From assembly GCF_000359125.1 (NCBI RefSeq), contig NZ_CAAF010000014.1:40830-104829 (forward strand): a stretch of DNA of 64,000 bases. Reading direction: 5' to 3'. The notes beneath the pieces were generated by a model, which did not search any database, had not been told where the DNA came from, and was given only the letters and a program-made list of their open reading frames with translations. Each line of letters starts with the position of its first letter. Position 1 is the first letter of the stretch. The position numbers and the translations under genes are program-made. Shown here piece by piece: positions 1 through 64,000 of the stretch. The stretch is from Mesorhizobium sp. STM 4661 (GTDB taxonomy: Bacteria; Pseudomonadota; Alphaproteobacteria; Rhizobiales; Rhizobiaceae).

Positions 1-1
1 T

Positions 2-652
2 CAACCGGGCGACCGTGCGCCCAACCTGATACTCGACGCCATTACCCAGGAAGGCAAGATCGCGCTTGACGACTTTCGCGGACAAAAACCGGTGCTGGTC
101 GGCCTGTTTCGAGGTCTGCATTGTGCGTTTTGCCGGCGCCATATCGCCGCCCAGGCGCGGCTTGATCCGGAGCTGCGCGAAAAGGGCGTGGAGAGCCTGA
201 CGGTGGTCAACACGCCGATCGAACGGGCGCGTCTCTACTTCCGCTACCACCCGATGCCGAATCTGCTTGCGGCTTCCGACCCTGAACGCGCTTCACATCG
301 TGCTTTTGGACTGCCCAATCTCGAATTCACCCAAAACGAGACGAACTGGCCGTACAAGGTCGCGATGGCAGTGGCACAGGATATGCGGGTCGACATGCCA
401 GGCGAGTTGCCCGGTCCGATGGATCCCATGACGGCCAGCGAAATCCTCAACAAGAAGGACAATTACGAAGTGACCGAAGCCGACGAGCAGATGATGGCAA
501 CGGGACACGGACAACTGGTCGGTCAGTTCCTGCTGGACCGGCAGGGGATCGTCCGCTGGAGCTTCACGGAGGTTCCAGAGGGTGGGCGATACATGTTTGG
601 GGCGCCAAGCCCGCAGGAGCTGATGTCAGCCGTGTCCCAAGTCGCCCAATAA
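2..652 (+). CDS. Peroxiredoxin-like (AhpC/TSA fold) protein, 5' end cut off
   Basis: The frame is open from the window edge, so the start lies upstream; 216 residues are visible. The opening GDRAPN stretch, the beta-strand PVLVGLF and a CAFC motif at visible residues 41-44 fit the thioredoxin-fold AhpC/TSA superfamily, in which the first Cys reduces peroxides or disulfides. The protein is longer than classic peroxiredoxins after the CXXC, and the C-terminal half (GQLVGQFLLDRQGIVRW) has the usual last strand of the fold. It ends 14 bp from the convergent multidomain gene. Substrate unknown; the redox fold is fairly sure, the reaction is not. Confidence 0.7.
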   Translation, partial: QPGDRAPNLILDAITQEGKIALDDFRGQKPVLVGLFRGLHCAFCRRHIAAQARLDPELREKGVESLTVVNTPIERARLYFRYHPMPNLLAASDPERASHRAFGLPNLEFTQNETNWPYKVAMAVAQDMRVDMPGELPGPMDPMTASEILNKKDNYEVTEADEQMMATGHGQLVGQFLLDRQGIVRWSFTEVPEGGRYMFGAPSPQELMSAVSQVAQ

Positions 653-666
653 TGACACTGACAAGT

Positions 667-3528
667 TCACCGCTCTTCGAGCACGGCCTCGACAATGGCA
701 ATAAAGTCATCGAGTGAGCGATCTCCGCGAATCTCGATGCGCGGAAGGTCGATGGGATCGCAGTCGAGGCCCGCCGGCCCGTGTCTGCCGCCGAAACCGA
801 TCCGATAGCCGCACTCCCTGGCCAGCCGGCCAAGCCGTCGGTCGGTGACAGAGAAGGGTGCGGCGAACGCCGTGGTTGGCCGACCGGTCCACCGCTCGAT
901 GAACATACGAGAGCGCAGGAGCTCGGCGGCCAGGTCAGAGCTCGACAGACCGTCGATCGCGCGATGCGTCGCCAGATGGCTTCCGAAGAACGCACCTTCG
1001 GCGGAGAGGCGTCGCACCGTCCCGGCGTCCATAAGCTGCGTCGGCGGACCGCTGTCGGCGTCCCACAGTGCACTTTCACCCACCAGGTCCGTCACCAGGA
1101 ACACTTCCGCGGTCAGGTCGTTCGCGCGCAAGATCGGCCAGGCATGGTCGGCAAAGTTCTGGAAGCCGTCATCGAAGGTGATGAGCACTGGGCGGCCAAC
1201 GAAAGGGTGACGGTTGGCGATGGACCCTTCCAGTTGCTCGGACCTGACAGCGTGAAAGCCATTGGCGCGCAGCCATGCCATCTGGCTGGCGAATGCGGCG
1301 GGTGTGAGCCGAAAACGGGTGAGCGCGGCCGGACCATCATCGGCGACGCTGTGATACATGAGGACAGGGATACGCCGCCGCCGCTCGCTACGTGCGACGT
1401 CGCGGCGCAAGGCCCTCGCCCCGCCCCAGACGATATTTCGCGCGACCCCGATTCCGACGGGCGCGCGGATTGGCATATGATCTATCATCGGTTCCGTCGC
1501 CACGTCGTCGGGTGACAGGCGGCGGAAGCGGTCTATGCGATAGAGCTCGGTCTGGATCGATTGCTCAAGCACGAGGCCTTCGGTCGCTGCCAGCGTCTCC
1601 GAGATCGCTTGTGCACCGAATGTGTTCCAGTCGAAGCCCGTCCTTTCAACATTGTCACGCAGCACGAATGCGTGTGCGCTGATGAAACTGCCGCCAGGTG
1701 CCAATGCCTCTGCGAATTTTTTGGCGATGCGCCGCAACTCGGCCAGATCATCCAGATAGTAGAGCACTTCCGAACAGAAGATCAGATCCATCTCGCCCGG
1801 CAGCGTGTCGGCAGAGAAATCCAGTACGCCGAATTCAATATTCGGCTGATCGCCGCATCGCGCGCGGGCCCGTTCGACGGCTATGGCGGAGATGTCGGTT
1901 GCGGTCAAATGGCCCACTCGCGGCGCCAGCTGCCGCGTGAAATGGCCCTCCGCGCAGGCCAGCTCAAGCGCCCGTCCGATGGGACCGGCAGGCAGAATTT
2001 CGAGCTGCCGCTGATATTTTTCCTGCTCATAGGACGAACCGTAGTTCCAGGGATCCTCGGTCGCGAAATAGCCATTCCAGAACGACGTGCGATCCTTGTC
2101 GTGCCTGGCCCGTGCTCGGCGCGGCGCCGCGGGAGGCTCCGCAGGTTCGGCGCTCGACCGAACCAGTTCCCGCGCTTCCTCGGCCAATTGGGCGAGTTTG
2201 CCGAAGTGACTGTCCGGATCGGACCGGCGTTCAAGCCGCTCAGGGGGCACGACATTCTGGATCAATTCAATCCAATGATCCCTTGTCACTGTCCCGAGTG
2301 CGCCGAACTGCACGACAGCCTCGATCCGGCCATCCATCATCAGGTTGGCATAGATTTGATCGATTCCTTGCGGAAGTTCGACCGTGGTCGGATTTCGAGC
2401 GTCGACGCGAATTCCAAGTGTCCGCGCCAGCCTGCGCGGCGCGGCAAGGTCGTCGACGTCGAGAAGCATTTGCTCAAGGCTATACTGGACGCGGCGAGCC
2501 GCTGCTGGATTGTCCCAGAGTTTGCTGAGTTCGGTGATCAATTCGGTTAGGGCGCCGCCGAACCTGTCCCACCCTGCAGCCAATTGCGCCGGCACCGACA
2601 GGCTTCCCACCAAAAGGCCATCGACGATCACCTTGGCGATCTCACGCGCCCATTTGCGTCCTGCCGGGAGCGCGCGCAAGGACTGCGGATCGATCGAGCG
2701 CGAGCCGCTGCCGCAATCCGACGCGGCGTTCCACAACGCGAACCACGCGAGTGCCTCGGAGGCGGTGCCGCCGTTCGCCTCGATCGCTCCATTGGCATGA
2801 GCCGATGCCGGGTGTTTGACCCTGGGATCAGGAGAAAAGCCACGGGCGATCACGATTTCCGCATCTGCCAGCATCTGCGTCGAATTGCGGGAGAGCGCGT
2901 TGGGGCTGATACGATAGAAAGCGAGCGGCTCGTCGACCATCACCCAATTTTTGCCCAGACGCGCGAGACGCTGCCACAGATCCCAGTCCTCGCAGGTGCG
3001 CAGCGACACATCGAAACCGCCCAACTCGACAATTGTCGCCCGGTCGACCAGCAGTGCGTGAGTGCGGATGGCACACCGGCGGGCGAATGTTTCGAAGGGC
3101 TGGGTCGCAACCTCCGTTGCGATGCTCGACGGGGTGACTTCGCCATCGGGCATCACGCGCCGGGAACCGCAATAGGCGGCCACTGCATCGGGAGCGGTTT
3201 TCAGTGTGGCCAGCATTTTCGCAAGGAAGCTGGCATCCACCCAATCGTCCGCATCCAGAAACATGAGCCAGTGGCCGCGCGCCGCCGAAATCCCGGTATT
3301 GCGCGCGCCGGCGGCGCTATACGCGCAAGAGCTCAACATCCGAAATCGGGCATCGCGCTCCACATAACCGGCGATGATCGCGGAGGTGCGGTCCGTGGAG
3401 GCGTCGTCGACGATGATCGCCTCCCAATCCACTATTTCCTGATCGAGAAGGCAATCGAGTGCGCGCGCCAGCGTTACCTCCGCGTTGTGCGCGGGAACCA
3501 CGATTGAAACCAAGGGATTGTGCGCCAC
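667..3528 (-). CDS. Trifunctional glycosyltransferase / SAM methyltransferase / polysaccharide deacetylase
   Basis: A 953-residue protein with three enzymatic parts. Residues 1-230 are a family 2 glycosyltransferase (VSIVVPAHN opening, DADDW at 92-96, the ED pair at 180-181). Residues about 250-470 are a linker of unknown fold. Residues 480-690 are a class I SAM methyltransferase resembling NodS (FWNGYFATEDPWNY entry, motif I ELACAEGHF around 522-530). Residues 718-953 are a NodB-type deacetylase (TFDDG at 784-788, SHLATH at 850-855). No signal peptide or membrane span is obvious, so it is probably cytoplasmic. It starts at GTG. The three activities together suggest synthesis of a modified surface glycan or oligosaccharide; the product is unknown. 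The domain calls are firm. Confidence 0.88.
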   Translation of the reverse strand: MAHNPLVSIVVPAHNAEVTLARALDCLLDQEIVDWEAIIVDDASTDRTSAIIAGYVERDARFRMLSSCAYSAAGARNTGISAARGHWLMFLDADDWVDASFLAKMLATLKTAPDAVAAYCGSRRVMPDGEVTPSSIATEVATQPFETFARRCAIRTHALLVDRATIVELGGFDVSLRTCEDWDLWQRLARLGKNWVMVDEPLAFYRISPNALSRNSTQMLADAEIVIARGFSPDPRVKHPASAHANGAIEANGGTASEALAWFALWNAASDCGSGSRSIDPQSLRALPAGRKWAREIAKVIVDGLLVGSLSVPAQLAAGWDRFGGALTELITELSKLWDNPAAARRVQYSLEQMLLDVDDLAAPRRLARTLGIRVDARNPTTVELPQGIDQIYANLMMDGRIEAVVQFGALGTVTRDHWIELIQNVVPPERLERRSDPDSHFGKLAQLAEEARELVRSSAEPAEPPAAPRRARARHDKDRTSFWNGYFATEDPWNYGSSYEQEKYQRQLEILPAGPIGRALELACAEGHFTRQLAPRVGHLTATDISAIAVERARARCGDQPNIEFGVLDFSADTLPGEMDLIFCSEVLYYLDDLAELRRIAKKFAEALAPGGSFISAHAFVLRDNVERTGFDWNTFGAQAISETLAATEGLVLEQSIQTELYRIDRFRRLSPDDVATEPMIDHMPIRAPVGIGVARNIVWGGARALRRDVARSERRRRIPVLMYHSVADDGPAALTRFRLTPAAFASQMAWLRANGFHAVRSEQLEGSIANRHPFVGRPVLITFDDGFQNFADHAWPILRANDLTAEVFLVTDLVGESALWDADSGPPTQLMDAGTVRRLSAEGAFFGSHLATHRAIDGLSSSDLAAELLRSRMFIERWTGRPTTAFAAPFSVTDRRLGRLARECGYRIGFGGRHGPAGLDCDPIDLPRIEIRGDRSLDDFIAIVEAVLEER

Positions 3529-3667
3529 GCCGTCTTACCCGCGCCTGGTTCGAAGGTGGACCAAGAGCCCCGAAACATAGCCGGCGATTTCCTGCCAAAG
3601 GGAACGGTCCTCAGGGACGCTGCGTTCAAACAGTCTTCCGCGAATTCTTCCGAGCCGCCGCGACGCC

Positions 3668-3860
3668 ACCATTTGGCTGCGGAGCGAGCTTGCTCCTGTC
3701 GTGCTGCCGATGTTGGAAGCCTGGCGCAGCATTCGCATCCGTGCCGCCGAGCTTGGGCGCCAGCTGTCGCCGATGCACGTCAAAGCCAAGCATCCCGCAT
3801 ACTCATGTCGATCCCCGGAATCGGCGCCATGACCACAAGCCGCGGTCCCTGGCACCGTAT
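3668..3860 (+). pseudogene. IS110-family transposase fragment (C-terminal part, frameshifted)
   Basis: One frame reads LRSELAPVVLPMLEAWRSI followed by a helical stretch; after a frame change near 3795 it continues as ILMSIPGIGAMTTS. The order (helix, then L-M-x-I-P-G-I-G-x-x-T) matches the C-terminal transposase_20 region of IS110 elements, where PGVG/PGIG is the conserved helix-hairpin-helix. There is no start, no DEDD catalytic domain and the reading frame is broken, so it is a dead remnant. No terminal repeats can be seen, as is usual for IS110. Confidence 0.55.
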
Positions 3861-4247
3861 GAATGCAATATCTATGGCAAACTGACTTCTTCTGCAATCT
3901 GGGGCGCAATAAATGCAAGCCCACTGAAGCTTTGGTGTGAATGACCGCAGCTATTGGGACTATTGCTCCCTTCCTATCGCCCGAAACGCCTCGATTCCGA
4001 GGTGCATTCTCGAACGGCCATTTCTCCGCGCGAAAGAAGACCTTCCTTCCCCCATTGGGCACGCATCGGAAGCTGATCGTCGCAGTATACAGCCGGGCGC
4101 GAGACAATATGTGCACCGCCAAACCAGCTAATTTAGATGTTTCTGATAAGTCTGCGCTACTTAATTGCGCTCCAGCAGCTATAGTCTGGCATTGTATTAA
4201 TCATTTCGATAGTAGATTGCGTCCGATGGCCTATTAGATTAACCAGT

Positions 4248-4263
4248 TGTGACTGCTATCACA
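4248..4263. promoter_or_regulatory. Perfect CRP-type palindrome TGTGA-N6-TCACA
   Basis: The 16-mer TGTGACTGCTATCACA matches the E. coli CRP consensus half-sites exactly, and the flanking T and A extend the symmetry to 18 bp. It lies 172 bp upstream of the first gene of an operon that ends with an adenylate cyclase. Rhizobial CRP-like regulators such as Clr prefer a somewhat different consensus, so the cognate regulator is an inference. Confidence 0.55.
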
Positions 4264-4435
4264 AAGAGGTGCGAGAGCGACACCAATCAGAACTCGTGCT
4301 TTTGTTGCTAGTCTAGGACACAAAAAAGGAACACACGAATCGGCTTAAGCCAAAAGGATTCCGGCTTGCGGGCTGGCTATTTGTCTGACATATTTCCCGT
4401 TTCCGAGTTTTGCACTGGGTAATAGGGGCATAAGG

Positions 4436-5095
4436 ATGGCGAAGGAATCTTCGAACGCCGCTTCTTCAGCAAATAAAGCGGATCTGATAAGTAATACAGA
4501 GGGAAACGGGCTGAACTTCATAGTGGGCCAGGCTCGCGAGAGCGGGGCCTCCGGCGACGCTGTAGGTGTCGACAAGATACGTGATCTGCTGTTCGGCAAC
4601 CAGATGCAGGACTATGACCGCCGTTTTTCCAAGCTTGAAGAACGCGTCTTGCAGCGCTTCAAGGATGTCGAATCCGAGGCCAAGCGCAATCTTGAAATGT
4701 ACGAGTCAAATGCAAAGAAGCAGGTCGATTCGCTTGCGGGGCAATTGCGGAACGAAAAAGACGCGCGAGCCGACGCCGACAAGGAGATTGACCGGAATCT
4801 TCGCGAGCAAAACCAGGCGCTTGAAAAGCAGGTGCGCGCATTGTCGGATCAATTGAGCGAGCTTGAGCGCGAAGTTGCGGACCGGATAAATCGAAACGAT
4901 CATTTGCTGCGTGAGGAAATCAAGCAAAAGAATGAAGGCGTTCAGATGCTGATCGAGAAAATGTTTTCCGATCTCAGCAACGTCAAGACCGACCGAAATC
5001 TTTTGGCTGGCCTGTTTGTCGAGGTTGCAAAATGTCTAAATCAGGATCCCGTCGGCAGCAAGAGCAACTCGGAGCGTAGTTGGAAAGTGAGTTGA
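4436..5095 (+). CDS. Coiled-coil protein, first gene of the GTPase/cyclase operon
   Basis: A 219-residue soluble protein without signal peptide or membrane span. Residues 1-45 are Ser/Ala-rich and probably disordered; KIRDLLFGNQMQDYDRRF around 47-64 is a compact motif before a long heptad-rich coiled coil (about 60-185); the C-terminal tail is short and polar. An AGGGG ribosome binding site sits 8 nt before the ATG. It is separated by 7 nt from the OmpA-like gene, so the two are almost certainly co-transcribed. Role unknown; a scaffold linking the cytoplasmic part of the OmpA-like protein to the GTPase or cyclase is a reasonable guess. Confidence 0.8.
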   Translation: MAKESSNAASSANKADLISNTEGNGLNFIVGQARESGASGDAVGVDKIRDLLFGNQMQDYDRRFSKLEERVLQRFKDVESEAKRNLEMYESNAKKQVDSLAGQLRNEKDARADADKEIDRNLREQNQALEKQVRALSDQLSELEREVADRINRNDHLLREEIKQKNEGVQMLIEKMFSDLSNVKTDRNLLAGLFVEVAKCLNQDPVGSKSNSERSWKVS

Positions 5096-5102
5096 TCGGA
5101 AC

Positions 5103-8100
5103 TTGACGTCGATCGTCGACCCAATCAGCCTTCCGCAAAGAGCAGCTTCGAACGATACAGAGATTGATCGCGAGGCTCTGGCTAGTCTTTTGGTCGAAAT
5201 TGCCCGGAACGTCGATCCGGACTATCGTGCGCGTTTCGACGGAGTTCCAACCGCCGATCCTCGCATGGAAACGCTGCGCCAGTTGCTGGTCGGCCGCGAA
5301 ATTTCCGAGCTTTCACGAGTTGCGCACCTGCTCGACGAACCTGAGCAGCTTGCGGCTGCAGTGGGGGGCGTTCTCCCCGATGCAGCCGCGCGTGCGTCTC
5401 ATGCGCAACTCGGCGAGGCCCTTGCGCCAGCTGTCGAGAGGGCTGTGCAACGGTCCATCCAGAAGAACCCGCGCACGCTGACGGATATATTGTACCCGGT
5501 GTTTCTGCCGGCTATTCGCAAGTCGATCGGCGAAAAGATCGACCAGACCTTTCAATCGCTGAATGAATCTTTAAGACATATATTTACCTGGCGTGGACTT
5601 AAGTGGAGATTTGAAGCTTGGAGAACGGGCGCAAGCTTTTCAGAAGTTGTTCTTAAGCATTCTCTTGTCTATCGTGTAGAACACGTCTTTCTCATTAACC
5701 GAAATTCCGGGCTTTTGATTACGCATGTAACTGCCGAAAACGCAACGAGCGAAGACCCTCAACTAATTTCTTCGATGCTTAGTGCAATTCAAGATTTCGT
5801 AAAGGACTCGTTTAACGAGAAAGAACAGAGCGGCCTGGACACTATCCGTTTCGGGGAGCTTCGTCTCTGGTCGGAAGTTGGACCGTTTGCGACCTTGGTT
5901 GCCGTGATCCGGGGAAATCCGCCAGAGGAATTACATGAAATAATTCGCGATGTATTGCTTCGCATCCATGATGAATCCTCACAGGCTTTAGAGCAGTTTG
6001 ACGGCGACAGTTCGCAGTTGGCCGGCGTAGAGACGCAGTTGCAGACCTGTGTTGAACTGAAGCAGGAGGAATCGAACCAGGGATTTCCGTGGCTGGTGGT
6101 GGCTGCAGTCCTGCTGGTTTTGATTCCGGCGGGCGGTTGGTTCCTTCTTTCCTGGCAATCCGGGCAGCGCTGGCAGGCCTATGTGTCACGACTGGGAACC
6201 CAGCCGGGCATCATCGTTGCCGAACAAAAAATGCGTGATGGCCAATTCTATATTGCCGGCCTGAGAGACCCGCTTGCCGCCGACCCGCAGTCGCTGTTGT
6301 CTGGAACGGAGGTCGATCCCGCCCGCGTTCATTCACGCTGGCAATTCTATCAGAGCCTTGAGCCGGAGTTCGTGTTGAAGCGGCTAACGGCGTCGCTGAC
6401 CCCGCCGGATTCAGTACGACTTTCGATCGTCAACGATCGCATCGTTGCCGAGGGTGAGGCTACCGACACGTGGATCAACCGGGCGCGGGCCGCCGCCCAA
6501 CAACTTTCGGCAGGCGGACCGGTATTCGACATCTCCAAGGTCCGTGATGTGAGCCCCGAAGCACGCGAGGCGGAGCGCTGGCAGGCCTATGTGTCGCGAC
6601 TGGAGACCCAGCCGGGCATCATCGTTGCCGAACAAAAGGTGCGCGATGGCCAATTCTATATTGCCGGCCTGAGAGACCCGCTTGCCGCCGACCCGCAGTC
6701 GCTGTTGTCCGGAACGCAGGTCGATCCCGCCCGCGTTCATTCACAGTGGCAATTCTATCAGAGCCTTGAGCCGGAGTTCGTGTTGAAGCGGCTGACGGCG
6801 TCGCTGACCCCGCCGAAATCGGTTCGGCTTTCGATCGTCAATGATCGCATCGTTGCCGAGGGTGAGGCTCCCGACACCTGGATAGATCGGGCGCGGGCCG
6901 CCGCCCAACAGCTTTCGGCAGGTGGACCGGCATTCGACATCTCCAAGGTTCGTGATGTGAGCCCCGAAGCACGCGCGGCGGAGCGCTGGCAGGCCTATGT
7001 GTCGCGACTGGGGAGCCAGCCGGGCATCATCGTTGCCGAACAAAAAATGCGCGATGGCCAATTCTATATTGCCGGCCTGAGAGACCCGCTTGCCGCCGAC
7101 CCGCAGGCTCTGCTGTCCGGAACGGGGGTTGATCTTGCCCGCGTTCATTCGCAGTGGCAATTCTATCAGAGCCTTGATCCGAAGTTCGTGGTGAAGCGGC
7201 TGACGGCGTCGCTGACCCCGCCGAAATCGGTTCGGCTTTCGATCGTCGAGGATCGCATCGTTGCCGAGGGTGAGGCTCCCGACACCTGGATAGATCGGGC
7301 GCGCGCAGCGGCCCGACAGCTTTCGGCAGGCGGACCGGAATTCGACATCTCCAAGGTCCGTGATGTGAGCCCCGAAGCACGCGCGGCGGAGCATTGGCAG
7401 CATTATGTGTCGCGACTTGAGGCCCAACCGGGAATCATCGTCGCCCAACAAACGGCGAGGGGCGGACATTTCTACATTTCCGGCCTGAGAGACCCGCTTG
7501 CCGCCGACCCGCAGGCTCTGCTGTCCGGAACGAAGGTTGATCCCGCCCGCGTTCATTCGCAGTGGCAATTCTATCAGAGCCTTGATCCGAAGTTCGTGGT
7601 GAAGCGGCTGACGGCGTCGCTGACCCCGCCGAAATCGGTTCAGCTTTCGATCGTCCAGGATCGCATCGTTGTCGTGGGTGAGGCTCCTGCCGCCTGGATC
7701 AACCGGGCGCGGGCCGCCGCTCAGCAGCTGTCCGCGGACGGAGTGGTTCTGGATGTCTCACAGCTGCGTGAGCTGAGCCTTGCGGAACTCAATAATTTGA
7801 GAGAGGCCATCCAGGCGACCGATATTCTCTTCTATTCCGGCAAGGTTGTGCCGGGACCAGAACAGACGCCGGTTCTCGACAGATTGGCGGATCAATTAAA
7901 GGAATTCGCCCAAAATGCCCGCAAGTCAGGCGTGACAGCTCGGTTCATGTTGACCGGCCATTCGGACGCCACGGGCCGTGAGACGTCCAACGCGTCGATC
8001 AGCGCCGCCCGCGCCGAGACAGTTCGTGCGCTTCTCAACAAGCGCGGCGTCGCTCCGGAATTGCTGCTGGTTCGGGGCGCGGGCACCTTTGAGCCGGCGG

Positions 8101-8168
8101 TGCCTGAAAATAGTCGAACTGGGAGCTCCGCCAATCGCCGGGTTTCGGTTACGGTAAACCTAGACTAG
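5103..8168 (+). CDS. Membrane-anchored OmpA-family protein with four tandem BON-like repeats
   Basis: A 1021-residue protein starting at TTG. Residues 1-327 form a cytoplasmic-type N-terminal region rich in acidic and leucine residues; 328-351 is a single transmembrane helix (FPWLVVAAVLLVLIPAGGWF). Residues 357-900 are four repeats of exactly 136 residues, each starting with W-Q-x-Y-V-S-R-L and containing a VRLSIVNDRIVAEGEAP-like stretch that resembles a BON domain. Residues about 915-1021 are an OmpA/MotB peptidoglycan-binding domain (TGHSDATG followed by RAETVRALL). The expected topology is N-in, with repeats and OmpA domain in the periplasm gripping the wall. It probably passes envelope information to the GTPase and cyclase encoded just downstream; that role is inference. 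Confidence 0.88.
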   Translation: MTSIVDPISLPQRAASNDTEIDREALASLLVEIARNVDPDYRARFDGVPTADPRMETLRQLLVGREISELSRVAHLLDEPEQLAAAVGGVLPDAAARASHAQLGEALAPAVERAVQRSIQKNPRTLTDILYPVFLPAIRKSIGEKIDQTFQSLNESLRHIFTWRGLKWRFEAWRTGASFSEVVLKHSLVYRVEHVFLINRNSGLLITHVTAENATSEDPQLISSMLSAIQDFVKDSFNEKEQSGLDTIRFGELRLWSEVGPFATLVAVIRGNPPEELHEIIRDVLLRIHDESSQALEQFDGDSSQLAGVETQLQTCVELKQEESNQGFPWLVVAAVLLVLIPAGGWFLLSWQSGQRWQAYVSRLGTQPGIIVAEQKMRDGQFYIAGLRDPLAADPQSLLSGTEVDPARVHSRWQFYQSLEPEFVLKRLTASLTPPDSVRLSIVNDRIVAEGEATDTWINRARAAAQQLSAGGPVFDISKVRDVSPEAREAERWQAYVSRLETQPGIIVAEQKVRDGQFYIAGLRDPLAADPQSLLSGTQVDPARVHSQWQFYQSLEPEFVLKRLTASLTPPKSVRLSIVNDRIVAEGEAPDTWIDRARAAAQQLSAGGPAFDISKVRDVSPEARAAERWQAYVSRLGSQPGIIVAEQKMRDGQFYIAGLRDPLAADPQALLSGTGVDLARVHSQWQFYQSLDPKFVVKRLTASLTPPKSVRLSIVEDRIVAEGEAPDTWIDRARAAARQLSAGGPEFDISKVRDVSPEARAAEHWQHYVSRLEAQPGIIVAQQTARGGHFYISGLRDPLAADPQALLSGTKVDPARVHSQWQFYQSLDPKFVVKRLTASLTPPKSVQLSIVQDRIVVVGEAPAAWINRARAAAQQLSADGVVLDVSQLRELSLAELNNLREAIQATDILFYSGKVVPGPEQTPVLDRLADQLKEFAQNARKSGVTARFMLTGHSDATGRETSNASISAARAETVRALLNKRGVAPELLLVRGAGTFEPAVPENSRTGSSANRRVSVTVNLD
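6171..7802 (+). repeat. Four tandem 408-bp coding repeats inside the OmpA-like gene
   Basis: Copies begin with the TGG codon at 6171, 6579, 6987 and 7395, a constant period of 408 bp (136 codons). Long stretches are identical at DNA level between copies 1-3, while copy 4 is the most diverged at both ends. The near identity points to recent duplication or gene conversion and makes the copy number liable to change by recombination. Confidence 0.95.
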
Positions 8169-8181
8169 TGCGGAGTCCGGG

Positions 8182-8676
8182 ATGTTGCAAAAAAAGATCT
8201 GCATGTTGGGCGGGTTCGCTGTCGGAAAGACGAGTCTGGTTCGCAGGTTTGTGCAAAGCATCTTTTCAGAAACCTACTTGACCACGGTGGGAGTGAAAAT
8301 CGACAAGAAGAGTGTCGCACTCCCGGACAAAACCGTGGATCTGATTTTGTGGGATTTGGCCGGCGAAGACGATATCGGCTCATTCCGCGTCAGCTATGTG
8401 CGAGGTGCGACCGGGCTCGTGCTTGTCGTCGATGGGACCCGCGCCGCTACTCTTGCCGTGGCGCTCACGCTGCGCGAGCGGGCCGAGGCCGAATTCGGCG
8501 CCATGCCGTTTGTATTGCTGTTCAACAAATCCGATCTGGCCGATCGTTGGGCAATATCGGATAGTGAGATTAACGAACTGAGGCAACTTGGATGGCAAAT
8601 CTATCTAACAAGCGCGCTTTCGGGTGAACATGTTGACGATGCATTTCGTCAGCTTGCTTCGATGGTCACCAAATAG
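8182..8676 (+). CDS. Ras/Rab-like small GTPase
   Basis: A 164-residue single-domain GTPase. Visible motifs: P-loop GGFAVGKT at 10-17, switch I Thr in TTVGVKID (34-41), Walker B/G3 WDLAGED at 57-63, G4 NKSD at 115-118 and G5 TSAL at 143-146. In eukaryotic Ras and Rab proteins the G3 motif is DTAGQE; here the catalytic Gln position is Glu62, so intrinsic hydrolysis may be slow or depend on a partner. There is no CAAX box or C-terminal cysteine. A CGGAG ribosome binding site precedes the ATG; the gene starts 13 nt after the OmpA-like gene and ends 3 nt before the cyclase. It is a plausible switch between envelope sensor and cyclase. Confidence 0.92.
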   Translation: MLQKKICMLGGFAVGKTSLVRRFVQSIFSETYLTTVGVKIDKKSVALPDKTVDLILWDLAGEDDIGSFRVSYVRGATGLVLVVDGTRAATLAVALTLRERAEAEFGAMPFVLLFNKSDLADRWAISDSEINELRQLGWQIYLTSALSGEHVDDAFRQLASMVTK

Positions 8677-8679
8677 ACC

Positions 8680-9750
8680 ATGCATGGATTGCCAAGAGAA
8701 GTCAGAAGCTGGATTTACAATTTCTTTTACAGCGAGCACTCTGTCGCATATTTGAAAATTGACGCCCAGCTTTGCATAGCTGCGAAGGGCGGCAGTGTTA
8801 AACATTACGGACTCTCATCACTTCGCATTGGTAAGCCTGTTGCCGAGCAGCTTGAATTCATGGAAGGTTTGCTGCCTTGCCCGGAGCTTCCATATCATAT
8901 GGCCATGGTCGAACTGCCCAGCGGGCGTGTCGCGGACCTTCATCTTTTTGCTGACAATGCCTGCGTGTGGCTGCTCTTTCTTGACGCCACTGCCGAACGC
9001 GACAATAGGCAGCGGCTTCAACAGAAGGCTTATGAAATGACGCTCCTGCAAGAGAGGGAGCGTCAACTCAACGAGAAATTGCAATCGACGAACGAGGCGT
9101 TGAGGCAGAGCCAAGAGGGACTGTCGCGTGAATACCAGCGCGCCGAAAGCCTACTCCTCAACATTCTTCCGGCGTCGATCGCGGAGCGGTTAAAAGCGGA
9201 CGAACAAATTGCAGACAACCACGCAGAGGTGAGTGTGCTTTTTGCCGACATCGTCGGCTTTACGGAAAGAGCGCGGAGCGTCGGAGCCGAGACGACGCTC
9301 GCTATTTTAAATTACTTCTTCAAGGCGGCGGATCTGCTCTCGGAACGATACGGCTGCGAAAAGATCAAGACAATCGGCGATTGTGTGATGGTGGTCGCTG
9401 GCCTGCCCGCCGCGCGATCCGATCATGCAGAAGCCCTTGCGCATTATGCACTTGAACTGCGGAAAGCGGTTAAGCGCGAACGCTTCGCAGGAGAACCGCT
9501 AAGACTCAGAATTGGAATTCACTCAGGACCAATCGTCGCGGGCGTCATAGGCAAAAGGCGGTTTGCCTATGACCTGTGGGGCGAAACCGTTAATCTCGCC
9601 GCACGTATTCAAACGTCCGCGGAGCCCGATGAAATCCGTATTTCGGATGCAACTCACAAACTGCTTGGACCAAATTTTACTTGCGACCCACTCGCGGAAA
9701 CGGAATTGCGTGGTACAGGTCGTGTGCGAATGTGGCGGCTCCCGGCCTGA
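8680..9750 (+). CDS. Class III adenylate cyclase with N-terminal PAS-like domain
   Basis: A 356-residue cytoplasmic protein. Residues 1-105 look like a PAS-type sensor fold, 110-175 form a coiled-coil signalling helix, and 180-356 are the catalytic domain. Metal-binding Asp190 (FADIVGFT) and Asp234 (KTIGD), base-selecting Lys230 and Asp298 (AYDLWGE), and transition-state Asn305 and Arg309 are all present. The Lys/Asp pair predicts ATP rather than GTP as substrate, so the product should be cAMP. It is the last gene of the operon, 3 nt after the GTPase. A complete set of residues in one chain means an active homodimer is expected. Confidence 0.92.
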   Translation: MHGLPREVRSWIYNFFYSEHSVAYLKIDAQLCIAAKGGSVKHYGLSSLRIGKPVAEQLEFMEGLLPCPELPYHMAMVELPSGRVADLHLFADNACVWLLFLDATAERDNRQRLQQKAYEMTLLQERERQLNEKLQSTNEALRQSQEGLSREYQRAESLLLNILPASIAERLKADEQIADNHAEVSVLFADIVGFTERARSVGAETTLAILNYFFKAADLLSERYGCEKIKTIGDCVMVVAGLPAARSDHAEALAHYALELRKAVKRERFAGEPLRLRIGIHSGPIVAGVIGKRRFAYDLWGETVNLAARIQTSAEPDEIRISDATHKLLGPNFTCDPLAETELRGTGRVRMWRLPA

Positions 9751-10069
9751 TTTGCCGCTTGGCAGTGCCGCCCCCGGAGCGCATTGCATCTCAAGCTGGT
9801 CAAACATCATGGTTTCGAATGTCCGCAGAGGTGCGCGAAGCAGTCGACCACCGAGGCCACAGGGCCGTTTCGTGCGGTTGCAACTCCCCCCACCGCCAAG
9901 GCACATTATAGTTAGGAGCTTCGCCGAGACACTCGAAGTGAAGTACCCAACCCATTCGTCATGCTATTCTGGAACTTCCTCGTTGATCGTGGCGGTCAAG
10001 CCCGCCGCTGTTTTCGCCTTTGCGCGCTTACGATGAGCTTACATTGCCGGTTCAGAAAGCCATGTAAGC
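9751..10069. other. Gap between the cyclase and the tRNA terminator, no gene seen
   Basis: About 320 bp. No open frame with a recognisable product, no clear terminator for the cyclase operon and no copy of the dispersed palindromes were found. Confidence 0.5.
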
Positions 10070-10092
10070 AAAAGGCGCCCCGAAAGGCGCCT
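10070..10092 (-). terminator. Rho-independent terminator of the tRNA-Gly gene
   Basis: Perfect 7-bp stem AGGCGCC/GGCGCCT (10073-10079 and 10086-10092) around a 6-nt loop; on the minus strand it is followed by a short T run. It lies 30 bp past the tRNA 3' end. Confidence 0.75.
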
Positions 10093-10121
10093 CTTAATCG
10101 CTTGATTTTCTTGGAGAAAAC

Positions 10122-10196
10122 TGGAGCGGGTGAAGCGATTCGAACGCTCGACCCCAACCTTGGCAAGGTTGTGCTCTACCCCTGAGCTACACCCGC
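10122..10196 (-). tRNA. tRNA-Gly (anticodon GCC)
   Basis: Read on the minus strand this is a 75-nt cloverleaf with encoded CCA: acceptor GCGGGTG pairs with CACCCGC over 7 bp, the D-arm contains GCTCAGGGGTAGAGC, the T-arm GTTCGAAT. The anticodon loop CTTGCCAAG gives GCC (complement of 10162-10164), decoding GGC and GGU. A 9-bp hairpin (10199-10225) directly before the 5' end may sit in the precursor. Confidence 0.97.
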
Positions 10197-10330
10197 TCGC
10201 GCGGCTTTTGGGCCGCAAGCCGCGCCTATATGGCTGAAGAGCGCGGCGATTGCAACAGGGAAATCGCAGGCTTTTTCGGCCGCGCCCGGCGACGCCTACA
10301 AGGCTTGCGTCGCGGTGACGGCGTTCTTGT

Positions 10331-10379
10331 ATGCATGTCGTTATCGCAAAACCGCTGCGCACTTTTGCGCGACATGCAT
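10331..10379. repeat. Small palindromic element, copy 1
   Basis: Perfect 10-bp arms ATGCATGTCG and CGACATGCAT around a 29-nt centre containing CGCAAAACCGCTGCGCACTT. A related element in the opposite orientation occurs at 12269-12320. It lies in the leader region of the prolyl-tRNA editing gene. Confidence 0.7.
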
Positions 10380-10474
10380 TGACGGAATCATCGTCCCCCG
10401 GCGCAACGGTCTTGTCTCGTCCGCGCCATTGGCCGTAAACGGCGTGACCGGAACCCGCGACAACAGGACGCCTG

Positions 10475-10972
10475 ATGCCGAAAACCGAAGCCGAGCTTTT
10501 CGCCTTTCTCGCCGATCTCGGCATTGACGTCTCCACGCGCCGCCATCCGCCGCTGTTCACCGTCGCCGATTCGCAGGCGCTGCGCGGGGAAATCGCCGGC
10601 GGCCACACGAAGAACCTGTTCCTCAAGGACAGGAAGGACAATTTCTTCCTGGTCAGCGTCGGCGAGGAGGCGGTGGTCGACCTGAAGCAGATCCATAATG
10701 TGATCGGCGCCGCCGGTCGCGTCTCCTTCGGCAGGCCGGAGATGCTGATGGAGCTTCTCGGCGTCGTACCGGGCGCGGTCACGGTTTTCGGCCTGATCAA
10801 CGATACGAAGCTGCGGGTCAAAGTCGTCCTCGACCAGGAGTTGATGAACCATGCGGTGATCAACGCCCACCCGCTGACCAGTGAGGCAACGACGTCGATC
10901 GCCGCAGCCGATCTCGTCAGATTCGTCGAGGCAACCGGGCATGATGCTGCTATCTTGAAAGTCTCGGCATAA
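10475..10972 (+). CDS. Prolyl-tRNA editing protein (ProXp/YbaK family)
   Basis: A 165-residue YbaK/aa-tRNA editing domain, the single-domain type related to PrdX/ProXp-ala that removes alanine or cysteine mistakenly attached to tRNA-Pro. Diagnostic stretches are HPPLFTVADSQAL near the N-terminus, GGHTKNLFLKDRKDNFFLVS in the middle with the conserved Lys in K-N-L-F-L-K, and the late G-x-V-x-x-F-G-L-I-N pattern. It works in trans in the cytoplasm and is monocistronic in appearance; the thioredoxin-like gene follows after about 100 bp. The specific mischarged amino acid cannot be told from sequence alone. Confidence 0.9.
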   Translation: MPKTEAELFAFLADLGIDVSTRRHPPLFTVADSQALRGEIAGGHTKNLFLKDRKDNFFLVSVGEEAVVDLKQIHNVIGAAGRVSFGRPEMLMELLGVVPGAVTVFGLINDTKLRVKVVLDQELMNHAVINAHPLTSEATTSIAAADLVRFVEATGHDAAILKVSA

Positions 10973-11076
10973 GCGCCACATGGATGGCGGAATAGCCGGG
11001 ATGGCTGAAAAACCGACTTCTGGAGAAAGACGTTGCGCCAGGCCGAAGCCGGCGGCGCGACCGAAAGGGCGATGAG

Positions 11077-12069
11077 ATGAGCGATAACAATCCATTTGGC
11101 GGCCAATTCGGCAGCAATGGCGGTCAGTATGCCACATCGGTGCAGTATGGCGGCACCGAGGCGGCCGGTGCGAAAGCAGCACTTGGCGAGGCGCCGGCCG
11201 ACGTCATCAAGGACACCACGACCGCCACATTCGCCGCCGACGTCATCCAGGAATCACGCCGTCAGCCGGTGCTGGTCGATTTCTGGGCGCCGTGGTGCGG
11301 CCCCTGCAAGGAGTTGACGCCGCTGCTGGAAAAGGTGGTCAAGGCGGCCGGCGGCAAGGTCAAGCTGGTCAAGATGAACATCGACGACCATCCCTCGATC
11401 GCCGGCCAGCTCGGCATCCAGTCGATACCGGCGGTCATTGCCTTCAAGGACGGCCAGCCGGTCGACGGGTTCATGGGCGCCATTCCCGAGAGCCAGATCA
11501 CCCAATTCATCCAGAAGGTCGGCGGCAAGAATGGCGGCGCGCCGCAGGTTGCCGAGGCGCTTGCCGCGGCGGCGGAGGCGCGCGAGGCCGGCGACGCGCA
11601 GACCGCCGCGGACATCTACGACGCGATCCTGGAGCAGGCGCCGGAAACGATCGAGGCGATCGCCGGGCTGGCCGATCTTCTGTTCGAGGCCGGCGATACC
11701 GACGGCGCGGAAGCCATGCTGGCGCGGGCGCCGGAGGCAAAGAAGGATGCACCGCCGCTCGCCGCGGTACGCGCCAAGATGGCGCTCGCCGCGCAGGCAT
11801 CGGCGCTTGGCAATCCGGCGGAGTTCGAGCGGCGACTGGCCGACAACCCTGGAGATCACCAGGCACGGTTCGATCTTGCCATGATCCAGAACGCCCGGGG
11901 CGAGCGCATGGCGGCAGCCGACAATCTGCTGGCGATCGTCAAGGCCGATCGCACCTGGAACGAGGATGGCGCCAGGAACCAGTTGCTGCAATTCTTCGAG
12001 GCCTGGGGAATGACCGACGAGGCGACGCTGTCGGCGCGGCGCAAATTGTCGTCACTGTTGTTTTCCTGA
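11077..12069 (+). CDS. Thioredoxin-TPR co-chaperone, CnoX/YbbN-like
   Basis: A 330-residue protein: a disordered Gly/Gln-rich start, a thioredoxin domain (about 48-155) with the active-site motif WCGPC at 73-77, then a helical region (about 165-330) with TPR-like pairs, as in CnoX/YbbN. Family members bind unfolded proteins during oxidative stress and pass them to GroEL or DnaK; those with an intact CXXC, as here, may also have redox activity. The spacing to the Lon-N gene (387 bp) is filled by two repeat elements, so the genes are probably separate units. Confidence 0.9.
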   Translation: MSDNNPFGGQFGSNGGQYATSVQYGGTEAAGAKAALGEAPADVIKDTTTATFAADVIQESRRQPVLVDFWAPWCGPCKELTPLLEKVVKAAGGKVKLVKMNIDDHPSIAGQLGIQSIPAVIAFKDGQPVDGFMGAIPESQITQFIQKVGGKNGGAPQVAEALAAAAEAREAGDAQTAADIYDAILEQAPETIEAIAGLADLLFEAGDTDGAEAMLARAPEAKKDAPPLAAVRAKMALAAQASALGNPAEFERRLADNPGDHQARFDLAMIQNARGERMAAADNLLAIVKADRTWNEDGARNQLLQFFEAWGMTDEATLSARRKLSSLLFS

Positions 12070-12122
12070 GCCGGCGCTGTTTTTGACCGTTGGCCTTGCG
12101 GCCGGCGACGGCTGCGCCAGAT

Positions 12123-12269
12123 TAAGGTGTGTTGAGATTCAGGTCAGGACGAGCCGAAAATGGTGGTTTTCGAGAACCGGAGCGGAGCGGACATTTGGGT
12201 CCGTGAGCACCGGAAGCGCGGAAAATCGCCGTTTGCTGGCCGGCATCACCTGAATATCAACACACCTTA
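12123..12269. repeat. MITE-like element with 22-bp inverted ends
   Basis: Left end TAAGGTGTGTTGAGATTCAGGT (first 20 bases at 12123-12142) and right end at 12248-12269 match at 21 of 22 positions as inverted repeats. The 103-bp centre contains internal short hairpins (for instance CGGAC/GTCCG) but no open frame. Total 147 bp. It could be a non-autonomous mobile element or a structured intergenic repeat; no target-site duplication is obvious. Confidence 0.6.
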
Positions 12270-12320
12270 GTGCATGATGCCCAAGAGCACGCAGCGGTTT
12301 TGGGTCAGTGATATGCACTA
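12269..12320. repeat. Small palindromic element, copy 2 (inverted)
   Basis: Imperfect palindrome AGTGCAT...ATGCACT whose centre (GCGCAGCGGTTTTGGG-like) is the reverse-complement relative of the element at 10331-10379. It abuts the MITE-like element, forming a composite repeat block before the Lon-N gene. Confidence 0.55.
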
Positions 12321-12456
12321 AAACAAGGACTTGAAGCGCGCCGATCGGTTCAAGACGCGAAGCGCTTCAGGACAGGTCCGATCGCCTTGCTGCGTTGGGC
12401 ACAGGCGGATCGCAGGCATGGCGCGCTTCTCGATATGAAGCGATCGGAGGAACGAG

Positions 12457-13128
12457 GTGCAAGCGGGAAACGCGCATTACCGGCTGGGCACGGATCTGCC
12501 GTCGACGATCCCGATCTTTCCGCTCGAAGGCGCGCTGCTGCTGCCGAGAGGCCGCATGCCGCTCAACATCTTCGAGCCGCGCTACCTGCAGATGGTGGAC
12601 GAGGCGATCGCCGGGTCACGGCTGGTCGGCATGATCCAGCCTAGCCTCGACGGGGCGCTGCGTGCCCATGGCGAGCCGGAGCTCTGCAATGTCGGCTGCG
12701 CCGGGCGCATCATTGCGTTTTCCGAGAGTGGCGACGGCCGTTATCTGATTTCGCTGCAGGGCGTGTGCCGGTTCCGCATCGTGCATGAACTCTCCGTCAA
12801 GACGCCGTTTCGCCAGTGCCGTTTCGCGCCTTTTCTCACCGACCTGGACGAGGACCAGGCGGAGGCCGGGATCGACCGGCCGGCGCTGCTCAGAGCGTTC
12901 CGGGCCTATTTGCAGGCCAATGATCTGGAAGCCGACTGGGAAAGCGTCAGCCGCGCGGAAAACGCCATGCTGGTCAATGCGCTGTCGATGATGGCGCCCT
13001 ATGGGCCGGCTGAGAAACAGGCGCTGCTCGAAGCGTCGGATCTGAAGACGCGCGCCGAAACGCTGATCGCCATCACCGAAATGGCGCTGGCGCGCGAGAA
13101 TGAGGATTTCGGTTCGAGTTTGCAGTAA
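12457..13128 (+). CDS. LON peptidase substrate-binding domain protein
   Basis: A 223-residue stand-alone Lon-N domain with no ATPase or protease part. The opening [26 protein letters not shown] is the family signature, followed by G-M-I-Q and the beta-rich core; the C-terminal half is helical. It starts at GTG, chosen because a GGAGG ribosome binding site lies 6 nt before it. Such small proteins are widespread in alphaproteobacteria next to thioredoxin and Trm112-like genes, the same neighbourhood seen here; their role is not settled. Confidence 0.9.
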
Positions 13129-13211
13129 GAAGGAACTGTCCTTCTCCCCTTGTGGGAGAAGGGAGGGCCGCGCTAGACCTGAAGCGATTGGCCTGGAGAA
13201 GGACGGACCGA

Positions 13212-13451
13212 ATGGCGGACGGGCGTGACGGCAAGAAGATCGATGTCGATCGCAGGCTGCTGGAATTGCTGGCCTGCCCGCTGACCAAGGGTCCGCTGGC
13301 CTGGGATCCGGAACGCGGCGAACTCATCTCGAGGGTGGCAAAACTTGCCTATCCGGTGCGCGACGGCATCCCGGTCATGCTGCCTTCGGAGGCGCGGGCG
13401 ATCTCGGCCGAGGATGTATTGTCGCCGCCGCGCCTGGGCGGGCCGAGCTGA
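13212..13451 (+). CDS. Trm112-like protein
   Basis: A 79-residue protein of the Trm112p/UPF0434 family: [18 protein letters not shown], then ELIS and [18 protein letters not shown]. In eukaryotes Trm112 is a zinc-binding partner of methyltransferases; most bacterial short forms keep only part of the metal site, and here only one cysteine is visible. The ATG at 13212 gives the family's usual N-terminus; an upstream in-frame start would add 20 residues not seen in relatives. It follows the Lon-N gene by 83 bp. Confidence 0.88.
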
Positions 13452-13517
13452 ACGCAGCGCTCCCATCGGCCGGGCGATTCGACGGCTTGCGGCCGCTGGC
13501 GTCGGTGCTCTACGGCC

Positions 13518-13673
13518 GCCCCCCTCTGCCCTGCCGGGCATCTCCCCCTCAAGGGGGGAGATCGGCAGCTTCGCCTGCAGCGCTTCTCCCGCAACGTTGG
13601 AGATTGGCGAAAGCCTTAGCGACATCCAATCTCCCCCCTTGAGGGGGAGATGTCCGGCAGGACAGAGGGGGGC
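13518..13673. repeat. Dispersed palindromic element (RIME-like), copy 1
   Basis: Outer arms GCCCCCCTCTG and its complement, inner arms CTCCCCCTCAAGGGGGGAGAT and ATCTCCCCCTTGAGG-type, around a variable centre with TTGGCGAAAGCC-like sequence. The same design recurs at 20413, 27356, 31380, 34100 and 40040. Here it fills the space between the Trm112-like gene and the dnaE2 stop. Confidence 0.85.
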
Positions 13674-13723
13674 GCTGTCCCGCCGACATCTCGCAAGATT
13701 GCGCATCGCCGCAGCGCCATGCC

Positions 13724-16700
13724 CTATTGAAAATTGCGCCCCTTGGGCATGACCCTTTCTGCCTTCCCCGACAGCGTTGCGATCTCCCGCCTGTCGTTCT
13801 GCACGACAGGTGCGTCGGACTTCTCCTCCAGCAGCGTTGCCAGCCAGGGCGTCAGATCCTCGATCTTTTCGGCGACGATATGGATGACGTCGGATTCCGA
13901 CTGCAACTTGCCGGTGACGCGGACGAACCTTGCTCCCATGACAATGGGCCGGTAGCGGGTAAAGGTCCGTTCCCAGAAAATGACGTTGGCGACCGCCTGT
14001 TCGTCCTCCAGCGTCAGGAAGATCGCATTGCCCTTGCCCGGGCGCTGACGCACGAGCACGAGGCCCGCGACGGAGACCCGCCTGCCATCGCGCACCGAAG
14101 GGAGGCGCGCATTCGGCGTCACTCCGGAGCGGTCCAGCCGTTCACGCAGAAAGGCGACGGGATGCGCCTTCAGCGACAGGCCGAGCGAACGGTAGTCATG
14201 GATGACATGCTCGCCGAGCGGCATTTTCGGTAGCTTCGTCTCGGGCTCGAGATCGCGCAGGCGGATATTCTTCTGGTCGAACAGCGGCAGCATCTCGGCG
14301 GCGCTCTTGCCATCGAGCGCGCGGACCGCCCACAGCGCCGCGCGCCGGTCAAGGCCGATCGAGCGGAAGGCATCCGCCTGCGCCAGTTTCTCGATCTCGT
14401 CGACATCGAGGCCCGAGCGCAGCCAGACATCCCTGACGGTTTCGTAACCTTCGCCGCGCCTCGACACGAATATGTCCATGCGATCCTTGGAAAGCCCCTT
14501 GATCTGGCGGAAGCCGAGCCGCACGGCATGATTGGTCCTTATGACGCCGCGCATCCCGGCATGGCGGGCGAGGGTGCGGGCCGGATCGAAGGCCGATTCC
14601 TCCAGGGCGCAGTCCCAGCCGGAGAAATTGACGTCGGCCGCGCGGATGTCGACGCCATGGTCGCGGGCATCGCGGACGAGCTGCGCCGGCTGGTAGAAGC
14701 CCATCGGCTGCGAATTCAGGATCGCGGCGCAGAACACGTCGGGATAGAAGGTCTTGAACCAGCAGGAGGCATAGACCAGCAGGGCGAAAGAGGCGGCGTG
14801 GCTTTCGGGAAAGCCGTATTCGCCAAAACCTTCGATCTGCTTGAAGCAGCGCTCGGCGAAGTCCTTCTCGTAACCCCTGCCGACCATGCCGTCGATCATG
14901 CGCTGGCGATAATTGCCGATCGTGCCGGTGCGCTTGAAGGTGGCCATGGCGCGGCGCAATTCATCGGCCTCGCCCGGCCTGAAGCCGCCGGCGACGATGG
15001 CGATCTTCATCGCCTGTTCCTGGAACAGGGGGACGCCCAGCGTCTTGCCGAGAATCTTTTCCAATTCCGGCTTGGGATATTCGGGTTTCTCCTTGCCTTG
15101 CCGGCGGCGCAGATAGGGATGCACCATGTCGCCCTGGATCGGGCCTGGCCGCACGATCGCCACCTCGATGACGAGGTCATAGAAGGTGCGCGGCTTCAAG
15201 CGCGGCAGCATCGACATCTGGGCGCGGGATTCGATCTGGAAGACGCCGAGCGTGTCGGCGCGGCAGATCATGTCGTAGACCCTTTCGTCCCTCTCCGGCA
15301 GCGTCGCCAGTCCCAGCGGACGGTCATACTCGTCCCGGACATCGTAGTGATTGTGCAGAAGGGTGAAGGCGCGTTTCAGGCAGGTCAGCATGCCGAGCGC
15401 CAGCACATCGACCTTGAGGATCTTCACCGCGTCGAGATCGTCCTTGTCCCACTCGACCATCTTGCGCTCGTCCATCGCCGTCTTGACGATGGGCACGATC
15501 TCGTCGAGCCGGTCCCTGGTGATGACGAAGCCGCCGACATGCTGGGAGAGATGCCGGGGAAAGCCCATGATCTCGTTGGCGCGTTCGATCACCTGCCTTG
15601 CCAGCGGGTCGGTGCGGTCGATGCCGCCGGCGTGGGCCTCCTTTTCGCCGAGTTCCGAGGTCGACCAGCCCCAGATCGAGCTGGACAATGCGCTGCGGAC
15701 ATCCTCGGACAGGCCCATCGCCTTGGCCACTTCGCGCAGCGCCGAGCGGCCGCGATAGCTGATGACGGCGGCGGCCAGCGCCGTGCGCTTGGCGCTGTAT
15801 TTCGTATAGATGTACTGGATCACCTCCTCGCGCCGCTCATGCTCGAAGTCGACGTCGATGTCGGGCGGCTCGTTTCTTTCCTCGGAAATGAAACGCTCGA
15901 ACAGCGTATCGATCCTGTCGGGGCCGACTTCGGTGATGCCGATGCAGAAGCAGACGATCGAATTGGCGGCGGAACCGCGTCCCTGGCAGAGAATGTCCTG
16001 GCCGCGGGCGAATTTGACGATGTCATGGACGGTCAGGAAATAGCGCGCGTAGTTCAGGCGCTCGATCAGGCTGAGCTCTTCGCGAATGCGCTGCATTACG
16101 GAAGCGGGGACGCCCGCCGGATAGCGCGTGGCGGCCCCCTCCCTGGCCAATCGTTCGAGCTCGGCCTGTGGCCCGAGGCCCGATTCCGTCGGCTCGTCGG
16201 GGTAGTTGTACTGGAGGTCGCTGAGCGAGAAGGTCAGCTCGCTGGCGAAACGCAGCGTTTCCGCCAGCGCCTCCGGATGGCGGCGGAACAGGCGGGCCAT
16301 CTCGACTGGCGGCTTCAGATGACGCTCGGCATTGGCCGCCAGCTCCAGCCCGACCTCGCCGACAGGCATATTGAGGCGGATCGCCGTCAGCACATCCTGC
16401 AGCGGGCGCCGCTCGGCGGTGTGATAGAGGATGTCGTTGGTCGCCATCAGCGGCACGCCTGATGCCTCGGCAATCGCCGCCGCCTGCTCGATGCGGTAGC
16501 GGTCATTGCCACGATAATCCGGCGCAACGGCAAGCCGTAGGTTCCTGCCGAAGCGATCCCTAAGCTGGCTAATCAATGCGAGACTATCATCCGCGCCTGC
16601 CGTCAATTCGGGCAGGACGGCCAGCGACAGCAGATCGCCCCATTCGAGAAGATCGCTTCGCCGCAAAAGGGTCGCGCCTTTCTCGTTTTCGTCGCGCAGA

Positions 16701-17008
16701 TTGGCTTGCGTCAGCATGCGGCAGAGATGACCCCAGCCCTTGCGGTCCCGCGGATAGGCGAGAATATCCGGCGTGCCGTCGCAAAAAACCAGGCGGCAGC
16801 CGGGATGGTAAGGCAGCTTCTCCACCTTGGCCTGCTGCCAGGCGCGCACGACGCCGGCAACCGTGTTGCGGTCGGCAAGGCCGATCGAGGAGAAGCCGAG
16901 GAACTTGGCCGTGACCACCAGTTCCTCCGGCTTGGAGGCGCCGCGCAGGAACGAAAAATTCGACTGGATGCCGAATTCGGCATAGGGAACGATGGTCGGC
17001 GCGTTCAT
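13724..17008 (-). CDS. dnaE2: Error-prone DNA polymerase DnaE2 (ImuC)
   Basis: A 1094-residue C-family polymerase of the DnaE2 type, the catalytic subunit of the ImuA-ImuB-DnaE2 translesion mutasome. The PHP domain starts with [17 protein letters not shown], where the HxH metal motif of replicative DnaE is degenerate, as expected for DnaE2. The polymerase Asp pair lies in [12 protein letters not shown]; a C-terminal OB fold carries [16 protein letters not shown]. The ATG at 17008 overlaps the imuB stop by 4 bp (ATGA); a longer frame upstream would encode an unrelated arginine-rich tail inside imuB. It is the last gene of the SOS-controlled cassette and gives damage-induced mutagenesis. Confidence 0.96.
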
Positions 17009-18672
17009 GCGAAAACCCCATGCATGAACCAGCGCGGCGGAACTTGAGAGGCGCCGTAAAGGCCCTGGCGGTAGAGCCAGTAGCGGCGGCCGTCGCTGTC
17101 CTCGATGCGGAAATAATCGCGGGTCGGCGCGTCCTCGCCGCCCTGCCCCCGCCACCATTCCGGCGCGATGCGTTCGGGCCCCTCGGCGCGCGCCACACGA
17201 TACAAGGCCCGCCGCCAACGGAAATTCATCGGCGGTCCCTCAGGCATTTCGGTGGCCGGCACCTCGATCGGCTCGGGCGAGCGGAACAGCCGGATCGGCC
17301 GCTCCAGTGGGTAGATCGTGGCCGGTGGGTGGATCGTGGCCGGCGGATAGATTGTCATGAGCGGATTTCTGTCCGGCTTCCTCGGCGGCGAGGTCCTTTG
17401 CGGGGCCTCCGAGAAAGGGACAGTGGCGACGGCGCGCTCCGGCAGATGGCTCTCGACAGTAACCGGCCGCAGGACCGCGCCGTCACCGAGGCGGGCGCGG
17501 ATGCGGTCGGCGAACAGCGCGATATCGGCGTCGCAATCATCCGTCTCGCCGGTGAGATCCGCCTGCTGCATGTCGAAGGCCGCCGCCGACAGCACCGAGA
17601 GCCGCACAAGGTCGAAGCCATAGCCGGCATCGATATCCTGTTCGAGCGCGGCCAGCCTTTCGTGGAACAATTTTTGGATCAGCAGCGGCTCGCGCAAGGG
17701 ACGCGAGGTGCCGACAGCGATGCGGCTGACGGCGCCGTCGACGCGGAAAAGCAGCAGCGCCAGCCGTCTCGCGCCCTCGCCGCGGCGCTCGAGATCGGCC
17801 TTCAACGTCGTCGCCAGCAGGCTCACCAGCCGTTCTATATCGTCGGTCAGCATGATTGGTTCGGCGAGATGGCGTTCGACCGAAAGCGGCGCCACCGGCA
17901 GGCGCGGCGACACGGCCTCGTCGAGGCGGCCGAGCGCCTGGTCGAGGCGCAACAGCAGCGAGGCGCCGAAGCGGCGGGCAAGCGGCGCGCGGGGTGCTGT
18001 CATGACGGCGCCCGCCGTGCGCAGGCCGACGCTTTCCAGGCTGGCGCGTATTTCGGGCTCGATGCGCAGCGCCGCCAGCGGCAAGGGGACCAGAAGCGCC
18101 TCCTCCTCGCCGCTCTGGACGATGTGGTCGCCGGCGAACCGCGCCGCCGCCCAGGCCGCGCCCGGCGTGGCGGCAAGGCCGGCGCGGACGTCAAAACCCT
18201 GATGGAAAAAGCGCGACAGGATGTCGTCCAGCATCGCGCGTTCGCCGCCGAACAGATGGGTGCAGCCGGTGACGTCGAGGAACAGGCCGTCGATCCCGTC
18301 GAGCGCCACCAGCGGGGTGTAGCGGTCGCACCAGTCGGCGAGACCTTCGAGCAGGCGGCGGTCGGCCTCCGGATCGGCCTCGACGACGTCGATCGAGGGA
18401 TGCATGGCGCGCGCATCGGCAATGCCCATGCCGCGCTTCAGGTGAAGCGCCTCAGCCCGCTCGTCGAGGGCCGATATGCGCTGGGCGTTGCGGTCGCGAT
18501 GGCTGATCACGAGCGGTGGATGAGATGGCGGCAGGTGATCCGACGGGCGCGAACGCCCGGACCGCCCCAGACGCTGGCGCAGGATCCTTTCGGCGGCGAG
18601 ATGCGGGAACCACAGGGACAGGATTCTTTGCTCGTTCTTCTCCGGCCCTTCTTTCCTCGAAAACATGTTCAT
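17005..18672 (-). CDS. imuB: ImuB, Y-family polymerase-like mutasome subunit
   Basis: A 555-residue Y-family protein that acts as hub of the translesion mutasome, binding the beta clamp and DnaE2. The conserved start [19 protein letters not shown] begins about 15 residues in; later [14 protein letters not shown], the little-finger region and a C-terminal domain ending [17 protein letters not shown] follow. ImuB proteins lack the full set of catalytic acids and are considered inactive polymerases. The ATG at 18672 is the first that keeps the whole conserved N-terminus; it lies 221 bp inside the end of imuA in another frame. A run of [14 protein letters not shown] repeats near residue 430 is probably a flexible linker. 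Confidence 0.94.
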
Positions 18673-19492
18673 CGGGGTTCCACTCCAGTGTGAATTGTCC
18701 AGGCAAGGCGGTGCGGCTCTTGCCGATGCTGACGGTGAAGGCGGCCCGGCCGATCGAGCCGGCGAGCGGCCCGGCGATTGTCTCGCGCGATGCCGACGGC
18801 GCCGCCGATACGATGAGGCGGACGGGCGCGGTGGTCGGCTCGGCCTCGCCGGCCTGGCGCAGCAGGAACACCGGCCGGCCGGCATTTTGTGCCCGGGCGT
18901 GCAGGCGTCTCGTCGCGGTGAGGTCCAATCGCTGCGGGCTGCCGCGTATTTCAAGGATGACAGCGGCGAGCGCCGGCATGCGGGCGGCCTCCTCGGCGAC
19001 CCACAGCGCATCGACAAGCCGCGGTGCCTCGGAAAACAGCAATTCTCCGGGTTCAATGCCGAACAGGCCATGAAGCCCCCTGGCATAGGGAAAGCCGGCC
19101 TCGCGAAAAATCTCCGATGTGCCGATCCACAGGATGGGCAGGCGCGGCTGCTGCTCTCTGAGGATCAGGCTGGCAAGCGAAAGGGCAAAGCCGGCCACGG
19201 CTCCGGCATCGCGGGTTTCAGCGCCATGGATCTCGGTCAGCGCTGCCTTCGGCAGGCCGCCACTGAGCGCGGCATCGAGAGGCGCGGCGCCGGTGCGCAG
19301 GAAGGCATCGGGCGGCGCCATGCCGCGCCGGACAATTGTCAGAGTCCGGGAGGTGACACCCGCGTCAGGAGGCAAGCCAGCCGGGGTTGCGCGAGCCGGC
19401 GCCTGCAGGCGCTCGGGCAGCGTTCCCTCGATCTTCGCGATCTGGCGGCGCAGGGCAAAAACAGTCTCCCGCGCCACGGCGGTCATCGCCAT
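18452..19492 (-). CDS. imuA: ImuA, RecA-like mutasome subunit
   Basis: A 346-residue RecA/SulA-related protein, first gene of the imuA-imuB-dnaE2 cassette. Recognisable parts are the N-terminal helix FALRRQIAKIEG, GAAPLDAALSGGLPKAALTEIHG and LILREQQPRLPILWIGT in the core, and [14 protein letters not shown] near residue 280. The last 65 residues are basic, Pro/Ser/Arg-rich and lie in the overlap with imuB; they may be only a by-product of the overlap. The start is 24 bp from a LexA box, so transcription should be induced by DNA damage. Confidence 0.93.
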   Translation of the reverse strand: MAMTAVARETVFALRRQIAKIEGTLPERLQAPARATPAGLPPDAGVTSRTLTIVRRGMAPPDAFLRTGAAPLDAALSGGLPKAALTEIHGAETRDAGAVAGFALSLASLILREQQPRLPILWIGTSEIFREAGFPYARGLHGLFGIEPGELLFSEAPRLVDALWVAEEAARMPALAAVILEIRGSPQRLDLTATRRLHARAQNAGRPVFLLRQAGEAEPTTAPVRLIVSAAPSASRETIAGPLAGSIGRAAFTVSIGKSRTALPGQFTLEWNPDEHVFEERRAGEERAKNPVPVVPASRRRKDPAPASGAVRAFAPVGSPAAISSTARDQPSRPQRPAHIGPRRAG

Positions 19493-19516
19493 GACGGTCA
19501 GCTTCCACTCACAATT

Positions 19517-19531
19517 GTTCCTGTTATGTTC
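19517..19531 (-). promoter_or_regulatory. LexA (SOS) box GTTC-N7-GTTC before imuA
   Basis: GTTCCTGTTATGTTC is a perfect direct repeat of the alphaproteobacterial LexA consensus, 24 bp upstream of the imuA start on the opposite strand reading. It predicts LexA repression and SOS induction of imuA-imuB-dnaE2. Confidence 0.92.
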
Positions 19532-19660
19532 TTATAGATTCCAGAGGGGGATCGAAGAGTCAAGCGGAGTCATGTGGAATTTATTCCTGCTCACCAAGAC
19601 CCAGCCAGGGCAATTGCTTCAGATTTGAACCGTCCAATCATCCTTTCCGGTGTCGGCGCT

Positions 19661-19817
19661 GCCCCTCATCTGGCTGCCGCCATCTTCTCCCCGTAAACGG
19701 GAGAAGGACGCTTTTGTCGATCATCTCGCCAATCACAGGCAGGAAGGGCGCTGGCGTTGCGGTCGGCTTCTTTCTCCCCGTTTACGGGGAGAAATGCCCG
19801 GCAGGGCAATGAGGGGC
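19661..19817. repeat. Dispersed palindromic element, second sequence type
   Basis: Outer inverted arms GCCCCTCAT/ATGAGGGGC-like, inner hairpins TCTCCCCGTAAACGGGAGA and TTCTCCCCGTTTACGGGGAGAA. Same architecture as the RIME-like copies but with a different inner stem. It lies between the imuA promoter and the metallopeptidase gene; the rest of that 450-bp gap shows nothing else. Confidence 0.75.
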
Positions 19818-19944
19818 GGTGCCGATATCGACAATTGATCGTCTCCAACACGAGTTGCGCGCGATCTTCTGTCTGAAGCAGTTGCATTGGCTCATTTGCC
19901 TCGCCCGGCGCGAAAGCCTATATGCCGGGATCAAAGGACAAAGC

Positions 19945-20367
19945 ATGGCCCGCATCTACAAGACCCGCACCTGGCACGCCGAGCTTTCGCCGTCGATTGA
20001 GGAAATGGAGTTCCTGGCGCTGGAGGCCTATGCCCATCTGCCGGAGGATTTCCGCAAGCTGACCGGCGAGATCGTCATCCAGATCGCCGAATTCCCGACC
20101 GACGAGATCATGGACGATCTGTCGCTGGAAACGCCGTTCGACCTGCTCGGCCTGTTCGAGGGGCGCGGCATCGCCGAGCGCTGGAACCCGCAGACCGGGG
20201 AGGGGCCGAACCGCATCACGCTCTACCGCCGCGCCATCCTCGACTACTGGTCGGAGAACGAGGAGACGCTGGGCGACATCGTCACCCATGTGCTGATCCA
20301 CGAGATCGGCCACCATTTCGGCCTGTCGGACGACGATATGGAGAAGATCGAAGAGGCGGCGGAGTGA
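19945..20367 (+). CDS. Zincin-fold metallopeptidase family protein
   Basis: A 140-residue cytoplasmic protein of the small zincin family (DUF1025/Zincin_1). The motif HEIGHHFGLSDDDM near residue 120 supplies the HEXXH zinc ligands and the downstream acidic residues. The ATG at 19945 gives the usual family length; an earlier in-frame ATG would add a tail crossing the repeat. Substrate unknown. It stands alone, followed by a repeat element. Confidence 0.88.
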   Translation: MARIYKTRTWHAELSPSIEEMEFLALEAYAHLPEDFRKLTGEIVIQIAEFPTDEIMDDLSLETPFDLLGLFEGRGIAERWNPQTGEGPNRITLYRRAILDYWSENEETLGDIVTHVLIHEIGHHFGLSDDDMEKIEEAAE

Positions 20368-20412
20368 CAGGCAAGAGCACGACTGCTCATAACTGACGTC
20401 TCATTCCTTCGC

Positions 20413-20570
20413 GCCCCCCTCTGGCCTGCCGGCCATCTCCCCCTCAAGGGGGGGAGATTGGCAGTTTCGCCGACCGCGCCCACTTCCTTAACGTCGATGA
20501 TTGGCGAAAGCCGATGCGACATCCAATCTCCCCCCTTGAGGGGGAGATGTCCGGCAGGACAGAGGGGGGC
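20413..20570. repeat. Dispersed palindromic element (RIME-like), copy 2
   Basis: Same design as copy 1: GCCCCCCTCTG outer arm, CTCCCCCTCAAGGGGGGGAGAT hairpin, a centre with GATTGGCGAAAGCC, then the mirrored half ending in CAGAGGGGGGC. It lies between the convergent metallopeptidase and DUF1737 genes. Confidence 0.85.
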
Positions 20571-20615
20571 GCTGTCCCGCCAGCATTTCGAAGAGATCTG
20601 CGCAGTACGGCTGGC

Positions 20616-20822
20616 CTACCAATCGCTGAGCTTGGTATTGGGACCGTATTCCTGGCCCTCGACATCCTTCACCACGGCCTGGCCGCAGCGCATGGTCTTG
20701 CCCTTCTTGTCATAGGCATAGGTCGGCGAGCCGAACAGGTGCCAGCCCTTGTTTATCGCCGCCGTCACCTTGTGGCAGAAGCTGTTGTCGTCCGGAGCGG
20801 ACAGAAAGCGGTAGAGTTTCAT
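20616..20822 (-). CDS. DUF1737 family protein
   Basis: A 68-residue protein opening MKLYRFLSAPDDNSFCHKV and containing KGWHLFGSPTYAYD, the pattern of the DUF1737 family. AGGAAAT lies 6 nt before the ATG at 20822; a slightly longer frame lacks such a site. It follows the CoA ester lyase on the same strand with 33 bp between them and may be co-transcribed. Function unknown. Confidence 0.8.
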   Translation of the reverse strand: MKLYRFLSAPDDNSFCHKVTAAINKGWHLFGSPTYAYDKKGKTMRCGQAVVKDVEGQEYGPNTKLSDW

Positions 20823-20855
20823 CTTAATTTCCTGTCGTGAGTGCCCGCTACCCAA

Positions 20856-21734
20856 TCATGCGCTGATGGCGGCGGCCTTCGCCAGCAGTTTTTCGGCCTG
20901 GGCGAGATGCAGCCGCTCGACCATTCTTCCATTCAGCGCAATCACGTCCTTCCCGGTATTTTCGGCCAGCGAAAAGGCATCCTTCACCGCGCGCGCCTCG
21001 GCCAGCGCTTCGGGCGATGGCGCAAAGGCCCGGTTCGCCGCCTCGATCTGGGCCGGGTGGATCAGTGACTTGCCGTCGAAGCCCATGGCGGCGGCTTCCG
21101 CGCATTCGCGCGCAAAGGCATCAGAATCGCGAAAATCGTTGGACACGCCGTCGAGCACATCGAGGCCGCCGGCGCGCGCCGCCAGCACCATCTGCATCAG
21201 CCATGGCACGAGATAGCGCCGGTCCGGCGTGGCGAGAATGCCGGTGTCCTTGACCAGATCGTTCGTTCCGGCAACGAAACAACTTAGCCGCGAGGCCGGA
21301 TCGCGGCCGAGTTCGGCGATGGCGCCGATGTTGAGCAGCGCCTTGGGCGTCTCGATCATCGCCCAGAGTTTCACCTCGTCCGGGGCGAAATTGTCGTCGA
21401 GGACGTCGCCGGCTTCGAGGATGTCGCGCGGCGTGTCGACCTTCGGCAGAAGGATGCCGTCGGGCTCGCAGCGTACCGCGGCCATCAGGTCGTCGGCGCC
21501 CCATTCGCTGGCGAGCGCATTGACGCGCACGACCATCTCGCAACGCCGGCCGGCGCGGTCGGCGAAAATGCCAGCCAGCTTTTCACGCGCGGCGATCTTG
21601 TCGGCCGGAGCAACGGCATTCTCGAGATCGATGATGACGGCGTCGCAGGCCAGCGCCGGCAACTTGGCCAGCGCCTTGCCGTTCGAGGCCGGGACGTAGA
21701 GCACCGAGCGGCGCGGGCGATAGATTTGCGTCAT
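20856..21734 (-). CDS. CoA ester lyase (HpcH/HpaI, CitE-like)
   Basis: A 292-residue TIM-barrel enzyme of the HpcH/HpaI aldolase superfamily, citrate lyase beta/malyl-CoA lyase branch. Visible signatures: RPRRSVLYVPASN at the start, DAVIIDLENAV with the metal-binding acid, the EMVVRVN strand, KLWAMIETPKALLNI and GFDGKSLIHPAQIE. Members cleave malyl-CoA, citramalyl-CoA or related CoA thioesters to acetyl-CoA and a keto acid; the exact substrate is uncertain. The ATG at 21734 matches the family N-terminus; the longer open frame upstream reads into a repeat. Possibly co-transcribed with DUF1737. Confidence 0.88.
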   Translation of the reverse strand: MTQIYRPRRSVLYVPASNGKALAKLPALACDAVIIDLENAVAPADKIAAREKLAGIFADRAGRRCEMVVRVNALASEWGADDLMAAVRCEPDGILLPKVDTPRDILEAGDVLDDNFAPDEVKLWAMIETPKALLNIGAIAELGRDPASRLSCFVAGTNDLVKDTGILATPDRRYLVPWLMQMVLAARAGGLDVLDGVSNDFRDSDAFARECAEAAAMGFDGKSLIHPAQIEAANRAFAPSPEALAEARAVKDAFSLAENTGKDVIALNGRMVERLHLAQAEKLLAKAAAISA

Positions 21735-21800
21735 GTCCGATCTATGCCGCCTGCGGCGGGCCGAGGCAAGCATGCCGGGAAATCGGGCTTGCGCTCTTGG

Positions 21801-22000
21801 TTCCTCGCCCCCGCGAAGCGGGGGAGAGGTGGCCCGGCGAAGCCGGGTCGGAGAGGGGGACGACAGTCGCGAAGCCAAATCCGGTGAGGGATGGAGCGCG
21901 AGACTGGTCATAATGCGACGTCAGCTCCCAGACGTCCCGAAGGCCCCCTCTCCGTCCCGGCTTCGCCGGGCCACCTCTCCCCACTTCGTGGGGCGAGGAA
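21801..22000. repeat. Dispersed palindromic element, third sequence type
   Basis: A 200-bp imperfect inverted repeat: TTCCTCGCCCCCGCGAAGCG at the left end and its partner ending GGGGCGAGGAA at the right, with inner arms built on GGCCCGGCGAAGCCGGG. It occupies most of the divergent space between the CoA ester lyase and the next plus-strand genes. Confidence 0.75.
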
Positions 22001-22086
22001 CAACTGCACGAAAACTGCACTCCCTTGCGGAAAATCTCCTCCGGTCCGCCCCGCCGTGTCCTTGCCGGCACGCGAAGGAGGCGAGC

Positions 22087-22254
22087 ATGCAAGATCAAGG
22101 AAATCCTCGCTGGTCCCTGCCGTATCGGCTCCGAAACGAAGGCTGGTGGCTTGTCGATCCGCCCGCGGCGCACCCTCTCGCCACCCTCCTCCCTTTCATC
22201 CCAACGCCCGCGCCGCGATATCCCGGCCGGGCGATCAGGAAAGTCCGGTCATGA
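22087..22254 (+). CDS. Small hypothetical protein before the DUF4173 gene
   Basis: A 55-residue frame (MQDQGNPRWSLPYRL...) preceded by a strong AAGGAGG ribosome binding site 5-6 nt before the ATG. Its stop overlaps the DUF4173 start as ATGA, which suggests translational coupling. Composition is Pro/Arg/Trp-rich with no signal peptide or membrane span. It could be a real small protein or a leader peptide; no family was recognised. Confidence 0.45.
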   Translation: MQDQGNPRWSLPYRLRNEGWWLVDPPAAHPLATLLPFIPTPAPRYPGRAIRKVRS

Positions 22255-23798
22255 CATCGTATCTCACGCCGAGCTATTGCAGCCGCTTCGGCGTCGCCGT
22301 CCTGCTGGCCGCACTGGCGGATTTCCTCTTCCACGGCCAGCCGGCCGGCATCAATTTCTTCCTGTTCGCCATCCTGATCGCCGGGGCGATCGTTGCCGTG
22401 CATCCTTCCGCTCTCAGCGACATCAGGGTCTGGTTGAAGCCAGCCGCACTGCTGGTCGGATTGCTGCCGCTCATCGAAAATGTCAGCGCCCTGTCCGTCT
22501 CGATCGGCCTTGCGGTTCTGGCCGTCTTTGCGCTTTCGCTAACCGGGCGGCTGCGGCATAGCCTTGCCCGCATTGCCGGTCAGCTCCTGGTCTTCGCGCT
22601 CGCCGCGCCCTTTCGGTTCGTCCATGACTTCCTCCGCTGGCGCACGGCGATGCGGTGGCTTGGCCAGCGCCGCATCCGCTTTGGGGCGATCGCCGTCTGG
22701 ATCATGCCGCTGGTGCTCGGCGCGGTGTTCCTCGCGCTGTTCGGCGCCGCCAATCCGGTCATCGAATACTGGTTTTCGCTGGTCCACCTCTTCGCACTGC
22801 TCAAGCTCATCCAGCTGCCGCGGCTGATCTTCTGGCTGGTCGTGCTTGCCGGCGTCTGGGCTTTTTTGCGGCCGCGCCTGCCCCGCTTTCTCCGGCGCAT
22901 TCCGCGTCTGGCGCCGGCCGTAAGCGCCAAGGCACCGCCGTCGAAAAAAACCGCCACCACGATCGAGGACATCGTCTTCGGCAAGGCCGCCATCTTGCGC
23001 GCGCTCATCGTCTTCAACATCCTGTTCGCGGTGCAGACCGCGCTCGACGCCGCTTATCTCTGGGGCGGTGTCGCGCTGCCCGATGGCCTGACCTATGCCG
23101 CCTATGCGCATCGCGGCGCCTATCCGCTGATCGTCACCGCGCTGCTTGCCGCCGGCTTCGTGCTGGCGGCGCTGAGACCCGGCAGCGCGACATCGGGCGA
23201 TCCGCTGATCCGGTACCTGGTCTATGCCTGGGTGGCGCAGAACATCGCGCTGGTCGTCTCGTCGATCCTGCGTCTCGACCTCTATATCGGCATCTATGCG
23301 CTGACCTACTGGCGGGTCGCCGCCTTCGTCTGGATGGGGCTGGTGACGGCTGGTCTTGCTCTCATCATTGGCCGCATCGCGCTGGAAAAACCCAATGAAT
23401 GGCTGCTTTCCGCCAATCTTCTGACGCTTTCAGCGACGCTCTATGCCTGCTCGTTCATCAACTTCGCCGCGCTGATCGCCAACTACAATGTCGACCATTC
23501 CCTCGAAATGACCGGCCAGGGCATCAAGCTCGATTTCGCATATCTGCATTCGCTGGGTCCGGGCGCCTTGCCGGCTCTCGATCGCTTTATCGAGCAACAG
23601 AGCAAGACGATTGCCGTCGGCGAGCCCACTTACCGCGCACTCCTTGCCGTGCATAAATCGGACAAAGCCCGCTACCGCACTGCTCAGGAAAACTGGCGCG
23701 CCTGGAGCTTTCGCGACTGGCGGCTTCTTCGCTATCTCGACAGGCAAGGTCCGTTCGTGGTTCCTGACGGTTTCGAACCCTTCGTGCCGGGTCGCTGA
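22251..23798 (+). CDS. DUF4173/DUF4153-type polytopic membrane protein
   Basis: A 515-residue inner-membrane protein with about 11-12 hydrophobic helices, a positively charged cytoplasmic loop around residue 225 and a soluble C-terminal tail rich in Tyr, Arg and Trp (WRAWSFRDWRLLRYL). The late segment NYNVDHSL...DFAYLHSLGPGALPAL is typical of the DUF4173 family. AGGA precedes the ATG. It is followed by only 3 bp and then the response regulator gene, so it is likely expressed and perhaps functionally linked with the two-component pair. Activity unknown. Confidence 0.82.
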   Translation: MTSYLTPSYCSRFGVAVLLAALADFLFHGQPAGINFFLFAILIAGAIVAVHPSALSDIRVWLKPAALLVGLLPLIENVSALSVSIGLAVLAVFALSLTGRLRHSLARIAGQLLVFALAAPFRFVHDFLRWRTAMRWLGQRRIRFGAIAVWIMPLVLGAVFLALFGAANPVIEYWFSLVHLFALLKLIQLPRLIFWLVVLAGVWAFLRPRLPRFLRRIPRLAPAVSAKAPPSKKTATTIEDIVFGKAAILRALIVFNILFAVQTALDAAYLWGGVALPDGLTYAAYAHRGAYPLIVTALLAAGFVLAALRPGSATSGDPLIRYLVYAWVAQNIALVVSSILRLDLYIGIYALTYWRVAAFVWMGLVTAGLALIIGRIALEKPNEWLLSANLLTLSATLYACSFINFAALIANYNVDHSLEMTGQGIKLDFAYLHSLGPGALPALDRFIEQQSKTIAVGEPTYRALLAVHKSDKARYRTAQENWRAWSFRDWRLLRYLDRQGPFVVPDGFEPFVPGR

Positions 23799-23801
23799 CA
23801 A

Positions 23802-24494
23802 ATGCCGCATCACATCCTCGTCGCCGACGACGACCCGCATATCCGCGAGATCATCTGCTTTGCGCTGGAAAAGGCAGGGATGAAGACGCTTGCCGTCGCC
23901 GACGGCGCGGCCGCCTTGCAAGCGATCGAGCGCCGCGCGCCCGATCTCGTCGTGCTCGACATCGGCATGCCTGAGATGGACGGGCTGGAGGTGTGCCGGC
24001 GGCTCAGGCAGCGATCCGACGTGCCGGTGCTGTTCCTGTCCGCGCGCGACGAGGAGATCGACCGGGTGCTCGGGCTGGAAATGGGCGGCGACGACTATGT
24101 CACCAAGCCGTTCAGCCCGCGCGAACTGGTCGCCCGCGTCAACGTCATCCTGCGGCGCGCCCGCCCGGCGCCGGTCGAGATCGACGACCGGCATCTCTCG
24201 CATGGCAGGCTCACCCTGGCGCCGGCCAGCCACGCCGCCAGCTTCGACGGCAAGACGCTGGCGCTGACCGCAATCGAATTCTCGATCCTGAAAGGCTTCC
24301 TCGCCCGCCCGGCGCATGTGCTCGACCGCGAGACGGTGATGGCCAGCGCCTATGCCGCCAATATCCATGTCGCCGGCCGCACCGTCGACAGCCATATCCG
24401 CAACATCCGCGCCAAGCTGGCGGCGGCCGGCTGCGAGGATGCGATCGAGACCGTGCACGGCGTCGGTTTCCGGCTCGGCAAATGCGGCGCTTGA
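23802..24494 (+). CDS. OmpR-family response regulator
   Basis: A 230-residue regulator with an N-terminal receiver (acidic DDD at 9-11, phosphoacceptor Asp in VVLDIGMPEMDG at about 53, Lys in TKPFSPREL at about 104) and a C-terminal winged helix (about 140-228: TAIEFSILKGFL, VDSHIRNIRAKL, VHGVGFRL). It should bind DNA when phosphorylated by the kinase encoded immediately downstream; the genes overlap by 13 bp. The pair resembles CreBC in arrangement. The upstream membrane protein gene is a likely co-operonic target or partner. Confidence 0.94.
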   Translation: MPHHILVADDDPHIREIICFALEKAGMKTLAVADGAAALQAIERRAPDLVVLDIGMPEMDGLEVCRRLRQRSDVPVLFLSARDEEIDRVLGLEMGGDDYVTKPFSPRELVARVNVILRRARPAPVEIDDRHLSHGRLTLAPASHAASFDGKTLALTAIEFSILKGFLARPAHVLDRETVMASAYAANIHVAGRTVDSHIRNIRAKLAAAGCEDAIETVHGVGFRLGKCGA

Positions 24495-26080
24495 GCGCGC
24501 AAAAATGGATCGGCGGCAAATGGCGGCCTCGGCTGGCCACGATCGTCGTTGCCATCCTGATCATGGTGATGGCGCTGCCGCTGGTCGGCCTGTTCTTCTT
24601 CAGGCTTTATGAGAACCAGCTGATCCGCCAGACCGAGGCCGAGCTGATCGCGCAAGGCGCGGTGCTCGCCGCGATCTATGCGCAGAATGCGCGCGAGGCC
24701 GGCATTCCGGCCGAGAAACTCGGCGCGCTGATGCCGCCCCAGGAAAGCGACACTGCGAGCCGGAGCGACAATCCCGACTACCGGCCGATCGAGCCGAGCC
24801 TCGATCTCGCCTCCGACTATGTCTTGCCGACCCGACCGGCGGCCGTTACCGCCAGTCTCGACCCAGTCTTTGCGGCGATCGGCATTCGCCTGTCCGGCAT
24901 TCTCGAAGAGACGCAGAAAACCACGCTGGCCGGCTTCCGGCTGCTCGATCCCAGAGGCGTCGTCATTGCAGGGCGCGAGGAGGTCGGGCAGTCGCTCGCC
25001 GACGTCGAGGAGGTGCGCGCAGCACTTTCCGGCCGCTATGCCAGTGAACTCAGGCTGCGGATTCCCGACCAGCCGGCGCCGCCGCTCTATTCGGTCAGCC
25101 GCGGCACGAAAGTGCGCGTCTTCGTCGCCCTGCCGGTCGCCGTCGACGGCAAGGTCGCCGGCGTCGTCTATTTGTCGCGGACGCCGAACAACATCGTCAA
25201 GCATCTCTATGGCGAGCGCGGCAAGGTGACGCTCGCGGCCATCGCCATCCTCGGCGGCACGCTGCTCATCGCCTTTGTCTTCCTGCGCACCGTCAGCCGG
25301 CCGATCTACGCGCTGATGGAGCGGACAAAGCGCATTGCCGCCGGCGACCGTACGGCGATCAGGCCGCTCGACCATCACGGCACGCGCGAGATGGCCGAGC
25401 TTTCCGCCGCTTTCCTCGACATGGCCGAAAAGCTGCATGCGCGCTCCGACAGCATCCAGACCTTTGCCACCCATGTCTCGCACGAACTCAAATCACCGCT
25501 GACGGCGATCCAGGGCGCGGCGGAGCTGCTGCGCGATTCGGGCGCCGCCATGGACGAGGCCGAGCGGCAGCGGTTTTCGAACAATATCGTCACCGATGCC
25601 GGGCGGCTCAATCTGCTGGTGCGTCGCCTGCTCGACCTGGCGCGCGCCGAAAACCTCGCCCCCAGTGGCGAAACCACATCGATTGGCGCAGCACTGGCGC
25701 TGCTGCCCGTGGACAACAGACTGGCGGTCCAGATCGAGGCGGGCGGCGATATCGGCCTGCGCATCTCGGGCGAGAACGCGGCAATCGTGCTTGCCAATCT
25801 GATCGACAATTCGGCCAGGCACGGCGCGGCCGCGGTTTCGCTCACGGCAAGCAGCGCGGACGGCAAGGCGACGATATTGGCGAGCGATGACGGCGCCGGC
25901 ATTTCACCGAGCAATCGGGACCGCATCTTCGAGCCATTCTTCACCACGCGCCGCGATTCAGGCGGCACCGGCATGGGACTGGGCATCGTGCTGGCCCTCC
26001 TGAAAGCGCATGATGGCACGATCCGGCTGGTTGACTCCGCGCCCGGCACGCGCTTCGAGATCACTTTGCCGGTTGTATGA
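24482..26080 (+). CDS. Sensor histidine kinase
   Basis: A 532-residue membrane kinase. One transmembrane helix (about 18-40), a periplasmic sensor region of some 210 residues, a second helix (about 250-272), then HAMP (SRPIYALMERTKRIAAGDR), the dimerisation domain with phospho-His in THVSHELKSPLTAIQG, and the ATPase domain with N box NLIDNSARHG, DDGAGI and GTGMGLGIVLA. It should phosphorylate the response regulator encoded just before it. The ATG lies inside the end of that gene (13-bp overlap). Signal unknown. Confidence 0.94.
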   Translation: MRRLSAQKWIGGKWRPRLATIVVAILIMVMALPLVGLFFFRLYENQLIRQTEAELIAQGAVLAAIYAQNAREAGIPAEKLGALMPPQESDTASRSDNPDYRPIEPSLDLASDYVLPTRPAAVTASLDPVFAAIGIRLSGILEETQKTTLAGFRLLDPRGVVIAGREEVGQSLADVEEVRAALSGRYASELRLRIPDQPAPPLYSVSRGTKVRVFVALPVAVDGKVAGVVYLSRTPNNIVKHLYGERGKVTLAAIAILGGTLLIAFVFLRTVSRPIYALMERTKRIAAGDRTAIRPLDHHGTREMAELSAAFLDMAEKLHARSDSIQTFATHVSHELKSPLTAIQGAAELLRDSGAAMDEAERQRFSNNIVTDAGRLNLLVRRLLDLARAENLAPSGETTSIGAALALLPVDNRLAVQIEAGGDIGLRISGENAAIVLANLIDNSARHGAAAVSLTASSADGKATILASDDGAGISPSNRDRIFEPFFTTRRDSGGTGMGLGIVLALLKAHDGTIRLVDSAPGTRFEITLPVV

Positions 26081-26090
26081 ATTGGAGCCT

Positions 26091-26116
26091 GATTCCGAAA
26101 ACCGGCTTTCGGGATC
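26091..26116. repeat. Short GATTCCGAAA palindrome
   Basis: Arms GATTCCGAAA and TTTCGGGATC match at 9 of 10 positions around ACCGGC. Similar short palindromes occur at 45584, 46617 and 49460. It lies between the kinase and oxidoreductase genes and could act as a weak terminator. Confidence 0.55.
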
Positions 26117-26143
26117 ATGCGCTAGAGCTGGAGAGGCGAAAGA

Positions 26144-27310
26144 GTGCGCTACGACATCGTCATCATCGGCGGAGCCATCGTCGGCTCCTCGGTCGCCTAT
26201 TATCTGCGCGAGGAAGGGTTTTCGGGTAGGATCGCGCTGGTCGAGCGCGATCCGCAATTCGCCCATGCGGCGACGACGCTGTCCTGCGCTTCCATCCGCC
26301 AGCAATTCTCGATCCCCGAAAACATCCGCCTGTCGCGGTTCACGCTAAAACTGTTCCGGCGGCTGACGGAGGTTTTTGGCGCGGACGCCGATATCGGCTT
26401 TCGCGAAGGCGGCTATCTCATCCTGGCCGGCGAGAACGGCCTGCCGGTCCTCAAGTCCAATCACGAGGCGCAGATGGCCGAGGGCGCCGACATCGTGCTG
26501 GAAGATGCCGACCAGCTTACGCGCCGCTTCCCGTGGCTGTCGACTGAGGGCATCACCGCCGGCGCCTATGGCCGCAGCGGCGAGGGCTGGTTCGACGCGC
26601 ATGCGATGCTGATGCTGTTCCGCAAGGCGCTGCGCGAGAAAAAGATCGATTTCATCACGGCCGATGTCACCGGCATCGAGCGGCAAGGCGATCGCGTCAC
26701 CAGCGTCAGCCTCGACAATGGCGAGCGGCTCGAAGCCGGCATCGTCGTCAACGCCGCCGGGCCGAATGCCGGCAAGGTTGCAGGCATGGCCGGACTGGCG
26801 CTGCCGGTCGAGCCGCGCAAGCGCAATGTCTTCGTCTTCGAGGCGCGCGAAAAATATGCCGACATGCCGCTGCTGGTCGATCCCAGCGGCATCTATGTCC
26901 GGCCGGAAGGCTCGGTCTACATCACCGGCGGCGCCGAGCCGGAAGAGGGCGACGGCCCCGCCGATCCCCAGGATTTCGAGCCGGACTGGCCGCTGTTCGA
27001 AGAGGTGATCTGGCCGGTGCTGGCGACCCGCATTCCGGCCTTCGAAGCGATCAAGCCGACGCGGGCATGGGCCGGGCACTACGACTACAACACGCTCGAC
27101 CAGAACGCGGTGATCGGGCCACACCCTGAGGTGACGAATTTCATCTTCGCCAACGGGTTTTCCGGCCACGGCCTGCAGCAGGCGCCGGCGGTCGGCAAGG
27201 CGCTGGCGGAGCTGATCGTGCATGGCGGCTACCGCACGGTCGACTGCTCGGCGTTCGGGTATGAGCGAGTGGCGGAAGGGCGGGCGTTTCGGGAGTTGAA
27301 TGTGATTTGA
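26144..27310 (+). CDS. FAD-dependent oxidoreductase (DAO family)
   Basis: A 388-residue D-amino-acid-oxidase/sarcosine-oxidase-like flavoprotein. The FAD-binding start [36 protein letters not shown] in the middle, [15 protein letters not shown] and the C-terminal [27 protein letters not shown] are typical of DAO enzymes of the FOXRED1/dehydrogenase type. It probably oxidises a secondary amine or amino-acid derivative; the substrate is not predictable. The start is GTG with GAGAGG upstream. It follows the kinase gene by 63 bp including a palindrome, so co-transcription is uncertain. Confidence 0.9.
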
Positions 27311-27355
27311 GGCTGGCGGACCGTGCAGAATAAGCCGTCTGTCGAGTTCCCGCCC

Positions 27356-27511
27356 ACCCCCCTCTGTCCTGCCGGACATCTCCCCCGCAAGGGGGGAGAT
27401 CGGCAGCTTGACTGGCGACTCCAACCTTCCAACGCTGGTGATTGGCGAAAGCCGGGATGACAGCCAATCTCCCTCCTTGCGGGGGAGATGGCCGGCAGGC
27501 CAGAGGGGGGT
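27356..27511. repeat. Dispersed palindromic element (RIME-like), copy 3
   Basis: Outer arms ACCCCCCTCTG/CAGAGGGGGGT, inner CTCCCCCGCAAGGGGGGAGAT hairpin and a GATTGGCGAAAGCC centre. It sits in the 412-bp gap before leuD; the remaining gap (27512-27722) should hold the leuD promoter, but no confident site could be assigned. Confidence 0.85.
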
Positions 27512-27722
27512 GCTGTCCCTCCGACATTTCCTTGATTTCTGCCACACGATGCACCGCCGTCTAAGTCGCAACCCGCACCACGAGGCGGTCAAGTCGAAGC
27601 GCGTATCGGCCGCGTCGCGCAATGGACCAGGTGCCGTGCATGAACAGTTGCCTTTTATTTGCCCGCGGCTTTGTGTAAACCGGGCGGCAGCAAAATCCCC
27701 GCAACGAAACACGGGCAAAACC

Positions 27723-28328
27723 ATGGAAAAATTCACCAAGCTCACCGGCGTCGCGGCACCCATGCCGATCGTCAATGTCGATACCGACATGATCATCCCC
27801 AAGGATTATCTCAAGACGATCAAGCGCACCGGGCTCGGCACCGGCCTGTTCGCCGAAATGCGCTACAAGGACGACGGCTCGGAAAATCCGGACTTCGTGC
27901 TCAACAAGCCGGCCTACCGCAAGGCGCAGATCCTGGTCGCCGGCGACAATTTCGGCTGCGGCTCGAGCCGCGAGCACGCGCCGTGGGCGCTGCTCGACTT
28001 CGGCATCCGCTGCGTCATCTCGACCTCGTTCGCCGACATTTTCTACAACAACTGCTTCAAGAACGGCATTTTGCCGATCACTGTCAGCCCCGAGGATCTG
28101 GAAAAGCTGATGGACGACGCTTCGCGCGGCTCCAACGCGACGCTGTCGATCGATCTCGAAGCCAAGGAAATCCGCGGTCCCGATGGCGGCGTGGTCAAAT
28201 TCGACCTTGACGACTTCAAGCGGCACTGCCTGCTCAACGGCCTCGACGACATCGGCCTGACCATGGAGAAGGCCGGCGCCATCGCCTCGTTCGAGAAGAA
28301 GAACGCCGCTGAGCGCCCCTGGGCCTGA
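27723..28328 (+). CDS. leuD: 3-isopropylmalate dehydratase small subunit
   Basis: A 201-residue LeuD, which with LeuC isomerises 2-isopropylmalate to 3-isopropylmalate in leucine synthesis. Diagnostic stretches are [16 protein letters not shown], the swivelling-domain motif [17 protein letters not shown] and [17 protein letters not shown]. The ATG at 27723 gives the standard family N-terminus. leuB lies 3.3 kb downstream on the same strand; leuC is not in the window. Confidence 0.97.
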
Positions 28329-28385
28329 GCGATCTGGACGGATAGCCCGGCCGTTGCAGGCCGGGTTCGTGGCGGAGGGACAGTC

Positions 28386-29315
28386 ATGACACGTTCGCTT
28401 CTTGCCGGCGCCTGCGCGCTGGCGTGGATGCTGATGCCGGTGGCTGGCGCGCATGCACAGACCGACATGGTGCTCGTGCCGGCTGACGATCCGTCCGGCG
28501 GGGCCGCCGATCAGGGCGCGTCGAGCAATGCGGCCCTAGCCGACGATGACAGCCGGGGGCCGATCCCGTTCGAGGGTGGGCAGCTGACCATCACCCAGCA
28601 GGAGCAGTATGGCGAGAAGGTGCTGGCCTATGACGGCAAGCAGCTGGCGAGCAATTACGACGTGTTCTTCGACAGAATAGTCAAGATCGGCGGCGTCGAT
28701 GTAGCGCTGGTCGATGTCGGCGACGGCGGCAACCAGTGCGGGCCGGCCAAGGTGATCGTGTGGAAGCCGGAAGGCGGCACGATCCAGACCACGACGGTCG
28801 AGCAGGACGAATGCGGCGCGCCGCCCGCGGCGGTGTCCGACAACGCCATCTATTTCGTGCCTTATCTCCTGCCGGGGGATTCGAAGCCAGCGCTGCAATG
28901 GTCGCCGACGGACGGGCTGACGATATCAGGCAATCTGACCTACATGCCGGAACCCGGCACGGACTGGAAGGACATCGACCCGGCGAAATACGACAACATC
29001 ATCGACGCCTTCCACAATGAGGCCGTCTACAGGGAGGCCGAGAAACTGCTCGGCAAGGAGATGCCTGACATGGCGACCAGCCTGCTGGTCGGCGGCGGCA
29101 CGGAGAAGACGGCGTCGGGCGCCTTCTACGCCAGCGGCTGCGTGCCGCATGATTGCGGCGGCAATGACGGTTTCATGGCGGTCGATCCGGCCAAGCACAC
29201 GCTCTATTTCGCCCGCCGCGGCGACAAACCCGAGGCGGATACGTGGCCGGCGGTGAAGACATGGCCGGCCGACGTGAAGGCGGCGTTGGACAAGGCGCTG
29301 GGGTCGGCGAACTAG
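28386..29315 (+). CDS. Secreted protein with C-terminal Ivy-like domain
   Basis: A 309-residue exported protein: signal peptide about 1-25 with cleavage after AHA, an acidic linker (26-60), a beta-rich domain (about 65-195) of no recognised family, and a C-terminal domain (about 205-305) with SGCVPHDCGGNDGFMAVDP. The C-x-P-H-D-C loop is the hallmark of the Ivy family of periplasmic C-type lysozyme inhibitors, in which the His of that loop plugs the lysozyme active site. Ivy proteins are about 130 residues, so this one would be a longer two-part version. The inhibitor role is inference from the motif; export is well supported. Confidence 0.65.
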   Translation: MTRSLLAGACALAWMLMPVAGAHAQTDMVLVPADDPSGGAADQGASSNAALADDDSRGPIPFEGGQLTITQQEQYGEKVLAYDGKQLASNYDVFFDRIVKIGGVDVALVDVGDGGNQCGPAKVIVWKPEGGTIQTTTVEQDECGAPPAAVSDNAIYFVPYLLPGDSKPALQWSPTDGLTISGNLTYMPEPGTDWKDIDPAKYDNIIDAFHNEAVYREAEKLLGKEMPDMATSLLVGGGTEKTASGAFYASGCVPHDCGGNDGFMAVDPAKHTLYFARRGDKPEADTWPAVKTWPADVKAALDKALGSAN

Positions 29316-29367
29316 AATCTGGACTGCCTACGCTCGATCGCTCCCTCTGGGCGACGCCCGTCCGGCC

Positions 29368-30024
29368 CTACTGCTTCCCCTGGATGGTCAGCGAGAAGGC
29401 TGGCGGCGTGGATTTAGGCGGTGGCGGATTTGCCGCCCATGCGAAGACGCCGAAGCCGAGGATCGCCAAAATCGTCCCAAAAACCAGCCCACATTGAAGC
29501 GATGCGAAGCGATTTCGGACGACGTTGAAACCGGCGTCCGCGTTGAATACAGGAAAGTCAGCGGTGGCCTTGTCGACCAAGTCCATATCGGTGGCGTCAG
29601 TGCCGCCCAGCTTCAATCGCCCGTGTGCCTCGTCAACGGCTTTCACATAACCCTCGAACGAGTTTACGCCCGCCGGAAATTCGGCTTGATAGCGTGTAAT
29701 CAGACGATCCCGCACCCTGGTGAATTCAGGCTCCGTGGCCACAGCGAACTCGCGAACCGTCCTGGTCTCGACAACAAGCACTCGGAATGCCGGACCCAGT
29801 ATGGCAGCAAGACCGATGAACCCCACAACAAGACCGCCAAGGGCAAACAGCAGCCTCTGCTGGTCTGCCGTTGGATCAAGCGCTCCAAGCGATGTCAGGG
29901 AACTTCCCGCAAAGACGGCCGCCGCGGTCGCCACCACCCCGCCTACGAGCCATTTGGCGGTATCCCTCAGCGACTGTGTCGCGGCCGCCATCGCTGCCAC
30001 GACTGGCGAGGCCGGTTCGCTCAT
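29368..30024 (-). CDS. Membrane protein of unknown function, second of a pair
   Basis: A 218-residue protein with two N-terminal hydrophobic helices (about 25-48 and 58-82), a charged soluble stretch (about 88-180) and a third helix (about 183-202) before a proline-rich tail. The ATG at 30024 overlaps the stop of the upstream gene as ATGA, so translation is coupled. No family was recognised. The layout (soluble 134-residue protein followed by a membrane protein) hints at a two-component envelope unit. Confidence 0.7.
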   Translation of the reverse strand: MSEPASPVVAAMAAATQSLRDTAKWLVGGVVATAAAVFAGSSLTSLGALDPTADQQRLLFALGGLVVGFIGLAAILGPAFRVLVVETRTVREFAVATEPEFTRVRDRLITRYQAEFPAGVNSFEGYVKAVDEAHGRLKLGGTDATDMDLVDKATADFPVFNADAGFNVVRNRFASLQCGLVFGTILAILGFGVFAWAANPPPPKSTPPAFSLTIQGKQ

Positions 30025-30425
30025 TTTTCCAGCGGCCCCGGTTCTCCGAAGTCGATCGCGAGCGGAAGATCGCTCGTAGCCTGCTCGATTTGCTGCCCCC
30101 ACCGGCTAATCTCGTGAAGGTCAACCTCCTGGGCTCTGAACAGGATGATGCTCGGATCGGGCCTGCCTGGATCGGCCTTCATGCTGCCGATATCATTGAG
30201 GAGTTGCTCGACATCGAGTTTGCCGTCTGCCTTTTTGAGCACGGTGACATAGGTGCCTACTATGTCACTAGGATTTGCAGGCACGCTGCGAGGTTTTATC
30301 GGTATGCCGGCAACGTCTCCTCCAGCAGGCTGATAGCCGGGAACCTGAATTTCGAGCATCTCGCCATTGCATGAAACCCGGATGATGCCATCCTTGTCCG
30401 GAATGCCGATCACGCGCGTCACCAT
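30021..30425 (-). CDS. Hypothetical protein, first of a coupled pair
   Basis: A 134-residue soluble protein opening MVTRVIGIPDKDGIIRVSC, with a beta-rich N-terminal half and a helical C-terminal half. A good TTTGGAG ribosome binding site lies before the ATG at 30425. It overlaps the downstream membrane gene by 4 bp. No domain was recognised. The divergent gap to the RidA gene should contain promoters for both directions. Confidence 0.65.
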   Translation of the reverse strand: MVTRVIGIPDKDGIIRVSCNGEMLEIQVPGYQPAGGDVAGIPIKPRSVPANPSDIVGTYVTVLKKADGKLDVEQLLNDIGSMKADPGRPDPSIILFRAQEVDLHEISRWGQQIEQATSDLPLAIDFGEPGPLEK

Positions 30426-30590
30426 GGCGATCTCCAAATAGTGAGATGGCAAGAGTGCCACAACTCATGCGCGATTGACAGCGGGTGCTGGAAGCCGAGG
30501 ATGCACGTCCAGGACAACAGTCAGCTCGGCTTGGCCCATGGCCGAGTGGGCGCTTTTCCTGCAGGATGGCGGCACGATTTGCGAGGCACC

Positions 30591-30974
30591 ATGCGCAAAC
30601 TCATTTCCACCGGTTCGCCCTTCGAGAAGACCGCCGGTTATTCGCGTGCCGTGGTGCGGGGCGACTGGTGTTTCGTTTCCGGAACGACCGGCTACGACTA
30701 TACGACTATGGCGATGCCCGAGACGGTGGAGGCGCAGACGCGCAATTGCCTGGCGACGACCGCCAAGGCGCTAAGAGACGGCGGCTTCGAGATGGCCGAT
30801 GTGGTGCGGGCGCATTACTACATCACCGACCAGGCCTTCGTGGATATCGTCTTTCCGATCCTCGGCGAGGCGTTTGGCGAGATCAGGCCGGCGGCGACGA
30901 TGATCGTCTGCCAGCTCAACAGACCGGAAATGAAGATCGAGATCGAAGTCACGGCGCTGCGGCGGACGGCCTGA
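30591..30974 (+). CDS. RidA family protein (YjgF/YER057c)
   Basis: A 127-residue protein of the RidA superfamily, which hydrolyses reactive enamine/imine intermediates from PLP enzymes. Seen here: an N-terminal ISTGSPFEKTAGYSRAV, FVSGTTGYDY, the helix VEAQTRNCLATTAKAL, and the C-terminal RPAATMIVCQLNRPEMKIEIEVTA that normally carries the active-site Arg and Glu. The ATG at 30591 is the one fitting the family; an upstream frame crosses the promoter. It shares one base with the VOC gene (TGATG), so the two are translationally coupled. Confidence 0.9.
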   Translation: MRKLISTGSPFEKTAGYSRAVVRGDWCFVSGTTGYDYTTMAMPETVEAQTRNCLATTAKALRDGGFEMADVVRAHYYITDQAFVDIVFPILGEAFGEIRPAATMIVCQLNRPEMKIEIEVTALRRTA

Positions 30975-31324
30975 TGAAAGTCCGGCGCATCGTCGCAAAC
31001 ATAGACACGCAGGACATCGCGGCGGCCAAGCGGTTCTACCAGGACGTGCTCGGCCTCGATCTCAAGATGGATCTTGGCTGGATCGCCACCTATGGCTCGC
31101 AAGAGACAATGACCGTGCAGATCAGCTTCATGGCCCAGGGCGGCTCCGGCACGCCGGTGCCGGATCTGTCGATCGAGGTCGACGATGTCGATGCGGCGCT
31201 CGGCGCGATGAAGACCGCCGGCTTCGCCATCGAATACGGGCCGGCCGACGAGCCTTGGGGCGTGCGCCGCTTCTATGTGCGCGATCCGCTCGGCAGGCTG
31301 GTCAACATTCTCTCGCATCGGTGA
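30974..31324 (+). CDS. VOC (glyoxalase/bleomycin-resistance) family protein
   Basis: A 116-residue vicinal-oxygen-chelate protein: VANIDTQDIAAAKRFYQDVLGLDL at the start, PDLSIEVDDVDAAL in the middle and GVRRFYVRDPLGRLVNILSH at the end, the beta-alpha-beta-beta-beta plan of the fold. Such small proteins bind metals for dioxygenase, isomerase or resistance functions; which applies here is unknown. Its start overlaps the RidA stop by one base. Confidence 0.88.
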   Translation: MKVRRIVANIDTQDIAAAKRFYQDVLGLDLKMDLGWIATYGSQETMTVQISFMAQGGSGTPVPDLSIEVDDVDAALGAMKTAGFAIEYGPADEPWGVRRFYVRDPLGRLVNILSHR

Positions 31325-31379
31325 TGCCTTTGAAGCGCTGAGGTGGGTTGCTGATCTTGGGAGACGCAGGCGGGACAGT

Positions 31380-31536
31380 ACCCCCCCTCTGTCCTACCGG
31401 ACAGCCCTGCCCGCAAGGGGGGAGATCGGCCGTCATCCTCACTTTCGCTAATCTCCAACGCTGAAAGCGACGCGGGGCGGTGAGGTTGTCAATCTCCCCC
31501 CTTGCGGGGGAGATGCCCGGCAGGGCAGAGGGGGGT
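31380..31536. repeat. Dispersed palindromic element (RIME-like), copy 4
   Basis: Outer arms ACCCCCCCTCTG/CAGAGGGGGGT, inner stems around CCCGCAAGGGGGGAGAT and CTCCCCCCTTGCGGGGGAGAT. It occupies half of the 330-bp gap between the VOC gene and leuB; the rest must contain the leuB promoter. Confidence 0.85.
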
Positions 31537-31654
31537 GTGAAGGGTCGCCAGCAGAGCGTGGCTGATCCTTCATCGCTGCGTTCCTTCTTGCGCGCCGGGC
31601 GCTTGGCGTTTAGCAAGGCCGCGGTTTCTCCAAACAATATTGGGACGGTTCTCC

Positions 31655-32758
31655 ATGGCTTCGAAAAATCTTCTCCTGCTTGCCGGCGACGGCATCGGCC
31701 CCGAGGCCATGGCCGAAGTGAAGAAGCTGATATCAGCCATGAACGACAAGCTCGGCAGCGGTTTTGCCACCGACGAGGGCCTGGTTGGCGGCTGCGCCTA
31801 CGACGCGCATGGCGCGGCGATTTCCGGTGCCGACATGGAAAAGGCGATGGCGGCCGACGCGGTGCTGTTCGGCGCCGTCGGCGGGCCGAAATGGGACAAG
31901 GTGCCTTACGAGGTGCGCCCGGAAGCCGGGCTGCTGCGGCTGCGCAAGGACATGGAGCTGTTCGCCAATCTCAGGCCGGCGATCTGCTATCCGGCGCTGG
32001 CGGCGTCCTCCTCGCTCAAGCAGGAAGTGGTCGAGGGCCTCGACATATTGATCGTGCGCGAGCTCACCGGCGGCGTCTATTTCGGCGAGCCGAAGCAGAT
32101 CATCGACCTCGGCAACGGCCAGAAGCGCGGCATCGACACCCAGGTCTACGACACGTTCGAGATCGAGCGCATTTCGGGCGTCGCCTTCGAGCTGGCGCGG
32201 ACACGCAAGAACCACGTCACCTCGATGGAAAAGCGCAACGTCATGAAGTCGGGCGTGCTGTGGAACGAGGTTGTCACTCAAACCCACAAGGCGAAATACG
32301 CTGACGTCAAGCTCGACCACATGCTGGCCGATGCCGGCGGCATGCAGCTGGTGCGCTGGCCAAAGCAGTTCGACGTCATCGTCACCGACAATCTGTTCGG
32401 CGACATGCTGTCCGACATCGCCGCCATGCTGACCGGCTCGATCGGCATGCTGCCTTCGGCCTCGCTCGGCGCGCCAGACGTGAAGACCAAGAAGCGCAAG
32501 GCGCTTTACGAGCCGGTGCACGGCTCGGCGCCCGATATCGCCGGCAAGGGCATCGCCAACCCGATCGCCATGATCGCCTCCTTCGCCATGTGCCTGCGCT
32601 ATTCCTTCGGCATGGTGGCTGAAGCTGACAAGCTCGAAGGGGCGATCGCCACCGTGCTGGACGACGGCCTGCGCACCAAGGACATCTTGTCGGAGGGCAT
32701 GACCGAGGTCGGCACCGTCCAGATGGGCGACGCGATCATCGCCAAGTTCCTGGGCTGA
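31655..32758 (+). CDS. leuB: 3-isopropylmalate dehydrogenase
   Basis: A 367-residue LeuB that oxidatively decarboxylates 3-isopropylmalate with NAD in the third step of leucine synthesis. Motifs: [14 protein letters not shown] at the start, [12 protein letters not shown], the metal-binding [15 protein letters not shown] and the NAD-binding [18 protein letters not shown]. The ATG at 31655 fits the family; an in-frame ATG five codons earlier is possible. The GNAT gene starts 4 bp after the stop and is probably co-transcribed. Confidence 0.97.
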
Positions 32759-32762
32759 ACCC

Positions 32763-33251
32763 ATGGCGGTCGACGTCCGCTGGGCGACGACCGGTGATGC
32801 GGCGGCACTCGCCGCTATCCTTTGCGAGATGGCGATACACTACCAGCAGTCGCCTCTCGACGCCGACCGGGCGCTGTCAGCGGCGGAGAAATGGCTCGGC
32901 GACGAGAGCCCGGCCTATCCGCATTTCGCGCTCGCCTTTGTTGAGGGAGAGATTTCAGGACTGGCATCGGTGGCGATCGCACATCCCGGCATCGATCTCG
33001 AGCGGCTGCTGTTCCTCAAGGAACTGTTCGTGCGCGACGGCGCCCGCAACGCCGGCGTCGGCCGGGCGCTGCTCAGCTTTCTCGCCGGCCATTGCCTCAG
33101 CCAAGGCATCGGCCGCATCGACCTGACCACCGAGGACTGGAACGAAGGCGCGCTGCGCTTCTACGCCAGGCTCGGCGCGGAGCGTCACGACCAGAAGGTG
33201 TTTCTCAGGCTGTCTGGCGAAGCGCTGCAAGCGATCGCGGCTAAATCCTGA
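32763..33251 (+). CDS. GNAT family N-acetyltransferase
   Basis: A 162-residue acetyltransferase: VDVRWATTGDAAALAAILCEM opening, LFLKELFVRDGARNAGVGRALLSFL with the acetyl-CoA pyrophosphate loop, then GIGRIDLTTEDWNEGALRFYARLGA. Substrate unknown. It starts 4 bp after leuB, suggesting one transcript, and its last 11 bp overlap the convergent cold-shock/DUF805 gene. Confidence 0.88.
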   Translation: MAVDVRWATTGDAAALAAILCEMAIHYQQSPLDADRALSAAEKWLGDESPAYPHFALAFVEGEISGLASVAIAHPGIDLERLLFLKELFVRDGARNAGVGRALLSFLAGHCLSQGIGRIDLTTEDWNEGALRFYARLGAERHDQKVFLRLSGEALQAIAAKS

Positions 33252-33951
33252 CGCCGACCGGTACCGGACCCCACTGGTTTTCACGTGCTTGGGTCGGGAT
33301 GAGCGCGAAGACCAGCGTGGCCAAGCCGCCGACCGACGGGATGAAAAACAGCAAGGCGAGCCAGCCGGTGATACCGATGTCGTGCAAACGGCGCACCATA
33401 AGCCCCAGCCACGGCAGGAACGTTGCCAGGAAGAAGAGGCCGGTGAGGCCGACCGTCATCGCCGGCAAATCCTGGCCGGCGTCAAGATTGCCCATTGCCG
33501 TGTCGGCGAAAAGGCCGATGGCGATCGTCACGATCAGCGCGATCGTCCAGAACAGACTATAGCCCCAGAATTCCTTGCGACGGGCGCGGCCGGCGAAGTT
33601 GAAGTAATTCTCAGTCAGACCCCGCCAGAAATAGTCCCACAATCCGGTGGCCGCGGCGGGCTCGTTCTCGGCGGACCGGCCGAAATGTTGCGGCTTGGGT
33701 GCCTCGGGCGCATTGCCGGTTTGAGAGGGCGCGGCGGCTGCAGCAGGAGCATCGGCCGCAGCCGTCTGGGCGCGGACCGAAAAGACGTCGCGCGCCTGCC
33801 CGCCACCCGGCTGGAACTCGACGAGTGCGCCCTTGGCCATCGACGCCTCGCGGCGCAGATTCTCGCGCGCGAAGCTGTAGCGGTTGCCGTCCGCTCCGGT
33901 GATGAAACCGAAGCCCTGGTCTTCGTCATAGTGAAGAACTTCGCCGCGCAT
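33241..33951 (-). CDS. Cold-shock-like OB domain fused to DUF805 membrane domain
   Basis: A 236-residue fusion. Residues 1-62 resemble a cold-shock/OB domain (GEVLHYDEDQGFGFITGADGNRYSF) with the aromatic RNP-like motif GFGFI; 63-105 is an Ala/Pro linker; 106-236 is a DUF805 domain with three to four membrane helices (FNFAGRARRKEFWGYSLFW is the usual DUF805 start). The arrangement would place a nucleic-acid-binding module on the cytoplasmic face of the inner membrane. Function unknown; the 3' end overlaps the GNAT gene by 11 bp. Confidence 0.82.
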   Translation of the reverse strand: MRGEVLHYDEDQGFGFITGADGNRYSFARENLRREASMAKGALVEFQPGGGQARDVFSVRAQTAAADAPAAAAAPSQTGNAPEAPKPQHFGRSAENEPAAATGLWDYFWRGLTENYFNFAGRARRKEFWGYSLFWTIALIVTIAIGLFADTAMGNLDAGQDLPAMTVGLTGLFFLATFLPWLGLMVRRLHDIGITGWLALLFFIPSVGGLATLVFALIPTQARENQWGPVPVGVRI

Positions 33952-34099
33952 GCTTGCCCACCCCCATTCGCGTCTCGCCCAGACTGTTCAAAGTTCCGGC
34001 GGATCGCAAGGGGTGTGCGTGAAATGCTGTGCATCGACTACAGCTGCGTTACGACGATGCGGCGGTACAGAACTTTGCGAGAGGCGTCGGCGGGACAGC

Positions 34100-34252
34100 G
34101 CCCCCCTCTGTCCTTCCGGACATCTCCCCCACGAGGGGGGAGATCGGCAGCCTCGCCGTCCTGCCCTCTTCAACGTTGGAAATTGGCGAAAGCCGAGGTG
34201 ACATCCAATCTCCCCCCTTGTGGGGGAGATGTCCGGAAGGACAGAGGGGGGC
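34100..34252. repeat. Dispersed palindromic element (RIME-like), copy 5
   Basis: Outer arms GCCCCCCTCTG/CAGAGGGGGGC with CCTTCCGGACATCTCC inner arm and a TTGGCGAAAGCC centre. It lies in the 422-bp gap between the DUF805 fusion start and the helicase stop; nothing else was recognised in that gap. Confidence 0.85.
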
Positions 34253-34373
34253 GCTGTCCCGCCGACGCTGCGGTCTTCTTCCTGTTATCGTATAGATCCC
34301 AGGATCTCTGCTACAGAAAGGAACTGTCGACGTTCGCTTCGGATCGGCCTGGCGGAATCACCGTGTCGAGGAC

Positions 34374-36227
34374 CTAACCCGGCTGCTTCTTCGATTTCTT
34401 GTGTTTCGGCGATCCGCTGGTCTCGAACTTCGGCTTGCCCGGCTTCTTCGCCCAGGGTTTTGCCTCGAAGGCGCCGGCCTCGCGCTGCCCGGCCGGCGCG
34501 CGCTTTTCGAATTTCGGCTTCGGTGCGTACTGCTCGAACGCTCCCTTGCCACGATGTGGCTTCTTGTCGGGCCTTGGCGGCTGATAGCCGGCCCGCGACA
34601 GGTCGGGCGTGCCTTCCAGCCGTTTCACCGCGATGTTGTTCTGCAACTTGCGATCCGGCCCGATCGCGGCGAGGAAGCGGTCGGCCCAATCGGCTGATAT
34701 CTGCACGAAGGTCTCTTCCGGCTGCATCTTGATGGCGCCGATCTCGCGCTTGGTGATGTTGCCGGTGCGGCACAGCATCGGGATCAGCCAGCGCGGCTCG
34801 GCATTCTGCCGGCGTCCGACCGACAGCGAGAACCAGACGCTGGCGCCGAAATCGTCGCGGCGGCTGGGCGCCTCATCGCGGCGCGCAAACTTCTCGCCGG
34901 ATGGGGTGAAGGGTGCGATGTCCATGAGATCCTCGGGCGCCGAACGGCTGGCACGGCATTGGCGCACGAAGGCGGCGGCCACCTGTTCGGCGCTATGCCG
35001 GGCGAGAAGCGCTTCGATGAAACCACGCTCGTCATCCTTCACCGGCTCGTCGAAAGTTGGATCGGCGAGAATGCGCTCGTCGTCGCGCCTGAGCACGTCG
35101 TCGGCCGAGGGCGGGCTTGCCCATGTGGCGGTCAGGCCGGCACTTTGCAGCAAGCGTTCGGTGCGCCGGCGGGCGCTGTTGGGCACGATCAGCGCGCTGA
35201 CGCCTTTTCGTCCCGCCCGTCCCGTGCGCCCGCTGCGGTGCAGAAGCGTCTCCGGGTTGGTCGGCAGGTCGGCATGAACAACCAGTTCGAGGTTGGGCAA
35301 GTCGATGCCACGCGCCGCCACGTCGGTGGCGATGCAGACCTTGGCGCGGCCGTCGCGCATCGCCTGCAGCGCATGGCTGCGCTCGTTCTGGCTGAGCTCG
35401 CCGGACAGCGCCACGACGGAAAAATTGCGGTTGTTGAAGCGGGCGGTCAGATGGTTGACGGCGGCGCGGGTGTTGCAGAACACCAGCGCGTTCTTCGCCT
35501 CGTAAAAGCGCAGCACGTTGATGATGGCGTTTTCCCGGTCGGCCGGGGCGACGCTCAACGCCCGATATTCGATATCGAGATGCTGCTTCTCCTCGCCGGC
35601 GGCGGAGATGCGCACGGCATTGCGCTGGTAGCCCTGGGCCAGCGTGGCGATGGAGCGCGGCACGGTGGCCGAAAACATCAAGGTGCGGCGCTCGGCCGGA
35701 GCGGCGTCGAGGATGAATTCCAGATCCTCGCGAAAGCCGAGGTCGAGCATCTCGTCGGCCTCGTCGAGCACCACAGCCCTGAGCGCCGACATGTCGAGCG
35801 AATTGCGGGTGATGTGGTCGCGCAAGCGGCCGGGCGTGCCAACGACAATATGCGCGCCGCGCTCCAGCGCGCGCCGCTCGGTGCGCATGTCCATGCCGCC
35901 GACGCAGGACGCGACAGTGGCGCCGGTCAACTCGTAAAGCCATTCCAGCTCGCGCGTCACTTGCAGGGCGAGTTCCCGTGTCGGCGCCACCGCCAGCGCC
36001 AGCGGGGCGGCGGCCTGGGCAAAGCGCTCCGCTCCGCCGAGAAGGGTCGGCGCCAGGGCAAGGCCGAAGGCGACAGTCTTGCCGGAGCCGGTCTGCGCCG
36101 AAACCAGTGCATCGGCCTCGCCAAGCTCGGGGGCCAGCACCGCCTTCTGCACCGGCGTCAGCGCGACATAGCCGCGTTTTTCCAGCGCCGCTGCCAGCGC
36201 AGGAACAATACGATCGAAATTGGACAT
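34374..36227 (-). CDS. DEAD-box RNA helicase
   Basis: A 617-residue ATP-dependent RNA helicase. Motifs in order: Q motif (ALTPVQKAVLAPEL), I SAQTGSGKT, Ia PTRELALQV, Ib TPGRLRDH, II VVLDEADEML, III SATVPRSI, then domain 2 with VFCNTRAAV, ATDVAARGIDLPNLELVVHADLP and VI HRSGRTGRAGRKG. Around residues 500-560 a DbpA-type RNA-binding region (REIGAIKMQPEETFVQI) follows, and the tail is Lys/Pro-rich and disordered. This set points to the DbpA/CsdA-like group involved in ribosome assembly or cold adaptation; the exact subgroup is uncertain. The ATG at 36227 was chosen because the Q-motif region follows at normal distance. Confidence 0.94.
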   Translation of the reverse strand: MSNFDRIVPALAAALEKRGYVALTPVQKAVLAPELGEADALVSAQTGSGKTVAFGLALAPTLLGGAERFAQAAAPLALAVAPTRELALQVTRELEWLYELTGATVASCVGGMDMRTERRALERGAHIVVGTPGRLRDHITRNSLDMSALRAVVLDEADEMLDLGFREDLEFILDAAPAERRTLMFSATVPRSIATLAQGYQRNAVRISAAGEEKQHLDIEYRALSVAPADRENAIINVLRFYEAKNALVFCNTRAAVNHLTARFNNRNFSVVALSGELSQNERSHALQAMRDGRAKVCIATDVAARGIDLPNLELVVHADLPTNPETLLHRSGRTGRAGRKGVSALIVPNSARRRTERLLQSAGLTATWASPPSADDVLRRDDERILADPTFDEPVKDDERGFIEALLARHSAEQVAAAFVRQCRASRSAPEDLMDIAPFTPSGEKFARRDEAPSRRDDFGASVWFSLSVGRRQNAEPRWLIPMLCRTGNITKREIGAIKMQPEETFVQISADWADRFLAAIGPDRKLQNNIAVKRLEGTPDLSRAGYQPPRPDKKPHRGKGAFEQYAPKPKFEKRAPAGQREAGAFEAKPWAKKPGKPKFETSGSPKHKKSKKQPG

Positions 36228-36667
36228 CTTGCTCTTTCGGAATTCGGATACTTCTGTGCCCGGCAATGGGCCTTTCGTCGGCGGGCGCTGAGACGCTCAA
36301 TGAGCCGGACGGTCCCGCCGTTCGTACTTCGTGCCGCCGTCATTGTACAGGGCAGCGCCTCGCCTCGTTGCAATTGACTCTTTGCGCAAAGCGCGTAAAA
36401 GCCGGCACCGAACGGGAAAGTTTTCGATGCGCGGCCTTTTGATGGCGTTCCTTGCATTCGACTTCCCTGGCCACAATGCAAATCATTGGGCCGGGCGCGC
36501 CGCCGCGTCTTACCGTTCCAGCAAAACTACGGCCAAAACCACCACCAAAACGGTGTGATTCCCTTGGCCTAACCACCCTCTCCCGGGTTCCGGCCCGGGG
36601 GGTTGAAACCCGCACCGGCCAGCGGGTTTTCTCCAAAAACCGAGTGGAGAGGGACAGGAGATTTCTG
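36228..36667. other. Divergent 440-bp region before asd
   Basis: No gene seen. A possible sigma-70-like pair TTGACT (36374-36379) and TAAAAG (36396-36401) with a 16-bp spacer faces asd. Nearer the gene, AAACCCGC (36606-36613) and GCGGGTTT (36622-36629) form a perfect 8-bp hairpin followed by TCTCC, 38 bp before the asd ATG. Confidence 0.35.
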
Positions 36668-37702
36668 ATGAGTTTCAAGGTTGCGATCGTCGGCGCCACG
36701 GGCAATGTGGGCCGGGAAATGCTGAACATACTGGAAGAGCGCGGCTTTCCGGTGAGCGAAGTGGTGGCGCTGGCCTCGCGGCGCAGCCAGGGCACGGAAG
36801 TGTCTTTCGGCGACCGCACGCTGAAGGTCAGGACGCTCGACCAGTATGATTTTTCCGACACCGACATCTGCATCATGTCGGCCGGCGGCAACGTCTCCAA
36901 GGAATGGTCGCCGAAGATCGGCAAGCAGGGCTGCGTCGTCATCGATAATTCGTCGGCCTTCCGCTACGACCAGGACGTGCCGCTGATCGTGCCGGAAGTG
37001 AACCCGGACGCGATCTCGCTGTTCACGCGCAAGAACATCATCGCCAATCCGAACTGCTCGACGGCGCAGCTCGTCGTGGCGCTGAAGCCGCTGCACGACT
37101 TCGCCACCATCAAGCGCGTCGTCGTCGCCACCTACCAGTCGGTGTCGGGCGCCGGCAAGGAAGGCATGGACGAATTGTTCACGCAGACGCGGGCCGTGTT
37201 CGTCGCCGATTCCGTCGACGTCAAGAAGTTCACCAAGCGCATCGCCTTCAACGTCATCCCGCATATCGACGTCTTCCTCGACGACGGTTTCACCAAGGAA
37301 GAATGGAAGATGGTGGCCGAGACCAAGAAGATGCTCGACCCCAAGATCAAGCTGACGGCGACCTGCGTGCGGGTGCCGGTGTTCATCGGCCATTCGGAAG
37401 CGGTCAACATCGAATTCGAAAAGCCGATTACCGCCGACGAGGCGCGCGATATCCTGCGCGACGCGCCGGGCTGTCAGGTCCTGGACAAGCGCGAGGACGG
37501 CGGCTACATCACGCCACTGGAATCGGCCGGCGAGGACGCCACCTTCATCTCGCGCATCCGCGAGGATTCGACCATCGACAATGGCCTGTCGATGTGGATC
37601 GTCTCCGACAATCTGCGCAAGGGCGCGGCGCTCAATGCGGTGCAGATCGCCGAGCTACTGGTCGAGCGCGGGCTTATCCAGCCGAAGAAGAAGGCGGCTT
37701 GA
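36668..37702 (+). CDS. asd: Aspartate-semialdehyde dehydrogenase
   Basis: A 344-residue enzyme that reduces beta-aspartyl phosphate to aspartate semialdehyde with NADPH, feeding lysine, threonine, methionine and cell-wall diaminopimelate. Motifs: FKVAIVGATGNVGREML at the start, IDNSSAFRYDQDVPLIVPEVN, catalytic Cys130 in NPNCSTAQL, and VFIGHSEAVNIEFE with the substrate-binding His. AGGAG precedes the ATG at 36668; longer frames upstream cross the leader. It stands alone. Confidence 0.97.
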   Translation: MSFKVAIVGATGNVGREMLNILEERGFPVSEVVALASRRSQGTEVSFGDRTLKVRTLDQYDFSDTDICIMSAGGNVSKEWSPKIGKQGCVVIDNSSAFRYDQDVPLIVPEVNPDAISLFTRKNIIANPNCSTAQLVVALKPLHDFATIKRVVVATYQSVSGAGKEGMDELFTQTRAVFVADSVDVKKFTKRIAFNVIPHIDVFLDDGFTKEEWKMVAETKKMLDPKIKLTATCVRVPVFIGHSEAVNIEFEKPITADEARDILRDAPGCQVLDKREDGGYITPLESAGEDATFISRIREDSTIDNGLSMWIVSDNLRKGAALNAVQIAELLVERGLIQPKKKAA

Positions 37703-37839
37703 TTCTCGCTCACGGGCCGCACCGCCGCTGCCGCGGCTGGCCCTCCGCGAGGGCGCCGGACGACCGGCGGCCCGCGGTCGCGGGCTCGGCCTTCGGCCGT
37801 TCTCACGTTGCAGGTTTGCGAAGGCATTGATGAAGGCCA

Positions 37840-37870
37840 ATCTCCCCCACGAGGGGGGAGATCGACAGCT
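37840..37870. repeat. Half copy of the dispersed palindrome
   Basis: Only the inner hairpin (TCTCCCCCACGAGGGGGGAG) and a few flanking bases of the RIME-like element remain downstream of asd. Confidence 0.6.
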
Positions 37871-37875
37871 TGGCC

Positions 37876-38067
37876 TTACTTGGCGTCCATCAAAGCATTG
37901 AGATGATCGTGCTCCGATGACATGCGGCCGCTGGCGATAGTCTCCACTTCCTCGCGCAGCAAATCCTTGGTGGCGAACGATTGCCGCGCCCTTGGCAATG
38001 CCACGACGCCGGCGGCGTTTCCGACCATATCGGTGCGGCGCCTCCGGGATTTAGATCCGGCGGGCAT
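37876..38067 (-). CDS. Small hypothetical protein, start uncertain
   Basis: A frame of up to 63 residues ending EHDHLNALMDAK. The start is unclear: ATG at 38067 has no ribosome binding site, while ATG at 38028 follows a CGGAGG 12 nt upstream and would give 50 residues. Its 5' end overlaps the end of the 92-residue gene in another frame. No family recognised; may be spurious. Confidence 0.35.
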   Translation of the reverse strand: MPAGSKSRRRRTDMVGNAAGVVALPRARQSFATKDLLREEVETIASGRMSSEHDHLNALMDAK

Positions 38068-38329
38068 AGGTCTGTACCAAGTCATCAAGCTCACGCTGAG
38101 CGCTATCGCGGCGTTTCAATTCGTCACTCCACTTGCCATCCCCCCGCCTCAGAGCGCGCTCTAGTTCGCGGTCCATGGCGCGGAGTTTACCGACTGCCCT
38201 CCGCTGTAGCTCGCGCTCTTCTGCCGACAGAGGATGCCGGTTGCGGCCATAGTGAACGTCTTCCTTTTGCGACCCATGAAAGTGCTGAAAATCGCTGGCT
38301 TTGTGGGTTATGAAATCGAAGTCGGACAT
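38051..38329 (-). CDS. Hypothetical charged protein
   Basis: A 92-residue soluble protein (MSDFDFITHKASDFQHFHG...) with a His-rich N-terminal third and a strongly charged helical C-terminal part that probably forms a coiled coil (residues about 35-88). GGAGG lies 6 nt before the ATG at 38329, which supports translation. No family was recognised. Confidence 0.6.
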   Translation of the reverse strand: MSDFDFITHKASDFQHFHGSQKEDVHYGRNRHPLSAEERELQRRAVGKLRAMDRELERALRRGDGKWSDELKRRDSAQRELDDLVQTYARRI

Positions 38330-38445
38330 GCAGACCTCCCATGCCGTATGCCAAGCATATAGGAGTTTGCGCTGGGCCACGACAAGCGCGGGGCACAACT
38401 TGCTCAAGCCGTAAGGCCTGAAGGTTCCGGATTTGATCCGATGCT

Positions 38446-38854
38446 CTAGCCGGCGCTGTCCTTCGCCAGCTGGCGCAGCAGCTCCAACCCTTCCTCCGCC
38501 CGATCAGCCGGCACAAACAGATGATCATGGTAGAAGGCCGAGACGGGGGTTGACGCCCATGCCGGCGCTGGCCAGCCGCGTGGTGATGGCGGCGAGGAAG
38601 CCGACGGCTTCCAGCGAGGAATGGACGTTCAGCGTGATCATGCGGCTGGGGAATACGCCGTCAAGGCCGGCAGCCCTTGCCTGATCCTCGTGCACGATCA
38701 GCGTCGTGCCTTCGCGCTCGCGAAACAGCATCACCGGATCGAGCCTGGCGGGAACCGGCACACCGGGCGGCAAGGTGACGAAGACATGGATGCCGGCAAG
38801 CAATTGCGGTGTCATCGTCGCCAGAAGTTTTTTCAGGTCGGTTTCGCCGCTCAT
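38446..38854 (-). pseudogene. ACT-domain protein (DUF2241-like) with a frameshift
   Basis: The first frame from ATG 38854 (GGAGG 6 nt upstream) gives an ACT-type protein through TLNVHSSLEAVGFLAAIT and ASAGMGVNP, then stops early. Removing one base from the five-C run (38545-38549 on the complement) restores VSAFYHDHLFVPADRAEEG and an ending LLRQLAKDSAG at 38446, exactly the expected C-terminus. ACT domains bind amino acids as regulatory modules. A single-base error in a homopolymer during sequencing is as likely as a true mutation. Confidence 0.8.
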
Positions 38855-39037
38855 TGCCATCCTCCGACTGACGCCGCCTGGAAATATCTGGGCATGCAAT
38901 CTCACTATCCGTGGCGGGGGATAGTCCCCGGTGCACAGGCGACATCGCGATGTCGCTGGCGGCTGAGCTTGCATTGCGTACTGCATCGCACAATAGAGAA
39001 ATTCAGGACCAGGTCCGGTCGCAAAGGCTTCCTCGAA

Positions 39038-39943
39038 ATGATCGTTCGTCCGCGCCCCACGTTCCTGCAGCTGTTCTTCGTCATGCGCGGCTCGGTGGTG
39101 CCACGCATCCTGCCGCAAATTTTTGGGTTTGCGATCTATTCCGCGGTCATTCTCGCCTTGGCACGTTGGCTCCAACTCGATCTCGGCGTCTTCAACATCA
39201 CGCCTTTCGGCCTGGTGGGCGTGACATTGTCGATCTATCTCTCGTTCCGCAACAACGCCGCCTACGACCGCTGGTGGGAGGCGCGCAAGCTGTGGGGCAC
39301 GCTGGTTTTCGAAATACGCAATCTGGCGCGCGCCACGACCAGCCTGATCGCCGACCAGACAGAACAACGCGCCTTGCTCATGGAGGCGCTCGCCTTCTGC
39401 CATTTCCTGCGCGGCCAATTGCGCAAGATCGACAGCATGAAAGACGCCCGCGCCTTCGTCGACGCCGAGGCGGATACGGTGGCAAACTTCGCCAACCCGG
39501 CGGACGAGATGGTCAGGCGCATGGGCCGGCGCGCCAATACGCAGCGCCGGGCAGGCGAGATCGATTCGATCGGCTTCCGCATCCTGGATGAAAGGCTGGC
39601 ATCGATCACCGCCATCCAGGCCGGCTGCGAGCGGATCGCCGGCACGCCATTGCCCTTCGCCTACACGCTGCTGGTGCACCGCACGGCCTACATAGTGTGC
39701 CTGCTTCTGCCCATCGGACTGATCTCGACCACCGGCTGGGCGACGCCGCTGTTCATGGCGCTGATCGCCTACACCTTCTTCGGCCTCGACGCGCTTTCGG
39801 AAGAGCTCGAGGATCCGTTCGGCACCGAGGCCAACGACCTTGCCCTCGACGGGCTCTGCCGCGTCTGCGAAATCTCCGTGTTCGAGGCGCTGGGCGAAAC
39901 ACCGCCGAAAATGATCCCGGCCGAAAAGTTCTATTTTTCGTAG
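39038..39943 (+). CDS. Bestrophin-family chloride channel
   Basis: A 301-residue membrane protein of the bestrophin/UPF0187 family. MIVRPRPTFLQLFFVMRGSVVPRILPQI at the start, LSIYLSFRNNAAYDRWWEARKLWG (the family signature) and the late SEELEDPFGTEANDLALDGLCR are unmistakable. Bacterial members form pentameric anion channels in the inner membrane. The ATG at 39038 was chosen because the family starts here. It is preceded by the divergent ACT gene and followed by a repeat. Confidence 0.92.
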   Translation: MIVRPRPTFLQLFFVMRGSVVPRILPQIFGFAIYSAVILALARWLQLDLGVFNITPFGLVGVTLSIYLSFRNNAAYDRWWEARKLWGTLVFEIRNLARATTSLIADQTEQRALLMEALAFCHFLRGQLRKIDSMKDARAFVDAEADTVANFANPADEMVRRMGRRANTQRRAGEIDSIGFRILDERLASITAIQAGCERIAGTPLPFAYTLLVHRTAYIVCLLLPIGLISTTGWATPLFMALIAYTFFGLDALSEELEDPFGTEANDLALDGLCRVCEISVFEALGETPPKMIPAEKFYFS

Positions 39944-40039
39944 TCATTTTGACGGATGGAAGCTGGTCGGGTCCTGTGTCGAGAATGGCCGAAGGATACA
40001 GCGGCGCAGATCCAAAGCCGTTCCGTAGCGATCCTTCGC

Positions 40040-40194
40040 GCCCCCCTCTGTCCTGCCGGACATCTCCCCCACAAGGGGGGAGATGGCAGCTTCGGCGCTC
40101 CGCCAACTCCTGCGACGATGAAGATTGGCGAAAGCCGTGGCGACGGCCGATCTCCCCCCAAGTGGGGGAGATGTCCGGCAGGACAGAGGGGGGC
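40040..40194. repeat. Dispersed palindromic element (RIME-like), copy 6
   Basis: Outer arms GCCCCCCTCTG/CAGAGGGGGGC, inner stems around CCCACAAGGGGGGAGAT and CTCCCCCCAAGTGGGGGAG, centre GATTGGCGAAAGCC. It fills part of the 510-bp gap between the bestrophin and DoxX genes; the rest holds no recognisable gene. Confidence 0.85.
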
Positions 40195-40453
40195 GCTGCC
40201 CCGCTGGCGTATCGAGAGGTCTGCACCCGTGGCAGCGCTTTGAAGGAACGGAATGGATCCCAGGGTCTGCGCTCCGCTTCGCGTTCGCTCCGCCCTGGGA
40301 TTGTTTGACGAAGGCATGGTGGCCAGCGGCCCACTTTCGCCCTGTTGAGCGGAACCTGACACGAAAAGAATCCGGCGCGTGTCGGATCGTCGCCTCATGC
40401 TGCGTCCTTGGTTCGACCTTCACAAAGAGGGCAAGACATCAGGAGGAACACTA

Positions 40454-40864
40454 ATGACCATTTCCCAGATCGCACCCGTCTCGCCGCGCGCCCTGTGGAC
40501 CGGCCGCGTGCTCAGCGCCATCATCGTGCTGTTCATGATCTTCGACGGCGTCATCAAGCTGCCGCCCCTCGATGTCGTCACACAGACCATGGTGCCGCTT
40601 GGCTGGCCGGCCGACGCGAACGTTGCGCGCATGCTCGGCCTCATCGGGCTGATCTCGACCGCGCTCTACGCCTTGCCGCGCACCTCCGTGCTCGGCGCCA
40701 TCCTGCTCACCGCCTATCTCGGCGGCTCCATCGCCACCAATATGCGTGTCGGCAGCCCGCTATTGTCGCACACGCTGTTCGGTGTCTATCTCGGCATCAT
40801 CCTGTGGGGCGGCCTGTATCTGCGCGACCCAAGGGTGCGCGCACTGATCCCGTTCAGCCGATAA
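40454..40864 (+). CDS. DoxX-like membrane protein
   Basis: A 136-residue protein with four hydrophobic helices, opening with W-T-G-R-V-L-S-A-I-I-V-L-F-M-I-F-D-G and containing LGLIGLISTALYALPRTSVLGAILLTAYLGG, the DoxX-like family pattern. AGGAGG lies 8 nt before the ATG. The SRPBCC gene follows after 21 bp with its own site, so the two form an operon. Function unknown. Confidence 0.85.
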   Translation: MTISQIAPVSPRALWTGRVLSAIIVLFMIFDGVIKLPPLDVVTQTMVPLGWPADANVARMLGLIGLISTALYALPRTSVLGAILLTAYLGGSIATNMRVGSPLLSHTLFGVYLGIILWGGLYLRDPRVRALIPFSR

Positions 40865-40885
40865 GCGCAAGCAAGGGAGAAGAAC

Positions 40886-41413
40886 ATGCTTACCACCATC
40901 ATCGTCATCCTGGTCGTCCTGATCGCGGCCCTGCTCATCCATGCCGCGATGAAGCCGGACAATTTCACCGTCAGCCGCTCGGCCAGCATCAAGGCGCCGC
41001 CCGAGGCGATCTTTCCGCTGATCAACGATTTCAAGCGCTGGACCGTCTGGTCGCCTTACGAAAAGCTCGATCCGGAGATGAAGCGCACGCTCTCCGGCGC
41101 CGACAGCGGCAAGGGCGCCGCCTATGCCTGGGAAGGCAATGGCAAGGCCGGCGCCGGACGCATGGAGATCACCAATTCGGTGCCGTCTTCCCTGGTCGCG
41201 CTGAAGCTCGACTTCGAGAAACCGTTCAAGGCGAACAACACCGTCGACTTCACCTTGGCGCCGGCAGGCAACAGCACCGCCGTCACCTGGGCCATGCACG
41301 GCCGCTATCCCTTCATCGCCAGGCTGATGGGCGTGTTCATGAACTTCGACAAGCTGGTCGGCAAGGATTTCGAGACCGGCCTCGCCAGTCTGAAGAGCGC
41401 GGCTGAAAAATAG
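40886..41413 (+). CDS. SRPBCC (START-like) family protein with N-terminal membrane anchor
   Basis: A 175-residue protein: a membrane helix at 2-21 (TTIIVILVVLIAALLIHAAM), then a ligand-binding helix-grip fold of the polyketide cyclase/START type (SASIKAPPEAIFPLINDFKRWTVWSPYEK, AYAWEGNGKAG, TWAMHGRYPF). It probably binds a hydrophobic ligand at the membrane. It is the second gene of the DoxX operon and ends at a bidirectional terminator. Confidence 0.85.
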   Translation: MLTTIIVILVVLIAALLIHAAMKPDNFTVSRSASIKAPPEAIFPLINDFKRWTVWSPYEKLDPEMKRTLSGADSGKGAAYAWEGNGKAGAGRMEITNSVPSSLVALKLDFEKPFKANNTVDFTLAPAGNSTAVTWAMHGRYPFIARLMGVFMNFDKLVGKDFETGLASLKSAAEK

Positions 41414-41437
41414 CGGCTCTGGTATCCGAAAATAGCA

Positions 41438-41464
41438 AAACGGCGGGCAAAGGGCCCGCCGTTT
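41438..41464. terminator. Bidirectional rho-independent terminator
   Basis: AAACGGCGGGC and GCCCGCCGTTT (41438-41448, 41454-41464) form an 11-bp stem with a 5-nt loop, with A run on one side and T run on the other. It serves both the SRPBCC gene and the convergent rpsP. Confidence 0.9.
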
Positions 41465-41489
41465 CTGCTTCCACAGGGGGATAAGCGGA

Positions 41490-41888
41490 TTATTCCGCGG
41501 TCGCGGCTTCCGCCTCGGCCGGCGCGGCCGCAGCGGCTGCAACAGCGGCGGCATCTTCCTGCGCCTTCTTCAAAAGGGCAGCGCGTTCCTGCGCCTTCTT
41601 GCCGGGCTCGGCCTTCTTCGGGTTGGAGCGGGCCTCGCGCTTGGCGAGGCCGGCCTCGTCGAGGAAGCGCAGCACGCGGTCGGTCGGCTGGGCGCCGTGC
41701 GACAGCCAGTGCCTGACGCGGTCGGCGTCGACCTTGACGCGTTCGCCGTCCTTCGGCAGCAGCGGGTTCCACGAGCCGAGCGACTCGATGAACCGGCCGT
41801 CGCGCGGCGAACGGGCGTCGGCGACGACGACGTGGTAATAGGGACGCTTCTTCGAGCCCGCACGGGCCAGTCTGATCTTCAGTGCCAT
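41490..41888 (-). CDS. rpsP: 30S ribosomal protein S16
   Basis: A 132-residue bS16 with [24 protein letters not shown] at the start and [22 protein letters not shown] in the core; the Ala/Glu-rich C-terminal extension (about 85-132) is typical of alphaproteobacteria. AGGAG precedes the ATG. It is last in the ffh, chorismate mutase, rpsP cluster and is followed directly by a terminator, without the rimM-trmD-rplS genes that often follow. Confidence 0.97.
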
Positions 41889-41939
41889 TGTTTTCTCCTA
41901 AAAAGCTCTGATTTGGTTGGTCTCGTTCGCGGCTTATAA

Positions 41940-42266
41940 TTAGCCGGCTTTGGTTATGCCGTTCGAGGCGGCAATCTGCTCATGATGCCGGATCACTTCG
42001 CGGACGACGAAGTTGAGGAATTTCTCCGCGAAATCCGGGTCGAGATGGGCGTCCTTCGCCAGTTGGCGAAGGCGGGCGATCTGCTGCTGCTCGCGCGCCG
42101 GATCGGCCGGCGGCAGGCCATGTTCGGCCTTCAGCACGCCGACCGCCTTGGTGCAGCGGAAGCGCTCGGCCAGCATATGGATGAGGGCCGCGTCGATATT
42201 GTCGATCGAGGCGCGGTAGCCGGCCAGAATCGTGCGTGCGTCGGCCATATCCTTCTCTTCGTTCAT
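41940..42266 (-). CDS. Chorismate mutase (AroQ type)
   Basis: A 108-residue all-helical AroQ chorismate mutase that converts chorismate to prephenate for Phe and Tyr synthesis. ILAGYRASIDNIDAALIHMLAERFRCTKAVGVLKAEHGLPPADPAREQQQ contains the usual active-site Arg, Lys and Glu/Gln positions; FLNFVVREVIRHHEQIA closes the domain. It sits 8 bp after ffh and 51 bp before rpsP, an arrangement common in Rhizobiales. Confidence 0.93.
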   Translation of the reverse strand: MNEEKDMADARTILAGYRASIDNIDAALIHMLAERFRCTKAVGVLKAEHGLPPADPAREQQQIARLRQLAKDAHLDPDFAEKFLNFVVREVIRHHEQIAASNGITKAG

Positions 42267-42273
42267 CGTATTC

Positions 42274-43881
42274 TCACTTCTTCTTGCCAAGGCCATTCTT
42301 GCTAGGCATTGGCAGTCCGCCGCCACCCAGGCCGGGAAGCCCCGGAAGTTTCATGCCGCCGGGCAGTCCGGGCAGACCACCGCCACCGGGCAGTGAGCCC
42401 GGCAGGCCCTTCATGCCGCCGAGCCCGGCCGCCTGCGCCTGCTTTTGCAAGGCTTCGAGCTGCTTGGGGTCCATCTTCGACAGGTCCGGCATACCTCCCA
42501 TACCCCCTGGCATCATGCCGCCGAGGCCCATCTTCTGGGCAAGGCCGCCCATCATGCCGCGCATGAGGCCGCCGCCTTTGCCCTTGCCGCCCATCGCCTT
42601 CATCATGTCGGCCATGCCGCGATGCATCTTGAGCAGCTTGTTGATCTCGGCCGCATCGCTGCCGGAGCCGGCGGCGATGCGCTTCTTGCGCGAATGTTTC
42701 AGGATGTCGGGATTGGCGCGCTCGGCCTTGGTCATCGACGAGATGATGGCAAGCTGGCGGCCGAACATCTTGTCGTCGAGGCCAGCGGCAGCCATCTGGT
42801 CCTTCATCTTGCCCATGCCGGGCATCATGCCCATGATGCCACCCATGCCGCCCATCTTCGACATTTGCTGAAGCTGGCCGGCGAGGTCGTTCAGGTCGAA
42901 CTTGCCCGACTGCATCTTCCTGGCCATCGCCGCCGCCTGTTCGGCGTCGATGTTCTCGGCGGCCTTCTCGACGAGGCTGACAATGTCGCCCATGCCGAGG
43001 ATGCGGTCGGCGATGCGCTTGGGATGGAACTCCTCCAGCCCGTCCATCTTTTCGCCGGTGCCGATCAGCTTGATCGGCTTGCCGGTGACGGCGCGCATCG
43101 AAAGGGCAGCACCGCCGCGGCCATCGCCATCCATGCGGGTGAGCACGAGGCCGGTGATGCCGACGCGCTCGTCGAAGCTCTTGGCCAGATTGACGGCGTC
43201 CTGGCCGGTCAGAGAATCGGCGACCAGCAGGATCTCGTGCGGCGACGACACCTTCTTGATGTCGGCCATTTCGACCATCAGCGGCTCGTCGATATGGGTG
43301 CGGCCGGCGGTGTCGAGGATGACGACGTCATGGCCGCCGAGCTTGGCCGCCTGCACGGCGCGCCGCGCGATGTCGACCGGGTTCTGGCCGGTGACGATAG
43401 GCAGCGTCGCCACCTTGACCTGCTCGCCGAGCTGGCGGAGCTGCTCCTGCGCGGCGGGACGCCGCGTGTCGAGCGAGGCCATCAGGACTTTCTTGTTCTG
43501 ACGCTCGGAAAGCCGCTTGGCGATCTTGGCCGAGGTCGTCGTCTTGCCGGAACCCTGCAGGCCGACCATCATGATGACGACCGGGGCCGGCGCATTGAGA
43601 TCGATGGCGACGCCTTCGGCGCCGAGCATCTCGACCAGTTCGTCATGGACGATCTTGACGACCATCTGGCCGGGCTTGATCGACTTGACCAGTGCGGCGC
43701 CGACGGCCTTCTCGCGCACCTTGTCGGTGAAGGAACGCACCACTTCCAGCGCCACATCGGCCTCGAGCAGCGCGCGGCGCACCTCGCGCAGCGCCGCCGA
43801 GACATCGGCCTCTGACAAGGCACCGCGGCCGGTCAGGCCGTTCAGGATGGAGCCAAGGCGCTCTTGTAGGGACTCAAACAT
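42274..43881 (-). CDS. ffh: Signal recognition particle protein Ffh
   Basis: A 535-residue SRP54 GTPase that binds signal sequences and SRP RNA and targets nascent membrane proteins to FtsY. N domain 1-90; G domain with P-loop GLQGSGKTTTSAKIA, DTAGRTHIDEPLM and TRMDGDGRGGAALSM; M domain (about 300-535) rich in Met, with SGSDAAEINKLLKMHRGM, the RNA-binding segment. The C-terminal tail is very Gly/Pro/Leu-rich. First gene of the ffh, chorismate mutase, rpsP cluster. Confidence 0.97.
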   Translation of the reverse strand: MFESLQERLGSILNGLTGRGALSEADVSAALREVRRALLEADVALEVVRSFTDKVREKAVGAALVKSIKPGQMVVKIVHDELVEMLGAEGVAIDLNAPAPVVIMMVGLQGSGKTTTSAKIAKRLSERQNKKVLMASLDTRRPAAQEQLRQLGEQVKVATLPIVTGQNPVDIARRAVQAAKLGGHDVVILDTAGRTHIDEPLMVEMADIKKVSSPHEILLVADSLTGQDAVNLAKSFDERVGITGLVLTRMDGDGRGGAALSMRAVTGKPIKLIGTGEKMDGLEEFHPKRIADRILGMGDIVSLVEKAAENIDAEQAAAMARKMQSGKFDLNDLAGQLQQMSKMGGMGGIMGMMPGMGKMKDQMAAAGLDDKMFGRQLAIISSMTKAERANPDILKHSRKKRIAAGSGSDAAEINKLLKMHRGMADMMKAMGGKGKGGGLMRGMMGGLAQKMGLGGMMPGGMGGMPDLSKMDPKQLEALQKQAQAAGLGGMKGLPGSLPGGGGLPGLPGGMKLPGLPGLGGGGLPMPSKNGLGKKK

Positions 43882-44263
43882 TGGTCAACCCGCCGCGCGA
43901 CAGCGCCTTGGATTCATTTTGATCCCTGTCGGGCCGATGGCCCTCCACGCCTCTTGTGCGCTCCTGAAGCGATTCAAACATTCTTTTTCCTTTTCCCTGG
44001 CACCCGGATGGTGCCCGAGAGGTAGTGCGTTCGCGCCGAGTGTCCAAACAAAAGCCCGTGCAAGCGCAAAGCCAAAAAGCACCCGGGGGCGCACTGCGCT
44101 GCCGGGTGTTGGCCTCCAGGATCGATTTACAGCACCCGCCTCAAAGAGGTTTCAGCGTCCCGGTCGGCTTGCTCGGAGGGATACTCGTCGCGGAATTCGC
44201 GGCGTGTAGACAGGAAATCGGCCGCGGAGTCAAGACAAAGGCCGGATCGGCAATGTCTCAGTT
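43882..44263. other. Gap upstream of ffh, no gene seen
   Basis: About 380 bp between the ffh start and the stop of the monooxygenase gene. It should contain the ffh promoter; no clear motif, RNA gene or repeat copy was recognised. Confidence 0.45.
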
Positions 44264-44572
44264 CTAAATCTGATTTTTCGCATTGAGCGAGATCGGGTCT
44301 GTCTCGATTAGCCGAAGCGATCTCACCATGTCGGCAGTTTGGGTCTTGTAGTTGAGAAAATGTGGCGTGGTGAGGTGCGCCTCATAGGCCGCTTGATCAG
44401 CGTAGCCTTCAATCACCCGCACCTTATCGCGGCTTCCCTTGACCGACAGCGCGTACAGGAAGATGACCCCAGGCTCTAGCCGCATCGAGGCTTCAATCTC
44501 TTCTGATAGGAGTGCGCCGTAAGCCTCGATCTGGTCGGGATCGATCTCCAGTTCTGCTATCCTGACAATCAT
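44264..44572 (-). CDS. Antibiotic biosynthesis monooxygenase (ABM) domain protein
   Basis: A 102-residue dimeric ferredoxin-like ABM protein similar to putative quinol monooxygenases such as YgiN: MIVRIAELEIDPDQIEAYGALLSEEI, EPGVIFLYALSVKGSRDKVRVIEGYADQAAYEAHLTTPHF. Substrate unknown; many members are uncharacterised. It is followed by a GT4 gene on the other side of a 42-bp gap. Confidence 0.85.
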   Translation of the reverse strand: MIVRIAELEIDPDQIEAYGALLSEEIEASMRLEPGVIFLYALSVKGSRDKVRVIEGYADQAAYEAHLTTPHFLNYKTQTADMVRSLRLIETDPISLNAKNQI

Positions 44573-44614
44573 TCGCTACTCCGCTTCTGGGACACTACCG
44601 CCGGGTCGGGTCGC

Positions 44615-45556
44615 TCATGGCAATGTTTCGCCATCGAGGATCCGGGCATAGAGGTCGAGATAGCCCTTTGCGGTGCGGGCGATCGGAAATCGCTCGGCGG
44701 CCTGGTCACGGCAACGCTGCGGCGAAAGGCCGGCAACCGCGGCAAGCGTTGCAGCGAACTCCATGTCGCTGTCGAAGAGGCGCCCTGTATCGTCGTCGAT
44801 GATTTCGGGCATGGCGCCGCGCGGCGTCGTCAGCACCGGCGTTCCGCACAGCATGGCCTCGACCGGCGCCATGCCGAACGGCTCTTCCCAGGCGATCGGA
44901 TTGAGGAAAGCCTTTGCCGCGCCCAGCAGGTGCAGCTTCTTGTCGCCGTCCACTGTCCCGTGGAAGCGGTAGCGCGGCCCCAAACTCTTGAAGAACACGC
45001 CATCGCGCCGGACCTGGCTGCGCGTCAGCAGCTTCCAGCGCGAGCCGCCGGCGATGTCGAGGGGAAAATCGAATTTCTTCGCCAGATCGACCGCGCGATT
45101 GAGGTTCTTGCTGGCGCGCGCGATGCCGGCGAGAAACAGCAGGTGATCGTTCTTCGAGCTGGCCAGTCGGTAGGACTCCGTCGGAAAGCCGTTGTAAACG
45201 AAGGTCTTCCTGCCGTGATTGTGTGCGTGGCTGGCGCTGACGAAGCTCCAGTTCGGCTGCGGCCTGGGTTTTTCCGGGGAATAGCCGTGTGCGGTGTTGA
45301 GGGTCGGGAAGGGAGCGTCGAGAAACCAGCTGTGAAAGTGGACGATCTCGGTGTCCGCGGGGATGGCGGCCCGGCATTGCGCTTCCGAGGATGCATGCCG
45401 CACCTCGCAAAGCGGGTGGCTCGAGCCTGGATCGGCGATCAGCACGACGCGGTGGCCAAGGCGGGCCAATTCCGACGCCAGCCAGTCAACCTGGCGCTGG
45501 GTGCCGCCATAGCCCCTGGACGGGATGGTTCCGGTCACCGCCAGTGTGATGCGCAT
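44615..45556 (-). CDS. Glycosyltransferase family 4
   Basis: A 313-residue GT-B fold retaining glycosyltransferase. The N-terminal domain has YGGTQRQVDWLASELARLGHRV; the C-terminal domain has LFLAGIARASKNLNRAVDLA (start of the nucleotide-sugar domain) and the E-x7-E motif region EEPFGMAPVEAMLCGTPVLTTPRGAMPEII. It probably adds a sugar to a surface glycan or lipid; donor and acceptor unknown. Monocistronic in appearance. Confidence 0.92.
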   Translation of the reverse strand: MRITLAVTGTIPSRGYGGTQRQVDWLASELARLGHRVVLIADPGSSHPLCEVRHASSEAQCRAAIPADTEIVHFHSWFLDAPFPTLNTAHGYSPEKPRPQPNWSFVSASHAHNHGRKTFVYNGFPTESYRLASSKNDHLLFLAGIARASKNLNRAVDLAKKFDFPLDIAGGSRWKLLTRSQVRRDGVFFKSLGPRYRFHGTVDGDKKLHLLGAAKAFLNPIAWEEPFGMAPVEAMLCGTPVLTTPRGAMPEIIDDDTGRLFDSDMEFAATLAAVAGLSPQRCRDQAAERFPIARTAKGYLDLYARILDGETLP

Positions 45557-45583
45557 CAGCCGCCCCCGCCGGTTTTTTGCTTG

Positions 45584-45649
45584 ACCATGATCTTATCCGA
45601 AAACCGGTTTCCACTTTTGCTGCGCTGACCTTCGGTTCGGGATCATGGT
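45584..45649. repeat. Short palindromic repeat ACCATGATC
   Basis: Outer 9-bp arms ACCATGATC/GATCATGGT with an inner CCGAAAACCGG-type core. Same family of short palindromes as at 26091 and 46617. Confidence 0.55.
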
Positions 45650-46605
45650 CTATCCGGTTCGACCTTCAGCGGCGAGCGCGGATGCAGGAGCAGCAGGATC
45701 GTCAGCAGGCTGCAGGCGATGCCGATCGCGGCGATGATGACAGCGTCAAGCGTCGTCCAGCCGGGGCCTTCGAGCGGCTTGGCATTGAACAAGGCGAAGG
45801 AATTGTAGCTCTGCTGATGCGAAATCAGCAGAAACCCGGTCAAATTGTTGCCGAGATGGACGCCGAAGGCGGCACCGAGATTGCCGGTGGCATAGACGAG
45901 AAGCGTCAGGAGCAACGTAAAAGCGGCGATCGAGGCGAGCACGCAGGCGTTGATGGCGGCGCTCGAGCTTGGGCTCCAATGCATCGAGGTGAACAGAAGC
46001 CCCGGCAGCAGCGCCCAGATGAAGGGGTTTTGAAACCGACTGGCCAGGCCCCTCAAGAAATAGCCGCGGAACAGCACCTCTTCGGACGAGGCCTGCAGCA
46101 GGGTCAGCACAATGATCGGGATCAGGAAGACAAGCCAGGTCGAGAAGCCGATCGCACCGCGCGCAATACCGGGCTGCAGCATATAGAGCAGGATTTCGGA
46201 GAGCAGCGAGGTGATCAGCACCGCGGCCAATCCCCTAAGGAATCCCGAGCGCGAGACACGGCGACTCACGCCGAGCAGCGCCGTCAGCGGCTCGCGATGG
46301 ACCCAGCGCATGGCAACCCACAGGCCGATCCAGATGCCGGCGAACGAGGCGAGCGCGGCAAGAATCCCGGCGGGCGACGCCATGAAGTCCTGAACCGTAC
46401 CCGAGGATGCCTGCCACAGCGCGAAAAGATAGGCGCCGCCGAGCAGCACGACCATGGTCGTCGCGACCCAGAACAGGATGACGATCGCCGATCCGAACAG
46501 GAGGCGCGGCAGGGTCGTCTTGTCGTTCAGGGTAAGCCGATAGCGCTCGAAGGCGGCAGGGTCTGGTATCACGCGGGTTCCTTTGCCGAACGCATCGGGT
46601 CGCAT
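45643..46605 (-). CDS. CPBP family intramembrane metalloprotease
   Basis: A 320-residue polytopic membrane protein with about eight helices. EEVLFRGYFLRGLASRF carries the EEXXXR motif, FTSMHWS the second motif and HLGNNL the third, the triad of CAAX protease and bacteriocin-processing (Abi/CPBP) enzymes. Substrate unknown. Its start may be later than the first ATG, because the first 30 residues are polar. Confidence 0.88.
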   Translation of the reverse strand: MRPDAFGKGTRVIPDPAAFERYRLTLNDKTTLPRLLFGSAIVILFWVATTMVVLLGGAYLFALWQASSGTVQDFMASPAGILAALASFAGIWIGLWVAMRWVHREPLTALLGVSRRVSRSGFLRGLAAVLITSLLSEILLYMLQPGIARGAIGFSTWLVFLIPIIVLTLLQASSEEVLFRGYFLRGLASRFQNPFIWALLPGLLFTSMHWSPSSSAAINACVLASIAAFTLLLTLLVYATGNLGAAFGVHLGNNLTGFLLISHQQSYNSFALFNAKPLEGPGWTTLDAVIIAAIGIACSLLTILLLLHPRSPLKVEPDRP

Positions 46606-46616
46606 GATCTAGCGCA

Positions 46617-46650
46617 TGACCCCGAAAATCAAAATCGATTTTCGGGGTCA
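46617..46650. repeat. Perfect 14-bp stem hairpin
   Basis: TGACCCCGAAAATC (46617-46630) and GATTTTCGGGGTCA (46637-46650) pair perfectly around a 6-nt loop. It lies between the SH3/DUF1236 gene and the protease gene and could terminate the former. Confidence 0.75.
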
Positions 46651-46712
46651 TACACTAATTGAAGCTGCGGACACCGCCGACCTTGGCGGCGGTGTCCTGC
46701 TGGTTCTTGACG

Positions 46713-47315
46713 TCAGCGCACGACGTACATAATGCGCCGCGTGGCCGGATCGACCAGCGCCGGCTGGCCGTTCACATAGACATAGCGATAGTCGTAGTCT
46801 GGAATCTCACGCAATTCGACGCTGTCGGGCAAGGTTGCGCCGGTAACCACCTCGCCATCGAGATAGACCGGATCGAGCCGGTTGGTGTCGACATAGGTGC
46901 GGACCTCGGCCGGCGGCCGTCTGATAGGCTCGATCGGCTCGCCAGCGACGATCGCTCCGGTATAGGTGTCGGAATACTCGTCGCTGTCCGCCGGCGGTGT
47001 CACGATGGTGATGTCGGCGTCGGTCGGACGCCGCGTCAGCACGACGCGGTCGCCACCGAAATCGGCGGTCACATAGTCGGAATAGATCCAACCCTGACCG
47101 CCGGCCTCGGCGATTGTGCACCATTTGCTGTTTTCGATGCAGCCGTCGAGCGTCGCCGACTGGCCGGCGGCAAGCACGCCAATAACCGGATATTGCGGGC
47201 CAGGCCCGGCGCGCACATTGAGATCGGCAATGGCCGAAACGGCAGTGTCGGCCAAGGCCGTCCCCGACATGGCGGCAAGCGCGCCGGCTATGGCAGGAAA
47301 CAGTAAGCGTTTCAT
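46713..47315 (-). CDS. Secreted SH3-domain protein with DUF1236
   Basis: A 200-residue exported protein: signal peptide 1-22, a bacterial SH3 domain (about 25-90: AIADLNVRAGPGPQYPVIGVL, GWIYSDYV) and a C-terminal DUF1236-type segment (YVYVNGQPALVDPATRRIMYVVR). SH3b domains of this kind often bind cell-wall or surface components; DUF1236 is a rhizobial family of unknown role. Single gene. Confidence 0.88.
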   Translation of the reverse strand: MKRLLFPAIAGALAAMSGTALADTAVSAIADLNVRAGPGPQYPVIGVLAAGQSATLDGCIENSKWCTIAEAGGQGWIYSDYVTADFGGDRVVLTRRPTDADITIVTPPADSDEYSDTYTGAIVAGEPIEPIRRPPAEVRTYVDTNRLDPVYLDGEVVTGATLPDSVELREIPDYDYRYVYVNGQPALVDPATRRIMYVVR

Positions 47316-47379
47316 GGTTTCGCTCCGTTTTTCACAATCCCTCGCGAACGGAAACGAGGCAAACCCTCATGCGTTCCGG

Positions 47380-48495
47380 CTAAAATGCCCCGGCCGGCTC
47401 ACGATTTATTCCGGTTTCTTTCGTCAGCCCGGTCAGAAGGTCGTGGATAAAGGCCAGTTTTTGCGCTGTTACATCCGAGATGACGAAGGGATAGAGGTCG
47501 GGCAGACCCATGCAGCGGTTGATCGAGTTGGACGCTTCCGACAGCACCAGCCAGCGGGTCAGGATCTTTTCAAAGGGTTCCGGCGTGGCGGCGGGTTCGG
47601 CCGGCGCGGCCTGCAGTCTACCGCCGGTATCGCCCCGCGGCAGAGCGTTGGTTTCCACGGTTTCCAGCCGGCCGAGCGGGAAATTCAGCGCATGCACCAT
47701 TTCCAGCGTGTCGGTGATGTGCAGATGGTGCGCCCATGTCTCGGCCCAGTCCTCCCAGGGATGAGACGTGGCATAGGCCGAGATGTGGCCCTGCTGCCAG
47801 TCGGGCGCAGCACCATTGGCGTAGTAGGCCTTCAGCGCCTGTTCGTAGTCGGCGCGCTCGTCGCCGAACAAAGCGCGGAAGGCGACAAGCCTTTGCGGAT
47901 CGTCGCGGATCAGGCGGTCCCAGTAGTAGTGACCAAGCTCATGGCGGAAATGACCGAGCAAGGTGCGGTAGTTCTCGCCCATTTCGACGCGCCGCTTTTC
48001 GCGCTCGGGCGAATCCGCCTCGGCGACATTGAGCGTGATCAGGCCGTTGTCATGGCCGGTCAGGATGCGCTCGCCGCTCAAAATACGCTCGCCACCGGGA
48101 CCGCCGCCGATCGGATCGCCGAGGAAGTCGAAGGCGAGGCCGGTTTCGTCAGCGGCACTCTGCTTGGGTGCGACCGGCAGCCCGGCGGCAAGCAGCGAAT
48201 AGATGGCTCGCTTCTTCGCCGCTTCGACGCGGATCCAGCGGCGGCGGTTGCCATCGACCGAAAGGTCGGGGATCAGCTGGTTCAGCACGCAGGCGCGGCA
48301 GAAGGCATGGCCCGGCTCCGCCATCCAGTTGCAGGCGCACTCGTCGGCATTGGTGCATTGGAAGACGCCGTCGACCCCGGACAGCGCGAAGCGCGCGTGT
48401 CCGGGGTCGTAAAGCACGAGGCTGGCGCAGTTGAGGCACTGGGCATTCTCGAAATACAGGCGATGGCCGCAATGCGGGCAGTCGAAGAGCTTCAT
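47380..48495 (-). CDS. Zinc-binding metallopeptidase family protein
   Basis: A 371-residue protein with an N-terminal zinc-ribbon region (CPHCGH, CLNCA, CACNW, CRACV in the first 95 residues) and a C-terminal peptidase-like domain with HELGHYYWDRL near residue 195, matching HEXXH plus a third ligand downstream. It fits the putative zinc-binding peptidase family (DUF2248/Peptidase_Mx). Function unknown; probably cytoplasmic. It has no close operon partner. Confidence 0.85.
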   Translation of the reverse strand: MKLFDCPHCGHRLYFENAQCLNCASLVLYDPGHARFALSGVDGVFQCTNADECACNWMAEPGHAFCRACVLNQLIPDLSVDGNRRRWIRVEAAKKRAIYSLLAAGLPVAPKQSAADETGLAFDFLGDPIGGGPGGERILSGERILTGHDNGLITLNVAEADSPEREKRRVEMGENYRTLLGHFRHELGHYYWDRLIRDDPQRLVAFRALFGDERADYEQALKAYYANGAAPDWQQGHISAYATSHPWEDWAETWAHHLHITDTLEMVHALNFPLGRLETVETNALPRGDTGGRLQAAPAEPAATPEPFEKILTRWLVLSEASNSINRCMGLPDLYPFVISDVTAQKLAFIHDLLTGLTKETGINREPAGAF

Positions 48496-48604
48496 CTCGG
48501 TCTCAAATCATCAGGGGGTCCGCACCCCGGAACAAGGTGACGGATATAGTGCGGGGCCATCCATTGCCCAAACGCCCGCCCACCCGCCGGCGTTCCCGCC
48601 GATG

Positions 48605-49356
48605 CTACTTTGCCGCAAGCTGGGCGGCGACCTGCCGTGCCACCGCCTCGCCAGACAGGCGCGCGCCGCCGCAGGTCTGTATAAGCGGACCGGCCAGATG
48701 CTCTCCGGCGAAGAAGATTTTTTCCGCTATCGGCCGCATCAGCGTGGCGCGCGCCTCCGAACGGCCGGGGCGGGCCGCCGCATAGGCGCCGCGCACGAAG
48801 CGCTCGGGCGACCAATGCGCCAAACCCTTCCTTGGTGAAATAGTTCGGATCGAGGTCGGCGGCGGCCCTGAAAGTCGCGGATCGAGATCTCGTCCTCATC
48901 GGCGCCGAAATCCATCGGCCCGGCAAAGGTGGCGGCGGCGCGCGGTGCCTGGCCCCTGGCCAGCAGCGCCGAAAGACGGTCGTCGTCGCCATCGCCGACC
49001 TGATGCGCCGCCAGCAGTTCGAACAGCTTGGCATCGGCGGCCTTCATCGTGGCCTCCTCGGCCTCGCTCGCCTTGCGCTTGCGGTAATAGAGATGATCGA
49101 CATTCATGTCGTGATGGTGAAGCGTCCAGCCGGCGGCCTGGGCCTCGGGAAAATAGGGATTGCGGTCTGCCGCGTGCAGCCAGGCGCAGCCGATGTCGAA
49201 CGGCACGCCAAAATGCCGATCGCTGGTCCAGGCGCGGCCGCCGATGCGGTTCATCGCCTCGAACAGCTTGAAGGAAGGGCCGGCTGCGCCAAGGATCCTG
49301 GCGGCGGAAAGCCCCGCCGAGCCGACGCCAATGATCACGACATCAACGTCTTCCAT
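48605..49356 (-). pseudogene. FAD-dependent amine oxidase with frameshift and internal deletion
   Basis: The N-terminal part from ATG 49356 (VDVVIIGVGSAGLSAARIL, NRIGGRAWTS) is a normal FAD-binding Rossmann start of a flavin amine oxidase. After DEISIRDFQ an extra base near 48866-48868 breaks the frame; the next frame gives AADLDPNYFTKEGFGALV. At about 48805-48815 it joins a third frame that reads WSPERFVRGAYAAARPG through EKIFFAGEHLAGPLIQTCGGA, the usual C-terminus. Some 190 residues of the middle are missing, so the gene is dead. Confidence 0.88.
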
Positions 49357-49459
49357 GAATATTCTTCCCCGCCACAATAATCGCTTGATCGTAGGCAAGT
49401 TCCGCGGCATTCGCCAGCAGGGGGCCGGGGACGCGTAAACGACTTCTTACCGCATCTGC

Positions 49460-49483
49460 CCGAAAATCGGAGTCGACTTTCGG
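49460..49483. repeat. Short CCGAAA palindrome
   Basis: Imperfect inverted repeat CCGAAAATCGG / CGACTTTCGG in the promoter region of the lytic transglycosylase gene, related to the short palindromes at 26091 and 45584. Confidence 0.4.
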
Positions 49484-49611
49484 AAAGCATGATAAGCGGG
49501 TTCAAAGTGTTGGAGCGTACTTTGTGCGTGCGAATGGACGCACGGTGACAAACGCGCGTTTCGCTGGCAAATTCGCAACCGGGACGTGATTCAGGCAATC
49601 AGGAGAACAGC

Positions 49612-50409
49612 ATGGCATTTCTTGCCAAGGGAAAAATGTTTGCAGCGGCCGCGGTGGTGGCGTTGCTTGCGCTGGCGACGGGCGCGCAGGCGGCCAGCTG
49701 CGGCAAGAGCGGCGCCGGCTTCGATGCCTGGAAGCCGGAGTTTGCCGCGGAGGCCAAGGCCAACGGCGTAGGCTCGAAGGGGCTGGCCGCTCTGGCTCGC
49801 GCGACCTACGCAACAAAGACGATCGCCGCCGACCGCGCCATCCACAAGGCCTTCAGCGGCTCGGTGGAAGCTTTCATGAAGCGCCGTGGCGGGTCCGCGA
49901 TCATTGCCAAGGGCCGTGCGCTGAAGAGGTCGAATGCGGCGCTGTTCGACAAGATCGAACGGACCTACGGCGTGCCGCCGGGTGTGTTGCTCGCCATCTG
50001 GGGTATGGAGACCGGCTTCGGTTCCTCCATGGGCAACCAGAATACGGTCTCCGCCATTTTAACGCTTGCCTATGATTGCCGCCGGCCGGAGTTCTTTTAC
50101 CCGCATGCCATTGCTGCCCTGAAGCTGGTTGATCGCGGAGCGTTGAGCGCCTCGTCGGTCGGCGCCATGCATGGCGAGATTGGCCACACGCAGTTCCTGC
50201 CCGGAAATGTTTTGAAGTATGGAGTCGGCAACGGAAATCTGCGCGACAAGAGCACTGCGTTGGCTTCCACCGCCAACTTCCTCAAGGGTCAAGGTTGGCG
50301 GGCCGGCGCGAGTTACGAGGCGAATATGGGCGCAATCGCTGGCTGGAATTCCGCGAGCGTCTATCAACAGGCCATCGCCCGCATCGCCACGGCGATCGAT
50401 GCCGACTGA
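49612..50409 (+). CDS. Lytic murein transglycosylase (MltB-like)
   Basis: A 265-residue exported enzyme with a signal peptide at 1-27 (cleavage after AQA). The catalytic domain has VLLAIWGMETGFGSSMGNQ, whose Glu is the catalytic acid, and GHTQFLPGNVLKYG, both typical of the SLT_2/MltB family that cleaves peptidoglycan to 1,6-anhydromuropeptides. It lacks a lipobox and a C-terminal peptidoglycan-binding domain, so it is a soluble periplasmic minimal form. Single gene. Confidence 0.92.
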   Translation: MAFLAKGKMFAAAAVVALLALATGAQAASCGKSGAGFDAWKPEFAAEAKANGVGSKGLAALARATYATKTIAADRAIHKAFSGSVEAFMKRRGGSAIIAKGRALKRSNAALFDKIERTYGVPPGVLLAIWGMETGFGSSMGNQNTVSAILTLAYDCRRPEFFYPHAIAALKLVDRGALSASSVGAMHGEIGHTQFLPGNVLKYGVGNGNLRDKSTALASTANFLKGQGWRAGASYEANMGAIAGWNSASVYQQAIARIATAIDAD

Positions 50410-50448
50410 CAGAATGTCCATTAATAGACGAGGCCGAGGTGACGGCTG

Positions 50449-50479
50449 ATCTCCCCCGCAAGGGGGGAGATCAGCAGCT

Positions 50480-50480
<1 letters not shown>
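50449..50480. repeat. Half copy of the dispersed palindrome
   Basis: Only one inner hairpin (CTCCCCCGCAAGGGGGGAG) of the RIME-like element, at the convergent border of the transglycosylase and argG. Confidence 0.6.
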
Positions 50481-51700
<1,220 letters not shown>

Positions 51701-51881
51701 TTTTGGCGGTTCCGCGACAGGGGTTCTTTGCTGGGCGAGGTATCACGGCATTTCCGGGCTGCGCAAGAGACGAACGATGCTCCAGCCCCACTGGGCCAGA
51801 TGCTGCATCGGCCAGTCGCTGGCACGGACACGGTGCATGCGCTATAGGGTGCACCGTCTTTCCGTCCATCGGGAGCTGTCC

Positions 51882-52523
51882 ATGTCCTTCATTCCCGACA
51901 CCGCCACGCTGATCCAGTTCGCCATTGCCACCGTGATCCTGGCGATCACGCCGGGGCCTGACATGACGCTGTTCGTGTCGCGGACGCTGAGCCAGGGCCG
52001 CGCCACCGGCTTTGCCTCGATGGCCGGTGCGCTGTGCGGCACGCTGATCCACACGACGCTGGTGGTGGTCGGCGTCTCGGCGCTGATCGTCGCCTCGCCG
52101 ATGGCCTTCTTCGTGCTCAAGCTGTTCGGCGCCGGCTATCTCGTCTTCCTGGCCTGGCAAGCCATCGCCAAGGGGTCGGCCTTTTCGCCGGAGAAGAAGA
52201 GCGGACCGCAGATTTCGCTGTTCCGCAGCTGGGCGGCGGGGCTCGGCGTCAATCTGCTCAACCCGAAGATCATCCTGTTCTTCATGACCTTCCTGCCGCA
52301 ATTCGTCTCGGCGCACGATCCGAACGCGCCGGGAAAACTGTTCTTCCTCGGCGCGATGTTCGTCGTGCTGTCGATCCCGGTGACGGCGCCGATGGTGTTC
52401 GCGGCCGAGAAATTCTCATCGGCGATGAAGGCCAGCCCGCGGGTGACGCGCGTCGTCGACTATCTGTTCGCCGGGGTGTTTTCGGCCTTCGCGCTCAAGA
52501 TCCTGACGGCCCAGGCGAAATAG
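51882..52523 (+). CDS. LysE family translocator
   Basis: A 213-residue inner-membrane exporter with about six helices: ITPGPDMTLFVSRTLSQGRATGFASMAGALCGT is the family signature near the start, and NLLNPKIILFFMTFLPQFV follows in the second half. Members export amino acids such as lysine, threonine or homoserine lactone; the substrate here is unknown. GGGAG precedes the ATG at 51882. Its 3' end overlaps the convergent small membrane gene by 29 bp. Confidence 0.9.
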   Translation: MSFIPDTATLIQFAIATVILAITPGPDMTLFVSRTLSQGRATGFASMAGALCGTLIHTTLVVVGVSALIVASPMAFFVLKLFGAGYLVFLAWQAIAKGSAFSPEKKSGPQISLFRSWAAGLGVNLLNPKIILFFMTFLPQFVSAHDPNAPGKLFFLGAMFVVLSIPVTAPMVFAAEKFSSAMKASPRVTRVVDYLFAGVFSAFALKILTAQAK

Positions 52524-52974
52524 GGCTGCCAATCTGACGCCAGGTTCCGGCCCAGCGGCCGGCGCTCAGCCAGTAGAAAATGCCGCCGACCATGCCGCAG
52601 CCGATCACCGCCAGCATGACGCTGGTGTTGGTGACATCGAAATTGGCGTCGGCCGTCTGGTGGACGAAGCCGAGGAAAACCGCGGCGACCACAGCACCCG
52701 CCAGCGCATAGAACAGCCAGTCGCGCCGGCCGAGGATCTCGGAGACGAGGATGGCGACGGCCGCCGGCATGAAGGCGAAATAGGCGACGAACAGCGCGAC
52801 GAAGGGGATGGAAAACCACAGCGAGGCTTGCGCCGCCGGTTGCGTCTGCTCCGTCATCAGCCCAAGAGACGCCAGGAACATGATGTTGAGGAACGCGCTG
52901 GCCGCCAGCGAAGCGACGCCATAGCCGATCAGGATGACAGCGAAGCGGACGAGGTAGGCGACGAGACGGTTCAC
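52495..52974 (-). CDS. Hypothetical four-helix membrane protein after rlmN
   Basis: A 159-residue protein with four hydrophobic helices (about 7-27, 55-78, 86-108 and 122-141). It starts at GTG, whose GTGA overlaps the rlmN stop, so it is coupled to rlmN. No family recognised. The convergent overlap with the LysE gene is 29 bp. Confidence 0.75.
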
Positions 52975-54206
52975 GCCTCGCCGTGCCCCGCGATCATCAT
53001 CGCTTCCAGCGCCAGACGGTCGACCTTGCGCATGCGCTCGGAGTCCGATTTGAGCTGGCCGCAGGCGGCGAGGATATCGCGGCCGCGCGGCGTGCGGATC
53101 GGCGAGGCATAGCCGGCATTGTTGATATAGTCGGCAAACTTCTCGATCGTCTCCCAGTCCGAGCACTGGTAGTTGGTGCCCGGCCATGGGTTGAACGGGA
53201 TCAGGTTGATCTTGGCCGGGATGCCCTTGAGCAATTTGATCAGTCCCTTGGCGTCCTCGATGGAATCGTTGACGTCCTTCAGCATCACATATTCGAAGGT
53301 GATGCGTTTGGCGTTGGAGAGGCCGGGATAGGCTCGGCAGGCGGCGATCAGCTCCTTCAAAGGATACTTCTTGTTGATCGGCACCAGAAGGTCGCGCAAA
53401 TCGTCATTGGTGGCGTGCAGCGAGATCGCCAGCATGACGCCGATCTCCTCGCCGGTGCGGAAGATTTCGGGCACGACACCGGAGGTCGACAGCGTGATGC
53501 GGCGCTTGGACAGGGAAAGTCCGTCGCCGTCGGAAGCGATCAGCAGCGCCTTCTTCACCGCCTCGAAATTGTAGAGCGGCTCGCCCATGCCCATCATGAC
53601 GATGTTCGACACTTTGCGGCCCTCGGCCGGCACGATGGCGCCGTCCGGCGTGTCGCGGTCGGGGAAATCGCCGAGCCGGTCGCGGGCGGTGAGCAACTGC
53701 GCCAGGATTTCTTCCGCTGTCAAATTGCGCACCAGCTTCTGCGTGCCGGTGTGGCAGAAGGAACAGGTCAGCGTGCAGCCGACCTGCGAGGAGATGCACA
53801 GCGTGCCGCGGCCCTCTTCGGGAATGTAGACGGTCTCGATCTCGACCGGCCGGCCGGCGCCGCGCGGCGGAAAGCGGAACAGCCATTTGCGCGTGCCGTC
53901 CGAGGAGATCTGTTCCTCGACGATTTCGGGTCTTGCAACGGTGAAGTGCTTGTCCAGCTCGGCGCGCAGATCCTTGGAGATGTTGAACATGCCGGCGAAG
54001 TCGGAGACGCCGCGCACATACATCCAGTGCCAGAGCTGCTGGGCGCGCATCTTGGCCTGGCGCTCCGGCACGATGCCTGATGCGACGAGGGCGGCACCAA
54101 GCTCGGCACGCGTCAGTCCGATCAGCGACGGTTTTTCGGCCGGCATGGCGCGAGCGCGCAACGCCTCACGGGCGCCCTCAGTGGTAAGATCGAGCGAAAG
54201 GGTCAT
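52971..54206 (-). CDS. rlmN: Dual-specificity rRNA/tRNA adenine C2-methyltransferase
   Basis: A 411-residue radical-SAM enzyme that methylates C2 of A2503 in 23S rRNA and A37 of some tRNAs. The cluster motif [11 protein letters not shown] lies around residue 135-145; [41 protein letters not shown] and [12 protein letters not shown] are characteristic, and the C-terminal Cys involved in the methyl-transfer mechanism sits in AACGQLKSD. The ATG at 54206 gives the family N-terminus. First of a two-gene unit with the small membrane protein. Confidence 0.96.
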
Positions 54207-54664
54207 GGTTGCGCCAATATAAGCGATTTGCGGCCGATTGCAGCATCGCGCTGGAAATGAAGCGCGGCGCATAGCACAGCCTGACAGCGGAGTCATGTAT
54301 GATGCCGATTGTCGCGCCAGCGCAGGGCCAGGTTTTGGGCCGGCCTTTTACACGAGTATCATTTGCGAGGGTCTGGTCTCCGGATGTGGCCGCTGACCTG
54401 CACGCCGTCCTCGGCCCGCAGGTACAGGAATCCCGGAATCGAAATCAGCGGGATGATCGCGGGCAGGCGGCCTGTGTCCGACGCCGGTACATCCGCGTTC
54501 AAGGGCACATCATCCCGTGCGCCAACCGGCTTAGCCCTAAAGGCCGACGCTTGCGATGGGAATGGAGGTCAACAAATCTTGACCACGGCCAGCGAAGGTC
54601 GAGGCCTCGCGCTCGCACAAGAACGGGGGCGAGGACAGCTGTTTCCAGGCTGCCGTCAACCGAC
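54207..54664. other. Gap of 458 bp with one unexplained open frame
   Basis: The promoter of rlmN should lie at its left end. On the minus strand a 49-codon frame from GTG 54508 to the stop at 54359 reads VPLNADVPASDTGRLPAII and ISIPGFLYLRAEDG, which looks protein-like but has no ribosome binding site; it may be a gene remnant. Nothing else was recognised. Confidence 0.3.
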
Positions 54665-55168
54665 CTAATTACACTTGGCGATCGACGCCAATGCCGCCGA
54701 AATGCCCTTCAGCGAAAAGACGTAGGTGGTGGTGTTGCCGCGGCCGGACTTCGCCGACACCTTCATGTCGGTGCCCGTCTTCATCGCGGCGATCAGCACC
54801 GGCTCCTCGGCGGCATTCTCGACCCAGGCAGACTTGCCGCGGGTGAACATCGAGAAGCTCTTCTTGTCGATGGTGACGGTGGCCTTGGAGCCTTCCTGGA
54901 AATTGTAGCCGGCGATGAATTGCGGCTCATAGGAGATCTGCTGTCCCGGCCGCTGGCTGACGAAGAAGAACATGTCGCCATGGTTGAGCGTTGGCGGCTG
55001 CTTGTCGGTCGGCACGGTCAAGACGTAGCAGACCTTGCCGCCCGACGCCTTGTAGCTGTAGGTGCCCCAGGCATTGTGCTGGCCGATCTTGGTCGCCGAT
55101 TGCGCCAGGGCTGGCGCTGTCAAGGCCACCAGGACCAGGCTCGAAACTGTTGCAATCAATCCGCGCAT
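54665..55168 (-). CDS. Invasion-associated locus B (IalB)-like secreted protein
   Basis: A 167-residue exported protein: signal peptide 1-22 (ALTAPALAQ), then a beta-rich domain with WGTYSYKASGGKVCYVLTVP, FFFVSQRPGQQISYEPQFIAGYNF and a closing GISAALASIAKCN. These match the IalB family named from Bartonella and common in rhizobia, where its function is unknown. The ATG at 55168 gives a proper signal peptide; an earlier ATG does not. Single gene. Confidence 0.87.
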   Translation of the reverse strand: MRGLIATVSSLVLVALTAPALAQSATKIGQHNAWGTYSYKASGGKVCYVLTVPTDKQPPTLNHGDMFFFVSQRPGQQISYEPQFIAGYNFQEGSKATVTIDKKSFSMFTRGKSAWVENAAEEPVLIAAMKTGTDMKVSAKSGRGNTTTYVFSLKGISAALASIAKCN

Positions 55169-55417
55169 CGTTTTTCCCGTATTCCAAATGGTGCGGAGGC
55201 AGATCCGCATCGCGTCCTGCCGTCGCTTCATTTTGATTTAATCTGGGTTACCAAACGGTGAACTTCCTTTGGGAAAAGGACCCTCACCCCAGGAAACCGC
55301 CGCCATTCCCGCGCTGCCGCCCGAAAAGCGGCAGACATGGTGTCCCTGGCGCGACTTGGAGGCCACGAAAGCGGCAAGAGTTTGACTTTTCACACGGCCC
55401 GCTGGCCCTACGCCAGC

Positions 55418-55780
55418 TCAGCTCTCGTCGGCCATCGCCTCCCTGGCGGCCAGCCGGTGCGCGGGCGTGATATGGGCGCTGACGGCGGTGATCGCGGCGG
55501 TCAGCACGGCGATGTCGTCGGTGAAGCCGAGCCCGAAGACGAAGTCGGGGATCGCGTCCACGGGCAGCACGAAATAGCCGAGCGCGGCCAGCAATATGCC
55601 CTTGGCGCGCAGCGGCGTCTTCTTGTCCATGGCGCAGTAATAGGCGGCGACCACCTCTTCCATGAACGGGATATGCCGGGCGGCCTTCTTGGCGGTGCGC
55701 CAGAATTTTGCGCGCACTTCGCCCTCGTCGCCCTGCTTGCCGCTAAAGCCGAAGAAATCAAAACCGGATTTTTGCGCCAT
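55418..55780 (-). CDS. DUF1232 (YkvA-type) membrane protein
   Basis: A 120-residue protein with the DUF1232 core KTPLRAKGILLAALGYFVLPVDAIPDFVFGLGFTDDIAVL, a hydrophobic hairpin typical of YkvA proteins. GGAG lies 7 nt before the ATG at 55780. Function unknown. Single gene. Confidence 0.87.
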   Translation of the reverse strand: MAQKSGFDFFGFSGKQGDEGEVRAKFWRTAKKAARHIPFMEEVVAAYYCAMDKKTPLRAKGILLAALGYFVLPVDAIPDFVFGLGFTDDIAVLTAAITAVSAHITPAHRLAAREAMADES

Positions 55781-55897
55781 CAACATCTCCTTCGTGGGCG
55801 TCGCGCGTTCAACGCGCCGCCGCGAGGGAAATGTGGTGAAACCCGAACCGCGCTGCAAGATGCCGGTGATGGATTTCGGATTCGCCTGCCCGCGCAA

Positions 55898-56194
55898 TTA
55901 ACCGCCGAAATAGTGGTTCATCCTTTTCGCCAGCTCGATATCGAGAGCGGTGACGCCGCCGGCGTCATGCGTGTTCAGCGTGACGTCGACGGTCTTGTAG
56001 ACATTCGACCAGTCGGGATGATGGTCCATCTTCTCCGCCGCGAGCGCGACACGCGTCATGAAGGCGAAGGCTTCGGAGAAATTCCTGAAGGTGAATTTGC
56101 GACTGATCGAACGGCCATCGCCGGCTAGTGCCCAGCCGTCGAGACCGGCAAGCGCCTCGGCGATCGCATCCTTGTCCAGTTTCTCTCTCGTCAT
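55898..56194 (-). CDS. 4a-hydroxytetrahydrobiopterin dehydratase
   Basis: A 98-residue pterin-4a-carbinolamine dehydratase that recycles the pterin cofactor of aromatic hydroxylases. [54 protein letters not shown] contains the catalytic His pair and the EKMDHHPDW signature. No phenylalanine hydroxylase gene lies in the window, so a different pterin role is possible. Confidence 0.94.
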
Positions 56195-56246
56195 GTGCGC
56201 TTCCTGTGCTATCTCGAATTGTGACCTTCACCATAGCGCCGGATCG

Positions 56247-56759
56247 ATGAGCGCAAAGCCCATAAACTCCATTCTTTTCGTCTGCCTCGGCAATATCTGC
56301 CGGTCGCCGCTCGCCGAAGGCGTCTTGCGCGCGGTTCTGGCCGAGCGGGGCCTGGACGTATTGCTCGATTCGGCCGCGACCAGCGGCTGGGAGGTCGGTT
56401 CTGCCCCCGACCCACGCTCGATCGCGATTGCGGCGCGCCACGGCATCGACATTTCCGGGCAGAAAGCGCGCAAGGTGACAGTGGAAGACTTCCACCGCTT
56501 CGACCTGATCCTCGGCATGGACCGTTCGAACGTCCGCGATCTCAGGGCTCTGGCGCCTGCCGCATTGCGCGACCGGGTGCATCTGTTCCTGGAATTCGCG
56601 GATGGCAAGGCGCGCGACGTGCCGGATCCCTACTATGATGAACTGGACGCGTTCGCGTCGGTCTACCGCATGATCCGCGAGGCGTCGGAGACGTTGGCGA
56701 CGCGGCTCGCGGCTCGCGTATCGACACTCGATAGCGGCCAGGCCTCCTCGACGATGTAG
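56247..56759 (+). CDS. Low molecular weight protein-tyrosine phosphatase
   Basis: A 170-residue phosphatase. ILFVCLGNICRSPLAEGVL carries the C-X5-R-S catalytic loop and VPDPYYDELDAF the general acid Asp near residue 130. Substrates unknown; bacterial members often act on tyrosine kinases of capsule synthesis or on host proteins. Its last 97 bp overlap the convergent thpR gene, an unusually long overlap. Confidence 0.93.
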   Translation: MSAKPINSILFVCLGNICRSPLAEGVLRAVLAERGLDVLLDSAATSGWEVGSAPDPRSIAIAARHGIDISGQKARKVTVEDFHRFDLILGMDRSNVRDLRALAPAALRDRVHLFLEFADGKARDVPDPYYDELDAFASVYRMIREASETLATRLAARVSTLDSGQASSTM

Positions 56760-57259
56760 GGTCCGCCGCCGACCGAATCGCGCGACGACATCAGGACGAA
56801 ACGACCGACGCGGAAGGGCAGCGTCGAAAAATTGCCGCGCGCCGACAGATATTGGGCGACGTCGAGCGGGCTCGAATTGCGCAGTCTGGCGAGCGTCACG
56901 TGCGGCGTGAACTTGCGCGGATCGGCCGGGATGCCAAGGCGCTGGCAGATGCGGTCGATCTCACCCTGCAGGGCGGAGAGGTCGGGCGAGGCCATGGCGC
57001 CCGCCCATACCGCATGCGGCTTTTTCTGGCCGAAGGCGCCGACGCCGGACAGCGTCAGGGCGAAGGACGGGCGATGGACCCGGTCGAGCGCGTTGGCGAT
57101 CTCGTCGGCGACATGGCCTTCGACATCGCCGATGAAGCGCAGCGTCAAATGGTAGTTTTCAACGTCGATCCAGCGGGCCCCGGGCAGGCCGCCCCTGAGC
57201 AGGGACAGCGAAAGGGCGGCGTCACGCGGAATTTCGAGGGCGGTGAAAAGACGCGGCAT
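56663..57259 (-). CDS. thpR: RNA 2',3'-cyclic phosphodiesterase
   Basis: A 198-residue 2H phosphoesterase (LigT/ThpR). The two catalytic HxT motifs are visible as YHLTLRFIGDV and TPHVTLARL. It opens RNA 2',3'-cyclic phosphates; the older name is 2'-5' RNA ligase. The ATG at 57259 gives the standard start MPRLFTALEIP. Its final 97 bp are antisense to the phosphatase gene. Confidence 0.92.
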   Translation of the reverse strand: MPRLFTALEIPRDAALSLSLLRGGLPGARWIDVENYHLTLRFIGDVEGHVADEIANALDRVHRPSFALTLSGVGAFGQKKPHAVWAGAMASPDLSALQGEIDRICQRLGIPADPRKFTPHVTLARLRNSSPLDVAQYLSARGNFSTLPFRVGRFVLMSSRDSVGGGPYIVEEAWPLSSVDTRAASRVANVSDASRIMR

Positions 57260-57397
57260 GGAGAGCCTCCCTTCCTCGAATCGAACTGTTATCCCTACCG
57301 AATCATCGATATTCACGCAGGGCAAGTGGTTTGTTGGTCGCAGGCTTGCCTGAAAGTTTCCCTAACGGAATGCATGACTTCATCGAAATATCGCCCG

Positions 57398-58042
57398 TCA
57401 AGAGGCGCCCTGAGCCGTGGCGATGGCCTTTTCCACCGTCGGCAGGATGCGCTCGACCATGCGGTCGACGCCTTGCGCATTCGGGTGCAGACCATCCTCG
57501 AGCTGGAAAGCGGGCTCGCCGGCGACGCTATCGAGAAAGAACGGATAGAGCGGAACGCCATACTTTTCGGCCAGTTTCGGGAAGATCGCATCGAAGCTGT
57601 TCTGGTAGTCGGCGCCGAGATTGGGCGCGGCGCGCATGCCGGCCAGCAACACGGCAATCTTGCGCTCTCTGAGCCTGGCCAGTATGTCGTCCAGGTTCTT
57701 TTGCGTGATCGCGGTCGAGACGCCGCGCAGCATGTCGTTAGCGCCGAGTTCCAGGATGACGAGCTTCGTGCCGTCCGGCACCGACCAGTCGAGCCGCGAC
57801 AGGCCGCCGCTCGACGTATCGCCGGAAACGCCGGCATTGGCGACGGTCACGTCGTGGCCCCTGGCTCGAAGTGCCGCCTGCAGCTTGTCGGTAAAGCCCT
57901 CGCCCGGCCCGAGGCCGAAGCCCGCCATCAGGCTGTCGCCGAAGCCGACGATCTCCAGCGGCTCGGCGCGCGCCGACGAAATGGCGCCGCAAAGCGCGAG
58001 GAAAAGCAGGAAGGCTGCGGCAAGAGAGTGTTTGAAAGCCAT
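57398..58042 (-). CDS. SGNH arylesterase (TesA-like)
   Basis: A 214-residue exported esterase: signal peptide 1-26 (AISSARA), then GDSLMAGFGL (block I, catalytic Ser), GANDML (block III) and DGLHPNAQG (block V with Asp and His). This is the TesA/arylesterase family that hydrolyses short esters, thioesters or lysophospholipids in the periplasm. It is divergent from an ABC ATPase-permease pair, the same arrangement as tesA-ybbA-ybbP in E. coli. Confidence 0.93.
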   Translation of the reverse strand: MAFKHSLAAAFLLFLALCGAISSARAEPLEIVGFGDSLMAGFGLGPGEGFTDKLQAALRARGHDVTVANAGVSGDTSSGGLSRLDWSVPDGTKLVILELGANDMLRGVSTAITQKNLDDILARLRERKIAVLLAGMRAAPNLGADYQNSFDAIFPKLAEKYGVPLYPFFLDSVAGEPAFQLEDGLHPNAQGVDRMVERILPTVEKAIATAQGAS

Positions 58043-58122
58043 GCGGCAGGCCCCATATGACGATGAACATTCGGTGGCGGCGGAATAAGAGCCTCTATTC
58101 TCCCATATAGGACGATTAAATT

Positions 58123-58818
58123 GTGACAGAAGCCGTCATCGCGCTGAAAGACGTATCGCTGACGCTCGGTGAAGGCGCGTCGTCCGTCCATGTGCTGAAA
58201 GGCGTCAGCCTCGATGTGGCAAGCGGCGAGGCGACTGGCATCGTCGGGCCATCGGGCTCGGGAAAGTCGACGCTGCTGATGGTGCTCGCCGGCCTGGAAA
58301 GGGTCGATTCGGGTACGGTACGAATCGCCGGCGAACTTCTCAACGGCAAGAGCGAGGATCAGATCGCATCGTTTCGTGGACGAAACATCGGCATTGTCTT
58401 CCAATCCTTCCACCTCATTCCCAATATGACGGCGCTCGAAAATGTCGCGGTGCCGCTTGAACTGGCCGGCCATGCCGACCCGTTCGGCGTCGCGGCGCGG
58501 GAGTTGGCGGCGGTCGGCTTGAGCGATCGCGTCACCCATTATCCCGGCGAATTGTCGGGCGGCGAGCAACAGCGCGTGGCGATCGCCAGGGCCTTGGCGC
58601 CGTCGCCGCGCATCCTGATCGCCGACGAGCCGACCGGCAATCTCGACCAGGCGACGGGGCGGCAGGTCGCCGATCTCCTGTTCGCCAAGGCGGCCGAGCG
58701 CGGCATGACGCTGGTGCTGGTCACCCATGATCCGGCATTGGCCGCGCGCTGCTCGCGCCAGGTGTCGATGCGCTCCGGCCAGATAGAAGACGCGCCACTG
58801 CTTAAAGTGACGGCGTAG
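58123..58818 (+). CDS. ABC transporter ATP-binding protein (YbbA/LolD type)
   Basis: A 231-residue ATPase: Walker A GPSGSGKSTLL, Q loop, signature LSGGEQQRVAIARAL, Walker B ILIADEPTGNLD and the switch His in VLVTHDPALA. The LolD/YbbA group pairs with FtsX-type permeases and acts on lipoproteins or envelope substrates rather than classic import. It starts at GTG. The permease gene follows after 2 bp. Confidence 0.94.
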   Translation: MTEAVIALKDVSLTLGEGASSVHVLKGVSLDVASGEATGIVGPSGSGKSTLLMVLAGLERVDSGTVRIAGELLNGKSEDQIASFRGRNIGIVFQSFHLIPNMTALENVAVPLELAGHADPFGVAARELAAVGLSDRVTHYPGELSGGEQQRVAIARALAPSPRILIADEPTGNLDQATGRQVADLLFAKAAERGMTLVLVTHDPALAARCSRQVSMRSGQIEDAPLLKVTA

Positions 58819-58820
58819 CC

Positions 58821-61502
58821 ATGGCAGACAAGACCCCCTCATCCGGTCCTTCGGGCCACCTTCTCCCCGCTGGGGAGAAGAGGCTGACGCCGGCGTCGGC
58901 GATCTCTTCTCCCCTCGGGGAGAAGGTGGCCGCGAAGCGGCCGGATGAGGGGGCTGGCTGGTCGCGTACGCTGAAGCTCGCTTTTCGGTTTTCGCTGCGC
59001 GAGATGCGCGGCGGGCTGTCCGGCTTTCTGATCTTCCTCGCCTGCATCGCTCTTGGCGTCGCGGCGATCGGCGGCGTCAATTCGGTGGCGCGCGCCATCA
59101 CCGCCGGGGTCGCCAACCAGGGCCAGACGCTGCTTGGCGGCGATCTGCGTTTCCAGATCAACCAGCGCGCCGTGACGCAAGCCGAGCAGGCTTTCCTCGA
59201 AGAACTGGGTACGGTCTCGCACAGCGCCAACATGCGCTCGATGGCGCGGCTCGAGGACGGCTCCGACCAGGCATTGGTCGAGGCCAAAGCGGTCGACGAG
59301 GCCTATCCGCTCTATGGCGCGCTGGAAACCGAGCCGGCATTGTCCAGGCAGGATCTGTTCGGCGAACGGTCCGGCGTTTTCGGCGCCGCCGCGCCGGATT
59401 TGCTGTTCGAGCGGCTGCATGTCACGATCGGCGATCGGCTGAAGCTCGGCACCGCCACCTTCGAACTGCGCGCCAGGCTGGTCAGCGAGCCGGACGCCGT
59501 GTCCGACGGCTTCGGCTTTGCGCCGCGGCTGATGGTCTCGACGGACGGGCTTGCCGCTTCCGGCCTGATCCAGCCCGGCAGCCTCGTCGAAAACGCCTAC
59601 AAGGTCCGGCTGCCCAGCGGCGCCAGCGAAGCGCGCATCAAGGCCATCCAGGATCAGGCCGCCAAGGATTTTCCCGAGGCCGGCTGGTCGATCCGCACGC
59701 GCAGCAATGCCGCACCCGCACTGTCCTCCAACATCGAGCGCTTCTCGCAGTTCCTGACGCTGGTCGGGCTGACGGCGCTGGTGGTCGGCGGCGTTGGCGT
59801 CGCCAATGCGGTGCGCGCCTATCTCGACGGCAAGCGTGGCGTCATCGCCACCTTCAAGAGCCTGGGGGCTTCGGGCGGTTTCGTCTTTGCCGTCTACCTC
59901 GTGCAGATCCTGATGATCGCCGGCCTCGGCATCGCGCTTGGCCTGGTGCTCGGCGCGCTGATGCCGTTCGCGGCGAGCGCGGCGCTCCAGTCAGTCATTC
60001 CGGTGCCGGCGGAAGGCGGCTTCTATCCCGGCGCGCTCGGCATGGCGGCGCTGTTCGGGCTGCTGGTGACGCTGGCCTTCGCGCTGCTTCCGCTCGGCCG
60101 CGCGCGCGACGTGCCGGCGACGGCGCTGTTTCGCGAAATGGGGTTCGAAGGCCGCGGTTTGCCTCGCTCGATCTATGTGGCCGCGGCACTCGGCATCGCG
60201 CTCACCCTGGCGGCGCTGGCCATTCTGTTTTCCGGCGATCGCCGCATCGCCTCGATCTTCGTCGGCGCCACAATCTTTGCCTTCCTGGTGCTGCGCGTCG
60301 TTGGCGGGCTGGTGCAGTCGGCCGCCAGGAAGAGCCCGCGCGTCCGCTCGACGGCGCTCAGGCTCGCCATCGGCAACATCCACCGGCCGGGCGCGCTGAC
60401 GCCGTCGGTGGTGCTGTCGCTGGGGCTTGGGCTGACGCTGCTGGTGACGCTGGCGCTGATCGACGGCAATCTCCGGCGGCAGATCTCCGGCAGCCTGCCG
60501 GAACGGGCGCCGAACTTCTTCTTCGTCGACATCCAGAACGGCGATGTCGACGCCTTCTCCGCGCTGATCTCAAAAGAGGCACCGGCGGGAACGCTGGTCA
60601 AGGTGCCGATGCTGCGCGGCCGGGTGATGGCGCTGAACGGCGTCGATGTCGGCAAGGTCAAGGTGCCGGCGGAAGGCGCCTGGGTGCTGCGCGGCGACCG
60701 CGGGCTGACCTACGACGCCAAGCTGCCCGCCAACGCGTCGCTGACGGAAGGGACATGGTGGCCGGACAATTATGCCGGCGAGCCGCTGGTTTCGTTTTCC
60801 GCCGAGGAAGGCCAGGAGATCGGGCTGAAGCTCGGCGACACCGTCACCGTCAATGTGCTCGGCCGCAATGTGACGGCCAGGATCGCCAATTTCCGCGAGG
60901 TCGAGTGGGAGACGATGGGCATCAATTTCGTCATGGTGTTTTCGCCCAACACATTTGCCGGCGCGCCGCATGGCTGGCTGGCGACGCTGACCGAGAAGAA
61001 CGTTTCGGCGGCCGACGATGCCCGTCTCCTCAACGCCGTCACCCGCGCCTTTCCGGCGGTGACGACGGTCAGGGTCAAGGACGCGCTCGACATCGTCAAC
61101 CGGCTGGTCGCGCAGCTTGGCACGGCCATCCGGGCCGTGGCCGGCGTGGCGCTGATCGCCTCGGTGCTGGTGCTGGCTGGCGCGCTCGCCGCCGGCAACC
61201 GGGCCCGCATCCACGACGCGGTGGTGCTGAAGACGCTGGGCGCCACCAGGAAGACGCTGATCGCGGCCTTTTCGCTGGAGTACATGCTGATCGGCCTCGC
61301 CACGGCGATCTTCGCGCTGGCGGCTGGCGGGATCGCGGCGTGGTTCGTTGTCGCACGCATCATGACGCTGCCGTCGCATTTCATGCCTGAAGTGGCAGTG
61401 GCCACGATCGTCTTCGCGCTGACGGTCACGGTCGGCATTGGCCTTGCCGGTACGTGGCGGGTGCTCGGCCACAAGGCGGCGCCGGTGCTGCGCAATCTCT
61501 GA
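58821..61502 (+). CDS. FtsX-type ABC transporter permease (YbbP-like)
   Basis: An 893-residue membrane protein with ten predicted helices in the YbbP/FtsX layout: a first helix at about 65-85 (SGFLIFLACIALGVAAIGG), a large periplasmic domain, two central helix clusters (about 300-480) and a last cluster (about 765-890). Residues about 5-44 are encoded by a dispersed palindrome read in frame, so the true conserved protein begins at GWSRTLKLAFRFSLREMRG. No in-frame start lies between, so the insert is probably translated as a cytoplasmic tail. Substrate unknown. Confidence 0.93.
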   Translation: MADKTPSSGPSGHLLPAGEKRLTPASAISSPLGEKVAAKRPDEGAGWSRTLKLAFRFSLREMRGGLSGFLIFLACIALGVAAIGGVNSVARAITAGVANQGQTLLGGDLRFQINQRAVTQAEQAFLEELGTVSHSANMRSMARLEDGSDQALVEAKAVDEAYPLYGALETEPALSRQDLFGERSGVFGAAAPDLLFERLHVTIGDRLKLGTATFELRARLVSEPDAVSDGFGFAPRLMVSTDGLAASGLIQPGSLVENAYKVRLPSGASEARIKAIQDQAAKDFPEAGWSIRTRSNAAPALSSNIERFSQFLTLVGLTALVVGGVGVANAVRAYLDGKRGVIATFKSLGASGGFVFAVYLVQILMIAGLGIALGLVLGALMPFAASAALQSVIPVPAEGGFYPGALGMAALFGLLVTLAFALLPLGRARDVPATALFREMGFEGRGLPRSIYVAAALGIALTLAALAILFSGDRRIASIFVGATIFAFLVLRVVGGLVQSAARKSPRVRSTALRLAIGNIHRPGALTPSVVLSLGLGLTLLVTLALIDGNLRRQISGSLPERAPNFFFVDIQNGDVDAFSALISKEAPAGTLVKVPMLRGRVMALNGVDVGKVKVPAEGAWVLRGDRGLTYDAKLPANASLTEGTWWPDNYAGEPLVSFSAEEGQEIGLKLGDTVTVNVLGRNVTARIANFREVEWETMGINFVMVFSPNTFAGAPHGWLATLTEKNVSAADDARLLNAVTRAFPAVTTVRVKDALDIVNRLVAQLGTAIRAVAGVALIASVLVLAGALAAGNRARIHDAVVLKTLGATRKTLIAAFSLEYMLIGLATAIFALAAGGIAAWFVVARIMTLPSHFMPEVAVATIVFALTVTVGIGLAGTWRVLGHKAAPVLRNL
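58834..58953. repeat. Dispersed palindrome inserted in the permease coding region
   Basis: A 120-bp (40-codon) inverted repeat with CCCCCTCATCCGG/CCGGATGAGGGGG outer arms and TTCTCCCCGCTGGGGAGAAG, CTTCTCCCCTCGGGGAGAAGG inner stems. It keeps the frame open through both halves. Confidence 0.85.
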
Positions 61503-61741
61503 TTCGCGAGGCCCGAGCGGAGCGGGAGGGGCGGGAGTCGATTAAATCTCGTTAATGTAGCGCCTTGAAAGCCAATAAAATCGGGTTTCCGGTGCCTCAC
61601 GAAGCATTACACCGGGTTACGGTCTTGTTCTTGTCGTCAAGAACCATCATATTTCGCGGCAGGCATGCTGGAGCCCCGCCAGCGGCGCCTTGGTCCGAAT
61701 TGACCTGACACCCGACGGGGCAGAAGCAATAGAGGACTACC

Positions 61742-62521
61742 ATGGCTGAACCCATTCGCAACTACCAGACGCGCGCCGTGCCCGGCGCTGGCGTCGACGC
61801 CACCATCGACCAGGGCCTGCGCGCCTATATGGTCAAGGTCTACAATCTGATGGGGCTTGGCCTGCTCATCACAGGCCTGGCTGCTGTCGGCACGATCATG
61901 CTGGCCACCACCAGCGATCCGGCTTCCGCGGTCGCGACGCTGCCGAGCGGTGAAATGCTCACCTCGTTCGGCTACGCGATCTTCGACTCGCCGCTGCGCT
62001 GGGTGGTGATGCTGGCTCCGCTGGCCGCCGTGCTGTTCCTGTCGTTCCGCGTCCAGTCGATGAGCGTCTCGGCCGCGCAGACCACGTTCTGGGTCTATGC
62101 CGGCCTGGTCGGTCTGTCGCTGTCGTCGATCTTCCTGGTCTATACCACGGCCAGCATTTCGCAGACCTTCTTCGCCACCGCCGCGGCTTTCGGCGCGCTG
62201 TCGCTTTACGGTTACACGACCAAGCGCGACCTGACCGCGTTCGGCTCGTTCCTGGTGATGGGCGTGTTCGGCCTGATCATCGCGATGGTGATCAACATCT
62301 TCCTGCAGTCGTCGGCTTTGTCTTTCGCCGTTTCGGCTCTGGGCGTGCTGATCTTTTCGGGCCTGACCGCCTATGACACGCAGAAAATCAAGGAGATGTA
62401 TTTCGAGGGCGACGCCACCGATGTCGCCGGCCGCAAGGCGATCATGGGCGCGCTGACGCTCTATCTCGACTTCATCAACCTGTTCATGTTCCTGCTGCAG
62501 TTCATGGGCGACCGTCGCTAA
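61742..62521 (+). CDS. Bax inhibitor-1/YccA family membrane protein
   Basis: A 259-residue inner-membrane protein with seven helices: VYNLMGLGLLITGLAAVG, then QTTFWVYAGLVGLSLSSIFLVYT, the charged AYDTQKIKEMYF and the C-terminal ALTLYLDFINLFMFLLQFMGDRR, which is a hallmark of the family. Members form pH-sensitive calcium leak channels (BsYetJ) or modulate FtsH (YccA); the role here is unknown. Its transcript ends at the hairpin at 62548. Confidence 0.94.
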   Translation: MAEPIRNYQTRAVPGAGVDATIDQGLRAYMVKVYNLMGLGLLITGLAAVGTIMLATTSDPASAVATLPSGEMLTSFGYAIFDSPLRWVVMLAPLAAVLFLSFRVQSMSVSAAQTTFWVYAGLVGLSLSSIFLVYTTASISQTFFATAAAFGALSLYGYTTKRDLTAFGSFLVMGVFGLIIAMVINIFLQSSALSFAVSALGVLIFSGLTAYDTQKIKEMYFEGDATDVAGRKAIMGALTLYLDFINLFMFLLQFMGDRR

Positions 62522-62547
62522 TACGGTTCCCGGACCAGCGAGTTTGG

Positions 62548-62579
62548 AAAGGGCGGCCCAACGGCCGCCCTTTTCTTTT
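62548..62579 (+). terminator. Rho-independent terminator after the Bax inhibitor-1 gene
   Basis: AAAGGGCGGCC/GGCCGCCCTTT stem (62548-62557 and 62563-62573) followed by TTTTCTTTT. Confidence 0.9.
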
Positions 62580-62628
62580 GCGCCTGCCTTTGCTGTTATG
62601 GAAGGCAGACAAACGGTTTGCATAAATT

Positions 62629-63201
62629 ATGAGCAGCATCACAATACGGCCCGCCACGGTCGCGGACCTCGACCGGATCACGGAAATCTATGCCGACGCG
62701 GTGACCCATGGCACCGCGAGTTACGAGCTGGAGCCGCCGAGCCGCGCCGAAATGGGCGCGCGATTCGACAGTCTGATGGCGGGCGGCTTTCCCTATCTGG
62801 TAGCGGAAAAAGACGGCGTCGTGCTCGGCTATGCCTATGCCGGCGCCTTCCGGCCACGCCCGGCGTACCGCTTTGTCGTCGAGGATTCCGTCTATGTCGC
62901 GCCCGAGGCCAAGGGCCAGGGCGTTGGGCTCAAGCTGATGCAGGGGCTGATCGACGCGGCCAAGGCAGCGGGCTTCCGTCAGGTCATCGCGGTGATCGGT
63001 GACGGCCGTGCGGACAGCGCCTCGGTGCGGCTGCACGAAAAGCTCGGCTTTCGCCATTCGGGCCGCCTGGAAGGCTCCGGCTACAAGCATGGGCGCTGGC
63101 TGGACACGGTCTTCATGCAGCTGTCGCTGAATGGCGGTGCAGACGTGCCGCCCGCTCCGGATTCTCTGCCGGAACGGAAATTCCGCAAGCAAATAAAATA
63201 G
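62629..63201 (+). CDS. GNAT N-acetyltransferase (phosphinothricin acetyltransferase type)
   Basis: A 190-residue acetyltransferase of the Pat/MddA group: IRPATVADLDRITEIYADAVTHGTASYELEPPS, VLGYAYAGAFRPRPAYRFVVEDSVYVAPEAKGQGVG with the acetyl-CoA loop, and LHEKLGFRHSGRLEGSGYKHGRWLDTVFMQ. Such enzymes acetylate phosphinothricin, methionine sulfoximine or related amino acids. It follows the terminator with its own start; the convergent DUF2794 gene ends directly next to it. Confidence 0.92.
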   Translation: MSSITIRPATVADLDRITEIYADAVTHGTASYELEPPSRAEMGARFDSLMAGGFPYLVAEKDGVVLGYAYAGAFRPRPAYRFVVEDSVYVAPEAKGQGVGLKLMQGLIDAAKAAGFRQVIAVIGDGRADSASVRLHEKLGFRHSGRLEGSGYKHGRWLDTVFMQLSLNGGADVPPAPDSLPERKFRKQIK

Positions 63202-63588
63202 TTAGGCCTCGACCAGCTTCAGCTTGCCGTCGAAGACGCCGAGCACGCGGCCGAGCTCCTGGCCGCGCTTGAGGATACGGCCGCCGGCGGCGATGACGGC
63301 GAAGGCGCCTTGCCGGCGCGCCAGCTTCGGATCCTTGACGATCTGGAACAGCGGCACCTCGCTGGCGCGGCGGAACACGGAAAACACAGCGCGGTCGGTA
63401 AGATGGTCGATGGCATAGTCGCGCCATTCATTGGCGGCGACCATGCGTCCGTAAAGCCTGAGAATCTGGTCCAGTTCGCGCCGGTCGAAGCGCACCGGCT
63501 GGTCGAGGCGCTCGCGTCTTGCCTCATGCAGCGGGATCAATATTGCGGATGCGTCCCCATCCTCCGTCCCGCTGCCGCGATCAGTCAT
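63202..63588 (-). CDS. DUF2794 family protein
   Basis: A 128-residue soluble protein, RPxxFDRRELDQILRLYGRMVAANEWRDYAID-like core with FSVFRRASEVPLFQIVKDP, which matches the DUF2794 family of alphaproteobacteria. The ATG at 63588 gives the usual length. Function unknown. Convergent with the GNAT gene. Confidence 0.86.
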   Translation of the reverse strand: MTDRGSGTEDGDASAILIPLHEARRERLDQPVRFDRRELDQILRLYGRMVAANEWRDYAIDHLTDRAVFSVFRRASEVPLFQIVKDPKLARRQGAFAVIAAGGRILKRGQELGRVLGVFDGKLKLVEA

Positions 63589-64000
63589 GCCTAGATCCTT
63601 CGAATGAATCTTTCGCCGACCAAAGTTGGCGCTTTCGTGATGGAATTGCAAGGCCCGGCCGGGCAATGGCGGCGCCGGGCCGTTTCCGCAGTGTCCAGTC
63701 ACATTTGTAAAACGGTCGTTGGAATTGGTGATGCTTCGCCACAATCCTGCCTTTTTTTATCCGCGCTCATGCCCCAATGTCCGACGAATTTACCGGCGTT
63801 GCCTGAGACGGTTCGGTCCGGCACCGGCTCGTAAACCCCAAGCCCCCCGCCCACGGGTCTGCGTCGGATCGAACCAACCTCGGTTTTCCCTAGGGAAAAT
63901 CAGGTGCGACGATCCCAAAACCTAAATGACCGGCGTCAGAAGCAAGCTGACGCCGGTTTTTTATTGGCCGAGCTCGCTCTCCCCTCTCCCCTTGTTGTGC
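63589..64000. other. Terminal gap with a possible small RNA
   Basis: No protein gene with support. It holds a perfect 16-bp palindrome TTTTCCCTAGGGAAAA (63884-63899) and a strong plus-strand terminator (63929-63962) with no upstream plus-strand gene within the window after 63201, which suggests a short untranslated transcript. The last 30 bases may begin another dispersed palindrome. Confidence 0.4.
63929..63962 (+). terminator. Strong rho-independent terminator
   Basis: ACCGGCGTCAG (63929-63939) and CTGACGCCGGT (63947-63957) pair perfectly around AAGCAAG, followed by TTTTTT. Confidence 0.92.

Follow-up and report, generated by a model that had tools for sequence, protein, structure and literature searches.

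A conserved Mesorhizobium operon built like a Group 1 Rup system: a predicted wall-anchored longin protein, a Ras-like GTPase and a predicted adenylate cyclase

Introduction

Could the state of the bacterial cell wall be passed through a Ras-like GTPase to cAMP? This question is raised by four adjacent genes of Mesorhizobium sp. STM 4661, which lie within the stretch of 64,000 nucleotides that was analysed (the window) and encode a coiled-coil protein, an OmpA-type wall anchor, a small GTPase and a class III adenylate cyclase (Table 1).

Table 1. Positions in the window of the four genes and of the features within them
Feature	Position	Strand	Details and basis
Coiled-coil protein	4436-5095	+	219 aa, ATG start; ORF list; predicted cytoplasmic partner
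[LIVM]RxLLxG motif, coiled-coil protein	4577-4597	+	Common to anchor; motif counts
OmpA-type wall anchor	5103-8168	+	1021 aa, TTG start; ORF and Pfam
[LIVM]RxLLxG motif, anchor	5274-5294	+	Residues 58-64; motif counts
Predicted longin domain	5667-6068	+	Residues 189-322, cytoplasmic side; AlphaFold2 model, Foldseek, VIA-align; weak profile support
Predicted transmembrane helix	6087-6149	+	Residues about 329-349; hydropathy peak at 331
Four tandem periplasmic repeats	6168-7799	+	136 aa (408 bp) each; repeat analysis, relatives' lengths
OmpA peptidoglycan-binding domain	7857-8138	+	Residues 919-1012; Pfam; carries Asp955, Arg970
Ras/Rab-like (Group 1 Rup-type) GTPase	8182-8676	+	164 aa; ORF, Pfam and motifs
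G3 motif DLAGEDD	8353-8373	+	No Gln at Ras-61 position; comparison of 105 sequences
Class III adenylate cyclase	8680-9750	+	356 aa; ORF and Pfam
PAS-like N-terminal coupling domain	8680-8988	+	Residues 1-103; common to outputs of different type
Invariant Gln114-Gln115	9019-9024	+	Near start of signalling helix; output alignments
Cyclase catalytic domain	9214-9741	+	Residues 179-354; Pfam

The operon and its parts

The four open reading frames are separated by spacers of 7, 13 and 3 nt (ORF coordinates), and their position, strand and spacing agree with an earlier note on this DNA. The peptidoglycan-binding protein with one membrane helix described there is likewise predicted here, from a PF00691 match (E 3.6e-12) and from the strongest hydrophobic stretch of the anchor, which begins at residue 331 and was read as one helix, and the PAS-cyclase that the note had credited with a full ATP-type active site carries all six catalytic positions in its sequence (Asp190, Asp234, Lys230, Asp298, Asn305 and Arg309). 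From class III structures, we take Asp190 and Asp234 to be the metal aspartates, Lys230 and Asp298 the adenine-type residues, and Asn305 and Arg309 the transition-state residues. The note had further assigned all G motifs to the small GTPase, which holds for G1, G2, G4 and G5, each of them complete, but not for G3, whose sequence DLAGEDD has no Gln at the place equivalent to Ras residue 61. This missing Gln, the 136-aa repeats and the predicted longin domain were absent from the note.

The anchor is predicted to cross the membrane once, with the OmpA end in the periplasm and the longin domain in the cytosol, and the OmpA domain is the sole feature that points to wall state as the possible input of such a receptor. 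Among the relatives listed, lengths differ in steps of 136 aa. The coiled-coil protein gave no Pfam match above the curated cut-offs; of 80 loci, 71 have its homologue as the first gene of the operon, and in the other nine the contig ends there. The coiled-coil protein and the anchor share a [LIVM]RxLLxG motif, which is found in 70/71 coiled-coil proteins and 58/72 anchors, and in 4/1242 other ORFs.

A neighbouring tRNA was the sole match of an Rfam scan, and a promoter scan gave fewer sites than in shuffled sequences. A perfect TTGTGA-N6-TCACAA is located at 4247-4264, 189 nt upstream of the operon (one match in the window versus 0.01 expected; six sites genome-wide). CRP feedback as a conserved regulation was rejected, because the best CRP-type match near the operon has two to six mismatches in other loci and the corresponding place in several close relatives reads TTATGGCTGCTATCACAA. 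A toxin or defence role was also rejected: PADLOC shows only catalytic-domain similarity to Pycsar cyclases (PycC, E 7.6e-16), with weak matches for the coiled-coil and OmpA parts, and the GTPase has no match to a phage record at E 1e-10.

The GTPase and its output

The GTPase matches the Ras family (PF00071, E 3.9e-28), and, at 164 aa, it is shorter than the 240 aa that bound the small GTPases of Group 1 Rup systems. Across the 105 GTPase sequences examined the Gly-Lys of G1, the Asp/Gly of G3, and G4 and G5 are conserved without exception, while the G2 residue is Thr in 99 and Ser in six. None of the 105 has Gln at the Ras-61 position of G3, where the window protein has Glu62, so that a helper for hydrolysis is plausible. 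In the outputs, Gln114-Gln115 is kept in 89 of 90 sequences (one gap) and in 120/120 homologues among those listed. A Gln supplied by the output was considered as a universal answer to the missing G3 Gln, but this is weakened by divergent variants that have anchor and GTPase genes and no detected coupling domain: since these also lack the G3 Gln, the answer would not be a general one.

The cyclase matches Guanylate_cyc (PF00211, E 6.6e-49) and is predicted from its residues to make cAMP, for which other sources are likely in the same genome, since PF00211 was found there at ten places. A PAS-like fold of its N-terminal domain is suggested by two lines, namely how its strands and helices follow one another and how the cyclase aligns with soluble guanylate cyclase. 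Both enzymes combine a PAS-like domain, a helix and a class III catalytic domain, and the models align along residues 22-356, whereas the cyclase here has no haem domain, carries ATP-type residues and differs over its whole length by an rmsd of about 12 A or more.

Ligand binding is common among PAS folds, which would suit a reading in which a ligand of this domain sets cAMP synthesis, while the GTPase relays nothing and positions the complex in an MglA-like polarity or scaffold role. The divergent variants could be accommodated in the same way. However, across 398 genomes the coupling domain adjoins these GTPases at 38 of 38 places and is found nowhere else, and it precedes different catalytic domains. 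That domain and GTPase stay constant while the catalytic part is swapped is the pattern that a direct partner would give, and a purely positional role for the GTPase appears quite improbable. The coupling domain was undetected in 15 of 51 anchor genomes, namely five of family f40, six with the divergent variant, and G037, G164, G168 and G254; the f40 outputs are GGDEF-EAL proteins (four scanned of five genomes).

The predicted longin domain

The cytoplasmic region of the anchor that adjoins the membrane is predicted, from its model, to adopt a longin fold (for part of the longin/roadblock background see PMC10933270). In the AlphaFold2 model this region has the topology b-b-a-b-b-b-a-a, as a longin requires, and Foldseek and VIA-align match the anchor model to longin/roadblock folds. 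The mean pLDDT of the whole model (345 residues) is 64, with block values of just 56-69 for residues 211-250, which include the central helix of the longin. The best match of the longin region in a PDB profile search was a roadblock protein, at a weak E of 0.062, and hhalign gave a score of 24.4, against at most 16.4 for shuffles, with a probability of just 13.7%; none of 36 longin-region sequences matched the Pfam longin or roadblock models. Some longin domains act in SNAREs or adaptors, without GTPase control.

The MglB structures 3t12 and 3t1r are among the Foldseek matches and the weak sequence kinship points to roadblock proteins, which, together with the missing Ras-61 Gln, favours a GTPase-activating platform like that of MglB for MglA: the domain would keep the GTPase off near the wall, and upon loss of wall contact GTP-bound GTPase would accumulate and reach the cyclase. 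Yet the closest folds by Z are longins and RabGEF or adaptor subunits, and Arg270 of the anchor is not conserved across all lineages in the alignment, whose column at this residue therefore shows no sign of an invariant Arg finger. We consider such a platform unlikely.

Conservation and comparison with known systems

The gene order is retained in Pseudomonadota, Cyanobacteriota, Thermodesulfobacteriota and Myxococcota, with the catalytic domain alone exchanged, so that the four-gene unit is more than chance. Routinely scattered homologues, which the earlier note had named as evidence against its relay from the envelope through the GTPase to cAMP, were clearly not found; there are two exceptions, genome G037 (4.9 Mb), which has anchor and coiled-coil genes and no such GTPase, and genome G017, where one further GTPase locus has no anchor. 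Rhizobium copies group with those of Mesorhizobium and some are plasmid-borne, as would be seen in a merely co-expressed cluster kept by joint horizontal transfer without any signalling relay, but the constant order across four phyla and the exchange of the catalytic domain alone make this very improbable.

While a conserved unit whose parts suit a relay is supported, the idea that such a unit is without precedent is not: the main text of PMC4316618 (Wuichet and Sogaard-Andersen) already describes a neighbourhood of a coiled-coil gene, a gene for an unknown domain, a TM segment and OmpA, a Rup GTPase and an output, names a Mesorhizobium loti member and proposes a signalling system. According to these authors, Group 1 Rup GTPases are very similar to eukaryotic Rab, Ran, Ras and Rho, and no Rup interaction had been experimentally characterised as of 2014. 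No later study of a Group 1 Rup system was found in searches of open-licence PMC papers. Judged by its GTPase, G3, neighbour and output features, the operon is composed in the way that this text gives for Group 1 Rup systems, with a coiled-coil gene, an unknown-domain/TM/OmpA gene and a GTPase without the G3 Gln in common; in both, the N-terminal region of the output also carries an invariant Gln, a likeness drawn from the description. The output here is an adenylate cyclase, whereas c-di-GMP enzymes or histidine kinases are typical, and in the main text "adenylate cyclase" does not occur and "cyclase" occurs once, as diguanylate cyclase. The present analysis appears to add to that description the predicted longin fold of the "unknown" domain, outputs of PP2C and HD-domain type, the repeated exchange of outputs and a variant in which no output was detected.

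With MglA/MglB the operon shares a bacterial Ras-like GTPase and a regulator of (here predicted) roadblock/longin fold, but here this regulator is built into a membrane wall anchor instead of being a free roadblock protein, and PF03259 (Roadblock/LC7) had no match in the genome, so that no separate gene of this family was found coupled to the GTPase. Roadblock genes are present in some other genomes bearing the operon. The actinobacterial conservon (Cvn), an analogy drawn in the main text of PMC4316618, is likewise a four-gene GTPase signalling unit, from which the operon differs in having neither a separate roadblock gene nor a histidine kinase. The longin RabGEFs (Mon1-Ccz1, Fuzzy-Inturned, TRAPP) have the predicted fold and a Rab-like GTPase, here encoded by the adjoining gene, in common with the anchor, which by contrast is bacterial, spans the membrane, ends in a wall-binding OmpA domain and has a putative exchange activity.

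A probable relay from wall to cyclase

Taken with its Group 1 Rup make-up, the operon is best read as one in which the predicted wall-binding longin anchor controls the GTPase and the GTPase switches the predicted cyclase via the PAS-like domain, a reading that we regard as probable. The envelope or wall state would alter the spacing or pairing of anchors, and the paired longin domains, by analogy with longin RabGEFs, would recruit the GTPase and most likely accelerate nucleotide exchange, in an assembly that may be held together by the coiled-coil protein. The GTP-bound GTPase would then bind the PAS-like domain and change the signalling helix, whose invariant Gln likely aids GTP hydrolysis, such that the output would terminate its own signal. 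Other bacteria likely use this receptor and switch to control a different output, which may be a phosphatase, a histidine kinase or a c-di-GMP enzyme. More tentatively, the bacterial transmembrane, wall-tethered longin regulator could be a receptor-type RabGEF, with one shared coupling domain through which its Rab-like GTPase acts on enzymes that can replace one another (a cAMP cyclase, a PP2C phosphatase, a histidine kinase or a c-di-GMP enzyme).

If this is true, bacteria would have an operon-encoded counterpart, serving envelope sensing, of the way in which longins and Rabs work together in the membrane traffic of eukaryotes. The predicted longin domain in the usual partner of Group 1 Rup GTPases provides a concrete candidate regulator and opens to direct test, in a bacterium, the question whether Rab and longin were paired before eukaryotes arose, and with plug-in outputs the coupling domain would be a natural tool for identifying GTPase contacts. 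The operon also offers a possible way for a bacterium to couple the status of its wall to cAMP by means of a Ras-like switch.

The operon and its products

All four genes lie on contig C76 of the 6.5-Mb source genome, which has its closest matches in Mesorhizobium and is taken to belong to that genus, and, as the earlier note had described, run in the same direction with gaps of only 7, 13 and 3 nt. Protein 1 reached no curated family cut-off in Pfam and is judged by eye, together with weak matches to coiled-coil families, to be a putative coiled coil. The anchor, protein 2, was correctly read as having a single membrane helix and a large N-terminal region, since ~325 residues precede one hydrophobic helix near residues 329-349, which is followed by repeats and a C-terminal OmpA domain containing Asp955 and Arg970, a pair that we take, from other OmpA domains, to bind peptidoglycan. 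Protein 3 is a Ras/Rab-like GTPase, for which Rab23 is the best solved structure by sequence (E 1.9e-24). Protein 4, a class III cyclase, carries adenylate-type residues at six of six catalytic positions, in agreement with the proposed ATP-type active site, while its PAS-like coupling domain (residues 1-103), followed by a helix (104-162) leading into the catalytic domain, is predicted.

The four anchor repeats are each exactly 136 residues long, and the copies are 71-93% identical in protein and 79-94% in DNA. Among 120 listed homologues, lengths of 885 aa (69/120), 749 aa (11/120) and 1021 aa (10/120) prevail, which differ by steps of 136, so that the periplasmic part varies among relatives. 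This suggests that whole repeats have been gained and lost, and would fit an anchor whose reach across the periplasm can be adjusted. The motif [LIVM]RxLLxG occurs in 70 of 71 coiled-coil proteins and 58 of 72 anchors (4 of 1242 other ORFs), and could mark the meeting point of the two proteins.

Features of the window, and loci grouped by output or variant
Feature	Position or loci	Strand	Remark
953-aa protein, encoded divergently from operon	667-3528	-	by eye, resembles a single-chain fusion of glycosyltransferase, methyltransferase and polysaccharide deacetylase
Perfect CRP-like palindrome TTGTGACTGCTATCACAA	4247-4264		189 nt upstream of operon
Protein 1 (coiled-coil)	4436-5095	+	
Protein 2 (OmpA-type anchor)	5103-8168	+	
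408-bp tandem repeat	6166-7729		about 3.8 copies, in anchor gene
Protein 3 (Ras/Rab-like GTPase)	8182-8676	+	
Protein 4 (class III cyclase)	8680-9750	+	
tRNA gene	10125-10196	-	just downstream of operon
Another three class III cyclase places, with the genome's strongest cNMP-binding domain	G000 contig C76, 18326 and 25113-38276		
Class III cyclase outputs	window, L068, L069, L072, L079, L081 (two copies), L112-L116, L118		Pfam
GGDEF-EAL outputs	L119-L122		Pfam
Histidine kinase + receiver outputs	L078, L124, L125		Pfam
SpoIIE-type PP2C outputs	L071, L073-L076		Pfam
Divergent anchor + GTPase pair	L127-L131		genomes G059, G191, G055, G187, G369

The palindrome is the window's only TGTGA-N6-TCACA and was not conserved in the relatives examined. 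The further cyclase and cNMP-binding places lie within about 30 kb upstream of the operon on the same contig. Plasmid pWSM1497 has a glycosyltransferase gene at the position matching the gene for the 953-aa protein. The whole operon is found on three plasmid records, one of them annotated 'Rab family GTPase', and no copy was found in phage records. Because operon copies elsewhere are plasmid-borne, the tRNA gene is a possible integration site.

Conservation of the four-gene unit

The co-occurrence check proposed in the earlier note came out in favor of a conserved unit. A search with the GTPase alone gave 347 loci encoding a relative, of which the best 80 were compared. On the same strand, an anchor domain lies upstream of the GTPase in 72/80 and a cyclase-type N-domain downstream in 79/80, and the coiled-coil gene is present in 71/80. 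The eight anchor misses are contig ends that still show the C-terminal end of an OmpA protein, the nine coiled-coil misses are likewise contig ends, and the sole N-domain miss (L078) encodes a hybrid histidine kinase whose N-terminus is divergent.

In a set of 398 genomes sampled evenly over the phylum, 51 have the anchor domain, 49 the GTPase (E 1e-20 or better) and 48 both. In 46 of these 48 they share a contig at about 2 kb or less, separated by the remainder of the OmpA gene, and in G172 and G269 they are on different contigs. Contig ends truncate the GTPase gene of G004 and the OmpA gene of G254 and G266. One true exception is G037, where a genome-wide search found no such GTPase; its locus (L117) has the coiled-coil gene and an anchor gene with a longin-type region. 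A second GTPase place, apart from the anchor, occurs in two genomes. The one in G025 is near a contig end. The other, in G017 (L140:9706-11252), has no anchor domain within 9.7 kb upstream, and is followed by a gene for an HD-domain (PF13487) protein with QLARESML in its N-terminal part, which may represent a GTPase-output pair on its own. The output N-domain occurs at 38 places in 37 of the 398 genomes, and at all 38 a GTPase match lies no more than 82 nt upstream of it; 36 of the 51 anchor genomes have it. Of the other 15, five belong to family f40, in which the four that were scanned have GGDEF-EAL outputs, and six to a divergent variant; the remainder are G037, G164, G168 and G254.

The divergent variant, found in genomes of the taxonomic order to which the window's genome belongs, one of them (G055) of its genus, has an anchor domain and a GTPase with the G3 sequence DTDG[DN]F, and no coupling domain was detected in it; by sequence it would be a second Rup-like variant. 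A GTPase (E 1e-15 or better) is encoded by 91 of 146 genomes of the genus, which E-value splits into 80 of full type (below 1e-80) and 11 with only the divergent type (1e-22 to 1e-24). The four-gene unit is real, widely conserved and apparently uncharacterised.

Exchange of output enzymes

Different enzymes are exchanged behind the shared N-domain. Outputs were typed by Pfam, except at the 67 Mesorhizobium/Rhizobium-type loci from the search with the GTPase, which were typed by similarity to the window's catalytic domain. L077 encodes the N-domain alone, and the contig of L070 ends inside it. Residues 1-140 of one cyclase output matched 645 proteins, and the 120 listed contain PF00211 in 103, PF07228 in 10, histidine kinase domains in one and no listed domain in six, with N-terminal identities of 68-88%, the phosphatases and the kinase being at 68-75%. 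Only a weak alignment links the shared domain to the N-termini of L078 and L119-L122, with Gln115 in register (hhalign P 0.0038 vs. 0.098-0.83 for 20 shuffles, probability only 8.8%). On a tree of 35 anchor+GTPase rows, with cyclase subtypes assigned by eye, the output label takes eight changes (minimum possible, six). One clade (100/100) unites the Mesorhizobium/Rhizobium cyclases, and next to it stand rows from alpha- and betaproteobacteria whose output is PP2C or a different cyclase subtype.

Relation to Rup GTPases and proposed mechanism

PMC4316618 defines the Rup GTPases, naming a Mesorhizobium loti member, and describes Group 1 as lacking the G3 Gln. The neighbors given there are a coiled-coil protein, a protein that combines an unknown-function domain with a membrane helix and an OmpA domain, and an output whose N-terminal region contains an invariant Gln; the paper speculates that Gln may come in trans. 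The window operon shares these neighbors, the missing G3 Gln and the output Gln. However, Group 1 outputs are there typically diguanylate cyclases/phosphodiesterases or histidine kinases, whereas the window encodes a predicted adenylate cyclase. The Ras-61 position is Gln in 0/105 and Glu in 93/105 GTPases, and Gln114-Gln115 is present in 89/90 of the outputs fetched, the remaining one having a gap, and in 120/120 listed homologues of an output. Several of the fetched loci overlap or are closely related, so that these counts are not independent.

Ras Q61E hydrolyses GTP faster than wild type, and thus Glu62 may matter by itself; the conserved output Gln probably assists hydrolysis. The anchor's topology and longin fold are predicted. 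The state of the wall, sensed by the OmpA end, would alter the pairing of longin domains, and the paired domains would regulate the GTPase, more likely as a GEF than as a GAP. In its GTP-bound form the GTPase would then act on the PAS-like domain of the output.

The earlier note knew of no characterised bacterial pathway of this kind. Through PMC4316618 the kind has been known since 2014, and what stands is that this unit is apparently uncharacterised. The operon would be a variant of the Rup kind with a predicted cAMP output, in which the predicted longin regulator is the main new element that we infer.
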